A stretch of 64,000 nucleotides of DNA from Vitis vinifera (taxonomy: Eukaryota > Streptophyta > Magnoliopsida > Vitales > Vitaceae), in NCBI RefSeq assembly GCF_030704535.1, contig NC_081807.1, positions 4,877,001 to 4,941,000 on the forward strand, read 5' to 3'. Of this stretch, positions 1 through 64,000 are shown one piece after another. The position numbers were made by a program, and so were the translations under genes. The notes beneath the pieces were generated by a model. It saw only the letters and a list, made by a program, of their open reading frames with translations, had not been told where the DNA came from and did no database searches. Numbering within the stretch: position 1 is the first letter of the stretch; each line of letters begins with the position of its first letter.

Positions 1-190
1 TCATACTATGGTCCCATAAACCTCTAGGCATATTGCATCAGGCACCCCCATCGGGCATGCCTCCAGCATTACCATTACATCGCAACAATCCTATCCTATC
101 AGAAGCTGGAGATGAGGCACACTCATCAGCCATGCATGCAATGCTTAATGGTCAGCTCAACCAAATCCCAGAGACACAGTCCCACTGCAT
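1..190 (+). pseudogene. KH-family last exon, 3' tail (copy 1)
   Basis: Homologous to the proline-rich C-terminal exon of copies 2 (2467-2675) and 6 (near 40860-41053). One base is missing in the run 'aacctctagg' (copy 6 has 'aaccctctagg'), which shifts the frame. About 22 bp covering the usual stop codon are deleted near position 150. It is therefore a broken fragment whose 5' part is off the window. Confidence 0.75.
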
Positions 191-299
191 CAAGACAACT
201 TGTCAATAGATATCTTTATAACTTATCTTAGTAGTACTGAGTTTACTTTCAAACAGTTGAAGAAACTTAAAAGCACAACAGATGAAAATGAACAAAAAT

Positions 300-800
300 G
301 AAATAATACAGACCAGACAAAACATGGCCTGTCTAGTCCACTTTAAAGAATTCAAGAAAGAGAATCAAGATCGAGGAGAAGAATAAAGGAAACAATGCAT
401 AGAATATTTCTAAAATCACTCCTACCCAATAAAACAATGAGATTAGTAGCTCAGTAAAAATTTCCAACATAAATAAATAATATAGTTCTATAAGAAGAAA
501 TCAGATAAGACAAAAATCTTAAGCAGGTGTAGGTACTCTCTTAATTGAGAGAACTAAAAGAGGAAAGCTTGGAAGTGGGGTTGATAATGGACGCACCAAA
601 ACCGAAAAAAAAGGGAAAACAAAAAGAATAAGAAGAAGAAAGAAAGAAATAAAGAAAGGAGAAAGAAAAAGATTTTTCAAACAAATCTTGATCCTGGGCA
701 ACAAGCAATTGACAACCGGCAACACCACCTCATTTCTTTTTTCCCCGATTCCAAAATCCATCAAAACAAACACACGTGAAGAAGGAAAGTAAAGGCCAGA
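300..800 (-). pseudogene. Inverted KH-family first-intron fragment (copy 1)
   Basis: Reverse complement of the region running from late exon 1 into intron 1 of copy 3 (about 5730-6190). It shares the pyrimidine-rich tract, the 'gttttgatggaaaatggaat' stretch and the 'tctggtctat' stretch. It sits tail-to-tail with the plus-strand last-exon fragment just upstream. The short reading frames here are pyrimidine-tract artefacts and do not look coding. Confidence 0.7.
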
Positions 801-1082
801 AATGTATATACTGACATTTCTTATTTAGAACTAAATTTTTGTGTTTATCAGTGATATTTATCTCACTTCTTCTCGGAGATTCCTTTTTCAAATAGAGGCA
901 TTTAAAACATTTTTATTACTTCAATTTTAATTTTTTTTAAATGATAGAGTAAATTCATCCTTTTTGTTAAAAAAAAATCATACATTTCATATAAAAATTA
1001 TTACGAAAAAAAAAACTATTTAAACATCTCAACATCTTTCTTTCTTGAGTAAATTATTGTTCATCTTAAGTTATTAATTATT

Positions 1083-1480
1083 AACTTAGGTTACAGGATA
1101 GGATATGATAGAATATGTATATTGTATATTTAATTTATGAAATAAATAAAAAATAATATGAAATATATATATTATTTTTTTGTTTCAAAATTTTTTTATC
1201 ACATTCAAATATTTTCTATTTAAAAAAATGAAAATTTTATTATGTTTAACAATATTCACAATTAAAATATTTAAACTTTACAAATGTTATTTTATATTAT
1301 GTTATTTAATATATAAAAATAATTTATATATCATATATTAATATTGTTTTATAAATATTTTTTTTAGTTTTTATTTTTTAATCTTAAATTTTAGTTTATA
1401 ATAATAAAAAAATTATTTTGTAAAATGAAAATATTAAAAAACAAAAATTGATAAAAAAAAAATGAATTTTTGATACATGA
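1083..1480 (-). repeat. AT-rich GATAGGATA-ended repeat, copy a
   Basis: Very AT-rich sequence starting with 'ggataggatatgatagaata'. Related copies are at 3520-4165 and 8480-9050 (opposite orientation) and 41990-42590 (same orientation). The ends carry inverted GATAGGATA / TATCCTATC motifs, which suggests a MITE-like non-autonomous transposon. No coding capacity is visible and the class is unresolved. Confidence 0.55.
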
Positions 1481-1829
1481 AGAAGGATTTGGCATTAACA
1501 CATGGGTGAACTTTGAGTATCTTATCCATGTAGAGGCAATAGGCAGAACTCAAGAGATATATGCATGGCATGTTATAATTTATAACCAATATTATCAAGG
1601 CTCATTGAGTTGGTACCAATATTGTCTCCAATAGCAAGCCGGGGTTCCTTCATCTATCAATCCCATTGAACTACATCGATCCTCATTTTGGTACTAAAAG
1701 GACATTGCAATGTAATATGTACAAATTATTGATATTTAATGAAATGAAGTATTTTATGTGACTTTATAATGAGAACAATTACAAAATTAACATTTCTTAT
1801 AGATCAACATGATATAATTACATCTAATA

Positions 1830-2060
1830 TCACAAATTATATCATATGTATATCAAATTTTTCAATAAAACAACTTTAAAATGTCTATTATACTTCTAAT
1901 TATATTATTGTGAGATTTTCCTTGCATTTTCATGAGTTTTTAACAATTTTAAGCCTACCGATATTTTTTTCAAGAATATCCACCAATATATCTCCTAGAT
2001 ATCCGATATATTCGTAAGATCGAAGTACCGATATATCCGTGATTACTAATATTTTCATCC
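1830..2060 (+). repeat. Dispersed repeat with CGATATATC-type motifs, copy a
   Basis: Diverged copy of 43910-44140. Both carry a run of GATAT-containing words ('accgatatt', 'tccgatatatt', 'accgatatatcc') followed by 'taatattttca'. No coding capacity is seen. It lies immediately upstream of the KH exon 4 fragment at 2104. The family is unknown. The stretch 1480-1830 contains nothing recognisable. Confidence 0.5.
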
Positions 2061-2103
2061 TTGTTGTATGAGGGTTGAATAAAAATTGTCATGCTTTTTT
2101 CAG

Positions 2104-2675
2104 ATTGAAACTAGACCATGCTTTGTGGGTACAAATAGAAGAGTGGTATTGGGTGGAACAAGAAAGCAGATTGAGTCATCGATAGGACGGATTACTGACC
2201 TGCTGATTGATTGGGTGAGTCATGTGTGGGTGAATCAGAGGAGTATAATATAGACAAACACAAATTTTTGTGAAGCCTATAATTTATGGAAAGGTTTTTG
2301 GCAGGAGGCAAAACTGGTGCTCTTAATTTATTAGAAGTTTCTTTCAATGTCAATGTTATTAACCATACAAGCAATGTCCTTAGTCATCTGGAAGTTGTCT
2401 TTTCCGTTTTAAGTGCCCTTTTTTAAATGCTCATTACATCTGATCAGTTTCTTAATTTTACTGTAGTGCCCCACCCAAGTTACCCAATCCCAAATGACCA
2501 TCTTCCAGATCCTTCATACTATGGTCCCATAAACCCTCTAGCCATATTGCATCAGGCACCCCCATCGGGCATGCCTCCAGCATTACCATTACATCGCAAC
2601 AATCCTATCCTATCAGAAGCTGGGGATGAGGCACACTCATCAGCCATGCATGCATCTACCAGAGAAAATGACTGA
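2104..2675 (+). pseudogene. KH-family fragment, exons 4-5 (copy 2)
   Basis: 2104-2214 is a 111-nt exon equivalent to KH exon 4 of copy 3. It is fully open (IETRPCFVGTNRRVVLGGT then K-Q-I-E) and has an AG acceptor and a GTGAGT donor. 2467-2675 is a short last exon encoding a Pro-rich tail ending in MHASTREND and a stop. It lacks the 27-residue repeats of copy 3. No exons 1-3 are found upstream, so the first half of the KH domain is missing. It is most likely a 5'-truncated duplicate. Confidence 0.75.
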
Positions 2676-2779
2676 ACGCTTAATGGTCAACTCAACCAAA
2701 TCCTAGAGACACAGTCCCACTGCATCAAGACAACTTGTCATAGATATCTTTATAACTTATCTTAGTAGTACTGAGTCTA

Positions 2780-3510
2780 TAAGAAGAAATCAGATAAGAC
2801 AAAAATCTTAAGCAGGTATAGGTACCCTCTTAATTGAGAGAACTAAAAGAGAAAAGGTTGGAAGTGGGGTTGATAATGGACGCTCCAAAACCGAAAAGAA
2901 AAAAGAAAACAAGAAGAAGAAGAAGAAGAAGAAAGAAATAAAGAAAGGAGAAAGAAAAATATTGTTCAAACAAATCTTGATCCTAGGCAACAAGCAATTG
3001 GCAATTGGCAACACCACCTCATTTCTTTCTTCCCTGATTCCATGCCATTTTCCATCAAAACAAACACAAGTGAAGAAGGAAAGTAAAGGCTAGACAAGAA
3101 ATCAGTTAAAGTAAAGAAATCATTTAAAATAAAGAAGGTAGAGAATTGAGGATAACCATAGAAGCGCAAGAGCGGATTTGCGCCTTTCGGGGCCTCTTCT
3201 GCCTCCACCTTTATCTTGCGATGATCAATGGTTTCTGGAAGGACATCCTTGTTTGCTTCGTCCTCATCTTGATCTTCTTCATTCATCTTCCAAGTCTGAT
3301 GGGAAATTCAGATAAATCTTGTAGGAGAGGAGCCAAGAAAATCAAGGGACTTTCTTGAGAGGGATAGAGAGTAACGTCATGAACATTTCAAGGAAAAAAT
3401 AGAGGAAAACGGGAACCATGCTAGTGAAATGGAAGTTATGTTATGAAACCTCCCAAAAACGGTGTCGTTTTGAACTCTCATACAATTACATTCTAAAAAT
3501 TTGTTCACCT
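2780..3510 (-). pseudogene. Inverted KH-family promoter, exon 1 and part of intron 1
   Basis: On the minus strand the start codon is at 3286-3284 and the product begins MNEEDQDEDEANKDVLPETI, matching exon 1 of copies 3 and 5 (shared LPETID). The upstream part (3287-3510) matches the copy 3 and copy 5 promoters and includes the palindromic CGGTGTCG motif. Downstream it runs into the purine-rich inverse of intron 1 and stops at the joint with the copy 2 3' UTR. No KH exons follow, so it is a promoter plus first exon without a body. Confidence 0.7.
3457..3470 (-). promoter_or_regulatory. Palindromic promoter motif AAACGRCACCGTTT
   Basis: On the minus strand this reads AAACGACACCGTTT, about 170 bp upstream of the exon 1 ATG at 3286. 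Equivalent sites precede the other KH-family copies at 5368, 11688, 44906 and 46542. The two six-base arms are near-perfect inverted repeats separated by two bases. Conservation across diverged duplicates suggests a regulatory role; this is inference. Confidence 0.5.
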
Positions 3511-3519
3511 ATAAGTTAT

Positions 3520-4019
3520 TTAATCACTTATCCTATCATATATTCAACCAAATATAAGATAAGATAAGTAATAGAAAATACTATCCAACCTCTTTTTTCT
3601 ATCCCTTTCACATGGGATACATTCATCCCATGATCAAATATAAAATATACATATCTCATGTCTCAAAAATTAATTTTTATCAATTTTTTATTTTTTAATA
3701 TACTTATTTTACAAAATATTTTTTTTATTATAAATTAAATTTATGATTAAAAAAGAAAAACTAAAAAAAATATTTTTAAAATATTTTTAATATATGATAT
3801 ATAAATTATTTTTATATATTAAATAACATAGTATAAAAACATTTTATTTGTAAAATTTGAATATTTTAATCATGAATATTGTTAAACAACATAATAAAAT
3901 TTTCATTTTTTAGAAATAAATTTTATTTTAAACATTGAAATTAATATAGATTTTATATTAGTTTTTATTTATTTTACAAATTAAACATAATATACTACCT
4001 TAAAATATCATGTTCATAG

Positions 4020-4050
<31 letters not shown>

Positions 4051-4165
4051 GATATCATATCTTATTAGAAATCATATCCTATAATATGCATATCTTATCC
4101 AATAGGATGTGGTATTTTAAGATATACATATCTTATCATATCCTATCCTGTCAATCAAACGTATC
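3520..4165 (+). repeat. AT-rich GATAGGATA-ended repeat, copy b
   Basis: Begins 'ttatcctatcatatattc' and ends 'cctatcctgtcaatcaaacg'. It is a close relative of 8480-9050 and the inverse of 1083-1480. It includes an (AT)n tract at 4021-4047. MITE-like; no reading frame of interest. Confidence 0.55.
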
Positions 4166-4189
4166 CTTAAAATAATTAAAAAAAAAAAT

Positions 4190-4640
4190 AGAGAGTGCAT
4201 CCAAACGGGACTAAAATAAAAATGGCAATGTATAAAATAAGTGAGTAGTGCAGTGGTGCATTTGTAAGAATAATCTGGTGTATTATCAAACTGGTGCATT
4301 TGATTGTGTATGAGTGATAGTGTATAAAATCAGTAGAAGATATTATTAGGTTCCGAGAATATCATAGATTTGGTCATAAATTCCAAACTGGGGACCATTT
4401 TGAATTTGAGGTTTTCACTTGATTCTAAAAAGTGTTATCAAAGAACCTTGCATTCCACTGGATTGCAGTCCAGGCTTGATTAATTCAATTGTAGACAATA
4501 TGGTTTACATTTAAATCATGAATTTCTTATGAGAAAATTGGGAGGTTTGATGAATATTGCCAATGGCTTGATCGAATTTGGATGCATGATGCACCTCACT
4601 CAATTGTCAGGCTCCTTGGTTTCACCAGTTAGGTCAAAGC
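4190..4640 (+). repeat. Copy of the KH-gene downstream block
   Basis: Shares 'tgtataaaat...gtgagtagtgcagtgg' and 'ggatgcatgatgcacctcactcaat' with 33285-33420 and 47570-47690. In those places the block lies between a KH-family 3' UTR and a tRNA-Trp gene or its relic. Here no tRNA follows. It is evidence that duplications in this region carried gene, 3' flank and tRNA together. Confidence 0.6.
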
Positions 4641-4699
4641 GCTTTCTAAGTATTTGTTTAATTGTACTTCAAGTTCAAGTTGAAGTGCTTTTATTGGAA

Positions 4700-5330
4700 G
4701 TGATTTTTTCTATAGTGCTTCTATGAAAAACATTTTTATGAAAACTCAAAACAGTGATTCTAATAGTTTTTTGATTTTATGTTGCACAAGTATAAAAACG
4801 TTTTTAATATTAATAAATTATAAAAAAAATTTAAAAATATATAATTTAATTAGAAGAAATGAAATATTGTAATAAAGTAAGAACTTTTTATTACAAAAAA
4901 ATATATAAACATCTATTTTAAAATAATATATAAACGTTTACATTATTAAAAATAAATAAAAATAATCATTTTCATGATTTTAAGAGAATTTTTAAAAATA
5001 TTTTTTTTAAATGGATTAATAAATAAACATCAATCATGATATAATAATTTCTCAAAATAAACTAATTATTTTGTTAATTAACTAGTTAAATTACTCATAA
5101 TTAAACTTTAGGTTAATAACTTAATTAACTTAAATTAAGTTGTTAGGTAATAAGGTGTCAAGGACCAATAATAATTTACTCATAAAAGGAAAATTTAAGC
5201 TGTTGTCTAAATATATTTTTTATTTTTAAAGGATGGATTTTTAGAAAAGGATGAATTTAAAGGATTTTATTACTTAGAAACACAAAAATTTAGTTCTAAT
5301 TTCTAAATATATAAGAAATGTCAGCATAGG
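4700..5330. other. AT-rich intergenic stretch
   Basis: Gene-free AT-rich DNA with many short A/T runs. The end (about 5280-5340) matches the promoter-distal flank of the KH copies ('gaacaaatttttagaa'). No gene, RNA or clear transposon end was seen. Confidence 0.6.
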
Positions 5331-5367
5331 TGAACAAATTTTTAGAACGTAATCGTATCAGACTCCA

Positions 5368-5381
5368 AAACGGCACCGTCT
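5368..5381 (+). promoter_or_regulatory. Palindromic promoter motif (AAACGGCACCGTCT)
   Basis: Lies 172 bp upstream of the copy 3 ATG. The right arm differs from the consensus by one base (GTCT for GTTT). It is followed at a fixed distance by 'ggtttcacaacataactt', which is also conserved in copy 5. Confidence 0.5.
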
Positions 5382-5552
5382 AGCGAGGGTTTCACAACAT
5401 AACTTCTATTTCAGCAGCATGGTTTGCGTTTCCGTTCATTTCCTACTTCAAATGTTCATAACGTTCCTCTCTATCCCTTTCAAGAAATTTTCTTGATTTT
5501 CTCGGCTTCTCTACTGCAAGAATTTGTCTGAATTTCCCTTCAGACTGGGAAA

Positions 5553-7883
5553 ATGAGTGAAGGAGACGAAGGAAACATGGACGACTTCCTTCCAGAAACT
5601 ATTGATCGTGGCGGCAAGAGAAAGGCGGAGGAAGTACACGTTCGGAGATCGCAAGAGCAATTTCCCAGGCGCTCTTGTCCTTTTGCAGTTATTCTCAATC
5701 CTCTACATTCTTTATTTTAAATGATTTCTTGTCTACCCTTTACTTTCTTTCTTCACGTGTGTTTGTTTTGATGGAAAATGGAATGGGGAAGAAAGAAATG
5801 AGGTGGTGTTGCCAATTGCCAATTGCCCATTGCCCAGGATCAAGATTCCTTTCTCCTTTGTTTCTTCTTCTTTTCTTTTCTTTTCTTTTCTTTTTTAGTT
5901 TTGGAGCACCCATTATTAATCCCACTCCCAAGCTTTCTTCTTTTAGTCCTCTCAATAAAGAGAATACCTGCATCAGATTTTTGTCTTAACCGATTTCTTC
6001 TTGTAGAATTGGAAATTGGAGCTATTAATCTCATTGTTTTATTGGGTAGGAGTGATTGTAGAACTATTCCATGCTATATTTCTCCTCATGATTCTCTTTC
6101 TTGAATTCTTTAAATTGGATTGGACGGGCCATGTTGTTGTCTGGTCTATGTTATTTAATTATTGTTCATTTTCATCAGAATTTGTCTGGTCTATGGATGG
6201 TGGTGCTGGCTATCTGTGATATCCACATATATTCAAGTTGTCAATGGATTCTGTTAACGCTTCTTTCTTTCTATTTTCTTCAAGTGACTATGAAATGTGA
6301 AGTGCTGAGCTATTTTTCTGGCAGTCAGAATTTGTTTGTTAATCAAATCAATTAATACCCGAAACTTCGAGATTTTGTACAACTGTTATGCCTTCTCTAC
6401 AATCTCAATAATGCTTTGTTGTAAATTGGTAGAACAGAATCAACCCGCCATAGCGAGCCAATCTACAAATAAGGGATGCGGTCAGATTCTTTCGTTTGTA
6501 ATTGAGGTTCCAGTCGATGAGGTGAATTAATGTAGAATAATTATCTTCTTTTTAGTTGAATAAAAACCTGAATAGTTCCAAATTGCACTGCCAATGCTTC
6601 CAGGTTGGTTTTCTCATTGGAAGGAGATGTGCAGCCATGGATCAAATACAACACACTTCTGGAGCTTTGATTGGGGTTTGTGATTTAACCACAAAAGCTT
6701 TAGCACACATTTTAAGCGTCAAGAAAGATTGTTGCTTTCATTTGAATGGCATTATCATGTGTTTTATGAGGTTAAAGAAAAAATTGTCTTACTTTTTTCA
6801 GATTGAACCTAGTCCATGCCCTGTTTGTACAAAAAGAAGAGTGGACTTAGGTGGAACAAAAGAGCAGATTCAGTCGGCGTTACGACTTATTACTGACCTG
6901 ATGATTGATTGGGTGAGTCATGTGTGGGTGAAGTGAATAAGAGGAGTATAACATAAGCAAACACCCATTCTCATGAAGCCTATAATTTAGGGGAAGGTTT
7001 TTGGCAGTAGGCGAAACTGGTGCTCTTAATTTATTCCAAGTGTTTTTCTAATGTCAGCCTCTGGAAGTTCTCTTTTCGGTTTAAGTGCCCTTTTTCTTAA
7101 TGCTCGTTACATCTCAGTTTCTTCATTTTACTGCAGGACCCTAATACATGTGTAGAGTCTGTAGACTTAATACCAGATCATCATCTTCGAGAGCCTTCAT
7201 CTTATGGTTACATAAACCCTCCAGAATCTCAACCTGCAGGATCTTATCCGACAAATCCGTCAAACTATGGCGACTCTTCTACCCAACCATCCATTTGGGA
7301 TCAGGCGAACCCATCAGGCAGGCATCCGGTACCTTGGCCAGGATCTTTATTCATACACCCTTCAGACTTGGGGAGCCGTCCCATCCAACCAGCTGCTCAG
7401 TACCAGGCAAACCCATCAGGCAGGCATATGGAACCTTGGCCAGGATCTTTATGGAACCATCCCATCCAGCCAGCTGCTCAGTACCAGGAAAACGCATCAG
7501 ACAGGCATATAGTACCTTGGCCAGGATCTTTATGGAACCATACCATCCAGCCAGCCGCTCAATACCAGGCAGACCCATCAGCCATGCATCCGGCACCTTG
7601 GCCAGGATCTGATCTGTCATCTTCTAGCTCTGCTAACTACTGGTATCGACCAAATCCATCGGCCATGCCTGAAATTCCTCCATTCTGTGATTACCATCTT
7701 CCCGAACCAGTGGCTTGCGATCCAGAAATATCATCACCCATTCCTACAGAATCCTCGCAAGGAAGTTGTGCGGCACCACCATTTAACAATCCTATCCTAT
7801 CAGAAGCTGGGGATGAGGCATACACATCAGCCATGCATGCATCCACCTCAAGAAAGCGCCAGAGAAAGCGACTGAACGTTTAA
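5553..7883 (+). CDS. Single-KH-domain protein with proline-rich repeat tail (copy 3)
   Basis: Five-exon model. Exon 1 starts at 5553 (MSEGDEGNMDDFLPETID); its end is uncertain, and a phase-compatible GT donor follows 5633. Exon 2 is 6438-6521, exon 3 6604-6675, exon 4 6802-6912 and exon 5 7137-7883; all are phase 0 with AG/GT borders. The product is about 364 residues. Exons 2-4 form one KH fold: FVIEVPVDEVGFLIGRR, DQIQHTSGALI, then RRVDLGGTKEQI. KH domains bind single-stranded RNA or DNA, but the usual GxxG loop reads GRRC here, so binding may be weak. Exon 5 holds four imperfect 27-residue Pro/Trp/Gln repeats and ends in a basic RKRQRKR stretch, a possible nuclear signal. This is the only family copy here with all exons open. 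The exon structure is well supported; the cellular role is unknown. Confidence 0.75.
7282..7612 (+). repeat. 81-bp in-frame tandem repeat in KH exon 5
   Basis: About four units with a period of 81 bp. Each encodes a 27-residue block of the type PIQPAAQYQANPSGRH then PWPGSLW. Units 2-4 (from about 7378) are the most similar; unit 1 is more diverged. The length is a multiple of three, so copy-number changes keep the frame. Other copies of the last exon (2467-2675, 40860-41053) lack these units. Confidence 0.8.
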
Positions 7884-8400
7884 TCCCAGAAACAGTCCCA
7901 CTGAATCAATCACCAGTTTGCAATCAAACAAATAGTGGAATTTCACTACTTCCATTAATCTAGAATTCAGCAGCCAGTAACAGTTAAGGTGCTGTCCTAC
8001 TGGGAACTGTTTGTCTTGCAAACCGAAGGTAGTGCTGGTTCAACCATTCTTTTTCCACATTTTTTTCCTTTTTTCAGTTTTCTTTTGTGTATGGGGCTGC
8101 AGTAGAACTCTTTTCTCAGGCGCCCTTTTTATTCATCTCCATTTAGTAGAAACGACAAATACTCATAGCAGTGTTGGGTGATGAATAAGGGTCTGATGTA
8201 AATTCTGTGGATAAGATTTTATTCAATGCTGTTGGAGGTGCAGGCTTCATCAGTATGGTCGGGTTACTCATTTTCTGCTGATATAAGCCTGGTAGACAGG
8301 TTGACTGTGTTCTGAAAAACTGGTGCATTTGATGGAGTTATGGCCTGTTCATGCCAAGTGCAGATAAATTGTTATTGCTGCAGTTACCCGTAAGCACTAG
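7884..8400 (+). other. Copy 3 3' UTR and downstream flank
   Basis: Contains the family 3' UTR signature 'ggaactgtttgtcttgcaaa' and 'gtagtgctggtt', followed by a T-rich stretch. Matches 32750-33000 and 47075-47300. No coding sequence. The usual 'actggtgcatttgat' downstream element is present near 8320. Confidence 0.6.
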
Positions 8401-8479
8401 ATTTAGCGCACTGGTAAAGGCTGATGTAAAGGCTGCTAATCGGTTAATCCTTGATAGAATAAATGGTAGGATATATTAT

Positions 8480-9050
8480 CATTTCATCCGTTTCACGTAA
8501 GATATCTTATTAATCTTATGGTAAGACATGGAATATACATATCTCATTTATCAAAAATGATTTTTTTTATCAATTTTTTGTTTTTTAGTATACTCATTTT
8601 ACAAAATAATTTTTTTTATTATGATTTAAATTTATGATTAAAAAAGAAAAACTAAAAAAAAAATATTCATAAAATAATATTAATAAATGATATATAAATT
8701 ATTTTTACATATTAAATAACATAATATAAAAAAAAATTTGTAAAGTTTAAATATTTTAATCATGAATATGGTTAAACATAATAAAATTTTCATTTTTTAA
8801 AATAGAACATATTTGAATGTGATATAATTTTTATTTTAAACATTAAAAATAAAGTATATTTCATATTAGTTTTTTTCATTTCACAAATTAAATATAAATA
8901 TAATATGTCATATCTCAATGGATATGCTACTTTAAAATATTATGTCCATAGAATATCTTAAGATATGTATATCTTATCTAATGGGATATAATATCCTAGG
9001 ATGTACATATAGGTCTTATCCTATCCCGCTAACCAAACATAACCTTAAAG
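8480..9050 (+). repeat. AT-rich GATAGGATA-ended repeat, copy c
   Basis: Same orientation and close similarity to 3520-4165. The right end reads 'cttatcctatcccgctaacc'. No coding capacity. 9050-9500 is AT-rich with no recognised feature apart from short matches to KH flanks. Confidence 0.55.
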
Positions 9051-9512
9051 GTTAAAGGATATTACTTCGAGTTATAAATCAAGTTTGATTAAAGGGGTAT
9101 GTATTGAGAAGTTTAAGTTTGATTTTAAAAGTTTTTAAAAACTAGAATCATATTTATTTCCTAAAAGTGAAAGAAAATATTTTATTTTGAATGATTGATT
9201 TATAAAGCATTAATCAAGGTTGAATAAATGAACTTGAAGTCATAGAGGGAGACCCTAAATCACAAGGGCTAGGATGGTTAAGTCTATTAGCTAGCTAAAG
9301 CACTTATAATTAACCTTAAGTTAAAATTTTAATTTAAGTTGTTATGTAAGGAAGGACAAACAATAATTTACTCAAAAAAAGGAAAAGGTTAGGGTTAGGA
9401 TGTTGTTTAAATACATCTTTTATTTGTTATTTAAAAAATAAAATAAAAGTAATATTAACTTTCATATAAAAAGTAAGAACCCTTTTGTAAAAATAGTAGT
9501 AACAAAAAAAAC

Positions 9513-9860
9513 AATTAATACCTCTAATTTTTAATTAATTATTTTGGAAAGTAATTACTCTTATGCTTTAAAATTAGAAATAAAATGGAAATTATATCCA
9601 AACAACCTCTAAAAGAGTTAAATTTATTTTTATGTTAATTTATATTTGATTGGAAGAAAAAAGAAAAAAGAAATCTTCTTTTCCCAACTTGAATTAAAAA
9701 ATAATAATAATAAGCAAAGAGATAGTGATATATTTTAAATTGTTATATTATTAAATCCATTTTATTCTTTAATGTGAAAAAGGAATTTCCCTTAAGAATT
9801 GACATAAATATCTTTTGCATTGCAGTATGACTCCAAAATGACAAAATTGCATTGTAGTAT
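9513..9860 (+). repeat. KH-family upstream flank (partner 46222-46555)
   Basis: Nearly identical to 46222-46555, including 'agcaaagagatagtgatata' and 'aattgacataaatatctttt'. In the partner this runs directly into the palindromic motif. Here the motif is degraded ('ccaaaatgacaaaattg') and exon 1 is missing. Confidence 0.7.
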
Positions 9861-10069
9861 GAAAATAATTTAAAACAATAAAAAGATGTTATTTATAAAT
9901 ACATTATTTTATGTTCTTAAAACAAAAAATAGAAAATAAAAAACAGTTTTTTATTGTTAAACATGTTTCTTGTGTTTTTTATTTTTAAAAACAGAAAATT
10001 GTTCTAAAAACTAGTTCCTCAACACATCCTTTGTTTTTTTTTTTTTTTTTTTTTTTTAACAATAAAAAA

Positions 10070-10960
10070 TTATTTACGTACTTTCTTCAGTTTTGTAGCA
10101 CCCATTATGCATTAGAGATAGTGTTAGATTATTCAAAGTGTCATTTGAATCCTAAAACCTCTCCAACAAATTCTCCACAACAGTTGATAGCATCAGAGAT
10201 AGGTTTCTACTTTATATTATGTTATCTAAATGTAACTGAACACAAACAGTAGCATCCTCTTATGCTCAAGTAAATGGGGATCATTCATCCAGTATCTTCT
10301 TATCTTTAATTTACATTCATCCTTTTCGTTGTACAGAATCAACCGATGGCAAGCCAATCTACAAATAAGGGACGCCGTCAGATACATTCGTTTGTAATTG
10401 AGGTTCCAGTCGAAAAGGTGAATTAATGTAGTATAATTATCTACCTTTCAGTTGAATATAAACCTTAATTAATAGTTCCAAATTGCACTGCCAATGCTTT
10501 CAGGTTGATTTTCTAATTGGAAAGAAACGTGCAACTATTGATGGAATACAACACTCTTCTGGAGCTTCCATTAAGGTTTGTGATTCGACTACAAAATGTT
10601 GAGTATATATTAAACTGATAATTTGCACTGCCTACAGTTTTATCATGTGTTGTATGAGGCTTAAATAAAAGTTGTCTTACTTTTCTCAGATTGAATCTAG
10701 GCCATGCTTTGCCGGTACGAATAGAAGAGTGGAATTACGTGGAACAAGATAGCAGATTGAGTCAGCGATAGGACTGATTACTGACCTGCTGATTGATTGG
10801 GTGATTCATGTGTGGGTGAATAAGAGGAGTATGACATAAACAAACACACATTTTCGTGAAGCCTATAATTTATGGGAAGGTTTATGGCAGGAGGCAAAAC
10901 TGGTGCTCTTAATTTATTAGAAGTTTCTTTCAATGTCAATGTTTGATTCTGGAAAGTACC
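10070..10960 (+). pseudogene. KH-family pseudogene, exons 2-4 (copy 4)
   Basis: Exons 10337-10417 (27 codons), 10504-10575 (24 codons) and 10690-10800 (37 codons) match copy 3 exons 2-4 with AG acceptors and phase 0 joints. Exon 4 has an in-frame TAG at 10750-10752, and its donor is GTGATT instead of GTGAGT. The KH loop reads GKKR, again without the second glycine. Exon 1 and the last exon are absent: sequence after about 10960 turns into A-runs and unrelated AT-rich DNA. A poly-T tract (10034-10057) precedes it. Non-functional. Confidence 0.8.
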
Positions 10961-11620
10961 AAGTAAACAAAAAAAAAAAAAAAAGATTCTTATATAGGTT
11001 TTCGAATGAAAACTATCAAAAAAAAAAAATTAAATATAATTAAAATTAGTTAGTATTTTTAAATTATTTAATATTTATATTAATGAACTAAAATAAGTTT
11101 ATAGTGATAAATAAAAATAAGTTATTGAATTTAATAAGTTTATAGTGATAAATAAAAGTAAGTTATTGAATTTTATTTTATTTTCTTCACTTATTCTTTC
11201 CTAATGCTTTTCCTCTTTGTATTTTCCTCTAAATTTTCTAAGATTGTTTGTTGGTTAAACCACTAATCTTTTTACACTTCTTTTGTTTTTTTAATTTCTT
11301 TTGTGTATGGAACTTATTTTTATTTAAAATACTTTAGGAAAATGTTTTCTCTCCAACAAAGTGAATTTTTAATTTTTAAAAATAGTTTTAAAATTTTATC
11401 AAATATTTAATTTTAAAAAAAAGTAATTTTTTATGTACATATATTAAAAATGTTTTCTAAAAATTATAGTAACTTTTAATGATAATGATATGTTTTAAAT
11501 TGTTTTATTAATAATCCCTTTTTATTCTTAAATTTGAAAAAGGAATTTCCCTGAAGTGAGATAATATTTTCCTTGTTCCATTATTTAAAGGACTTTATTA
11601 CATATAAGCACAAAAAATTA
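10961..11620. other. AT-rich intergenic stretch
   Basis: A/T-rich DNA with poly-A runs and a short direct duplication near 11090-11170 ('gtttatagtgataaataaaa' twice). No gene or transposon end identified. Confidence 0.6.
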
Positions 11621-11639
11621 GTTCTGAATAAGAAATGTC

Positions 11640-12459
11640 AGTACACATAGGTGAACAATTTTTAGAATGTAATTGTATGAGAGTCCAAAACGGCACCGTT
11701 TAGCCGGGTTTCACAACATAACTTCCATTTGACCATCATGGTTCACTTTTCCCTTCATTTCTTCCTTCGAATGTTCATAACGTTCCTCTCCATCCCTCTC
11801 AAGATTTTCTCGACTTTTCCCCTACAAGAAATTCTCTGGATTTCCCTTCAGACTAGGAAAAATGAATGAAGAAAATCAAGGAAACGAAGCAAACAAGGAC
11901 GTCCTTCCAGAAACCATTGATCATGGCAAGAGAAAGATGGAGGAGGAAGAAGAGGCCCCGAATTCCAGATAGCAATCTCTCAACCGCTCTTGTGCTTCTA
12001 CGATTATCCTCAATTCTTTACCTTCTTTATTTTAAATGATTTCTTGCCTACCCTTCTCTTTCCTCCTTCAAGTGTTTATTTTGATGGAAAATGGAATCGG
12101 GGAAGAAAGAAATGAGGTGGTGCTGCCAAGTGACAGTTGCCCAAGATCAAGCTTTGTTTGAACAATCTTTTTCTTTTTTCATTCTAAAGTTTCGGAGAAT
12201 CCATTAGCAACCCCACTTCCAAGCTTTCCTCTTTTAGTTATCTCAGCTAAGAGATTACATATACCTGCATGTGATTTTTGTCTTTTAACAGGTTTCTTCT
12301 TATAGAACTATGATATTACTTATTTCTTGTTCTTTAAAGTTTCTTTATGGACCCAGTACTAACGAAGTATAAAGCAATGAATGGTGTACTCTCTAGTCAG
12401 AATTCATTGGTTAATTGATTAATATCCAAAACTTCTTTGACTGCTACTTACAAGTTAGT
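11640..12459 (+). pseudogene. KH-family promoter, exon 1 and intron 1 cut by copia element (copy 5)
   Basis: The promoter carries the palindromic motif at 11688-11701. The ATG at 11862 opens a product MNEENQGNEANKDVLPETID similar to copies 2 and 3, reaching a TAG after about 36 codons if unspliced. Intron 1 sequence follows as in copy 3 and stays recognisable to about 12445 (compare 6320-6385). It is cut there by the 5' LTR of the copia element. KH exons 2-4 are absent. The matching last exon lies on the far side of the element at 17235, so the body was probably lost by deletion at the LTR joint. Confidence 0.7.
11688..11701 (+). promoter_or_regulatory. Palindromic promoter motif AAACGGCACCGTTT
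   Basis: Perfect 6-2-6 palindrome, 161 bp upstream of the copy 5 ATG. It is the best-preserved of the five sites in this window. Confidence 0.5.
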
Positions 12460-12810
12460 TTCGGTTTTGACGACCCGACCCGAATAATATTGCGTAGTTT
12501 TTTTTAATGTGCAATATTCGTGCAATATTTTTGGGCCCGTTATAGCCCATTGGGGAACCGCTTTTTGTAATTAGGGTTTTTTAGTGTGGTGTGGTTGTCG
12601 TGTTTTATATAGAGAGAAAATATTGTAGCCAAGGGTTGTACTCTGTATTCTTCCCTGATAATAGTGATATCCCTGTAACTCCGTGGATGTAGGCAAATTG
12701 CTGAACCACGTAAATATTGTCTTGTGCATGTGATTGTTTTTCTTTGGCGTGTGTTTTCTTTATTTTTTTTTTGTTTCTCATAGGCTGGGAATTTGGCTTA
12801 ATTTCCTGCA
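12460..12810 (+). repeat. Copia 5' LTR, left end missing
   Basis: Aligns with 16841-17234 from 'gacgacccgac' onward. It contains the TATA-like 'gttttatatagagag' and ends TGCA. The first LTR segment (TGTTGGGCTTTGTGG in the 3' LTR) is not found at the left edge. Confidence 0.85.
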
Positions 12811-12812
12811 AC

Positions 12813-12824
12813 TGGTATCAGAGC
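12813..12824 (+). other. Primer-binding site (initiator tRNA-Met type)
   Basis: TGGTATCAGAGC begins two bases after the 5' LTR. This is the usual plant copia primer site, complementary to the initiator tRNA-Met 3' end. Confidence 0.9.
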
Positions 12825-12849
12825 CTAGGGTTAGGTTTGAGTGGGAGCA

Positions 12850-15800
12850 ATGGCAGAGGAAGCAGGAAAGGCGTCTGGAATAGAAAAGTTTGATGGCACA
12901 TACTTTGCGTATTGGAGGATGCAGATTGAAGATTATCTCTATGGGAGGAAATTGCATATGCCTCTTTTGGGGACAAAACCTGAGAGTATGAAGGCTGAGG
13001 AATGGGCGCTTCTTAACAGACAGGTTCTAGGAGTTATTAGGTTAACTCTGTCTTAGGTTTGTTGCACACAATGTTGTAAAGGAGAAGACCACAGCAGATC
13101 TGATGAAAGCTTTGTCAGGCATGTATGAAAAGTCGTCCGCAAACAATAAGGTGCATCTGATGAAGAAATTATTCAATTTGAAAATGGTAGAGAATGCATC
13201 AGTAGCACAACATCTGAATGAATTTAATACAATCACAAATCAATTGTCGTCTGTAGAAATTGATTTTGATGATAAGATTCGTGTTTTGATCGTCTTAACT
13301 TCTTTGCTAAACAGTTAGGAGACAATGAGGATGGTAGTAAGCAATTCTACCGGAAAGGAAAAGCTTAAGTACAATGATATATGAGATTTAATTCTGGCTG
13401 AGGAGATTCGCCGAAAAGATGCAGGCGAAACCTCAGGATCTGATTCTGCCCTAAACCTAGAGACAAGAGGCAGAGGTAATGATAGAAATTCAAACCGAGG
13501 TAGATCAAAATCCAAAAATTCTAATCGGAACAGAAGCAAATATAGATCAGGCCAACAAGTACAATGTTGGAACTGTGGGAAAACAGGTCACTTTAGAAGA
13601 CAATGCAAAAGTCCTAAGAAGAAGAATGAAGATGATTCTGCTAATACTGTAACATAAGAGGTACATGGTGCATTACTTCTTGCAGTAGACAGTCCACTTG
13701 ATGATTGGGTTTTGGATTCAGGAGCTTCGTTTCATACCACTCCACATCGAGAAATCATACAGAATTATGTTGCAGGTGATTTTGGTAAGGTGTATTTAGC
13801 TTATGGTTCAGCCTTGGATGTTGTGGGTCTGGGAGACTTCCGGATATTGTTGCCCAATGGGTCTGTTTGGTTATTGGAGGAGGTTCGACATATTCCTGAC
13901 TTGAGGAGGAATCTGATTTCTGTTGGACAACTTGATGATGAAGGACATGCAATACTATTTGTTGGTGGTACTTGGAAGGTTACAAAGGGAGCTAGGGTAT
14001 TAGCTCGTGAAAAGAAGACTAATACTCTGTAAATGACCTCATGTCCAAGAGACACAATTGCAGTTGCTGATGCAAGTACTAATACAAGCTTATGGCACCG
14101 CAAACTTTGTCACATGAGTGAGAAAGAGATGAAGATGTTGTTGTCAAAAGGAAAACTACTAGAATTGAAGTCCATTGATTTTGACATGTGTGAAAGTTTC
14201 ATCTTAGGAAAGTAAAAAAAAAGTAAGCTTCTTGAAAACTAGTAGGACACCAAAGGCTGAAAAATTAGAACTAATACACACTAATTTGTGGGAGCCTTCT
14301 CTGGTTGCATCCCTTGGAGGTTCAAGGTACAACATCACTTTTATTGATGACTCAAGCAAAAATGTATGGGTTTATTTTCTGAAAAATAAATCTGATGTAT
14401 TTGAAACTTTTAAGATGTAGAAGGTCATGGTTGAGACAGAAACAGGTTTGAAAGTAGAATGTTTGAGGTCAGATAATGGAGGAGAGTATATAGATGGAGG
14501 GTTCAGTGAGTATTGTGTTGCACAAGGAATTAGGATGGAGAAGACCATTCCTGGGACACCACAGCAGAATGGTGTGGCTAAACGCATGAACAGAACTCTC
14601 AATGAGCGTGCTAGAAGTATGAGGTTGCATGCTGGACTACCAAAAACTTTTTGGGCTAATGTTGTTAGCACTGCAGCTTACCTGATAAACCGAGGACCAT
14701 CAGTTCCCATGGAGTTTAGACTTCCTAAGGAGGTTTGGAGCGGTAAAGAGGTAAAGTTTTCACATTTAAAAGTTTTTGGTTGTGTTTCTTATGTTCATAT
14801 TGATTCTAATGCTCGTAGTAAACTTGATGCAAAGTCTAAAATATGTTTTTTCATTGGCTATGGTAATGAGAAATTTGGCTATAGGTTTTGGGATGAACAA
14901 AACAGGAAAATCATCACATGTAGAATTGTGATATTTAATGAACAGGTTATGTACAAGGACAAGTCAACTGTAGTGTCAGATGTTACAGAGATAGATCAAA
15001 AGAAATCTGAGTTTGTCAACTTAGATGAATTGACTGAAAGTACTGTCAAAAAATGGGGTGAAGAAGATAAGGAGAATGTAAATTCACAGGTAAATCTGAG
15101 TACACCTGTAGCTGAAGTTCGCAGATTTTCCAGGAACATTAGACCTCCACAGCGTTATTCACCTGTTTTAAATTATTTCCTGTTGACTGATGGTGGTGAG
15201 CCAGAGTGTTATGATGAAGCCTTGCAAGATGAGAATTCGAGCAAGTGGGAGTTATCCATGAAGGATGAGATGGATTCCTTGTTGGGGAATCAGACATGGG
15301 AACTGATTGAATTGCCAGTAGGAAAGAAGGCTTTGCACAAAAAGTGGGTATACATAATAAAGAATGAGCATGATGGTAGCAAACGTTAGAAGGCCAGATT
15401 AGTTGTTAAAGGGTTCCAGCAGAAGGAGGGCATTGACTACACAGAGATATTTTCTCCAGTTGTAAAGATGTCAACAATCAGACTTGTACTGGGAATGGTG
15501 GCTGCAGAAAACTTACATCTTCAGCAGTTAGATGTGAAGACAACATTCCTTCATGGTGACTTTGAGGAAGACCTTTACATGATTCAGCCAGAAGGGTTCA
15601 TTGTTCAGGGACAAGAGAATCTAGTCTGCAAACTGAGAAAGACCTTGTATGGCCTTAAACAAGCTCCTAGACAGTGGTACAAGAAGTTTGACAGTTTTAT
15701 GCATAGAATTGGGTTCAAGAGATGTGAAGCTGGTCACTATTGCTATATTAAGTCTTTTGACAATTCTTACATCATATTACTATTGTATGTGGATGATATG

Positions 15801-16748
15801 CTTATTGTAGGGTCTGGCATTGAGAAGATTAATAATCTGAAGAAGCAATTGTCCAAACAGTTTGCAATGAAGGATTTGGGAGCTGCAAAGCAAATCCTTG
15901 GTATGAGAATTATTAGAGACAAGGCTAATGGTACATTGAAGCTTTCACAGTCAAAGTATGTGAAGAAAGTTCTCAGCATATTCAATATGAATGAAGTTAA
16001 ACCAGTTAGCACACCATTGGGTAGTCATTTCAAACTAAGCAAAGAGCAGTCAACAAATACAGAAGAAGAAAGGGACCATATGAGCAAGGTGCCCTATGCC
16101 TCAGCTATTGGTAGCTTGATGTATGCTATGATGTGTACAAGGCCAAACATTGCACATGTAGTGGGAGTTGTGAGCAAATTCATAAGTAGGCCTGGAAAGC
16201 AGCATTGGGAGGCAGTCAATTGGATTCTAAGATATCTGAAGGGTTCATTAGATACATGTCTTTGCTTCACAGGTGCAAGTTTGAAACTGCATGATTATGT
16301 AGATGCTTATTTTTCTAGTGATATTGATAGTAGAAAGAGTACTACTAGGTTTGTTTTTACTCTAGGTGGTACAACTATATCATGGGCTTTAAATCTACAG
16401 AAGATTGTTACTTTGTCTACTATAGAAGCTGAGTATGTTACAGCAACTGAAGTTGGAAAGGAGATGATTTGGCTACATGGTTTCTTAGATGAATTAGGTA
16501 AGAAGCAGGAGATCGGCATTCTACACAGTGACAGTCAGAGTGCAATTTTTCTTCCCAAAAATTCGGCTTTTCATTCAAAGTCGAAGTATATACAAACAAA
16601 ATACCACTTTATCTATTACCTTGTTGAAGATAATCTGGTAACACTTGAGAAGATTTGTGGATCTAAGAACCCGGCAGACATGTTGACTAAGGGTGTCACT
16701 ATTGAGAAGTTGAAGTTGTGCGCAGCTTCAATTGGTCTTCTAGCTTGA
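12850..16748 (+). pseudogene. Copia gag-pol polyprotein, broken
   Basis: Gag begins MAEEAGKASGIEKFDG at 12850. The CCHC zinc knuckle (CWNCGKTGHFRRQC) is near 13565-13606. Protease DSGAS is near 13714. The GAG-pre-integrase segment (LWHRKLCHMS) is near 14088 and the integrase core (SDNGGEY) near 14470. The RT YVDDM box is at 15786-15800, and RNase H runs through about 16620 to the stop at 16748. Breaks include a stop and frameshift at about 13056-13070, in-frame stops near 13316, 13382, 13656, 14030, 14418 and 15387, and a break near 14215. Longest open parts are 14427-15389 and 15468-16748. Not expressed as an intact polyprotein. Confidence 0.92.
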
Positions 16749-16828
16749 GGACAGGAGGATGAGTTGTAGGGATGAGGGATTGTTTCTTGGAGGATAGCGG
16801 TTTGATGTTGGTGATTGAACTAGTCTCC

Positions 16829-16840
16829 AAGTGGGAGATT
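16829..16840 (+). other. Polypurine tract
   Basis: AAGTGGGAGATT immediately precedes the 3' LTR start TGTTGGGC. This is the standard plus-strand primer position of LTR elements. Confidence 0.85.
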
Positions 16841-17234
16841 TGTTGGGCTTTGTGGAGCCTAGTTTTGTTTGATCTGGTTTAACGACCCGACTTGAATAAT
16901 ATTGCGTGGTTTTTTATTTTTTAATGTGCAATATTCGTGCAATATTCTTTTGGGCCCGTTTTGCCCATTGTGGAACCGCCTTTTGTAATTAAGGTTTTTT
17001 CATGTGGTGTGGTTGTCGTGTTTTATATAGAGAGAAAATATTGTAGCCGCAAGTTGTACTTTGTATTCTTCCCTGATAATAGTGATATCCCTACAACTCC
17101 ATCAGCGTAGGCAAATTGTCAAACCACATAAATACTGTCTTGTGCGTGTGATTGTTTTTCTTTTGCATGTGTTTTCTTTATTTTTATTTTTTTTTTGTTT
17201 CTCACAGGCTGGGAATTTGGATTAATTCCCTGTA
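16841..17234 (+). repeat. Copia 3' LTR, first LTR of the composite array
   Basis: Starts TGTTGGGC and ends TGTA (TGCA in most other copies). Carries a TATA-like box ('gttttatatagagag') and a long pyrimidine tract ending 'tctcacag'. It keeps the ancestral start, unlike internal array LTRs, which start TATCGGGC. Confidence 0.9.
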
Positions 17235-17663
17235 GGTCACTATCACATCCCGCCAGCTGCGTGGTACCATCCAAAAAACCCATCACCCAGGTTTGCAACT
17301 CCTCTTCCCCATCCAAGCCACCACTACTATACTCCATATCCAGGTTTTCACAATATGGAGCACCAGTCAGTCCTGCGTCCACCATTTCAGCCAGGAGATC
17401 ACCTCACCTCACAATATCCTATCCGTTTAAACAGTCAATGTCAGGCAACCCCATGGTGCATCATGTCTCCTGCACCTCGACTGGAAACCTACTATGCACC
17501 ACCACCATTACTTGATAGCATTAATCCTATCCAATCACAAACTGTGAGCATTAGGTAAACTCACAACCATACATCAGTACAAACCTCAGAAACCATAGAC
17601 AATAACTAAAAGATAGAACGACTTAGAAAGGATCAACTCAACCAAATCCTAGAGACAGTCCCA
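17235..17663 (+). pseudogene. Array exon segment 1
   Basis: Open reading frame from the LTR border (17235) to the stop at 17558, about 107 codons, rich in Pro, His, Tyr and Gln. It contains HNMEHQSVLRPPFQPGDHL and ends QTVSIR. The rest is 3' UTR with 'gaacgacttagaaaggatca'. It is homologous to the KH-family C-terminal exon region and 3' UTR (compare 46985-47060). No upstream KH exons are attached. Confidence 0.75.
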
Positions 17664-18057
17664 TATCGAGCTTTGTGGAGCCTAGTTTTGTTTGATCTAG
17701 TTTGACGACCCGACTTGAATAATATTGCATGGTTTTTTTTTTAATGTGCAATATTCTTGCAATATTTTTTTGGGCTTGTTTTGCCCATTGTGGAACCGCA
17801 TTTTGTAATTAGGGTTTTTTAGTGTGGTGTGGTTCCCGTGTTTTATATAGAGAGAAAATATTGTAGCAGCAAGTTGTACTATGTATTCTTCCCTGATAAT
17901 AGTAATATCCCTACAACTCCATGGACGTAGAAAAATTGTCGAACCACGTAAATATTGTCTTGTGTGTGTGATTGTTTTTCTTTCGCATGTGTTTTCTCCA
18001 TTTTTTTTTTTTTTTTTTTGTTTCTCATAGGCTGGGAATTTGGATTAATTCCCTGCA
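17664..18057 (+). repeat. Array LTR 3
   Basis: Starts 'tatcgagctttg' and ends CTGCA. 394 bp, with TATA-like box and T-rich tract. Chimeric: the start resembles the array's last LTR and the end resembles 16841-17234. Confidence 0.88.
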
Positions 18058-18486
18058 GGTCACTATCACATCCCGCCAGCTGCGTGGTACCATCCAGAAA
18101 ACCCATCACCCAGGCTTGCAACTCCTCTTCCCCATCCAAGCCACCACTACTATACTACATATCAAGGCTTTCACAATATGGAGCACCAGTCAGTCTTGCG
18201 TCCAAAATTTCAACCAAGAGATCACCTCACCTCATAATATCCTATCCGTTTAAACAGTCAATATCAGGCAACCCCATGGTGCATCATGTCTCCTGCACCC
18301 CGACTAGAAACCTACTATGCACCACCACCATTACTTGATAGCATTAATCTTATCCAATCACAAACTGTGAGCATCAGGTAGACTCACAACCATACATCAG
18401 TACAAGCCTCAGAAACCACACACAATAACTAAAAGATAGAACGACTTAGAAAGGATCAGCTCAACCAATTCCTAGAGACAGTCCCA
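18058..18486 (+). pseudogene. Array exon segment 2 (premature stop)
   Basis: Same segment as 17235-17663. In-frame TAA replaces the usual CAA codon near 18234 (cctcataatat). Flanked by LTRs on both sides. Confidence 0.75.
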
Positions 18487-18877
18487 TATCGGGCTTTGTG
18501 GAGCCTAGTTTTGTTTGATCTGGTTTGACGACCCGACTTGAATAATATTGCGTGGTTTTTTTTTTAATGTGCAATATTCGTGCAATATTTTTTTAAGCTT
18601 GTTTTGCCTATTGTGGAACCGCCTTTTGTAATTAAGGTTTTTTAGTGTGGTGTGGTTCCCGTGTTTTATATAAAGAGAAAATATTGTAGCCGCAAGTTGT
18701 ACTCTGTATTCTTCCCTGATAATAGTGATATCCCTACAATTCCATGGGCGTAGGCAAATTGTCGAACCACGTTTATATGCTCTTGTGCGTGTGATTGTTT
18801 TTCTTTGGCATGTGTTTTCTTTATTTTTATTTTTATTTTGTTTCTTACAGGTTAGGAATTTGGATTAATTCCCTACA
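18487..18877 (+). repeat. Array LTR 4
   Basis: 391 bp. Shares 'gtttatatgctcttgtgc' and the CTACA end with LTR 5 only, marking the most recent duplication. Confidence 0.88.
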
Positions 18878-19306
18878 GGTCACTATCACATCCCGCTAGC
18901 TGCGAGGTACCATCCAGAAAACCCATCACCTAGGCTTGCAACTCCTCTTCCCCATCCAAGCCACCACTACTATACTCCGTATCCAGGCTTTCACAATATG
19001 GAGCACCAGTCAGTCTTGCGTCCACCATTTCAGCCAGGAGATCACCTCACCTCACAATATCCTATCCGTTTAAACAGTCAATATCAGGTAACCCCATGGT
19101 GCATCATGTCTCCTGCACCCCGACTGGAAACCTACTATGCACCACCACCATTACTTGATAGCATTAATCCTATCCAATCACAAACTGTGAGCATCAGGTA
19201 GACTCACAACCATACATCAGTACAAGCCTCAGAAACCACACACAATAACTAAAAGATAGAACGACTTAGAAAGGATCAGCTCAACCAAATCCTAGAGACA
19301 GTCCCA
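18878..19306 (+). pseudogene. Array exon segment 3 (open frame)
   Basis: Open for about 107 codons, ending at 19201 in QTVSIR. Nearly identical to segment 4. Confidence 0.75.
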
Positions 19307-19697
19307 TATCGGGCTTTGTGGAGCCTAGTTTTGTTTGATCTGGTTTGACGACCCGACTTGAATAATATTGCGTGGTTTTTTTTTTAATGTGCAATATTCG
19401 TGCAATATTTTTTTAAGCTTGTTTTGCCCATTGTGGAACCGCCTTTTGTAATTAAGGTTTTTTAGTGTGGTGTGGTTCCCGTGTTTTATATAAAGAGAAA
19501 ATATTATAGCCGTAAGTTGTACTCTGTATTCTTCCCTGATAATAGTGATATCCCTACAATTCCATGGGCGTAGGCAAATTGTCGAACCACGTTTATATGC
19601 TCTTGTGCGTGTGATTGTTTTTCTTTGGCATGTGTTTTCTTTATTTTTATTTTTATTTTGTTTCTTACAGGTTAGGAATTTGGATTAATTCCCTACA
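19307..19697 (+). repeat. Array LTR 5
   Basis: 391 bp, nearly identical to LTR 4, including the unusual 'taagcttgttttgcc' and the CTACA end. Confidence 0.88.
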
Positions 19698-20126
19698 GGT
19701 CACTATCACATCCCGCCAGCTGCGAGGTACCATCCAGAAAACCCATCACCCAGGCTTGCAACTCCTCTTCCCCATCTAAGCCACCACTACTATACTCCGT
19801 ATCCAGGCTTTCACAATATGGAGCACCAGTCAGTCTTGCATCCACCATTTCAGCCAGGAGATCACCTCACCTCACAATATCCTATCCGTTTAAATAGTCA
19901 ATATCAGGCAACCCCATGGTGCATCATGTCTCCTGCACCTCGACTGGAAACCTACTATGCACCACCACCATTACTTGATAGCATTAATCCTATCCAATTA
20001 CAAATTGTGAGCATCAGGTAGACTCACAACCATACATTAGTACAAGCCTCAGAAACCATAGACAATAACTAAAAGATAGAACGACTTAGAAAGGATCAGC
20101 TCAACCAAATCCTAGAGACAGTCCCA
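19698..20126 (+). pseudogene. Array exon segment 4 (open frame)
   Basis: Open for about 107 codons, ending at 20021; a few substitutions relative to segment 3. Confidence 0.75.
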
Positions 20127-20528
20127 TATCGGGCTTTGTGGAGCCTAGTTTTGTTTGATCTGGTTTGATGACCCGACTCGAATAATATTGCGTGGTTTTT
20201 TTTTTAATGTGCAATATTCGTGCAATATTTTTTTGGCTTGTTTTGCCCATTATGGAACCACCTTTTGTAATTAAGGTTTTTTAGTGTGGTGTGGTTTCCG
20301 TGTTTTATATAGAGAGAAAATATTGTAGCCGCAAGTTGTACTCTATGTTCTTTCCTGATAATAGTGATATCCCTACAATTCCATGGGCGTAGACAAATTG
20401 TCGAACCACGTAAATACTATCTTGTACGTGTAATTGTTTTTCTTTTGCATGTGTTTTCTCTATTTTTTTTTTTTTTTTTTTTTTTTTTTTGTTTCTCAGA
20501 GGCTGGGAATTTGGATTAATTCCCTGCA
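20127..20528 (+). repeat. Array LTR 6
   Basis: 402 bp; the extra length is a longer poly-T tract before 'gtttctcagagg'. Ends CTGCA. Confidence 0.88.
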
Positions 20529-20957
20529 GGTCACTATCACATCCCGCCAACTGCTTGGTACCATCCAGAAAACCCATCACCCAGGCTTGCAACTCCTCTT
20601 CCCCATCCAAGCCACCACTACTATACTCTGTATCCAGGCTTTCACAATATGGAGCACCAGTCAGTCTTGCGTCCACCATTTCAACCAGGAGATCACCTCA
20701 CCTCACAATATCCTATCCGTTTAAACAGTCAATATCAGGTAACCCCATGGTGCATCATGTCTCCTGCACCCCGACTGGAAACCTACTATGCACCACCACC
20801 ATTACTTGATAGCATTAATCCTATCCAATCACAAACTGTGAGCATCAGGTAGACTCACAACCATACATCAGTACAAGCCTCAAAAACCACAGACAATAAC
20901 TAAAAGATAGAACGACTTAGAAAGGATCAACTCAACCAAATCCTAGAGACAATCCCA
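20529..20957 (+). pseudogene. Array exon segment 5 (open frame)
   Basis: Open for about 107 codons, ending at 20852. Last segment before the MULE insertion. Confidence 0.75.
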
Positions 20958-21055
20958 TATCGGGCTTTGTGGAGCCTAGTTTTGTTTGATCTGGTTTGAC
21001 GACCCGACTTGAATAATATTGCGTGGTTTTTTTTTTTAATGTGCAATATTTGTGC

Positions 21056-21064
21056 AATATTTTT
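21056..21064. other. MULE target-site duplication, left
   Basis: AATATTTTT, identical to 29995-30003. Nine bases is the size typical of Mutator-superfamily insertions. Confidence 0.9.
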
Positions 21065-21496
21065 GGGAAAAATGCTCATACACCCCTTAAACTTTTAACT
21101 ACCGGTCAAAAGACCCCCTTAACTTTTTTACTGGCCAATTTACTCCTTAAACTATTCATAACTGCCAAATTAATACTTCAGTTAGTCACACGTTAAAACA
21201 CTAACGCAATAAACACATGCCACTCACGTGGCTTTTAAATACAAATTGAAAAACACCAAACATCCAAAACCCAACGGAAGAGAAGAGAACCAGTCCAGGT
21301 CCAGCAGAGAGAGAGAGAGAGACTGCACGTCGTTCATAGCCACTGCCAAGTTTCTCTTCGCCGTCTTGCCGCCCTTGTCCTAGCAGCTCCTTGGTGGTTC
21401 CGCCGCACTTTTCAATCTGGGTATGTCTTTTTTTTTTTTTCTTCTTACGTCTTGCTATTTAAATTTTCTAAGAACTTTTTTTTTTTTTTTTAATCT

Positions 21497-21518
21497 TGTA
21501 GACCCCCTCTTTGGCTTT

Positions 21519-21553
<35 letters not shown>

Positions 21554-24500
21554 TTTATATTTAGCCTTCCTGCCACTTGGGAAGCGCCTGGAGGATGACA
21601 TTTGAAGGGGGGACCGGGCTTCTTGGAGGAGCAGCTGCATGGAGCACGTGACGAGGCAGGTGGCCCTCTCCATGGTGGTGGTTGGAGCTTCTGAGGTTGC
21701 TGAGCAGGGAATAGTGGAGTAGCTGATGGCTTGCGGGTGAAGATAGGAAAAAAGAGAAGAAGGAAAAAAAGAAAACGGGTAGCAGTGGGGAGGATTCTTT
21801 GAAGAAAAAAAAAAGCCTGGAGAAAAGAAGAGAGGAAACGCAAGAGAAGGAGAAGGGAGACCGCTCAGGTTAGATTACTTTTGTACCCTAGGTTCTCCAT
21901 TTTTTTTATTATTCATTTTGTTCTATTTTCAGCCATATCTCACTCCTTCTTGATATTTAGATGTTTCCGGATTATTTAACGCGTTAAATTTGCTCCTCAT
22001 TTCATGAATTGCTTGGTCCATGTTTTGGTTCCCATGCGAATTATATGATAGCCATGCATGTTGCCACATTTTCTCTCTCTTTCTCTTCCTCTTTCCCTTC
22101 CTCTTCCTTTTCCTCCTCCTCTCCATGCATCTTCTCTCCGGTGGCGCGAAGCATGCAGCGTTTCCAGGTGGAGGGGCAAGTTGAAGGAGATGATGCCTTG
22201 GGCTTGCCTTGATTTGGGCTTAAGTTAAAACACCCAGCCCAAGTTGATGTTAAAATGGTGCCTTGGGCTTGCCTTGATTTGGGCTTAAGTTAAAACACCC
22301 AGCCCAGGTTGATGTTAAGAGGATGCCTTGGGTTTGCCTTGATTTGGGCTTGCCTTGATTTGGGCTTAAGTTAAAACACCCAGCCCAAGTTGATGTTAAA
22401 ATGGTGCCTTGGGCTTGCCTTGATTTGGGCTTAAGTTAAAACACCCAGCCCAGGTTGATGTTAAGAGGATGCCTTGGGTTTGCCTTGATTTGGGCTTAAG
22501 TTGGAGCCCAGGCCCAAACTTTTATAGTGATGGTGCCTTGGGCTTAAGTTAGAGCCCAGACCTAAGCTCTTGGTGACGGGTTTGGGCTTGAGTTGGAGCC
22601 CAACCCAAGCATGTTGATGAAAGGCCCCATGCCCCCTATGCTAGCCACCCTCATTGGCCCATGCCCACATCCATTTAGCCCATTAGGTTGCCCAAATCCA
22701 AATAATCCTCTTAAAAACCTCTATTATCCATAATTAATTAATTCAATCATTCCCTCTTATTTGTTATCTTATTCTATTTCTACCAATTTATTTAATTCAT
22801 CTTAAAGACAATTAAAAGACAAATTATTATTGTTAATTATATTTTTTTATCTTGAAATTTATACTATTCAATTTCACTAGTTTAAATATTAGGATTGTTA
22901 ATTATTATTATTACTTCGTACGCATCTATTTATCATCTTTTAAAATCCCACTCATTAAAGTTAAATTCTAATCCTTCAAAACCCCATATCTTAATTTAAT
23001 TTTTCAATAATTAGTTTAGATCTCATTTTCATCAATTAAGGTTATTATCTCATATTCATCTAGTTATTTAAAATCTAATCCTTCAAAAAATTCATATTTT
23101 AATTTAATTTTTCAATCCTAAAAAAAAATCCTACAATTCATTTAAATTTCATTTTCATCAATTAGAATCATCATCCCATATTTATTTAAAGTCCAATCTT
23201 TCAAAAATCTCAATTTAACTTTCAACCTTAGAAATTCTATTATTCGCCCAAACGTTATTTTCGTTAACTAGAATTCTTATCCTCTATCTTTTTATTCATT
23301 TAAGGTCCAACTCTTCAAAAATTCAACGTCCTGATTTAATTTTTAATCCTAAAAATTCCACCACTCACTTTCTATTCGTTTAAAATTTTGTTTCCATTAA
23401 GTAGCATTATTATTCCATATTATCTATTTAATCTAATCGTTAAAGTTCAATTCATCAGAACCCAACTTCCAAATCTAATTTCTAACCTCAAAAGCTTCGT
23501 CGTCCATATATCGCCGTTTAATGATTATTCTCGTTATTAACGCTATCTCATCCACTCGCTTATTCAGTTATTCATATATCAAAGATCTCATCTCTAAATA
23601 AATTCTTAAGTTTTCAATCTCTAAATTCACATCTTCAAATCTCTAAAATTCCATCTTTCGCAATTATTTACCTAAACTTTGTTACTTCACCATCGTTATT
23701 ATTCCATCCTTTTACTTATTCGCTCATCCACTCATCCCCTCATTTAAAATCCCAAACTCTCAAATCATTTTCAAAGTTTCCAACCTCGTTCAAATTTAAT
23801 TTTTAAAAATTCTCATTCTCGCATTTAATGCCTGAAAGTCCGATCTTCAAATAAACTCTAAAATCCCAATTTTCTTTAAATAACTTTCGAGACTCCAATT
23901 TTTCAAATGAATTTCAAAAATCCAATTTTCTCTCAAATAGCTTAATTCCATTCTGGTTTTCAAACAATCTTCTGCTCCTCTTATTTTTAATAAGCATGAA
24001 CGAATTTTTCGTAATTCCAAACAATGGAATTTATGAGATGAATTCATGCAAAAATAGAAATGGGCTTTGGTGGGGGCCCAACATATGAGATTTTATGATT
24101 GATGGATTGTTTGGTTGATTCGGTTGCCATACATGATTTATTCTGCTCTATGATATGCATGTGACTATTCTTTAGTTGTGCACTAACCTCATTTCTTGAT
24201 AGCGCTTTATGGATCACTGCCCAGGTACGCATCCACACCCGCTCGGGTCATTTTCTATATGCATGTTTAGATTCTCACATGTGCATGATCACTCTGAGTA
24301 TTTATTGTTTCCCTCATCAATTGCCATGATTGCTTCATTTTATTAGTAGAGACCCGACTCTAGGGACTTAGAGGGGTGCTACGGTTTTTACCGTACCTTC
24401 CTGATAAGTAACCTGACCCCCGAACCCGATCCGGTTTTTCACAGACCACCTTTTCCAAAGTAAGGAGTCACACTTAGGGTTTTTCTTTCTTATTTTGTTT

Positions 24501-24635
24501 ACCCCTTTTAAAAATAAAACAAAAATAAGTGGCGACTCCAAGTCATTTCTTTTTAATAAATAAAAATCATTTTCAAATAAAAATCGAGCTCGCCATCGAG
24601 TGGGGAACGCATCGAGCCGAAATGCGGGGTCCACA
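21497..24635 (+). mobile_element. Large solo LTR (3139 bp) nested in the MULE
   Basis: Starts TGTAGACCCC and ends GGGGTCCACA, giving near-perfect inverted ends with TG...CA. It is flanked by the 5-bp duplication AATCT at 21492-21496 and 24636-24640. No primer site, gag or pol is seen, so it is a solo LTR, probably of a Ty3/gypsy element judging by size and by the 'gtggcgactccaagtc' segment near its 3' end. Recombination between two LTRs is the usual origin. Confidence 0.85.
22190..22600 (+). repeat. Tandem repeat of about 66 bp in the solo LTR
   Basis: Roughly six units built on 'gccttgggcttgccttgatt' followed by 'cacccagcccaagttgatgt'. Units alternate between 'ttaaaatg' and 'ttaagagg' endings, suggesting a higher-order duplication of two units. 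Later units are truncated or diverged. Confidence 0.8.
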
Positions 24636-25008
24636 AATCTCCATGTGCGAATTTTTATTATAGAAATTCTTGTTTTGGTTTAATTTCTGGGTTGGGTCTC
24701 TATGAAATTCTTGGTTTTTTACTTTCTCCATGTGCCTTTCACCAACTGTTGCATTTGAGTATGTCATAGAGCTGTTTGATTAAATGCCTAAGAGAGATAT
24801 GGCTACTGCTAAGGGGTTTGGTTGCTTGGTTATCCAATTTTCCAAATATGCTGGCCTTCCAGGTTTCCCTTGCAACCCATTTGCAACAAAAACATATCAA
24901 ACACGAATTATTATTTCTTCCCATTTGCACTTCAATTATTATTTCTTAATTTTCTCCTTCTTCATGTAGAAATCAACCCTAAATATTTCCCTTATTTGTT
25001 TCAGCAAA

Positions 25009-25200
25009 TCAGATAATGTAATTTACAAGCTCAAAGAGATAGGAAAGATTGGGGAGAAAGATATATTGCTGATCTGCGATTACTTCAGTAAGCTTGATCG
25101 CAACAACTTAGGGAAGATAACACTACCAGATCTTTCGGAACCTTGTGACTGCAAGAATTATGAAATCTGTTTCTATTCTTTAGATGGAAGAAATGTATAG
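25009..25200 (+). pseudogene. Captured TPK (two-pore K+ channel)-like C-terminal exon fragment
   Basis: Frame 25009-25200 reads SDNVIYKLKEIGKIGEKD followed, about 14 residues later, by KLDRNNLGKITLPDL, then a short diverged tail to TAG at 25200. YKLKE(M)GKI then an EF-hand loop D-x-N-x-x-G-x-I-x-x-x-D is the layout of the cytosolic C-terminus of plant TPK/KCO channels. A 'gtttcag' acceptor-like site precedes it. No pore or membrane segments are present in the element. It is read as a host exon captured by the MULE; family assignment is from recalled motif layout, not a search. Confidence 0.6.
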
Positions 25201-25843
25201 TTACATTTTTTTTCTTCTTCCATTGATACTTGTAAAGGTTTCAATTCATATAGGAGCAATGAAAAATAGAAGCCAATGAGATATGTCCCCCTCCTGTTAT
25301 AGGTTCTCTTACAGCCATTAAATTGAGAGGCTGCTATGGAGGGTTTGAGTTGTGTAATGTAGATTTGACACTGTAATAATTCAAGTAGTCAACAAGGAAA
25401 GTAAACAATCTTGGGATGATCTTACTTCTTCTCTTTATTTTGATTCAAGTTGTATGAGTGATTTGGTTGATGCGTATTTCTTCTCTTTATGCAATAACCA
25501 CCAAAAATGAATGTGTCCCAATCTGCCATGAATTGAACTTTATGCAATAACTCTAAGAAAAAAAATCAATAATTACATTTTTCTAGCAATATTGAAAGAC
25601 AAAAGTATACTGGCTCCATCAGTATTCTTAAAAGGATCTCAATATGCCATGAATTGAAATATCAAATAAGTGTTCACAAATGGTATATTGTTTGCCAAAA
25701 AAATAACACTCAATGAATCAATAATTACACTTTCCAAGCAATATTGAAAAACAAAAGTATACTGGCTCCATCAATATTTTTAGAAGGCTGTGTATCACTA
25801 AACAAATTATTGAACTAAAAAATTATTTATCTTCTTGCTGCCA

Positions 25844-28332
25844 CTAAACCTTAGTCTTTCCCTTATCCTTCTTGCTTCCACTAGTGTTGTCCTTTGTACG
25901 ACTTTGACTTGACTGTTGAGTACCTATATTTGATTGCTGAGTACCCTATAAAAAGCCAAAAAAGTTGAAAAAGTTTAACAAAGTAGTACTTGAAATTTGG
26001 ATGAAAAGTTCAACAAAGTAGTACTTGAAATTTACCAATAATTTTTTACTCCATTTAGCTCCAGATGTAGATGATTGTTCTAATTGCCCTTTCTTTTTCT
26101 TTTTATAAGCCTTCTTGTTGGGGTTATCAGGAGCTTTACAAGTTCTTTGATTATGGCCCCACTGTAAACAATTCCCACATTTCATGGCAGTTCCTTTCTT
26201 GCTCACCCTAAATGCATTTATAGGTTCTCCTGCCTCCCTCTTTCTTACCTTCTTATGCTTGCCTACTTTCTTTGTAAATTTTGGGGGCTTGATTAGGTCA
26301 TAGGGTGTTTTTAGCCATTGTTCATGGCTTGGAAGTGTGCTTATCATCCATTGGTAACAACTTAGGAATGTCTCCTTAATGTAAGCAATGTCTACATAAG
26401 TCTCAAGTTGCTCTCCATGCTCAATTATTGCAGCAGCAGCATGAAAACATGGGATTCCACTCAATCCCCATCTCCCACAACCACAAGTCCTCTCATTCAA
26501 GTCCACCACATATCTTCCACCATAAATATACTCCACCTCATATTTGGACTCTCCATTCCAACGAGAAATGCAATGTCCAACCTCGCTTTTTATCCTCTCA
26601 AGCTTCTTATAGATTCTTGGACAAACCCTCCCTTCATACCTTCTCATATGATCTCTTTTGGTTTGCAACCTTTGCATCAACATCACTCTTATGATCTCCA
26701 TCATTGTCAACACTGGTTTATCCCTAGCCTCCAAAATCCAAGCATTGAAAGACTCTGCTATATTGTTTACTAGAGTGTCACTCTTGCTTCTTGGATTAAA
26801 AGCATGTCTGTTCCATGTTCTCACATCTAACTTCACAAGCCACTCATATGCCTTCACATCTAGCTTCTTCAACTCATCCATGTGGAAGTCAAAAGAATTC
26901 TTTGTTGTTGCCCTAGCAGCACTCCACATTGCATCTTTGAGTACCTTCCCAGGAAAATCCTTCTTGAAATTTGCATGTAAATGCCTAACACAAAATCTGT
27001 GCTCTGCATTAGGCATCAAATCTTTAAAGGTCTCTACTAATCCCTGCCATAAAAAATACGCAAATATACATTAGTTATTCATATTCAGGTTATAGATCAT
27101 GATATTTTTAAAAAATAAATAAATAATTCACATGCACATTAATTGTTTCTTGTCTTCTGTCAGTCTGAGATAAAGACCCATCCATTCTCATCCACATGTC
27201 CAATGTCATCCAACAAGCACTGTAGAAACCAGGTCCAAGAGCTTTTATTCTCAATTTCAACAATAACAAAAGCGATTGGGAAGATATTATCATTCCCATC
27301 CTTTCCAACAGCAACCAGTAACTGTCCACCTGTTGTCCCCTTCAAATGACAACCATCTATCCCAATAAGTGGCCTACAACCTGCTAAAAATCCCCTTTTG
27401 CAAGCATCAAGACAAATATACATTCTCTCAAACACATCATTCGTAGTTTGTATCTTCACTATGCTACCCACATTCCACTTCCTAATAGCAGCTGCATAGT
27501 CCCAAAGTCTCTCATACTGCTTCTCCTCAGCACCATGTATCATCTTGAATGCCATTCTCTTAGCCTTATAACATTGGTCCAAAGTCACATCAACTTCATG
27601 GTCCCTAAACACTGCACCTTTCAATGCATTTGTTGTCCAAGTATGATCATCTCTAAAGAATGGCAAATATTTATTGGCTAGCCACCTTGAAGAAATCTTA
27701 CTATTCTTATGATCCTTGCCACACGTATGAATGCTTTTAAAACTTTTGATTTGAAAGGCATCTCCCATTTGTGTTTGGGATGCATGTATCTTCCAACCAC
27801 ATTTTTTTTTACATACAGCTGTCACTCTCCACTTATCATTGTGCTTATACTCAAAATCATGTTTTTCTTTAATACACCACTCCTTTAGTGCCTCCTTGAA
27901 GATGACATGTGATGCAAATTTTTTATCCTTCACTAGCTGTACATTCTCCATGCCAATGCGCTGGTTAAACTCAGGGAACCTAGGCCTTGAATTCCCTTCA
28001 TCATCAGATGACCCTTCTGCACTCCTTAACTCATCACTATCCCCATGATCTTAATCTCCTTCACCATTCCAAACTCCCTCAAGCTGCTTGCCTCCAATTG
28101 CTCTATTGATTCCATCATCCTCCATACCAAAATCTTCAATTATATCATCATCAGATTCAGAAAAATCACTCAAATTGTAATCTTCGTCATCCTCGTCATC
28201 CTCCACATCAATTGGAACATTAACAATTTCAGATAGGCCATCAGCCTCAATAAAATCATATTGGGATTGAGGGGCTTGTACATTTGGCATAGAAGGTGAA
28301 TTTCCAGGGAGTGACAGTGGACTTTCATCCAT
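25844..28332 (-). pseudogene. MULE transposase (MURA-like), disrupted
   Basis: Exons on the minus strand: 28332-27154, 27043-26036 and 25945-25844, about 762 codons if intact. The N-terminus is acidic (DDEDDEDYNLSDFSESDDD), followed by a MuDR DNA-binding-like region (CKKKCGWKIHASQ), a DDE transposase core (LIGIDGCHLKG, WVFISD, HRFCVRHLHANFK), a SWIM zinc finger (CGCGRWGLSGIPCFH) and a CCHC knuckle (CGNCLQWGHNQRTC). Damage: TAA at 28050-28048, and TGA at 27162-27160 replacing the Arg expected after FISD. The first intron also lacks a GT donor at its expected position, while its acceptor 'ggcag' is normal. Intron 2 (26035-25946) has GT-AG borders. Probably inactive, though the inverted repeats remain intact enough to be moved in trans. 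Confidence 0.9.
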
Positions 28333-29267
28333 GGCTACAATACAAAATTAACAAGAACATTAATAATAGAGCTGGAGAAAACATAATTAAAAAAAAAAAA
28401 AAACAATATAGAGAATAGTGAGAAAAAAAAATATAACAATTTGCTCATGCACATGTGCATGATTGCTGCTAGTTCAATTCACATAATTCAAAATATTACA
28501 ACATGCTAGCTTAGTCAGTAGACCATATGGCTGGAATCATTACACCGAGACCCAGTATCTTTAACACTAACCAAAAGCCATATCTTTAACAGTAAACTAT
28601 ATATTACATATTAATATTACTTAGCTGCACCCAGCATCTTTAGGGGGAAAAAAAAAAAAAAAAAAAAAAAGATGCACCTAGCAATAGTAGAAAAATGTAA
28701 AAATTAATAATATTCTTTTGAATGGATCCATATTCCAAAGTATTTAGAAACCTTAAATCAGTTGAGTTACAAAGACATTCGGCGATCAAATTCCATCTAT
28801 CCCAACTAATGAATTATCATAAAAAATAAATTTATTTGGATCAAACTAGGTAAAATCTTTAGTGACTTAATGCAAATTTTGAAACTATGTTTATGATTTT
28901 TCAGTATCAACTGCTTCGTCATTGCAAATGTTGCATAAGATGGTTGTTAAGACATTAAGACCGTAAGGCTTACTTACAAAGTGACCTTGCCTGAACATAT
29001 GGAAAAACTACATTATCTTCTCATAATAAAAAAGAAAATTGCTACACTAATTCTATAGTGTAATTAGACATGGCAAGTTTGGACCAAACTGGAACACACT
29101 AAAAATACCAAGGGATTCATAAACAGGATTTTGGATGTTCATGATCAATCCTTATGTAGCACTGCATTATTTCTTGGATGGATACAAGGCATATTTGCAA
29201 GTGACAAAATTAATGAAATTTCTCTAATTGAAGATTTAGTTATTGGCTTCTGGATCATTACAGAACC
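28333..29267. other. MULE internal non-coding region
   Basis: Upstream region of the transposase gene. Includes a 23-base poly-A run (28648-28670) and AT-rich sequence. No additional gene or captured exon recognised. Confidence 0.6.
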
Positions 29268-29710
29268 AATTGTGTTTGATATTTTTTTGTAGCAAATGGG
29301 TTGCAAGGGAAACTTGGAAGGCCAGCATATTTGGAAAATTGGATAACCAAGCAACCAAGCCCCCTTAGCAATAGCCATATCTCTCTCAGGTATTTAATCA
29401 AACAACTCTATGACATCCTCAAATGCAACAGTTGGTGAAAGGCACATGGAGAAAGTAAAAAACCAAGAATTTCATAGAGACCCAACCTAGAAATTAAACC
29501 AAAACAAGAATTTCTACAATAAAAATTCGCACATGGAGATTAAAAAAAAATAAAAGTTCTTAGAAGATTTAAATAGCAAGACGTAAGAAGAAAAAAAAAA
29601 AAAAAAAAAGACATACCCAGATGAACAGTGCGGCGGAACCACCAAGGCGCCGCCGGGACAAGGGCGGCGAGACAGCGGAGAGAAGCTTGGCAGTGGCTAT
29701 GAACGGCGTG

Positions 29711-29755
<45 letters not shown>

Positions 29756-29994
29756 GGACTTGGACTGGTTCTCTTCTCTTCCGTTGGGTTTTGGATGTTT
29801 GGGTTTTTTTTAGTTTGTATTTAAAAGCCACGTGAGTGGCATGTGTTTATTCCGTTAGTATTTTAACGTGTGACTAACTGAAGTATTAATTTGGCAGTTG
29901 TGAATAGTTTAAGGAGTAAATTGGTCAATAAAAAAGTTAAGGGGGTCTTTTGACCAGTAGTTAAAAGTTTAAGGGGTGTATGGGCATTTTTCCC
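29268..29994 (-). repeat. MULE right terminal inverted repeat
   Basis: About 727 bp, reverse complement of the left repeat. Includes a (TC)n tract at 29714-29752 that is much longer than its left counterpart. Ends GCATTTTTCCC. Confidence 0.88.
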
Positions 29995-30003
29995 AATATT
30001 TTT
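29995..30003. other. MULE target-site duplication, right
   Basis: AATATTTTT, identical to 21056-21064; array LTR 7 resumes directly after it. Confidence 0.9.
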
Positions 30004-30288
30004 TTTGGCTTGTTTTGCCCATTCTGGAACCGCCTTTTGTAATTAAGGTTTTTTAGTGTGGTATGGTTCCCGTGTTTTATATAGAGAGAAAATATTGTAG
30101 CCGCAAGTTGTACTATGTATTCTTCCCTGATAATAGTGATATCCCTACAATTCCATGGGCGTAGGCAAATTGTCGAACCACGTAAATACTGTCTTGTGCG
30201 TGTGATTGTTTTTTTTTTGCATGTGTTTTCTCTATTTATTTATTTTTTTTGTTTCGCACAGGCTAGGAATTTGGATTAATTCCCTGCA

Positions 30289-30717
30289 GGTCACTATCAC
30301 ATCCCGCCAGCTGCGTGGTACCATCCAGAAAACCCATCACCCAGGCTTGCAACTCCTCTTCCCCATCCAAGCCACCACTACTATACTCCGTATCCAGGCT
30401 TTCACAATATGGAGCACCAGTCAGTCTTGCGTCCACCATTTCAGCCAAGAGATCACCTCACCTCACAATATCCTATCCGTTTAAATAGTCAATGTCAGGC
30501 ATCCCCATGGTGCATCATGTCTCCTGCACCCCGACTAGAAACCTACTGTGCACCACCACCATTACTTGATAGCATTAATCTTATCCAATCACAAACTGTG
30601 AGCATCAGGTAGACTCACAACCATACATCAATACAAGCCTCAGAAACCATAGACAATAACTAAAAGATAGAACGACTTAGAAACGATCAGTTAAACCAAA
30701 TCCTAGAGACAGTCCCA
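30289..30717 (+). pseudogene. Array exon segment 6 (open frame)
   Basis: Open for about 107 codons, ending at 30612 in QTVSIR. First segment right of the MULE. Confidence 0.75.
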
Positions 30718-31105
30718 TATCGGGCTTTGTGGAGCCTAGTTTTGTTTGATCTGGTTTGACGGCACGACTCGAATAATATTGCGTGGTTTTTTTTAATGTG
30801 CAATATTCGTGCAATATTTTTTTTGGCTTGTTTTGCCCATTGTGGAACCGCCTTTTGTAATTAAGGTTTTTTAGTGTGGTGTGGTTCCCGTGTTTTATAT
30901 AGAGAGAAAATATTGTAGCTACAAGTTGTACTCTGTATTCTTCCCTGATAATAGTGATATCCCTACAATTCCATTGGCGTAGGCAATTTGTCGAACCACG
31001 TAAATACTGTCTTGTGCGTGTAATTGTTTTTCTTTGGCATGTGTTTTCTCTATTTTTTTTTTTTTTTGTTTCGCACAGGCTAGGAATTTGGATTAATTCC
31101 CTGCA
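30718..31105 (+). repeat. Array LTR 8
   Basis: 388 bp; shares 'gtttcgcacaggctagg' with LTR 7. Ends CTGCA. Confidence 0.88.
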
Positions 31106-31534
31106 GGTCACTATCTCATCCCGCCAGCTGCGTGGTACCATCCAGAAAACCCATCACCCAGGCTTGCAACTCCTCTTCCCCATCCAAGCCACCACTACTA
31201 TACTCCGTATCCAGGCTTTCACAATATGGAGCACCAGTCAGTCTTGCGTCCACCATTTTAGCCAAGAGATCACCTCACCTCACAATATCCTATCCGTTTA
31301 AACAGTCAATATCAGGCAATCCCATGGTGCATAATATCTCCTGCACCCCGACTGGAAACCTACTATGCACCACCACCATTACTTGATAGCATTAATCCTA
31401 TCCAATCACAAACTGTGAGCATCAGGTAGACTCACAACCATACATCAGTACAAGCCTCAGAAACCACACACAATAACTAAAAGATAGAACGACTTAGAAA
31501 GGATCAGCTCAACCAAATCCTAGAGACAGTCCCA
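31106..31534 (+). pseudogene. Array exon segment 7 (premature stop)
   Basis: In-frame TAG (ccattttagcc near 31258) where other units read CAG. Otherwise as the other segments. Confidence 0.75.
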
Positions 31535-31929
31535 TATCGGGCTTTGTGGAGCCTAGTTTTGTTTGATCTGGTTTGACAACCCGACTCGAATAATATTGCG
31601 TGGTTTTTTTTTTTTAATGTGCAATATTCGTGCAATATTTTTTTGGGCTTGTTTTGCCCATTGTGGAACCGCCTTTTGTAATTAAGGTTTTTTAGTGTGG
31701 TGTGGTTCCCGTGTTTTATATAGAGAGAAAATATTGTAGCCGCAAGTTGTACTCTGTATTCTTCCCTGATAATAGTGATATCCCTACAATTCCATGGGCA
31801 TAAGCAAATTGTCGAACCATGTAAATACTGTCTTGTAGTGTAATTGTTTTTCTTTCGCATGTGTTTTCTCTATTTTTTTTTTTTTTTTTTTGTTTCTCAC
31901 AAGCTGGGAATTTGGATTAATTCCCTGCA
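31535..31929 (+). repeat. Array LTR 9
   Basis: 395 bp, ends CTGCA, same chimeric layout as LTRs 3-8. Confidence 0.88.
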
Positions 31930-32358
31930 GGTCACTATCACATCCCGCCAGCTGCGTGGTACCATCCAGAAAACCCATCACCTAGGCTTGCAACTCCTCT
32001 TTCCCATCCAAGCCACCACTACTATACTCCGTATCTAGGCTTTCACAATATGGAGCACCAGTCAATCTTGCGTCCACCATTTCAGCTAGGAGATCACCTC
32101 ACCTCACAATATCCTATTCGTTTAAACAATCAATATTAGGCAATCCCATGGTGCATCATATCTCCTGCACCCCGACTGGAAACCTACTATGCACCACCAC
32201 CATTACTTGATAGCATTAATCCTATCCAATCACAAACTGTGAGCATCAGGTAGACTCACAACCATACATCAGTACAAGCCTCAGAAACCACACACAATAA
32301 CTAAAAGATAGAACGACTTAGAAAGGATCAGCTCAACCAAATCCTAGAGACAGTCTCA
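31930..32358 (+). pseudogene. Array exon segment 8 (premature stop)
   Basis: In-frame TAG in 'caatattaggcaat' (near 32136). The segment ends in TCTCA, one base off the TCCCA of other units. Confidence 0.75.
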
Positions 32359-32739
32359 TATCGGGCTTTGTGGAGCCTAGTTTTGTTTGTTCTGGTTTGA
32401 CGACCCGATCCGAATAATATTGCGTGGTTTTTTTTAATGTGCAATATTCGTGGAATTTTTTTTGGGCCCGTTTGTCCCACTGTGGAATCGCCTTTTGTAA
32501 TTAGGGTTTTTTAGTGTGGTGTGGTTGTCGTGTTTTATATAGAAAGAAAATAAAGTAGCCGCAAGTTGTACTCTATATTCTTCCCTGATAATAGTGATAT
32601 CCCTTCAACTCCGTGGACCTAGGCAAATTGTCGAACCACGTAAATATTGTCTTATGCACGTGATTGTTTTTCTTTGGCGTGTGTTTTTTCTATTTTATTT
32701 TTTTTCTCACAGGTTGGGAATTCGGCTTAATTCCCTTCA
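32359..32739 (+). repeat. Array LTR 10, right boundary of the array
   Basis: 381 bp. Starts TATCGGGC like the internal LTRs but shares 'gggcccgttt', 'gtggttgtcgtg' and 'cggcttaattccc' with the 12460 and 16841 LTRs. Ends TTCA, followed by TCCCA (32740-32744), which repeats the end of each exon segment. This is consistent with a 5-bp target duplication of an LTR element in a KH 3' UTR. Confidence 0.88.
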
Positions 32740-33440
32740 TCCCATAGCATCAAGCTCCAACTGCAATTAACCATTCAACAGCAAGGAACTGTTGTCTTGC
32801 AAACTGAAGGTAGTGCTGGTTAACTACTATTTTTCCCTTTTTTTTTTTCTTCTTTTTGTTTATCTCCATTTTGTACAAAAATAGAAATAATCCTAGCATT
32901 AATGTTGGCTAATGAAGTAGGGTTTTATGAAAATTTTGTGGATAAGATCTTAGATAATGTAGGTGGAAGTGCAGGCTAGCTTCATCAGATAAGATTTGAT
33001 GGCCTTGTGTGTCACCATGCAGTCATCACTTAAGTATTTCTTCCTTTTTGTTGGATATATGGACAAATTCTTTTTATTTGCTCACACATGAATCATGAGT
33101 TCCCTTGGATAACAAGTTTATATCGATGATCATTTCTTTCTGATGATCTAAATTATTTATAAACATGTGCCTGAAAGCTAATCTAATATTAAAATTTATG
33201 AAAAATTTTACTATCTCAAATTTTAAACTTTTTAAGGTAATTGACAAGAAGACATGGGAATTCATACTATTTCCAATATAAAATTGGTAGTGTATAAAAT
33301 CAGTGAGTAGTGCAGTGGTGCATTTATAAGAATAATGGGTCAATCGAACTTGGATGCATGATACACCTCACTCAATGGTCAAGCTCCTTTTATGTATCAT
33401 TTTGGTTTCACCCGTTAAGGAAATTTGAATCCGGAGGTAC
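32740..33440 (+). other. KH-family 3' UTR and downstream flank after the array
   Basis: Continues the KH 3' UTR ('agcatcaagctccaactgca', 'ggaactgttgtcttgcaaac') and matches 47065-47700 throughout, up to a tRNA-like remnant. No coding sequence. Confidence 0.75.
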
Positions 33441-33530
33441 TTCATTACCTGTTCGTTTTCCGTGACCCTCCTATTAAAAATTTAGGAATTTTTAGTCAAA
33501 TATATTTAGTGGACAAGATTTACATGTTGT

Positions 33531-33597
33531 GGATTTGTGGCATAATGGTAGCGCTTTGGACTCTAACAGACATTGTTACTCGAACTCCTATAGAAAA
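33531..33597 (+). pseudogene. tRNA-Trp pseudogene
   Basis: 'ggatttgtggcataatggta' followed by 'gcgctttggactctaac' matches the 5' half of the tRNA-Trp at 47785-47856. The anticodon loop reads CTCTAAC rather than CTCCAGA, and the T arm and acceptor end are lost. It sits at the same position relative to the KH downstream block, so it is a decayed duplicate. Confidence 0.7.
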
Positions 33598-33628
33598 ATC
33601 GTCTATAGTGATAGTTTAAGATATTAAA

Positions 33629-33745
33629 AGTGTGTTTGACAGTAATTTTAGACAGTGTTTCTAATCTTTCTAACACTTAAAATTTTTTATCTTTAAAGTA
33701 TTATAAATATTAGAAACACTTCCTAAAATCACTACCAAACATACT
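33629..33745. mobile_element. Short MITE-like inverted repeat
   Basis: About 117 bp that folds on itself. 'agtgtgtttgacagtaattt' at the left pairs with the inverse of 'aaaatcactaccaaacatac' at the right, with 'gtgtttctaat' / 'attagaaacac' inside. Resembles hAT-type MITEs. No clear target duplication. Confidence 0.6.
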
Positions 33746-33749
33746 CTAA

Positions 33750-34272
33750 TGTTTTTACTTGAAATACTTTTAATGGAAGAGTTTTCTTTGGAAGATTTCC
33801 ATCTCATATGGGCTAGCTAAGCGAGATGAGTTTCTAATGCCTTCTATGATGCACAAATAATTCGACCTCACAATTTAAAAGGAAAAAGTGAAAATCTAAA
33901 AGTGTATGATTGGATCCTATTTTGGTGAAAAAAGTTACCTCTTCTAAATAATGTATTTGCTTTTATAGTTTTCTAGGGTGGTCTTTAATTTTATCTGGAT
34001 TTTAATAATATCAATTAATCTCAACACTTCTTGTAATTAGTAAAAGATAACTAATCTCACAAATATAAAAATAAAAATAAAAAATTATTGGTTGAATGAT
34101 AGAAAATAAATTCATTAGACCTAAAAAGGAATTATAAATAAAATATAATGTATGTTTAATGGCTAATATATGAAGTGAATGGCTTTCTTGATTCATGAAA
34201 TTTATTGAGTAGATTTATGCATTAACCACTTTTGATTGAATCATAAGCATGATTTTGTTTATGGTATTGTGT

Positions 34273-34324
<52 letters not shown>

Positions 34325-34362
34325 AATTGAATAACATATATTTTATATAGATTATACTGCTA

Positions 34363-34394
<32 letters not shown>

Positions 34395-35976
34395 CCTTAT
34401 GACAGTTGATGTAACATATATGCATATAAATTATGATTTTGTATCAATAATAAATTGAATTTTGCATATATATACCTTATGACAATTGATGTAACATATA
34501 TGCATATAAATTATGATTTTGTATCAATAATAAATTGAATTTTGCATATAAATTGTTGTAATATTATGGTTTTCCAATAAACTTATATGTTTGTCTATTA
34601 TATAATACTCATAATAATAGTTAAATATTGATTTATCACAAAGTAATGTTTATAGGATAATTGTATTATCATGTTGAATTTCATATCATTTATAGTGTGT
34701 TAGTCACCAAAGTAACTATACCAGAAAGTTTGATGAACATCCTCTAAAGATGTAAATGATGTTTATTACAAAATTTTAAAATTCATATAATGTAAAGTTT
34801 GTTAGTCTCCAAAGTGGCCGAACTTGAGTGTTTCATGAATTTCGTATTATGTAATACATACTTATGTTATTCAATTACTCATTGCTTATGGATGCTTGCA
34901 ACATATTTAAGTACTTCGTGAATGACTATACTGAAGCTCATTAATCATAAGATATTTAAGAATTTACCCAGAGGTAAATTAACCATTTTAAAAATAATGA
35001 ATATGATGGGATAAATCATATGCTTTAGTTAGACTATTTGCACATCCAAAGATTGTAAATGTATTTAACATGGACTATGAAGTTATCAGTTAAAAGAAAA
35101 TATTAAAAGTATCATTATAAAGTTATAACTTTATATATTATAATATCTGCTAAAAGGAGATTTGCAATATATATGTTGTTTGTTTAAATTATTTGTTTGA
35201 ATCTGGTTATTTTTTTGTTTATAGTTTATCAAGTTTAATCATGAAAAGCATGATATTTTATGTTACAATATTGTCTTCAAATTTACTAATTATTTTGCAA
35301 TATTAAGTTTTTTTTTCCTAAATAAAGAATATCCAAAGACTAATTAATATCATCATGAAATTTGATGATACATAGGAAATGAGTCCTTCAAAATTATATG
35401 ACTACAATACTAAAGATCTTGGGAATAACGGATGAATTTTTGTATTATGTAATCTTGTTTTAGTATAGACCACTTCAAATCGATCCTAAACACTATTAAG
35501 AATGAGTGTGATATGATTGAATTAGTCATCATATTTCTTTGAAAGGAAGCAAGATAAATTAATGAAAATTGATGATTAAGGCCCACAAGAATTATGAATG
35601 AACCAATTGAAAGATGATTCTTGTGAAATTATCAAGAATCATAAAAGGAAACTCAGAATGTTGAGTGTCACTTTATTGGAAAATTATGAAAAGTTGAAAG
35701 ATTGCATAAATTCTAAAATACAATTTAAAAGAACAATTAAGTTTTGTTCTTTTGTATTATTAAAATCATATTTAATTAAAGTTTTCCTTTTCTAAGATTG
35801 GTTTTAATACCAATGATTATGTTTCCAACGAGATGTAAAATATTTATATTTCAAAATCATTTTTTATAATATATATATTATTTCAAGCCTACCATGTTTT
35901 AACTAAAAAGAAAAAAGAAAAATGGCTACGGTTATTATTTTTTTAAGGTATATATGTAATGATATTAAGCAGCACA
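33750..35976. other. Gene-free AT-rich region
   Basis: No gene supported. Holds a (TA)n(TG)n microsatellite at 34273-34320 and an 80-bp direct duplication at 34391-34470 / 34471-34550 ('tataccttatgaca...tttgcatata'). Part of that unit recurs near 46187-46220. Short frames here show no recognisable protein. Confidence 0.65.
34391..34550 (+). repeat. 80-bp tandem duplication
   Basis: Two adjacent copies differing by about one base, each starting 'tataccttatgaca' and ending 'ttttgcatata'. Follows a TA/TG microsatellite. Confidence 0.9.
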
Positions 35977-35985
35977 TAGAATTAA

Positions 35986-38900
35986 GGGAAAATTGTGTTT
36001 TGGGCCCAGTTGGGTCCAAAAATTAATGTATGGTCCATATAAGTTTCATATTTAAGCCCAACACCCAATGAAAGAGTGGAAATTAAGAGTAAGGATATTG
36101 TCTTTAAAAAATCTCTAAAACACCCTTGGCTATTAAATGAAAAAAAAGTAACTACTCACCCCACCTTTTTCATTCTCTCTTTGACTCTTTTGCCCTTCTC
36201 TCACCTATTTAATAGTGGAACCAACTTGAATTATTTTTCTTCCTCAAGTATGAAAGATGGTTAAAAATTATTATTATCAAATATATTTTTGAAGTGAATA
36301 ACTTTAAATACCTCATCAAATATTTTTTTTTTTTTCAAACTTACATAATATATAATAAATATTTTTTAAATATATTGAAAACTTACATAATATATAGTAA
36401 ATATCATTCTTTATTTCAAACTTATATTATTTCTCATATATATTAAATAATTTTTAAACATCTCATAAAATATTAGTATTATTTATTTACTCCAACTTGT
36501 AAATTAGATATCATCAAATATTATATTTTTTTTAAATTTATAGAACATATAATAAATACTTTTTAAATACCTCATAAAATATTATTAATTTTTTTTTTCT
36601 AACTTGCAAATTAGACACATGGTGTTTATTATTTTTTCAAAAATTATGTAAACACTCACATGCATATATATAATATTAATTAAGAAGACAATATTTTTAA
36701 GACTAATTTACCAACCTTCCAATAATTTTGAAAGTGTAAATAGGTTAATTGGCCGAATTGAAGTCTTAAAAAATATTCAAAATTTCTCCATTCCAAAATT
36801 ACCTAATTGCTCTCCACACTAATCCTAAATATTTTTGAATAAAGATTTAAAGATTTAAATATTTAAAACCATTAAATAAATACTTTCTTATTAAAGCAAT
36901 TTTTTCAAAGTAATATGATAAAAATCATGAAATCTTCAAAACTATAATTACAACAAATATTTTTTAATTTTAAAACTAATTTCATAATTTAAATTAATGA
37001 TTTAAAAAAATAAAAATGTTATAAAAATAATTTTTATTTATTTATAATTCCATTTAAATATGATTTTTTTAATCTCTATTGATAACAATGAAATTATGTT
37101 TATAAAGGCAAAATAGTAAAAATATATATTTCATTTAGTTTACTTATAATGAACAATTCAAACATGATTGATTTTAATTTTATTTCCTATGCATTAATTT
37201 TTGTAAGGAATGTCTTAATGAGATAGTTTGGTAAAAAAAAAAACTATCAATAATCATCTTAATGTCAAATTCAAGTTATTTAAAAATTGTACAAAACCTA
37301 TTAGGAGCCTTGTACACCCTTGTACACTTAACACATTTCCCTTGTACAGTTAGTGTAATACCCTTGTACAATGACACAAATTTCATATTTCTCATAAGTT
37401 ATATGTTCATGTAGGTGTATTAATAATATTTCCAATGGTTTGGTTAAAAAAAACGATGGATGCCTTAGGATCAATTTTTTTTTCCCCAAATATCATTATT
37501 AGGGAAAATATTAGAATTTTCATGTGAGAATTAAATAAAATGCATGACATAGGCGTACAATCCTTGGGTGACAAGGAAAATAAAAAAGTGGTTTAGAATT
37601 GATTAAAATAATTCACAAAGGGTAATATTGTATACCTTTGTACAATTAGTACATTTCCCTTGTACAGTTAGTGTAATACCTTTGTACAATGACACAAATT
37701 TTATATCCCTCATAAGTTATGTGTCCACGTAGGAGTGTTTAACCATATTTCCAATGATTTAGTTGAGAAGATGGTAGATGATTTGAGGTTAAAAAAAATT
37801 TTCTCAAAAAATTATTATTAGGAAAAATATTGGAATTTTCATACGGGAATTAAATAAAGTGTATGACATATGTGTACAATTCGTGAGTGATAAAAAAAAT
37901 AAAGGAATGACTCATAATCGATTATAATATTTCACAAATGATAGCCTTGTACACCTTTGTACACTTAGTACATTTCCCTTGTACAGTTAGTGTAATATAA
38001 TTGTACAGTGGCGCAATAAATGAATAAATAAAATTTATTATTTTTTTATTTTTATATAAAAAAATAGTACTAAACAAGGTTTTTAATTTTCATTTTAAAA
38101 AATACTTTTCATTTTTTAATTAAAAATATTTTCAAAAAGAGACAATATAGAAAATAAAAATTATTTTTAAAAATAAAAAATAAAAACTAGAAAAATATTT
38201 TAAAACCAAACTCAAATATAATCTATATAATTTTTAACTACTTGTTTTCATCTAAAATAAGTAAATATACCTTTCAACCATTTTATATAAGAAAAATTCA
38301 ATCTCTATTATGTATTGATATAATTCACTTCTAAAATTAGGTCATATGAAAACATTTTAATTGAATACTTAAAATAAAAACTTTTCATTCATCCTCTTTC
38401 TTTCTTTTTTTTTTTTTTCTTATTTTAATAAATTTTCAATTAATTCAAATCATTAAAATAAATCCTTAATAAACAAATTTGTAACATTTCATATAACTTA
38501 TTACTAAAAGTCATGTTCAAAAAGTTATTAAAATAAGGAAAAAAGAAGATTAAAAAAAATTAAACTTTTTATTTTACAATAGTAAAAAAAAAAAACTTTA
38601 AAATACTTTTTAATATAAAAAAAATAAAATGGTGAATATATTTATTTTAAATAGTATTTTAATCATTAAATTATTTACTTCTAAAATATAAAAGATAAAA
38701 AGAAATATAAAATGTAATTTTTATTTATTTAAATTAATATTTTTTTAGAAAGTATTTTCCAAAATAGTCTTTGAATCATTAATATAATTTTTGTTTATTT
38801 ATAATTTAAAAATAAAAAAATAATGTTGATTTTTCAATTATTTATAAAAGAGTTTAAAAAAATAATGAAAAATCTAAAAATGGTTAAATAAGAAAGAATA

Positions 38901-39052
38901 GTGGCATGTGAAGGGTGGTAGAATAAAGACAAAAATGAGTCAAGTGGATATTTTTGTCTATTCCCATCTCATATCCTTGTAATCAATTATGGGTGTTTGA
39001 TGGACTCTTTATTAATTATCAAAACCAAATGGGTCTAAAGTCCAATTCTCCC
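35986..39052. mobile_element. Non-autonomous transposon, probably MULE-type (3067 bp)
   Basis: Ends GGGAAAATTG / CAATTCTCCC with about 60 bp of degenerate inverted repeat (left 'gggcccagttgggtcc', right inverse 'agacccatttggtttt'). Flanks are TAGAATTAA (35977-35985) and TAGAATCAA (39053-39061), a 9-bp duplication with one mismatch. The interior is very AT-rich and contains an array of about 320 bp period. No transposase is seen. The Mutator assignment rests on duplication size and end type only. Confidence 0.65.
37280..38020 (+). repeat. Tandem repeat of about 320 bp with TTGTACA clusters
   Basis: Units start near 37300, 37620 and 37940 (third partial). Each begins with four to five copies of the palindromic-core word TTGTAC(A/C), for example 'cccttgtacagttagtgtaa', and continues with 'ctcataagttatatgttc' and 'atatttccaatg'. 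Units are diverged but clearly collinear. Confidence 0.8.
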
Positions 39053-39061
39053 TAGAATCAA

Positions 39062-39569
39062 AGTATGAAGTTAGTCAATTATGTTTTAAGGTAGTAAATG
39101 CTAGATATAATTGCTACTAAACTCTTTATACATTGGATACTTATGTTATATCAAGTACAATTGTAATTTAATGCTAATCAGCTGAAAGTTTGTCAAGTAT
39201 CTCTTACTACCCTAAAGATTATAAGATTTACAATCCCAATCAAAGTACCATGAGTGATTGTTAAAATTAATAATGTATGGTTCACTAAGAATGTTTATAT
39301 TAGTGGGAGTGATAAGTACCATGAAATATGGTTACCTAAGGAATTATAATAAACTTGCCTTTAACTTTATAACTTTTAAAGGTGTTGCTTACTATTGACG
39401 AAGGTTAAAGTTAGTAAGTAGCAATTAAATGATTAATCCCTCTTAAATGAAATTAATTAGACTTCTTATATATTAGGAATGATATTAAAATAATAATAAA
39501 ATAAAATAAAAATATTTCTTTGTTTTGTGAGAATTAAAGTGCCTTGCACATTGCAAGGAATCCCACCTT
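39062..39569. other. AT-rich intergenic stretch
   Basis: No gene or clear element. May be degraded internal copia sequence leading into the RNase H remnant that follows; this cannot be shown from the sequence. Confidence 0.4.
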
Positions 39570-40010
39570 TTATTTAAAGACTAAACACATAGGAGTTAAA
39601 TATCACTTTGTTTGAGACGTGGTGGAACAAGGAACGTGAATATGCAAAAAAATCCATACAAAGGACAATCTAGCAAATGCATTGACAAATTCAGCTGGTG
39701 CAGATCCTCTTATGGCTTAGAAGTAACGTAAGCAACATGCATGTGTTAGGGCAAGATATAGAATAATGACTTCAAGTGAGAGAATGTTAAGATTGAAGTC
39801 ATCTCACATTTAAAGAAGACAAAAAGAAGGAACCTCCTTGTGCTATAAAAGGAGGCCTTCATCCTTTTTGTAAGCTTTAATGTTGTCTCCTCATAATTGA
39901 GAGAGATGTTGTAATTGTGTCTTCATAATGGATATTGGAGATCCCCTTGTAATTAAGAGGGATTTTACCACGCAACTACTTTTACCCGTTGCTCAAGTAT
40001 CATTTCATAA
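39570..40010 (+). mobile_element. Truncated copia 3' end: RNase H tail and LTR
   Basis: 39570-39720 translates with several stops as a copia RNase H C-terminus (TKHIGVKYHFV, then KIHTKDNLANALT). A purine stretch 'aagtgagagaa' just before 39786 resembles a polypurine tract, and 'tgttaagattgaagtcatct' starts a probable 3' LTR carrying the TATA-like 'ctataaaagg'. The LTR right end is unclear; 'aagtatcatttcataacaag' is repeated three times to about 40125. 5' part absent. Confidence 0.65.
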
Positions 40011-40134
40011 CAAGAAGATGAAGAGTCGTTGTTCAAGTGTCATTTCATAACAAGAAGATGAAGAGGGATTTTACCATATAACTACTTTTGCCTGTTGTTC
40101 AAGTATCATTTCATAACAAGAAGATGAAGCAAGC

Positions 40135-41100
40135 ATGGATGACCTTCCAAACCATCGATTGTCTCAAGAGAAAGAGGAGGAAGGTGAAATCCAGAGAATG
40201 AACAATCTCCCATGCGCTCTTGCTCTTTTGCAGTACTTATCCTCAATTCTCAACATATTCTATATTTTAAATGATTTCTTGTGTAGCCTTTATTTTTCTT
40301 CTTCTATTTATTTGTTTTGATGGAAAATGGAATCGAGAAAGAAATGAGGTGGTGATTCATATTGACATACATGAATATCATTCTTGTGATGATTCTAAAA
40401 GATGATATCATAATTTTTGTGAATTAGGTACATTGATTGTTGACAATTTTACCCCTGCATCAGGGGATAGATCATGTGATAGATAGGATGGAATTTCAAA
40501 GTAGTTCACAAAGGGTCATGAAAAACATCCTCGAAAATGATAGTTGGCCAAGATCAAGCTTTGTATGAACAATTTGTTCTTTCTCCTTGCTTTATTAATT
40601 TCTTTCTTTTTCCCTTTTTCCCAGCTTTGGAGCACCCATTATCCATTAGAGATAGGGTTTTAGATTATTCAAACTCTTACTTGAATCCTAAAACCTCTCC
40701 AACAAATTCTCCACAACAGATAGCAGCATCAAAGATAGAGTTCACAATGATGCAAACTCTTATTCTAAAATTAACCTCTCCACAAGAGACTGTTGATAAC
40801 ATCAGAGATAAAGATCTCAACGATGCAAACTCTTATCCTAACATCTCTCCACCAAAGTTACCTAATCCCAGATGACCATCTTCCAGATCCTTCATACTAT
40901 GGTCCCATAAACCCTCTAGGCATAATACATCAGGCACCCACATCGGGCATGCCTCCAGCATTACCATTACATCGCAACAATCCTATCCTATCAGAAGCTG
41001 GAGATGAGGCACACTCATCAGCCATGCATGCATCCACCAGAGAAAATGACTGAACGCTTAATGGTCAGCTCAACCAAATCCCAGAGACACAGTCCCACTG
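40135..41100 (+). pseudogene. KH-family pseudogene without KH exons (copy 6)
   Basis: The ATG at 40135 opens an exon 1-like frame (MDDLPNHRLSQEKEEEGEIQ) related to copy 3 exon 1, followed by the family intron 1 start ('ttttgatggaaaatggaatc'). 40620-40830 carries 'aaaacctctccaacaaattc'-type sequence also seen near 10155. The last exon runs to a TGA at 41053, with the Pro-rich tail ending MHASTREND as in copy 2. KH exons 2-4 are missing, so it cannot make a KH protein. Confidence 0.7.
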
Positions 41101-42392
41101 CATCAAGACAACTTGTCATAGATATCTTTATAACTTATCTTAGTAGTACTGAGTCTACTTTCAAACAGTTGAAGAAACTTAAAAGCACAACAGATGAAAA
41201 TGAACAAAAATGAAATAATACAGACCAGACAAAACATGGCCTGTCTAGTCCACTTTAAAGAATTCAAGAAAGAGAATCAAGATCGAGGAGAAGAATAAAG
41301 GAAACAATGCATAGAATATTTCTAAAATCACTCCTACCCAATAAAACAATGAGATTAGTAGCTCAGTAAAAATTTCCAACATAAATAAATAATATAGTTC
41401 TATAAGAAGAAATCAGATAAGACAAAAATCTTAAGCAGGTGTAGGTACTCTCTTAATTGAGAGAACTAAAAGAGGAAAGCTTGGAAGTGGGGTTGATAAT
41501 GGACGCACCAAAACCCAAAAAAAAGGGAAAACAAAAAGAATAAGAAGAAGAAAGAAAGAAATAAAGAAAGGAGAAAGAAAAAGATTTTTCAAACAAATCT
41601 TGATCCTGGGCAACAAGCAATTGACAACTGGCAACACCACCTCATTTCTTTTTTCCCCGATTCCAAAATCCATCAAAACAAACACACGTGAAGAAGGAAA
41701 GTAAAGGCCAGAAATGTATATACTGACATTTCTTATTTAGAACTAAATTTTTGTGTTTATCAGTGATATTTATCTCACTTCTTCTCGGAGATTCCTTTTT
41801 CAAATAGAGGCATTTAAAACATTTTTATTACTTTAATTTTAATTTTTTTTAAATGATAGAGTAAATTCATCCTTTTTGTTAAAAAAAAAATCATACATTT
41901 CATATAAAAAAAAAGAAAACTATTTAAACATCTCAACATCTTTCTTTCTTGAGTAAATTATTGTTCATCTTTAAGTTATTAATTATTAACTTAGGTTACA
42001 TTTGGATGATATGATAGGATATGATAGAATATGTATATTGTATATTTAATTTGTGAAATAAATAAAAAATAATATAAAATATATATTATTTTTTTGTTTA
42101 AAAAAAATTATATCACATTCAAATATTTTCTATTTAAAAAAATGAAAATTTTATTATGTTTAACAATATTCACAATTAAAATATTTAAACTTTACAAATA
42201 TTTTTTATATTATGTTATTTAATATATAAAAATAATTTATATATCATATATTAATATTGTTTTATAAATTTTTTTTTTTAGTTTTTCTTTTTTAATCTTA
42301 AATTTAATTTATAATAATAATAAATTATTTTGTAAAATGAGAATATTAAAAAACAAAAATTGATAAAAAAAAAATGAATTTTTGATACATGA
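40892..42392. repeat. Segmental duplication, copy B (partner 1-1480)
   Basis: Same content as copy A with the stop-codon region intact. Includes the inverted KH intron 1 piece at about 41430-41700. See 1-1480. Confidence 0.9.
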
Positions 42393-42590
42393 AATATGCA
42401 TATCTCATATTTTACCATGAGATTAATATATCTCATGTAAAATGGGTAAAAAGAAAAAAGGTGGATAATATATCTTACCACTTATCATATCCTCCATTGG
42501 GTTGAATATAGGATAGGATAAGTGATGGGATAACTTATCCTATCTCATCACTAACCAAACATGGGATAGGATATGATATTCTATCTCTTA
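41990..42590 (-). repeat. AT-rich GATAGGATA-ended repeat, copy d
   Basis: Begins 'ttacatttggatgatatgat' and ends 'cactaaccaaacatgggata'. The most complete copy here with both ends recognisable. It is bracketed by a direct duplication (41735-41998 and 42594-42865) that is not part of the element. Confidence 0.55.
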
Positions 42591-42593
42591 TCT

Positions 42594-42865
42594 TATTTAG
42601 AACTAAATTTTTGTGTTTATCAGTAATATTTATCTCAGTTCTTTAGGGAGATTCCTTTTTCAAATAGGGGTATTTAAAACATTTTTATTACTTTAATTTA
42701 AATTTTTTTTTTTAAATGATAAGAGTAAATTCATCATTTTTGTTATAAAAAAAAAATCATACATGTCATAAAAAATTTTACCAAAAAAAAAATTTAAACA
42801 ACATCTCAACATCTTTCTTTCTTGAGTAAATTATTGTTGATCTTAACTTATTGATTATTAACTTT
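42594..42865 (+). repeat. Direct duplicate of 41735-41998
   Basis: Shares 'ttatttagaactaaattttt' and 'ttctttcttgagtaaattat' in the same order, with about 10 percent differences. Together with the AT-rich repeat between them this suggests a local duplication around the element. Confidence 0.7.
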
Positions 42866-43909
42866 AGGTTGATTATGAGTGTTTTAGTTAGTGCTTTAGG
42901 AAAGTGTTTGTAGCATAAAAAGCATTTTTAGAAAAAATAAATTAAGGTATTTCACTAGATTCAAAAAATATTTTTAGAAAATGTAAGATGAAATAAAAAT
43001 AATTTTATTTATTTATTTATTAAAAATATTATTAAATAAAATTATCAAATAATTTTAACATCAATTAATAGAAGATGTAAATATGGGAATAAAAATATTT
43101 TCCAAATTGAATTTTTTATTAAATAAATTAATCTTAATTATCACTAATAAAATTTACTAAACAACATTAAATAAAAAAATCCGTTATAAATTTTTCTTTA
43201 AAAAACTCATCTTAACTTAAAAAATAATTATAACTATTTAAAATTAAGAAATAATATTAAATAATAAAAATTGAATATGGATTAAAAATTTGAAGTAAAA
43301 TCATCATAAAATTCATCTTTATCTTAATCATTTTGACATTTCAATAAACTTACACAAGAGAGTTGTACAATGGTGCACAGGGATGTGGGTTTGTACAATC
43401 GTACCCTTGTGCAATGAAGAATGGGTAAATGGGATCCACGTTTCATTATGTGGTGCATCTCTTATCCAAATAGCAAAGAAAACCATTGCATTTGACTCTC
43501 AATTAAATTATTGGTTTGCTATAGTGAGAGATCAATGATAATTTGGTAAATATTTAAACAAAATAAGGATAAAAAAAAGTAAAAAGTTATACTAAAATCT
43601 ACATTTAGGCTTTTATAGTATATATATGCATATTATAAATTATAGGTTTTTAAATTGATACATATTTTTTTGTGTACATAATTATCATCGAATCAAATTA
43701 TTATAAAGAAATTAATTTTAATTATCAAGTCTTTTGTATAATAACTAAATACAAAATAAATATCAATTAATAAATAAAATTATTAACATTTTAATAAAAA
43801 AGAATACTTATATATGTATTATCATGCATTCCTTCTATGTCATTAAATATATCCAAATTAAATAGATATATATAATTATGCTTTTAAGTTATAAACATTA
43901 TTGTTGGAT
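42866..43909. other. AT-rich intergenic stretch
   Basis: No gene seen. A short TTGTAC-rich patch at about 43360-43430 resembles the repeats at 37.3-38.0 kb. Confidence 0.55.
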
Positions 43910-44140
43910 ATTGTAAATTATATTACGTATTATATTAATTTCTTCAACCAAACAACTTTAAAATATCCATTATATTTTTAATTTCATTTTAAAGAGTTTT
44001 TTTCTTACATTTTTACGAGTTTTTGTTAATTTTTTGTCCATCGATATTTTATATATATCAAAATATCCAACAACATTTCTCTGATATACTCATAAAATCG
44101 AAGTATCGATATATCTACGATTACCAATATTTTCAATTTT
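43910..44140 (+). repeat. Dispersed repeat with CGATATATC-type motifs, copy b
   Basis: Partner of 1830-2060. Shares the 'caaacaactttaaaat' start and the 'cgaagtatcgatatatc' motif run. Confidence 0.5.
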
Positions 44141-44869
44141 GATTGTTACTACATGTGTAATAGAGAATCAGGGGAGGAGCTTTTGTGGTGTGTTGAATTG
44201 ATATTTCATGCAAGATATCTCAATTCTTTAATTTTATTTGTAATTTAATAACATTAATTAATCTCAACACTTTTAACAACGAGTAAATGATAACTAAACT
44301 CACATAAGAACACCAAATATATATAGAAAAATCATCTAAGAGTTCCCCTAAAACTCCATAAATCTAAAAAAAAAAAGGTACAAGTTGAATGATAGCAAAT
44401 AAATTCACTTGGGTAAGGGCATTTGAAGGCCATGTGAGATGTTTGAATGGCTTTGGGACATTTGAATGCCTCTTTCCAATTTGAATAATTTCTTTATTGT
44501 CATCTACCTAAAAATTAACCAACTCTAAATGAGTTCGAAGTTCACTATAACCAATAAAACAGTGCATAGTAAGATGCATCTACCTCATTGTAAAAATGAA
44601 AAAAATTCGAATACATCAGTAAATGTCATCTCATAAAATATTTTTTTATTAAATATAATATCCAAAAATATCATATAAAAAATATATGAATTTAGTATAT
44701 GCATATTTTATTCTATCATATTTAATCAATCAAGTGTAAATTAATGAAATATGAGAGGCAATAATAAATTATTTAAATTATTATAATTAATAATTATATT
44801 TTCTTTTCCTTAAAAGGGCATCATAAACCCAAAAATTGAGTTCTAAATCTGCTGAAATGTCAGTGACGT

Positions 44870-45440
44870 GAACAAAATTTTTGGAATGCCATTATGCGAG
44901 ATTCCAAACGACACCGTTTAGAGGGGGTTTCGTAACTTCCATTTTGTAGTATAACTTACACAGACACATTTTCATGAAGCCTAAAATTTATGCCAAGGTT
45001 TTTGGCAGGAGGCCAACTTGGTGCTCTTAATTTATTGGAAGTTTCTTTCAATGTCATTAACCATACGAGCAATGACCTTACTCATCGGGATGTTCTCTTT
45101 TCTGATTGAGTGCCCTTTTTTAAAAAAATTATTTTTAAAAAAATTTAATTTCAAATAGTAAAAAAGTTTTAACACCATTTTTGTAACCAGATTTTAAAAA
45201 CCATTTTATTTTTAATATAAGTTTCTAGAGTTCTTATATTTTATATAAAACTCAATTATTATAATTATTTTTAAAAAAAAAGTGAATCTTGTTATGAATA
45301 ATGGAGTTAGTTACAGAAATTTATTAATTAGGATACGAAAACTTGTGAATGATCATTAGACTCCAACCATCCATTTGGAGTCTGGCACTGAGTCCATCAG
45401 GCAAACAAGTAGCACCTTGGCTATGATCTTTATTTATATA
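44870..45440 (+). pseudogene. KH-family relic: promoter, intron 4 and exon 5 scrap (copy 7)
   Basis: The palindromic motif at 44906-44919 and promoter text are fused, without exon 1, to intron 4 sequence ('tttttggcaggaggccaact', compare 2290-2420). An exon 5 repeat scrap follows at about 45357-45435 ('ccaaccatccatttggagtc'). Everything between is deleted. Confidence 0.65.
44906..44919 (+). promoter_or_regulatory. Palindromic promoter motif AAACGACACCGTTT
   Basis: Same motif as at 3457 (inverse) and 11688, retained although the gene body is lost. Confidence 0.45.
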
Positions 45441-46220
45441 GCAGGAATTTTATATGACGCACATGTATATTATTATGTGATATTTATTTAAATATCAAAT
45501 TAAATATTATGGCCTAATAAAAAATAAAGCTAAAATCCTATTGGTTAGTTTTTCAGAAGCGAGTTTCCTAAATTAAAGGCTTTTTGGTGGAAAATGCACT
45601 CCTTATTTTATAAAGGAACTAATCTTCTTTCCATCTTATAAAATAAGCATTCTATTCTATCAATAATATGCATAAGAGAAAACCTAAGGATAAAAGGGTT
45701 AAGTGAGAGAAACATGGTTTCTACTACGCTTATTGTTTGGTCTCTTCAAGAATTATCTATGGATTAAAGCTACGTCATTTCTAAATAATGGAACTTTGAA
45801 AATCATATTATTCTAAAATCCTTGACTATTATGATTGATGCAAAATTAGGGTTTGATTTGCATAATTAAATAATTACTTACATGTGGTAATAAAGTGATG
45901 GTTCAAGAACTTATGATTTTCCTCGAAAGATTATTCTATGTTTCCCTCTTACGATATCAAATTTTGATGAGAGAATTAAATTTATTGATTGTATTTTTTT
46001 CGCTGCAATTGAATTGTTTTGTTGATATTTTATGTTCAATTTCTTTCCAAAATCATTTATAATGGTTTCAGGTTATTATATAAATTGCGATCATTGTTTG
46101 ATGGGGTTTTTGAATTGTTTGATTTGTTTTTCTTCTTCTGTAAAAATTCTTAATGTACCATATGATTCAAATTGCCATGAACATTGATGTAACATATATG
46201 CGTATGAATTATGATTTTTA
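45440..46220. other. Intergenic, possible degraded LTR
   Basis: Sequence such as 'tctattctatcaataatatg' and repeated short 5' UTR-like text resembles copia LTR leader regions, but no ends, primer site or domains could be found. Left unassigned. Confidence 0.3.
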
Positions 46221-46221
46221 A

Positions 46222-46600
46222 TTAATACCTCTAATTTTTAATTAATTATTTTGGAAAGTAATTACTCTTATGCTTTAAAATTAGAAATAAAATGGAAATT
46301 ATGTCCAAACGACCTCTAAAAGAGTTAAATTTATATTTATGTTAATTTATATTTGATTGGAAGAAAAAAGAAAAAAAAATCTTATTTTCCCAAGTTGAAT
46401 TAAAAAATAATAATAATAAGCAAAGAGATAGTGATATATTTTAAATTGTTGTATTATTAAATCCATATTATTCTTTAATGTAAAAAAGGAAATTCCCTTA
46501 AGAATTGACATAAATATCTTTTGCATTGTAGTGTGACTCCAAAATGGCACCGTTTTGGTGAGGGTGGTTTGCGTTTCCTTCCTTTTCTTCCTTCAAATGT
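46222..46600 (+). repeat. KH-family upstream flank (partner 9513-9860)
   Basis: Near-identical to 9513-9860 and continuing into the palindromic motif and 'ttcataacactcct', the family 5' UTR. Exon 1 is missing after that. Confidence 0.7.
46542..46555 (+). promoter_or_regulatory. Palindromic promoter motif AAATGGCACCGTTT
   Basis: One arm altered (AAATGG). No coding exon follows within 400 bp. Confidence 0.4.
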
Positions 46601-46984
46601 TCATAACACTCCTTAAAAATAGTCTGAAAATAATATAAAATAATAAAAAAATGTTATTTATAAATATATTATTTTATGTTTTTAAACACGCTTCCAAAAT
46701 AAAAAACAGAAAACTGTTCTAAAAAACAGTTCCCCAACACATCCTTAGTTTTTTATTTTTTTAACAACAGAAAATTATTAATTTTTTTTTTAAAAAAAAA
46801 AAGTCAAGCATGTTTTTCTATTTTTTGTTTTTTAGAAAATAAAAAACAATCTCTGGATTTGCCAACCTTATCCTTTTGAGCGCAAATGGGTGTTTAAGAT
46901 TCTTAGCAGGCTACTATTTGTCAATAACAATGATTTGTTGTAAATTGGTTGAGTAAAGTGAAGCTGGACCATCTTATGCAAGTC

Positions 46985-47160
46985 AATAACAACCGCAGAC
47001 AATAACTGAAAGATAGAACGACTTAGAAAGGATCAGCTCAACCAAATCCCAGAGACGGTCCCACAGCATCAAGCACCAGCTGCAATCAACCATTCAGCAG
47101 CAGGGAACTGTTGTCTTGCAAACTGAAGGCAGTGCTGGTTAACCACTATTTTTCCCTTTT
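46985..47160 (+). pseudogene. KH-family 3' UTR relic (copy 8)
   Basis: 'gaacgacttagaaaggatca', 'gagacggtcccacagcatca' and 'ggaactgttgtcttgcaaac' match the array exon 3' UTR plus the sequence beyond LTR 10. Because no LTR interrupts it, this copy shows the uninterrupted ancestral target ('gtcccacagcatc'). Confidence 0.75.
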
Positions 47161-47784
47161 TTTTTTCTTCTTTTGGTTCATCTCCATCTTGTAGAAAAAG
47201 AGAAATAATCCTAGCATTAATGTTGGCCGAAGTAGGGTCTGATGTAAATTTTGCGGATAAGATCTTAGATAATGCAGGTGGAGTTGCAAGCTAGCTTCAT
47301 CAGATAAGATTTGATGGCATTGTGTGTCACCATGCAGTATGGACAAATTCCTTTTATTTGCTTACACATGAATCATGAGTTCCCTCGGATAAACATAGCG
47401 ATGATCATTTCTATCTGATGATCTAAATTATTTATTAACATGTGCCTCAAAGCTAATCTGATATTAAAATTTACGAAAAAAATTTATATCTCAAATTTTA
47501 AACTTTTTAAAGTAATTGTTAAGAGCACATGGGAATTCATACTCTTTCTAATATAAAAATGGTAAGTGTATAAAATCAGTGAGTAGTGCAGTGGTGCATT
47601 TATAAGAATAATGGGTCAATTGAACTTGGATGCATGATGCATCTCACTCAATGGTCAGGCTCCTTTTACCTATCATTTTGGTTTCACCGGGTAAGGAAAT
47701 TTGATTCGGAGGTACTTCATTACCTGTTGGTTCTCTGTGATCCTTCTATTAAAATTTGTAGAACTATCAAGTTTCACACATGAT

Positions 47785-47856
47785 GGATCCGTGGCGCAAT
47801 GGTAGCGCGTCTGACTCCAGATCAGAAGGTTGCGTGTTCGATTCACGTCGGGTTCA
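47785..47856 (+). tRNA. tRNA-Trp (CCA)
   Basis: 72 nt with complete cloverleaf. The acceptor stem GGATCCG pairs with CGGGTTC through two wobble pairs. D-arm GGCGCAATGGTAGCGC. The anticodon stem TCTGA/TCAGA encloses the loop CTCCAGA with anticodon CCA. T-arm GCGTGTTCGATTCACGT with the TTCGATT loop, discriminator A. No intron. A short T run follows about 14 bp later ('gttcttttt'), as expected for RNA polymerase III termination. Confidence 0.93.
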
Positions 47857-47859
47857 ATT

Positions 47860-48471
47860 CCCTGTTCTTTTTAAAAAATTTCGGCCTCTTGAGCTTGTTC
47901 CCGGAGTAGTTTGATAATTACACTACATTCACTATATATTATTGCACACGCCCAAACATCATTTGTTTTAGAATTAATCTTATTTATCTTGTTGAGGTTT
48001 TAACTAAATTCACTTAATCATATGAAAGAGATTGGATAAAATGTAAAACCAGGAGTAACCCTTTTTGTTCACTGTAATGAGAATTGAGAATTTATATGGA
48101 TAAGAAGAAGCATCTAATCTTATAACAGAATGAGAGATTTGTATGAGGGTCGGTGGAGAGGAATATTAGGTACACTGTTACAGTACTATAATGCAAATTG
48201 TACATACATAAGAGTACACCTGCCACTTAGGAATGGTAACAACTAACAACAAAAACAAAAACACCACATCACTAAGACAAGAAGCATTCGTGGGCAACGT
48301 TGGAGTTCTGACTGACCCAGATAAAGAGAGATTTTGGAATCATACATATGCCCTCCCTTTTTTGTCCTCCAATTCACACACAATTACCCCAGACCCAGAA
48401 GTGAAGTCTCTGACTTTCTGTGAAGATGTTGGTCTTCTTCTTCACTTCCCCCAACAGCCACGCTTTCATCC
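47860..48471. other. Intergenic and SnRK2 3' UTR
   Basis: No separate gene. The part nearest 48472 is expected to be the 3' UTR of the minus-strand kinase gene; an 'aactaacaacaaaaac' A-rich stretch near 48240 lies beyond it. The frames at 48233-48679 on the plus strand are antisense shadows. Confidence 0.5.
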
Positions 48472-49663
48472 TCACATTGCATACACTATTTCTCCACTGC
48501 TATCAATATCGAGGTCGGGATCCGTCTCCAGATCCTCCTCCATTTCGTCATCAATGTCCAGGCTGCCTGTCAGATATTGGTTCAGAGACTGGGTTCCAGC
48601 TGCAGGTATCATAGCTTCCCCTATTATCCGCATAATTTCATCGATTGACTGCATCGGCTGCTCAGGTTCTTCATATTGATTGTCCATCTTAGTTTCATCC
48701 ATGAGATCTGCTGGGAGGTTCTTTAGAAACCACTCATGGTTCCTGATCTCAGCAATCGTTATCCTCTGTTGAGATTTTGATATTCAAGGGAATCAAATTT
48801 GGTCAGAGTTCAATTTTCTGTCTTATATCCTTAATTACATCAGGGAAACAAAGCTACACAGACAAGTCATTGCATCAAGATCTACAAGGCAGGAATAAAC
48901 TAGGTTTTTTTTTTTTTTGGTTCCTTTCTTTCCTTGCAGTCTTCTTCTAAACATATCCTATCAGTAAGACTCCAGCAAAATCAAGAACCCAGCCCCCTAC
49001 CTTCTTCCCAAACCACCACCTTTTTCCAGAAAAAATCATGAAGAGAAGACAAATGAATAACTACAAAGAATATATAATTTACATAAAACTTAAGAGAAGT
49101 ACAAATAAACATACAGTTGCAACGTTTTGCAAGTTAATTAAGAAACAAGAATCCAAATAAATGATAGTTAATTTTAAAAATACTGAATGTTAAGCCTGAC
49201 AGGATACAAAAAGAACTCCATTCCCCATAATCAAAACACTAAAAAGGAAAGGACTTATCATACTACCACATTGTGTAATTCATACTCTCCTCAACTTAGT
49301 TGCCAAAATATACCAGAAAGGTCCAACTATAGTACATGCAAAGAGCAACAACTCTTTTACCAATTTTGATTTTCTGTTGAAATCCCAAGCCACACAGAAA
49401 CAGTCTCTCAAATCTTTTATAAATAGGCTTTCAGGATATCTCCTTTGCTGTACATTTGACTACATATATAATTAAAAATACATGGAGATATGCAAACATA
49501 CATGTATAAATGTGGAGTTTAATTTATCCAAGTCCCATGAAATGACATTCTTTCCACTCAAAATCCGATTATTATTCTAACAAGCACACACCAATCAAAA
49601 AAAATTATTCTAACAAGTGCGCGCACACACCAACAGAGACCAACAGAGAGAGAAAGAGGGGGG

Positions 49664-49696
<33 letters not shown>

Positions 49697-52600
49697 GTGG
49701 AAGAAAAATAAAAGGAATCAGCCCAACAAATAAATAAACAATGCAAGGGTGCTCAGATGAATATCAATAATGAAAGCACTAAACATGTTACCAATACCCA
49801 TGAACTTGCAAACGAAGATCTGTAATTAAAAAATGTACTAACCGTTGCAGGATCAGCTACAAAAATCCTTGAGATCAGATGACGGCACTCAGGAGATATA
49901 TGAACATAATCTGGAATAGAATACTGGACTTTCAAAATTCTCTGCAAGAAACAAACAATCATTTAAAATTTTCAATTGAGCTGCCATATGCAGTAATTAT
50001 GCCTGCGCAAATACCTGTATTGTCTTGTGGAAGTTCTTAGGTTCCTCAGGGTCCTCAAATGGGTAAGCACCCACCAGCATTACATATAAGGTTACCCCAC
50101 AAGACCATACATCTGCAATCTGAAAATGTGATCAAATATCAGAGCAACAAAACATTAGTAAGTCTAAATATTTTGGTGTTCTCATATAACCATTATACTC
50201 ATACAAACTACATTTTCCAAGTCACATAATGAAGACAGTGGTCTGCTTTTGATGTCAATGGTTTACATGAAAGAACAGCTGTCCTAAAACTTCAACATCT
50301 TACATCAAGTATATGTGGTTTTGACCAAGAAACAAATAATATAGGCTTAAAACATCAGTGAAACAGTAGAAACAGAATAGAAAAAACCACCAGTCAATTT
50401 TCTTTCATCAACCAGTAAATTTCATAAGAGCTAAATGTCACAAGATGCTTCAAATGACCCTCCCCATGGGCTTATATAGGAGGTAGGAAGCTTCTAAAGA
50501 CCCCTGGAGACATCTACACTTAGCTACAAAGTGGAAGAGTATGGAAGCTTCTAGAGAGGGCTAGAGATGTTCACACATCTCTATACTTGGCTAGGAGAGC
50601 ATTGGAATAGTGTGGGGTGTTCTAGAGCCTTCCAAAGGCATCTTGTACATAGACTAGTGTAGGAGCTTCTAGATTATTCTTGATTTGTAAGGAACCCTTC
50701 AAGGTTCTAGAGACTTCCTAAGGTGCCTATAAATAGATTAAGGCCTCATTTGGCCAAGGCACCACCCAAAATCACTTCCTAACCAAGCAAGTGAGCTTCC
50801 AAAGCATTGTAAGCATCCTTTGAGAGAAATAAAAGTTTTCATTTTTTAAGTGTTTCCTACTACGCCTTCTAAAGCTTCCAAGTCGTAAGCATCTTAGTCT
50901 AGTAAGTTAAGCATCGGAAGTAAGGTTGCCTTAACAAGACCAAATGTCTTGACTTGTCTAAGTGTCGCACGAGCTTAGGAAAAGACTAAGGTGGCGTTTG
51001 TTTTTTTACTTAATTCTAAATAGAACCTTAATACTTAATAGTATTAAATATTAGGTTGTTTGTTTTTGTAGTATTTTATTTCTATTAAGTATTAAAAAGT
51101 AAAAAAAATCATTGTATTATTTTTTCTATTTAGAAAAAGCCACATATTCTGACTTTTTCTATTTAGTAAAAAGTTTATAAAAAGTCATGAAAAAGTAAAA
51201 AAACAAACAACCTAAATTCTAAAACTAAATGGTTTTCAGCAAAAAGCCAAAAAAACAAACACCACCTAAGTCTGTGACATAAAGCTCTTGTTCCTTCAGA
51301 TAGATTGACAAAATAGGACTACCTTATATGCTAAAACTGTCATTTCCACAGAATCTGTACACCATATAAATTTAACTCAGGTAATTAGGACATTAATTTA
51401 CCTTCCCGTCATATTCTTTCTTAAGTAAGACTTCAGGAGCAATGTATGCAGGGGTTCCAACAGTCGATTTTGGTTGTGAATGCAGCACTGAGGACTGAGA
51501 AAAACAGCCAAAGTTAAATATATAGATATCAAAATAAAAAATAGCATGAAGAGGCAGGGGCAGCAACAGATGAACATCAAAACAATTGTTTTATTACAAA
51601 CAACTAAAACCATAAACACTAAACATGCAAATTCACTCAGATCACTGCTCATAGGATGTGAAAGCCCCTAATATATATATATATATAGCATTCAAACAAC
51701 TACACAGTAGCATACTTCTCATTAACTTTTCAGTCTCAAACCTGAATGCTGAAGATTTGATATCATATATACCAAACAAAGATAAGAACAAGTACAATAA
51801 AGACAGCGAAGCCTATAAAAATAAAAATAAAAATAAAAAAGAATAATAAAGACAACTAAGTACCTTGGAGTACCCAAAGTCACAAATCTTCAAACGAGGA
51901 GCTGGGCTTCCATCTAACAGTGTGTTCTCCAATTTCAAGTCACGGTGGCATACTTGCTTCAAAAAGAAATACAACATGAAATCCAACTTAATCGCCTAGT
52001 TCATTTTTTTCAGGCAAATAATAAAACAGAGGTTAAGGCAGAAAACTAAAAGTTTGAATACCATCGCATGACAGTAGCTGACTCCTGATACAAGTTGTTG
52101 GAAGAAGAAACGTGCCTGCAGTACAAGCTAGAGAAGGTAAGCCATAAACGAGTGCGAGGAGAGTAACAGAAAACCAAATGAGCAAGTTGCATAAGAACCT
52201 CATCCTCACTGAACCGGCCGGCATTGCATATCCGCTCAAAGAGCTCTCCTCCAGAGGCATATTCCATCACAATAGCAAGGTGGGTTGGTGTCAATATAAC
52301 CTAGAGTATGATTAAAAAACATAAAATTATTGAACTGAGAATCATTCACTGGATAGAAAATGTGGTTGGGAAAAATTCATTTCGACCAGACCTCTTTGAA
52401 TCTGACGATGTTGGGATGCCTCAGTGATCTGTGGTTAATGATTTCCCTTTGTACATTTTCATCTATCTGTTAAACAAATGTAAAATAAGGTAAAACACAA
52501 CATCAAACTAAAAGGCACCACCTAAAAAGGCCCCAATTATACATGTCTTATAAGTAGTCAAGTTCCAACATCACACGGACAAAGTGAATGAATCAAGTCC

Positions 52601-54526
52601 AGAACTACAGCATGAGTCCATAGTTTGTCAGATTCTCAAAATTTTACCCCCATGTTAGCAGAAAAGCAAAAATTTTAGGCTATCATGTTTATTAAAAAAA
52701 AATGGATGGGATCCTGTATGATAAATCCAATTTTCCAAATCACAACAGTTGAATAACTTCATTTACTTCCAATAAAAATTGATAATCAATTTGGTTGGTT
52801 AGAACTAATTATTCTAGAGTGATCTTGCTGCAGAAGGTCCTAAATAAGACCCATTGGCTAGTGGGTTCCAATTTTCAATTGTAACATTCAGCAACCTTAT
52901 TGAAAAACTCATGAACTGTACAATGTTTAGCTCTATACAAATCAGGCCATATTGAAAACAACTCAGCCAACAGCCTAGTATTAACCATATACATTGCCCA
53001 TGCCTATCAAAAAGAAAACCTATATATACATTGGCAGTGATCATAAATGAGAAACCTTAGCTAATACTCAAGTTTTGATTTGCCAGATTTCCCAGCTATT
53101 TGTTCTTTAAAATAATCAACAATGAAGTCTTGACAGGATTTAAGTCATTACAAGATAAAAAACACATGCATGTTTTTAGATCCTACAAACATCCCAAGAT
53201 TTTCATCTCATTCATTCGTTTTTAAATGAGGAGAAATCTCCACCCAAAGAAGGAATTATCTCTGGCCCCACCCAAAGAAAAAAAGACAAAACAAGACCAC
53301 AATGTCATAGTTTTTAAAGGTGCACTTAAAGTGTGCCTAGGCCCAAGGCACGATCACTCCTTAGTTATATCACCTTGTTGGAGAGGGTACCTATTTTATT
53401 TTTCGTTTTTTAACAGACTTATTTTGAAAATTTCTAACCGTAATTGAATTATATAATTTCACTAATTTTTTGTTGAATGTTTATTTTAAATGTTTGAAAT
53501 CTTAAACTTTTTGTTATTTGGATTTTGGATCATATTTAAAAAACTAATATGCATCCCAGGTTGCATTTCACCTTGCTCAGGCATCCATATTGTGTTGTGC
53601 CTTCCACCTTTTAAATCTATGCACACCGTTAATTGGAAAGGCTGGAAAAGGACAACTGGAGAACCTCTTTAGGCTCATTTTGATTATTGAACTTCAAAGG
53701 GAAAAGAAATGAACTTATAATCTCACATGGTGGGTTGGTTAACTGTCAGCTGTCACAAGCTCGTTCTTCTCTTTTATTTTCAGTTAAAATCTAAGCATTC
53801 AAACAAAGCCTTAACCTTAACTAATTCCAATATCATGCCTACAATTAAACATCTCATAATAAAAATGAAATTGATGATCCTTCCAATAAAGGATGAGGTA
53901 GCCGTTATGATATTCCAGGTTTCCTTTTCTGTTCGTTTAAATTGTGGGGAATCAAAAAAGGCAATCATTGGTCCAATTCCATTACTAATTCTATATATTC
54001 ACACGCACTAAAACATGCAAAAACCAAGTAATTTTCTTCTTTTCTTTGAAATCTCGGCAAAAAGACAAAGCACCAATACCATCTACCCTTCAATATAACA
54101 AAAATGAAAGTACTTGCAATTAAAGAATGCAAGAAGTTCCCAATCCATTTTTCTATAGATTCATCATGACATAAGTGGCTAGAAAGCTAATTTTTCCAGA
54201 GACAATAATTGCTTCCCCAGAAACCCTGGAAAGACACTCCGAACCAAACAAAACATACACGAAAACAAACAAGACCCTTAAACATTCCAAAAGAAAGAAA
54301 ATCAAATTTTCCAAATTTCCAACAACAAACACAAAGATTAGACACTAACCTTCTCACCTCTTTCGATATACTTTACCGCAACTAGCTCACCAGTCTGCTT
54401 ATCCCTCATCAGCCTGGCCACTCCAAAATTCCCCGACCCGATGTCCCGCACGAGCTCGTACCGATCACTGTCGTGCATGATCGGCACGTCCATCGCCGGC
54501 CCCACCGTGATCGCCGACCGATCCAT
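48472..54526 (-). CDS. SnRK2 subclass III protein kinase (OST1/SnRK2.6-like)
   Basis: Nine exons: 54526-54350, 52466-52392, 52300-52199, 52115-52062, 51956-51864, 51494-51402, 50119-50015, 49941-49843 and 48765-48472. Together they make 1092 nt and 363 residues with GT-AG introns. Features: glycine loop GSGNFGVA, lysine in [11 protein letters not shown], catalytic [18 protein letters not shown], activation segment [21 protein letters not shown], then [12 protein letters not shown] and the acidic C-terminal tail ([14 protein letters not shown]) that in this subclass binds clade A PP2C phosphatases. Known family role: ABA-activated Ser/Thr kinase controlling stomatal closure, ion channels and ABF-type transcription factors in cytosol and nucleus. 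The start at 54526 ([20 protein letters not shown]) fits the family; an in-frame MSE lies just upstream. Introns 1 and 6 are long, and intron 6 holds an LTR insertion. No coding lesions. Confidence 0.95.
50436..51279 (+). mobile_element. Solo LTR in SnRK2 intron 6, with nested MITE
   Basis: Ends TGTCACA / TGTGACA (inverted, TG...CA) with TAAA on both sides (50432-50435 and 51280-51283). About 564 bp after removing the nested element. Contains a TATA-like 'gcctataaatagatt' and 'aataaaag' downstream, as in LTR promoters and polyadenylation signals. No internal retroelement genes. Orientation relative to the host gene is opposite. Confidence 0.65.
50991..51265. mobile_element. MITE nested in the intronic solo LTR
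   Basis: 275 bp with inverted ends GTGGCGTTTGTTTTTTT / AAAAAAACAAACACCAC and CTAAG on both sides (50986-50990, 51266-51270). The AT-rich interior folds back on itself. A related sequence is at 55424-55730. Superfamily not certain (hAT-like end type, but a 5-bp duplication). Confidence 0.75.
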
Positions 54527-55000
54527 CTCCGACAAACCCGCACTCTCCCGAACCCTACTCCGACGAGGCCCTGCTCATATTATACAAACCGTAAACCAGA
54601 TCGAAGCAGGAAGTTACGCGACGTGGCGGAACGGGGACCAGTCGATTGGTTGCGATTGGGTGGAGATAGGGACCGAAGATGTGGCCGAGCCCGTGAAGAC
54701 TTCACCCACCTCACACAGAGAGAAAGAGAGAGAGAGGTGTTCAGCAGATTTGGATTTCTAGGGTTTTATTTTATTTTTTTTGTGGTTGCAGAGGCGGTGA
54801 GGGAGCTCGTGAAAAGGCTCTGCTTTTTTTTTCTGCTCCTTCTCTCTCTTCTTTCTCTCTCCAGAACTTTGGGGCTGGTGGCCGTGAAGATGAGATATTT
54901 TTGTTTCCGGTGGCCGACCTTACTTTTTTATTTATTTACTTATTTTACTACCAATTATTGTTATTGTTATCTTCTCTGAATCAGTGAAATGTTTTTAAAT
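54527..55000 (-). promoter_or_regulatory. SnRK2 5' UTR and proximal promoter
   Basis: GC-richer than its surroundings up to about 54700, then pyrimidine/purine tracts ('agagagaaagagagagagag' at about 54717 on the plus strand), typical of plant 5' leaders. The transcription start cannot be fixed. No ABRE core was recognised with confidence. Confidence 0.4.
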
Positions 55001-57068
55001 TGGGATAGAATTACGATTTTACCCTTGGGTATTCTCTAGAATGACCAAACTGTCCTCCCCTGGTTAAATATGTTTTATAAATCATCTTCTACTAACTATA
55101 TATTTTAGTTTTAATTTTTTTTTTTTGGGAAAATAGAGTTACTATTAATAAAAATAAATTATTAAATTAATCCATTTAGTAATTTTTATATTTATCTATA
55201 ATTCACAAAAAAAAAAAAGAGAAGGACCAAATAACCCTAAAAGTATATATTTATGAGATTTTATTAAAAATAAATAAAATATTATAAGAAAAATTAAAGG
55301 AAATAAAATTTTTCTATATTATTCTTTAAATTATTTTTCTTATTGTCTCTTTTTATACAAATAATAAAGAAATTAAAATATAAGTTTTTAAGCTTTTTAT
55401 TGACAAATTGAATAAGAGAGTTAGAGCGTGTTTGTTTTTCTAACTTTTTATTAAAAGTAATTTTATTTTTTTATGTACTTTACTTCAAATTTTAAATGGT
55501 TTATTTTTTTATTTTTTTATGATTTATTATAAATTTTTAGTTAAATAAAAAAAATCAAAATATTTGATTTTTTTCTAAATAAAAAAATAACATAATAATT
55601 TTTCATTATTTTTTAATAATTAATATAAATAAAACATTATAAAAATAAACAACCTAATCATATAAAATATTATTTAGTTTTAAATTCTATTTAAAATTAA
55701 TTAAAAAAAACAAATGTCACCTAAATTTTAAAGGTGAAACAGAAATCAAAATTATAATTTTTAAAGGGTAATATTAATATTATAAAATCTTTTTAAACAT
55801 TTAAAAAAAATTAATTTAAATAAAATTAATCAAATAAGACATAAAAAGGGTAGTTAAGGTTTAAAAAAAACAAATAACTTTTTTAAAGTCAATTCAAATA
55901 GACCTTGATGGTTGGTTAAGTGGTTATCCTATCCCTCTTCATACATAATTTTATACCATGTAAAAGTTTTCTTACAAACTTAGACACCTCCAATCATTTT
56001 GGTCTTCCTACAGACCCTACCTTACTAATAATTTCCATTTAAAGAACATTTCCTGCAAACTCCCTCATTTATTCACTCAACCTCTCCTTGACTTCATCTC
56101 CAATTTTTTTCATTTCATTCATGTTGGACTTTAACTTCATTGGTTGGTTGTTGCACTTGACTTTTGTTCCTCCACCAACCATTTTTCCTTTTTTTAAAAA
56201 AAATATTATTTTTGTTAATGGTTTTAAGTTGTCAAAAGGTGAGGTCTTCAAATAATAATAATAATAATTATTGTTATTATTATTATTATTATTATTTAAG
56301 AAATAAATGTGGCCTCTTTTTGTGGTTGGTATAAGATGTAAAGGCATGTAGGTTATGGGAAGAGTTTACTTTCATTAAATTAAATCATTATTTCCATTTT
56401 TTTTTAGTTTTTTTTAGTTTCAAGTTTCAACATCACATGAGTAGGCCAATTCATCCACTCCTTTAAGTTTGGTTTGGATTTGAAAAATTAAATGTAGGGA
56501 CATTCTTTAAGTTATGATATGTTTGTGTTATGTGTATGAAAAGGTGACATCACTCCCTTTCTAGAAAATATTGGAATTTTCATCATTTAATTGGAAATTA
56601 CTCAAATTAGGATAAGAAAATGATTGAAATAGAATATTCTTGGACTTGACCATGGATGAGGAAACCTTTTACATGGACAAAAAGGCCCATGCATGGGTTC
56701 CTCATGCCACAAATATTTAGGATGTTATTAGGGTTTTTTTGGGAATTGTATGTGGAAGAAAGGGATAAGTCATCGTGGGTACATGCTATTTAAGCTAGTT
56801 GTTGACCTAATGAAAATGAATACTTGTTATGATCAATTAAAGTGGTTTGGTTTTCTATTTTCTAACCACTTCCCTAAGAAGAAAGTTGTCAATTTTAGTA
56901 AGAAGACATAGAACTATTTAATATTTTTAAAGACTTCAATATTAAATAATTTATTAAATCGATATAAGAGTCTACTTGAATTACCTTTTAACTTTGAGTT
57001 TTTACTCTAAAATAAGTGGAAAGGATAATGTTTGAGAATTATATTTTGAAAATTAATGTATTTACTAG
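55000..57068. other. AT-rich intergenic stretch
   Basis: No gene. 55424-55730 is a diverged relative of the intronic MITE ('gcgtgtttgtttttctaact' to 'aaacaaatgtcacctaaa'). An ATT microsatellite lies at 56250-56297. Short frames in this part are low-complexity. Confidence 0.55.
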
Positions 57069-58446
57069 TGTCAAATCGAGGTTTGGTTAATTTTGGTTTT
57101 GATTATGATAAAATAAGGTTTTGAAACTAGTATTTTATCTTAAGTATATTTAGCTAAGAAAATTTTCAAAGTAGCAAATCATAGAGAAATTATGTCAAAG
57201 AAAAATTTAAGAAAAATCAGAAAACCTCAAAGAGAAAAGCTTTTAAGATTTTTATTGGGATCCCTTTATAAGGTTGTTAATGCACTAAGATCATACATCT
57301 TATTTTTATTCATGTAATGAAAATCATCAATGAGTTAAATTGCTTTAAAATCTTCTATATTTAGATGATATCATGTTTTTAATTAAAAATTTATGTCAAT
57401 TTTTTTCTAAAACTTGTTCTAAAGGTTTTAAAAGAGGTTACACGAGTTGTTAGGGGTTTTAGATCTCAAATCATGTTTTTTAAGCACTTCACAATACAAC
57501 CAATCGAGGAGGTCAAGACCTAATTGAGTCGGTTAGGCTTGACCAATTAAGGTACATTTGCGCGCGCACACACACACACACTCTCTCTCTCTCTCTCTTC
57601 CAATATCTATGTTGCTATCGGTTGAGCTTTTAGGTCATTTGGTCAAGGTTCGATGGAGAATTGATCCAACCAATTGGTCAAGGACCTAGACCCTAACGAT
57701 TACTTGTCAATACAATTAATGCCCAATAACTAGTGAAATGATCAAATTGATGCTCGATCAATCAACCTCAAACCGTGCTTCAAAGTTAGTTTAAGCTTCC
57801 AACTCATATAAAAAGACTCCAAATTTCACTATTTTGTAAACTTGACATTCCAAAATCTTTCTAAAATATATTTGAGCCTTGGGAGAGTGTTTTTTAGTAC
57901 ACTTTGATTCAAAACTTCCATATCCATTTATTGCACCTTAATCATAATTTTTCTCTATATGATTTGAACTTAAGTTTTGTACTAAGATTTTGTGAGTAAC
58001 CCTCAATCATTTCTTATAGCTTTTGTCAAGTGGGCTTAAGTGTGAGGTATCACTTGATCTAGTATAAAGTATCATTTAAGGAGTTCAAGAGTAGACATCT
58101 CTTAAAAAAATTGGAAGTACTCATTGGATCTAGTTAATACAATTGTAATGTTGGGATGCTTGTGTTGAAAGTCTTGGATTAATGAAACATTTACTTGATC
58201 AGGAACTTGAGGAAAGCCAATGTAAGCCAAATTGCATCGAATCATTATAAAAAAAACTTAAAGTTTGCATTTTGTCCTTCTTACTCTCCTTAATTTACAT
58301 GCATTTAGTTTTCTATTATATTTATTATTTAATTGCACATAATTGTCACTTGCATTCATATAACTTAAATTTACAAAAAATGATCATCACCTTATTCACT
58401 CCCTCTAGGATGATTATCTTAGGTTGATGTAACTAAAATCCTAACA
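57069..58446 (+). repeat. Probable degraded LTR
   Basis: Contains LTR-like text: repeated 'ccaatcga / ggtcaaga' phrases, a TATA-like 'catataaaaagactcc', then 'gtgagtaaccctcaatc' and a terminal 'ttcactccctctaggatgat'. TG at 57069 and CA at 58446 are possible ends but no target duplication was found. Resembles Maximus/SIRE-type copia LTRs. A (CA)n(CT)n tract lies at 57560-57598. Confidence 0.4.
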
Positions 58447-58799
58447 CCTAAAAGTAAGAAATTAAGAATAAATTTAATATTTATAAGAATTCAAGAGAAT
58501 AAAAAATTTGTAGATAAATTAGGAAGACCATATTTGAGAGATCTATTTAAAAACTTTAAAAATTGGGTTTAATATTTCATTAGTATTTAATGTTGAAGAA
58601 GCAATTTTAAACAAAGCTTAAGTCATCAAATCAAAGACATTAACCCTTTAGCATAGTTGCACTATTTGATGAAATATTAGAGAGGGAATTTTGACCAATA
58701 CAATAATTTTTTTAAAATATTTTCAAAATGGGGTGGTTGAAAAATTATTTTAATTAACAAATGACGAGGAGATAAGTAAGTGATAAAGTATTCTCTTCA

Positions 58800-60590
58800 A
58801 TGATCATATGTTGACATTGTCGCTTCACGTAAACAAACAAAACAAACAAAAAAGACAAAAGAGAAAGATAAAAGGAAAAAGATGAAAAAAAAACAAAAAG
58901 ATTTAACATGGTTTAAAATTGTGCCCATATCCATGGAAGGGAGAAAAAAGAAAATTCACTAGTGAGGAACTATGTCAATTGACTCCATATTAATATACAA
59001 GGTATAATCATCAATAAAAGCAAATTGGGGGAAATCATTCATTAATACCACCAACATATATCTAAACAAATTAGACTTAATTGCTACAAAATTTGGAGTA
59101 ATCTCTTAACATAGAATAAAAGCTTATAGGACATGTTCCTCTGGCTAAACTCAATTTTCTTTTTCTTTTTATTTGTATTTTAATACTCACCCTCAAATTG
59201 GATTATGAATATCTGTACATGAGAAGGGAAGAGCATATTTCACAAAAGTTTGACAAATATTTATGTAACTTGAAGAGGATAAGGCATGAGAGAGTATGCA
59301 CATGTAATGATTGAATTTTCTCTTTAACTAGATAATAATCTAACTTAATAGGTTTTTTCCTCTCATGAAAGGTCGAATCAATTACTATGTACTATGTGCA
59401 TGGTTGCCTGATTATCATAATCCATTTTCATTGTCCTCAAGTTGATAGCTTATAGATTTTGGAGGAGGTAACTCAACCAAGTAAACTCACAAGTAATGGA
59501 GGTCATAGTTCTATACTTTGCTTGTATTGATGGACAAAATATAGTGGTTTATTTCTTGGTTTTTCAATAAATAAGGGAACTCCCACGAAAAACATAGCCC
59601 AATTTGCATTACAATATCCAATCAACTCTAAGTTGTTGAGTTATAAAACCTTGACCAAGAAAAACTTTTAAATATTACATAACCCAAAAAACTACATCAA
59701 CTTGACTTTTCATGGTGCTTGCATGAACTAAGGACATGTGTTGAATAAGATAAATATGATCTTATGATAGTGAGGTAAATAAGACGTCCTATAAGTTTTC
59801 TATATTTGTATGCATTACTAAGGAGATCACCATTTGTCAATGTAAGCTTTAGATTCTACTACATATGAATGAATGACACCAACAAACTTTGTATCATTGA
59901 TGATGTCTAAACATTTATTTTCGTTGTGCTTAAAATGTGCAATCTCAATTCCTTATAAGTAATTCATTTTTTCAAGATCTTTGATATAAAATTTATAGTG
60001 AAGAAATTTCTTAAGAGTTCTAATTGTAGATAATCATTTCTCGTAAATCACTATATCATCAACATAGATAAGAACAATAATGAATGAAAAAATTAGTATT
60101 TTGAATTTCTATAGGAAACTTGAACAACCAATTATGAGATGGTTGTTTTAGAAAAAGTGTGTTTTCATGCATACCTTTGGAAAAAAAAAATCACAATATA
60201 AGAACCCAAATTTGGACAATTAGATTTTAATATATTTATCTAAAAATAATTAGGATTTTATGCACTTTTTAATTAAAGATATTACCTTTGGCTAACCAAA
60301 TACTACTTTTGAGTTGAGAATACATGAAACTTGAATCACCATTTTTAGGGTTCCATTTTGTGATTATTTTTAAATGTGTGTATAAAAACACATTTTTTTT
60401 CTTTTGTTTTAATCTATATAATAACTTGTTTAGTTGACATTCTATGCTATCCCATCATCAATCATAACTAGAAGACAAAAGCTCGAATATTTCTTTATCA
60501 AGAGCACCATGAAGAAAAACATTTTGTACATTCATATGATGAAGAGACCAATTTTTGACAATAACAATGACTAGTAGTGGTAATGGGATA
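58800..60590 (-). mobile_element. Decayed Ty1/copia fragment (RT, RNase H, 3' LTR)
   Basis: On the minus strand, heavily mutated pol motifs run in order: an RT segment ending NVFLHGALDKEIF (near 60520), the YVDDI box (60053-60070), DLEKMNYL, LIYLT, then RNase H-like CEFTWLSYLLQNL and DNQATMH (near 59410). A purine tract 'tttgagggtgagta' near 59190 precedes a probable 3' LTR (about 59187-58800) that ends in 'aaccatgttaaatctttttg'. Many stops; 5' part absent. Confidence 0.75.
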
Positions 60591-60599
60591 AGTTTTTTT

Positions 60600-61430
60600 T
60601 ATATATATTTGTCTTGTCCTACCTTTAATGGGACGAGTTTTGAGATGGTTTAAAAAAAAATTAATTTTGAAGTAGGTTTGGAAATTGCTTTGTCCTACCT
60701 GTGCCAATTTTATATATAATTTTATGATAAAAAAAACTTATTCATCTCAATTATTTCTCAAAAAGAAGTAGACATGATATATATATATATATATATATAT
60801 TAAAAATAATTTAATTTAAATTTCTTTTCCCATTTTTAACACATAAAATAATTAAAAAGTTATTATCAAAAAATAAGTTATAAAAATTATAATATTTTAT
60901 GTTTATTGTAATTAAAAATCAAAACAAGACGAGAGGAAATATCCAATGAGTTTCTTTGTAATAAGAAGAGTAAGCTATCATTGTTGTTTTCTTTAAATGC
61001 TTATATTTTAAGAAGTTTTAACCTAAAATGTGTTTTTGAAAAAAAAAATTGATAAAATTTAAAAAATAATTTAAAAAATCTGATAAATAACTTTTTTATT
61101 AAAAAATCACTTATAATATTTTTTTAGAGAAACACTAAGTTGCGTTTGATAACTATTTTAAAAAACGTTTTAAATATTTTTATTACTTAAAAGATAAAAA
61201 ATTTTAAATTCTAAAAATAGTATAAACATTTTCGAAAATCACAACTACATGCACTCTAAATATTTCTTCTTTTTTTTATCTTCCAAAATTTCCTTCGATT
61301 CTGTTTCAACTGAAAATATCTTTGAAAAAAAATTAATTTTACCATGAAATTGGTTAAATCATATTTTTAATATTCTTTAAAAGTGCCATAAAGACTTTAT
61401 CAATTACATTTTTTATAAATAAATAAATAA

Positions 61431-61496
<66 letters not shown>

Positions 61497-61800
61497 CCTT
61501 TTAAATCTTTTCATTTTTTAAATCAATTAATTATAATTATTAATTATTTTTATTATCCTATATATATGGTCTCTTTCTGCCCATCATCTTTCAGTGAATC
61601 AAAGGCATTTATCATAATCTTAAAAAATCAAAAATCAAAAATAAAACCGCCACAACTGATTCTCCAAGAAAGGCCATTAAAATATGTATGGCAATGAAAA
61701 TTTATTTTTTCTTTTATATTATTTAGCATAAATTACAAGAATGCCCCTAATCCGTTACTTAGAAGGCTAGGGCCCATCGCCCCCTGCAATAAAGGTCGTT
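60600..61800. other. AT-rich intergenic stretch with microsatellites
   Basis: (TA)n at 60776-60801 and a 60-base (AT)n at 61435-61494 preceded by (TAAA)n. No gene. The last 200 bp before 61908 are GC-richer and probably hold the promoter of the next gene. Confidence 0.6.
61435..61494. repeat. (AT)30 microsatellite
   Basis: Uninterrupted AT dinucleotides, directly preceded by TAAA repeats from about 61415. Confidence 0.95.
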
Positions 61801-61907
61801 CGCCTACTTGTAAATTTGTAGTACAGCCCTTGGTTTTCTTGCATCAGACGCAGCATCACCCGAAATGTCTCGATTTTTGCACGAAATATCGGTTAAACCG
61901 GCAGAAA

Positions 61908-62342
61908 ATGGTGGTCCGACTCGGACCTCGCGACTCGGATCCCACTACTCCTCCACACTGCCAACTTCTTCACCACCACCACCAGCATTGTTTTCCGGCA
62001 ACTAGAGGATTATTACGGCGTCGATTTATCTGACAGAAAAGCGTTCATTCGAGAAGAGATCGACGTCTTCCTCCGAAGGTACATTTTCCAAATTGAAGCT
62101 AAAGCTATAACAAGACAACAAAAGAAAAATGCAGAAGTTAAAGAAGGAGAAAAGGTTGATGAAGATGCATAGAATGTGGAGGAAAACGGTAAAAAGTATG
62201 AAAAAAAAAAAGGCATTATCGAGAACGAAAAAGAGAGTGATGGAAAGGGAGAGATGGAAGGAAGGTGAGACTCTCTCTCTCGTTTTTTTTTTGTTTTCCT
62301 GGCATTTTCTTTTTTGTGGTTGGCTTCTGTTTGATTGGTAGA

Positions 62343-62379
<37 letters not shown>

Positions 62380-63957
62380 AGGAAAAGAAACGAAAAGAAA
62401 TTTTGGGTGTTTTGGTTGTTCTTTTGGTTCAAAAAGTAAACAAGAAAGTTATAGACCCAAGTGGTTGTATATGATGTGGTTTTGTTGCATTTTCTTTTCT
62501 TCACTCTCTGTTTGGTTTCCGAGAACATGGACAAAAAGAAAAGGGAATGGAATTTTGGATCTATTGTTTCATTATCTTGTTTTGGTTTTCGGGAGTTAGG
62601 AAAAGAAAGAAAACTCATAAAGGCAGTTTAATTGTATTAAGTGAGGTTTTCTTGCACTTTCTTTTCGTTCTATATCGTCTGTTTGGTTGATGAGAAAACG
62701 GAGAAAATTAGGAAACGAAAATTTTAATCTGTTGTTGGGTCTTGTAGTCGTTTTTTTCCCGAAAAATAGGAAAAAGAACTAAGAGAGCCTATCTTATCAA
62801 TGAGACGAGGCAAAGGGAAAAAAATATGGCCATGCACGGGGATGGGGGAGTAGCTTCTCATGTTGAAGGCAGGACCCGGGAACCGCTTTACCATTGGAGG
62901 CGGGAAAAAGGACAGAAAGAAGGTTGAAAAAAAACGGATTGAAGGGGTGAAGAAAGGCATTCAAGGATTTAATAGGTGATGTGACCTGAAAAGTGCTAAA
63001 TGATGAACAAGGATTCATTTATCCGATACAAAGTATTTGGTATCCGGGGTTTGCTGACTTGAGTTTCATGGACTACTAGATTGTGGATTTTGCTGGTGTT
63101 TTTGTGCTTGTTTTGGATTTTGGGAAAGTTTTCTTTGGAGGTTTTTAGTAAGAAAAGTACATCTGACCATGGATCATGAATCATGTTAGATTTTTAGGCA
63201 TTTCAAGAACCTTGTCTGTTCCAATCTAAACAGGACCCCAGCTATCCCAACCTACTTATCCAACTATTCAAGGCATCATTTTGGAACTCATTGCAATTAA
63301 ACTGTATGATCCCTGTGCCTTATCAGTGTTAGTGACACTACCATTGTACATCTCCGAAGAGGAGTCTGGGTCCTTTTTCCTGATATCCAAAATGCTTAAA
63401 TGACACTGTTCTGTCCATGTTTTTGTGAGAAGGGGATAGAAAGGCAATTAGGTATATATGAGGCTACACCAACATGTGTTTGCAAAGAGATTACTGGACT
63501 GCATGTTGCTGTTGTTGATATTTCTAAGCACAATTGTTTTATCTTTTTGAGTAGGTCTGACAAGGTAGTAATAGATGTCAAGAAAAGAGGTGGATATAAC
63601 AAGTTATGCAGCCTTTCTCCCCAACTTCAAAAAATTGTTGGAGCTGCTGAATTGACCGGGCCTCAGGTATGCTCATCGACTTACAGAGATAATTGCATTC
63701 CATTTTGTTCTGGCTTGTGCTGCTTAGAATGAAGTCTTTGGAACCATGATTTAATATTCATTTTCCTCATTATTGGTTTTAGGTTGTAAAGAAATTTTGG
63801 ACATATATCCAGGAGAACAGCTTACAAGATCCAAAGAACAATAGAAATATAATCTGTGATGAATCATTGCAGGAGCTGTTTCACGTCGATTCTATCAACA
63901 TGTTTGAAATGAACAAAGTCTTGTCAAAGCATGTTTGGCAACTAAATGTTGAAGATG
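61908..63957 (+). CDS. DEK_C and SWIB/MDM2 domain protein, possibly frameshifted, runs off the window
   Basis: Exon A (61908-62078) starts MV, then needs a one-base shift to read SDSDLATR and RQLEDYYGVDLSDRKAF, a DEK C-terminal-like domain. Exon B (ends 62264, donor GTGAGA) is Lys/Glu-rich with a TAG near 62170. Exon C (63555-63666) and exon D (63783-63957) encode the SWIB/MDM2 fold: KKRGGYNKLCSLSPQLQ, then FWTYIQENSLQDPKNNR, IICDESLQELFHVDSI and FEMNKVLSKH. Proteins with this pairing are nuclear chromatin/transcription factors related to SWI/SNF BAF60b domains. An additional Lys-rich exon may lie near 62880-62975. The SWIB exons are intact, while the 5' exons carry a frameshift and a stop. 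It is either a decaying gene or one with assembly errors beside the poly-G run. The 3' end is beyond 64000. Confidence 0.7.
62347..62377 (+). repeat. 31-base G homopolymer
   Basis: An uninterrupted run of 31 G in the intron after exon B of the SWIB gene, followed by 'caaggaaaagaaacgaaaag'. Such a run can form G-quadruplexes and is a known source of sequencing length errors. Confidence 0.95.
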
Positions 63958-64000
63958 GTATTTCTTTGAACAAAACTAGTTTTCATGTTTACAATATGTG

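Follow-up and report, generated by a model that had tools for sequence, protein, structure and literature searches.

Results

Layout of the locus

The window is a 64,000-nucleotide stretch of Vitis vinifera DNA (NC_081807.1, positions 4,877,001 to 4,941,000). Analysis of positions 16841 to 32739 of the window revealed nine copia LTRs interleaved with a 429-bp host segment that is present eight times, with a unit length of about 820 bp (Table 1). The unit spacing was 817 to 831 bp, except for the unit interrupted by a Mutator-like element (MULE). Pairwise identity was 94.4 to 97.7% among the eight exon copies and 91.6 to 99.2% among the seven internal LTRs, a repeat pattern far beyond chance. 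Coordinates and identities thus confirmed the original prediction of eight exon copies alternating with nine LTRs at this period. A TATATA stretch was seen by eye in the LTRs, and every exon copy is positioned downstream of an LTR of the same orientation. A second array with three exons and four LTRs was found 5 to 8 kb upstream of the window; this array, the identity of the insert as a MULE, and the copia body on the left go beyond the original prediction.

Table 1 Features of the exon-LTR array and of the regions used for comparison (window coordinates)
Position	Strand	Feature	Detail
6435..7884	+	Neighboring open KH-family gene, predicted exons 2 to 5	For comparison; KH_1 E 5.4e-10
12460..12810	+	5' LTR of site-A copia	Some 33 bases missing at its start
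12811..16840	+	Decayed copia internal region	PBS-like TGGTATCAGAGCC 3' of 5' LTR
16841..17234	+	LTR 1	3' LTR of site-A copia; begins TGTTGGG
17235..17663	+	Exon copy M1	Terminal part of last exon with 3' UTR, KH-family gene
17664..18057	+	LTR 2	Hybrid junctions CCCA/TATC ... CTGCA/GGTCA
18058..18486	+	Exon copy M2	
18487..18877	+	LTR 3	99.2% identity to LTR 4
18878..19306	+	Exon copy M3	
19307..19697	+	LTR 4	
19698..20126	+	Exon copy M4	
20127..20528	+	LTR 5	
20529..20957	+	Exon copy M5	
20958..21064	+	LTR 6, left part	Split by MULE
21065..29994	-	MULE	8,930 bp, within LTR 6
29995..30288	+	LTR 6, right part	Starts with the 9-bp MULE target duplication
30289..30717	+	Exon copy M6	
30718..31105	+	LTR 7	
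31106..31534	+	Exon copy M7	
31535..31929	+	LTR 8	
31930..32358	+	Exon copy M8	End TCTCA, 1 base from duplication TCCCA
32359..32739	+	LTR 9	Right end is that of site-B LTR (CTTCA)
32740..33482	+	Right TCCCA copy and native KH-gene 3' flank	TCCCA at 32740-32744
46991..47757	+	LTR-free copy of site B	One TCCCA at 47059-47063

On its left, the main array ends in a 5'-truncated copia element, whose insertion site is referred to as site A. This element owns LTR 1, and its body is decayed. Its open pieces, separated by stops, matched gag, zinc knuckle, Pol_BBD, retroviral SH3-like, and RVT_2 domains, with Retrotran_gag_2 at 13046-13315, SH3_retrovirus at 14421-15386 (where rve_3 also matched, below its cut-off), and RVT_2 at 15390-16745. 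The copia-type gag and RVT_2 and the position of the integrase region ahead of the reverse transcriptase assign the element to the copia superfamily. A purine tract (GTGGGAGATT) is located just before its 3' LTR. The start TGTTGGG, which follows this tract, distinguishes LTR 1 from all other LTRs of both arrays and indicates that LTR 1 is the 3' LTR of the site-A element. The end CTGCA is common to the 5' LTR of this element and five of the seven internal LTRs (CTACA in the other two) and was found in 0 of 20 LTRs fetched from elsewhere. To the left of the 5' LTR, the region 11583-12307 resembles the exon 1/intron 1 region of the KH gene (5255-6008).

The MULE in LTR 6 has inverted ends of 430 to 460 bp that are 87.9% alike and is bordered by the 9-bp duplication AATATTTTT at 21056-21064 and 29995-30003. 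Its minus-strand open reading frames matched MULE transposase and MuDR DNA-binding domains (27160-27951) and a SWIM domain (25946-27019). Transposase, long inverted ends, and 9-bp duplication together identify this insert as Mutator-like.

Origin of the host segment

Comparison of the full exon piece with the KH family yielded DNA scores of 82 to 119 in four comparisons, against shuffle maxima of 47 to 54. The coding part alone scored 54 to 59 (shuffles, 43 to 48) and exceeded the shuffles in 4/4 comparisons, and the UTR part alone scored above all shuffles in three of four. The 3' UTR and 3' flank of the exon are common to the KH-family gene, as revealed by comparison with the LTR-free site. 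Homology to a KH-family last exon and 3' UTR was therefore found at the DNA level, whereas the protein comparison was weak. The frame of M3, the array piece tested, matched no Pfam family, KH_1 included. BLASTP of the coding part against the open neighboring KH gene gave a nonsignificant E value of 0.15, and E values against four KH-family proteins ranged from 7e-4 to 0.22, the best being that of one outside protein. The label "KH-family last exon" given in the original prediction is thus supported by the DNA scores, the shared 3' UTR and flank, and one protein match (E 7e-4), but not by the neighboring protein.

Junctions between exon copies and LTRs

A second insertion site (site B) is positioned in the 3' UTR of the exon, where the LTR lies between 5-bp target duplications (TCCCA). 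In the LTR-free copy of this site, preserved at 47057, the 3' end of the exon (73 bp, 92%) joins the 3' flank (86%) directly. The right edges of both arrays read CTTCA/TCCCATAGCATC, whereas the LTR-free site reads GGTCCCACAGCATC; this comparison indicates a 5-bp duplication at site B, in line with the copia assignment. TCCCA recurs next to the points where exon copies meet LTRs and also at the right edge. The host spacer starts with GGTCACTATC and ends with GTCCCA. The exon-to-LTR junction CCCATATCG(G/A) is exact in 10 of the 11 exon copies of the two arrays and 1 base off in the remaining one (at 32355), and the LTR-to-exon junction is present at 11/11.

All seven internal LTRs of the main array have the left edge of site B and the right edge of site A, and the two interior LTRs of the upstream array have hybrid junctions likewise. 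Such edges are the prediction of recombination between the two LTRs. The end states TTCGG and CTTCA are common to the last LTRs of the two arrays (ML9 and U_L4) and absent from the nine interior LTRs. The LTR interiors were searched for a point where B-like sequence gives way to A-like sequence; diagnostic sites are few, and only the two ends are clear.

Site A is visible from its right side only, as the 3' LTR of the copia element; its left flank in the main locus was lost along with the start of the copia 5' LTR. A 5-bp target duplication was not seen at this site, its left copy was not found in either locus, and an LTR-free copy of site A was not found. The outside protein P0006, which has the same exon (72 to 74%), was considered as an LTR-free site A and dropped, because its similarity begins at least 20 bases inside the unit and P0006 therefore does not cover the site. 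The locus thus contains same-orientation LTRs of one family around unique host DNA, with site A recognized from its right side.

A scan of 100 kb with two PBS strings revealed one match in the copia element (12806-12825), one in the upstream locus, and none beside exon copies. No PPT borders the exon copies. The spacer accordingly does not have the PBS and PPT of an element interior, and no single target duplication surrounds the entire array. At its left edge, the upstream array is joined to a KH paralogue through microhomology (CATAT) and not through an LTR crossover, which indicates that other repair acted too. The 5' LTR of the copia piece in the upstream locus ends with CTTCA, not CTGCA.

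Divergence and decay of the arrays

Exon divergence was 4.05% within the main array, 7.9% between the arrays, and 8.1% within the upstream array. The main copies clustered together with ultrafast bootstrap values of 97 (exons) and 100 (whole units). The locus was apparently duplicated after the ancestral array had formed, and a single unit seems to have given rise to the main array by re-expansion. The amplification is old.

The exons decay like the LTRs, as transposable element (TE) DNA does. The ratio of GC>AT to AT>GC changes was 27:2 in the main exons compared to 28:20 in the flank; for the LTRs, this count took in numbers 2, 3, and 5 to 8 only, LTR 4 being left out as a near-twin of LTR 3 and LTRs 1 and 9 as ends. 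Under a looser rule, the ratios were 28:2 for the main exons, 31:7 for the upstream exons, and 46:13 for all 14 LTRs, and the latter showed no CHG excess. In the main exons, changes affected 15/336 CHG and 10/1160 CHH sites, an excess that points to possible TE-like methylation. The control values were 9/117 versus 16/579 in the right flank, 5/99 versus 10/525 in the KH tails, and 1/96 versus 16/1401 in a 1.6-kb segment. Since a CHG excess occurs in two of these three non-array controls as well, only the GC>AT bias clearly sets the array apart.

Distance along the array predicted similarity only when the end LTRs were included (LTRs 1 to 9, r = 0.41, P = 0.013; LTRs 2 to 8, r = 0.28, P = 0.13; exons, r = 0.24, P = 0.14). 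LTRs 3 and 4 underwent a later exchange that was confined to the LTR.

Discussion

The arrays are best explained by a piece of exon that was trapped by two LTRs and multiplied through recombination between them, followed by duplication of the locus and re-expansion of one unit; we put the probability of this reading at about 0.82. The starting locus would be a KH-family gene of a tandem gene cluster that received two independent copia insertions of the same family and orientation about 430 bp apart, insertion A in or at the last exon and insertion B in the 3' UTR. LTR A and LTR B would then recombine, either between sister chromatids or homologues or through copying that starts at a broken end; this would double the intervening piece and create a unit of exon piece and hybrid LTR with the left edge of B and the right edge of A. 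More exchange of this kind would build an array of several units. The entire locus would then have been duplicated, the upstream copy retaining three old units and the copy in the window re-expanding one unit to eight. The array would subsequently have decayed like silenced transposon DNA, with the MULE entering one LTR. The originally predicted bracketing of an exon by two same-orientation LTRs and its amplification by LTR recombination are largely upheld by the duplication at B, the LTR-free site, the hybrid junctions, and the absence of a PBS at the exons. The main array, however, resembles a burst-like re-expansion rather than growth by steady steps.

How the units multiplied bears on a tentative alternative, clearly less probable than the main reading, in which a single event between LTR A and LTR B excised an exon-LTR circle and rolling-circle or break-induced copying back produced several units at once. 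The exon tree of the main array is star-like with internal branches near zero, and 41 changes in the main exons are singletons and 16 are shared (41/57, 72%, versus 44% expected under a steady genealogy; P = 2e-5). Singletons also prevail in the internal LTRs (42/64 versus 48% expected). The junctions fit this alternative equally well, but they do not require a circle, LTRs 3 and 4 show their later LTR-confined exchange, and a star could also result from unequal crossovers in quick succession or from recurrent C>T changes. Growth in one or two bursts via an approximately 820-bp circle that carries a single exon piece and a single hybrid LTR, in place of slow unequal crossing-over, is a shade more doubtful still; if true, the array would be an LTR-born host-exon satellite.

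A working locus, in which LTR-driven exon transcripts give rise to a short protein or to small RNAs acting on KH relatives, is improbable. Its appeal lies in the same-orientation LTR with a TATATA stretch upstream of each exon copy and in a 67-amino-acid predicted protein (P0007) from a 1,251-bp ENA contig that is 93% identical to the exon frame. Variable sites of the exons number 26, 25, and 16 at codon positions 1, 2, and 3, each of 106. This distribution gives no sign of coding constraint, and a coding function of the exon copies was rejected on this ground. Stops before the common end in 4/11 copies (M2, M7, M8, and U2), the TE-like decay, and the little DNA identity to the open neighboring gene that small RNAs would find also argue against a working locus.

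It is very unlikely that a retrotransposon transduced the exon and inserted as a ready-made LTR-exon-LTR tandem, although tandem insertion has been proposed for some tandem LTR elements in the available text of one report (PMC11899658). The 3' end of the exon is native and runs, at the LTR-free site, into the same 3' flank, and the exon copies are not bordered by a PBS or PPT; a mobile chimera was rejected on these grounds. Dispersed copies would have marked a transposon in its own right, and among the 40 of 465 candidates scored, matches on other contigs comprised the LTR part only, with no exon-bearing copy. Inflation of the repeat by the assembler is the least probable explanation, given the pairwise differences of 2.3 to 9.5% among the 11 exons, the MULE with its 9-bp duplication in the sixth LTR alone, and the separate diverged upstream array.

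The grape array shares LTR/spacer alternation, shared internal LTRs, and variable unit number with plant tandem LTR-retrotransposons. According to the available part of that report, recombination between LTRs is one proposed origin, the authors' analysis of two rice loci favors a single insertion, and the choice between recombination and tandem insertion is left open (PMC11899658). In the loci described there, the spacer is the element interior and is flanked by target duplications, whereas the grape spacer is a native host exon between two separate insertions. The native host spacer at B and the internal LTR edges from different insertions make recombination assignable here. Cassandra and Wukong TRIM arrays, also from plants, consist of short LTR-spacer units, and unequal crossing-over is put forward in the accessible text as at least part of their origin (PMC7215508, PMC4528315). 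Their spacer, as described there, is the TRIM interior of a mobile element, in contrast to the grape array with no PBS or PPT and no dispersed copy among the candidates scored. Human RNU2, a tandem host gene with one LTR per 6.1-kb unit, is similar in that the available text suspects the LTR in the origin or upkeep of the array; RNU2 comprises working snRNA genes under concerted evolution, unlike the dead, diverging exon pieces of grape (PMC3795722). Crossover between LTRs or break-induced copying, duplication, and unmatched LTR flanks also occur in the accessible accounts of maize P1-wr (PMC2686159) and yeast (PMC2518615); the yeast segment is 115 kb, whereas the grape segment is 430 bp and repeated many times. 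No host-exon LTR array was found among the titles and abstract openings listed for an open-access full-text library, which is no proof of absence.

The process fossilized in the grape array is a known one and took place long ago; what is unusual is the spacer. A host segment of about 430 bp between LTRs can turn into a satellite-like array; in this one, the pieces of host exon are now decaying in the manner of transposon DNA. Grape genomes are expected to be polymorphic for the number of units, which could be counted directly.

Structure of the arrays

Self-comparison and a table of junctions revealed nine long terminal repeats (LTRs) and eight exon-like copies at positions 16841 to 32739, confirming the alternation stated in the original prediction. 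The open pieces of the decayed copia element to the left, each searched separately, corresponded in order to a copia-type gag, a zinc knuckle, Pol_BBD, a retroviral SH3-like domain, and RVT_2. The MULE within the array has inverted ends of 430 to 460 bp, and it may once have been autonomous because it contains two transposase-related open reading frames (ORFs), both on the minus strand. A tandem 65/81/146-bp repeat lies inside it (22190 to 22502).

Coordinates of the array-associated elements (negative positions lie upstream of the window)
Feature	Position	Context	Details
Upstream array	C3:4869252-4872051 (window -7748 to -4949)	LTR-exon-LTR-exon-LTR-exon-LTR	Genome search and flanking sequence
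Decayed copia element	about 12460-17234	Left of main array	3' LTR is LTR 1
MULE, 8,930 bp	21065-29994	Splits LTR 6	9-bp duplication; MULE transposase and SWIM ORFs

Insertion sites and hybrid LTRs

At the right edge of both arrays, CTTCA is joined to TCCCATAGCATC, and the exon copies carry TCCCA where they meet the LTR, except that the final main-array copy has TCTCA. An LTR-free paralogue at 46991 to 47070, GGTCCCACAGCATC, matches the last 73 bp of the exon on its left (92%) and the 3' flank on its right (86%). Together, the array edges and this paralogue indicate that site B is an insertion of an LTR into the native 3' untranslated region (UTR) with a 5-bp duplication. At site A, the insertion of the copia element, the 3' LTR ends in CTGTA followed by GGTCACTATC; the left copy of the duplication has been lost, and no LTR-free version of this site was found. 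A 204-amino-acid predicted protein (P0006) contains the same exon at 72 to 74% and continues upstream, but it was rejected as evidence for site A, on which it is uninformative because the similarity starts at least 20 bases into the unit.

LTR ends were counted by eye in 20 LTR stretches of the same family from elsewhere. Seventeen started with TGTT (11) or TGTC (6) and one with TATC, whereas 19 ended with CTTCA (12) or CTACA (7) and none with CTGCA. On these counts, the TATC start at site B is one base off a normal start, and CTGCA is a mark of the element at site A and of most internal LTRs. The internal LTRs of both arrays combine a B-type start with an A-type end. They thereby resemble the LTRs with nonmatching flanks that result from ectopic LTR crossovers, as described in PMC2686159. 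The hybrid LTRs and the insertion of site B into a native 3' UTR make the mechanism originally proposed, an exon bracketed by LTRs and multiplied through LTR recombination, the best one. The process is already known, and the new feature is a host exon acting as the spacer; the literature covered was PMC11899658, PMC7215508, PMC2686159, PMC2518615, PMC3795722, and PMC4528315.

A whole-unit search of the genome (495.6 Mb, 21 contigs; 40 of 465 candidates scored) revealed no exon-bearing matches on other contigs, where the LTR part alone was matched; within that scope, this speaks against the dispersed LTR-exon chimera named earlier as a refuting observation. The window occupies C3:4877001-4941000, and a 300-kb stretch of C3 that takes it in together with its surroundings contained no further full exon copies. 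At G000:C8:23402850-23403800 (L016), two LTR matches of the same family adjoin each other and are perhaps another tandem LTR structure.

History and decay of the arrays

The region from -7650 to -3216, comprising the upstream array and its right flank, is 90% identical in alignment to 29994 to 34473. The left edge of the upstream array reads AGGCATAT joined to CGGGC, and the KH paralogue at window position 1 reads AGGCATATTGC; this edge is a microhomology join. Exon copies diverge by 4.05% inside the main array, by 7.9% from one array to the other, and by 8.1% inside the upstream array. The main-array copies form one group (ultrafast bootstrap, 97), and a stop after VSI(R) is present in all eight of them versus one of three upstream copies (U2). 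Because of these divergences, the grouping, and the common stop, the ancestral array seems to have existed before the locus was duplicated, and the main array seems to be a later re-expansion from one unit.

The genealogy of the main exons is star-like: singleton changes number 41 and shared sites 16, a singleton share of 72% against an expectation of 44% under a steady genealogy. Between LTRs 3 and 4 there are 3 differences, compared with 15 and 12 for the exons flanking them, which marks a subsequent exchange inside the LTR. Distance along the array predicted similarity solely when the end LTRs were included.

Variable sites at codon positions 1, 2, and 3 numbered 26, 25, and 16, each of 106, and these counts over 11 exon copies gave no sign of coding constraint. 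Private GC>AT and AT>GC transitions numbered 27:2 in the main exons, 25:3 in the upstream exons, and 26:5 in six LTRs, versus 28:20 in the right flank; the two KH paralogue segments used as controls gave 17:14 and 18:16. For the main exons, the bias was significant against the flank (Fisher P = 0.0014) and against both KH segments pooled (P = 0.0001), calculated on raw base composition. CHG sites were changed at 15 of 336 positions and CHH sites at 10 of 1160 in the main exons; the CHG excess is not peculiar to them, being present in two of three controls as well.

Source of the exon

The label of a KH-family last exon was upheld in DNA comparisons with the last exons of relatives (200 block shuffles per comparison). 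The full array piece scored 82 to 119 (shuffle maxima, 47 to 54) and the coding part alone 54 to 59 (shuffle maxima, 43 to 48); the UTR part alone exceeded every shuffle in three of four comparisons and failed to exceed only 4 of the 200 shuffles in the fourth. Protein comparison was weak, both with the neighbouring KH protein (E = 0.15) and with four outside family proteins (best E = 7e-4, P0004). The neighbouring open gene, whose exons 2 to 5 were read in this analysis at 6435 to 7884, encodes a KH_1 domain, and its best protein relatives are from Vitis (97% for a V. piasezkii protein and 58% for a V. vinifera protein), on which basis the DNA is probably from grape.

From -14000 to 47800 lies a cluster of copies and fragments of KH-family genes in both orientations (e.g., 2776 to 3512 versus 6007 to 5326), with many local duplications; the copy at 6435 to 7884 is the one whose exons were read through and found open. 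A 319-bp tandem repeat (2.2 copies) occupies 37306 to 38007.
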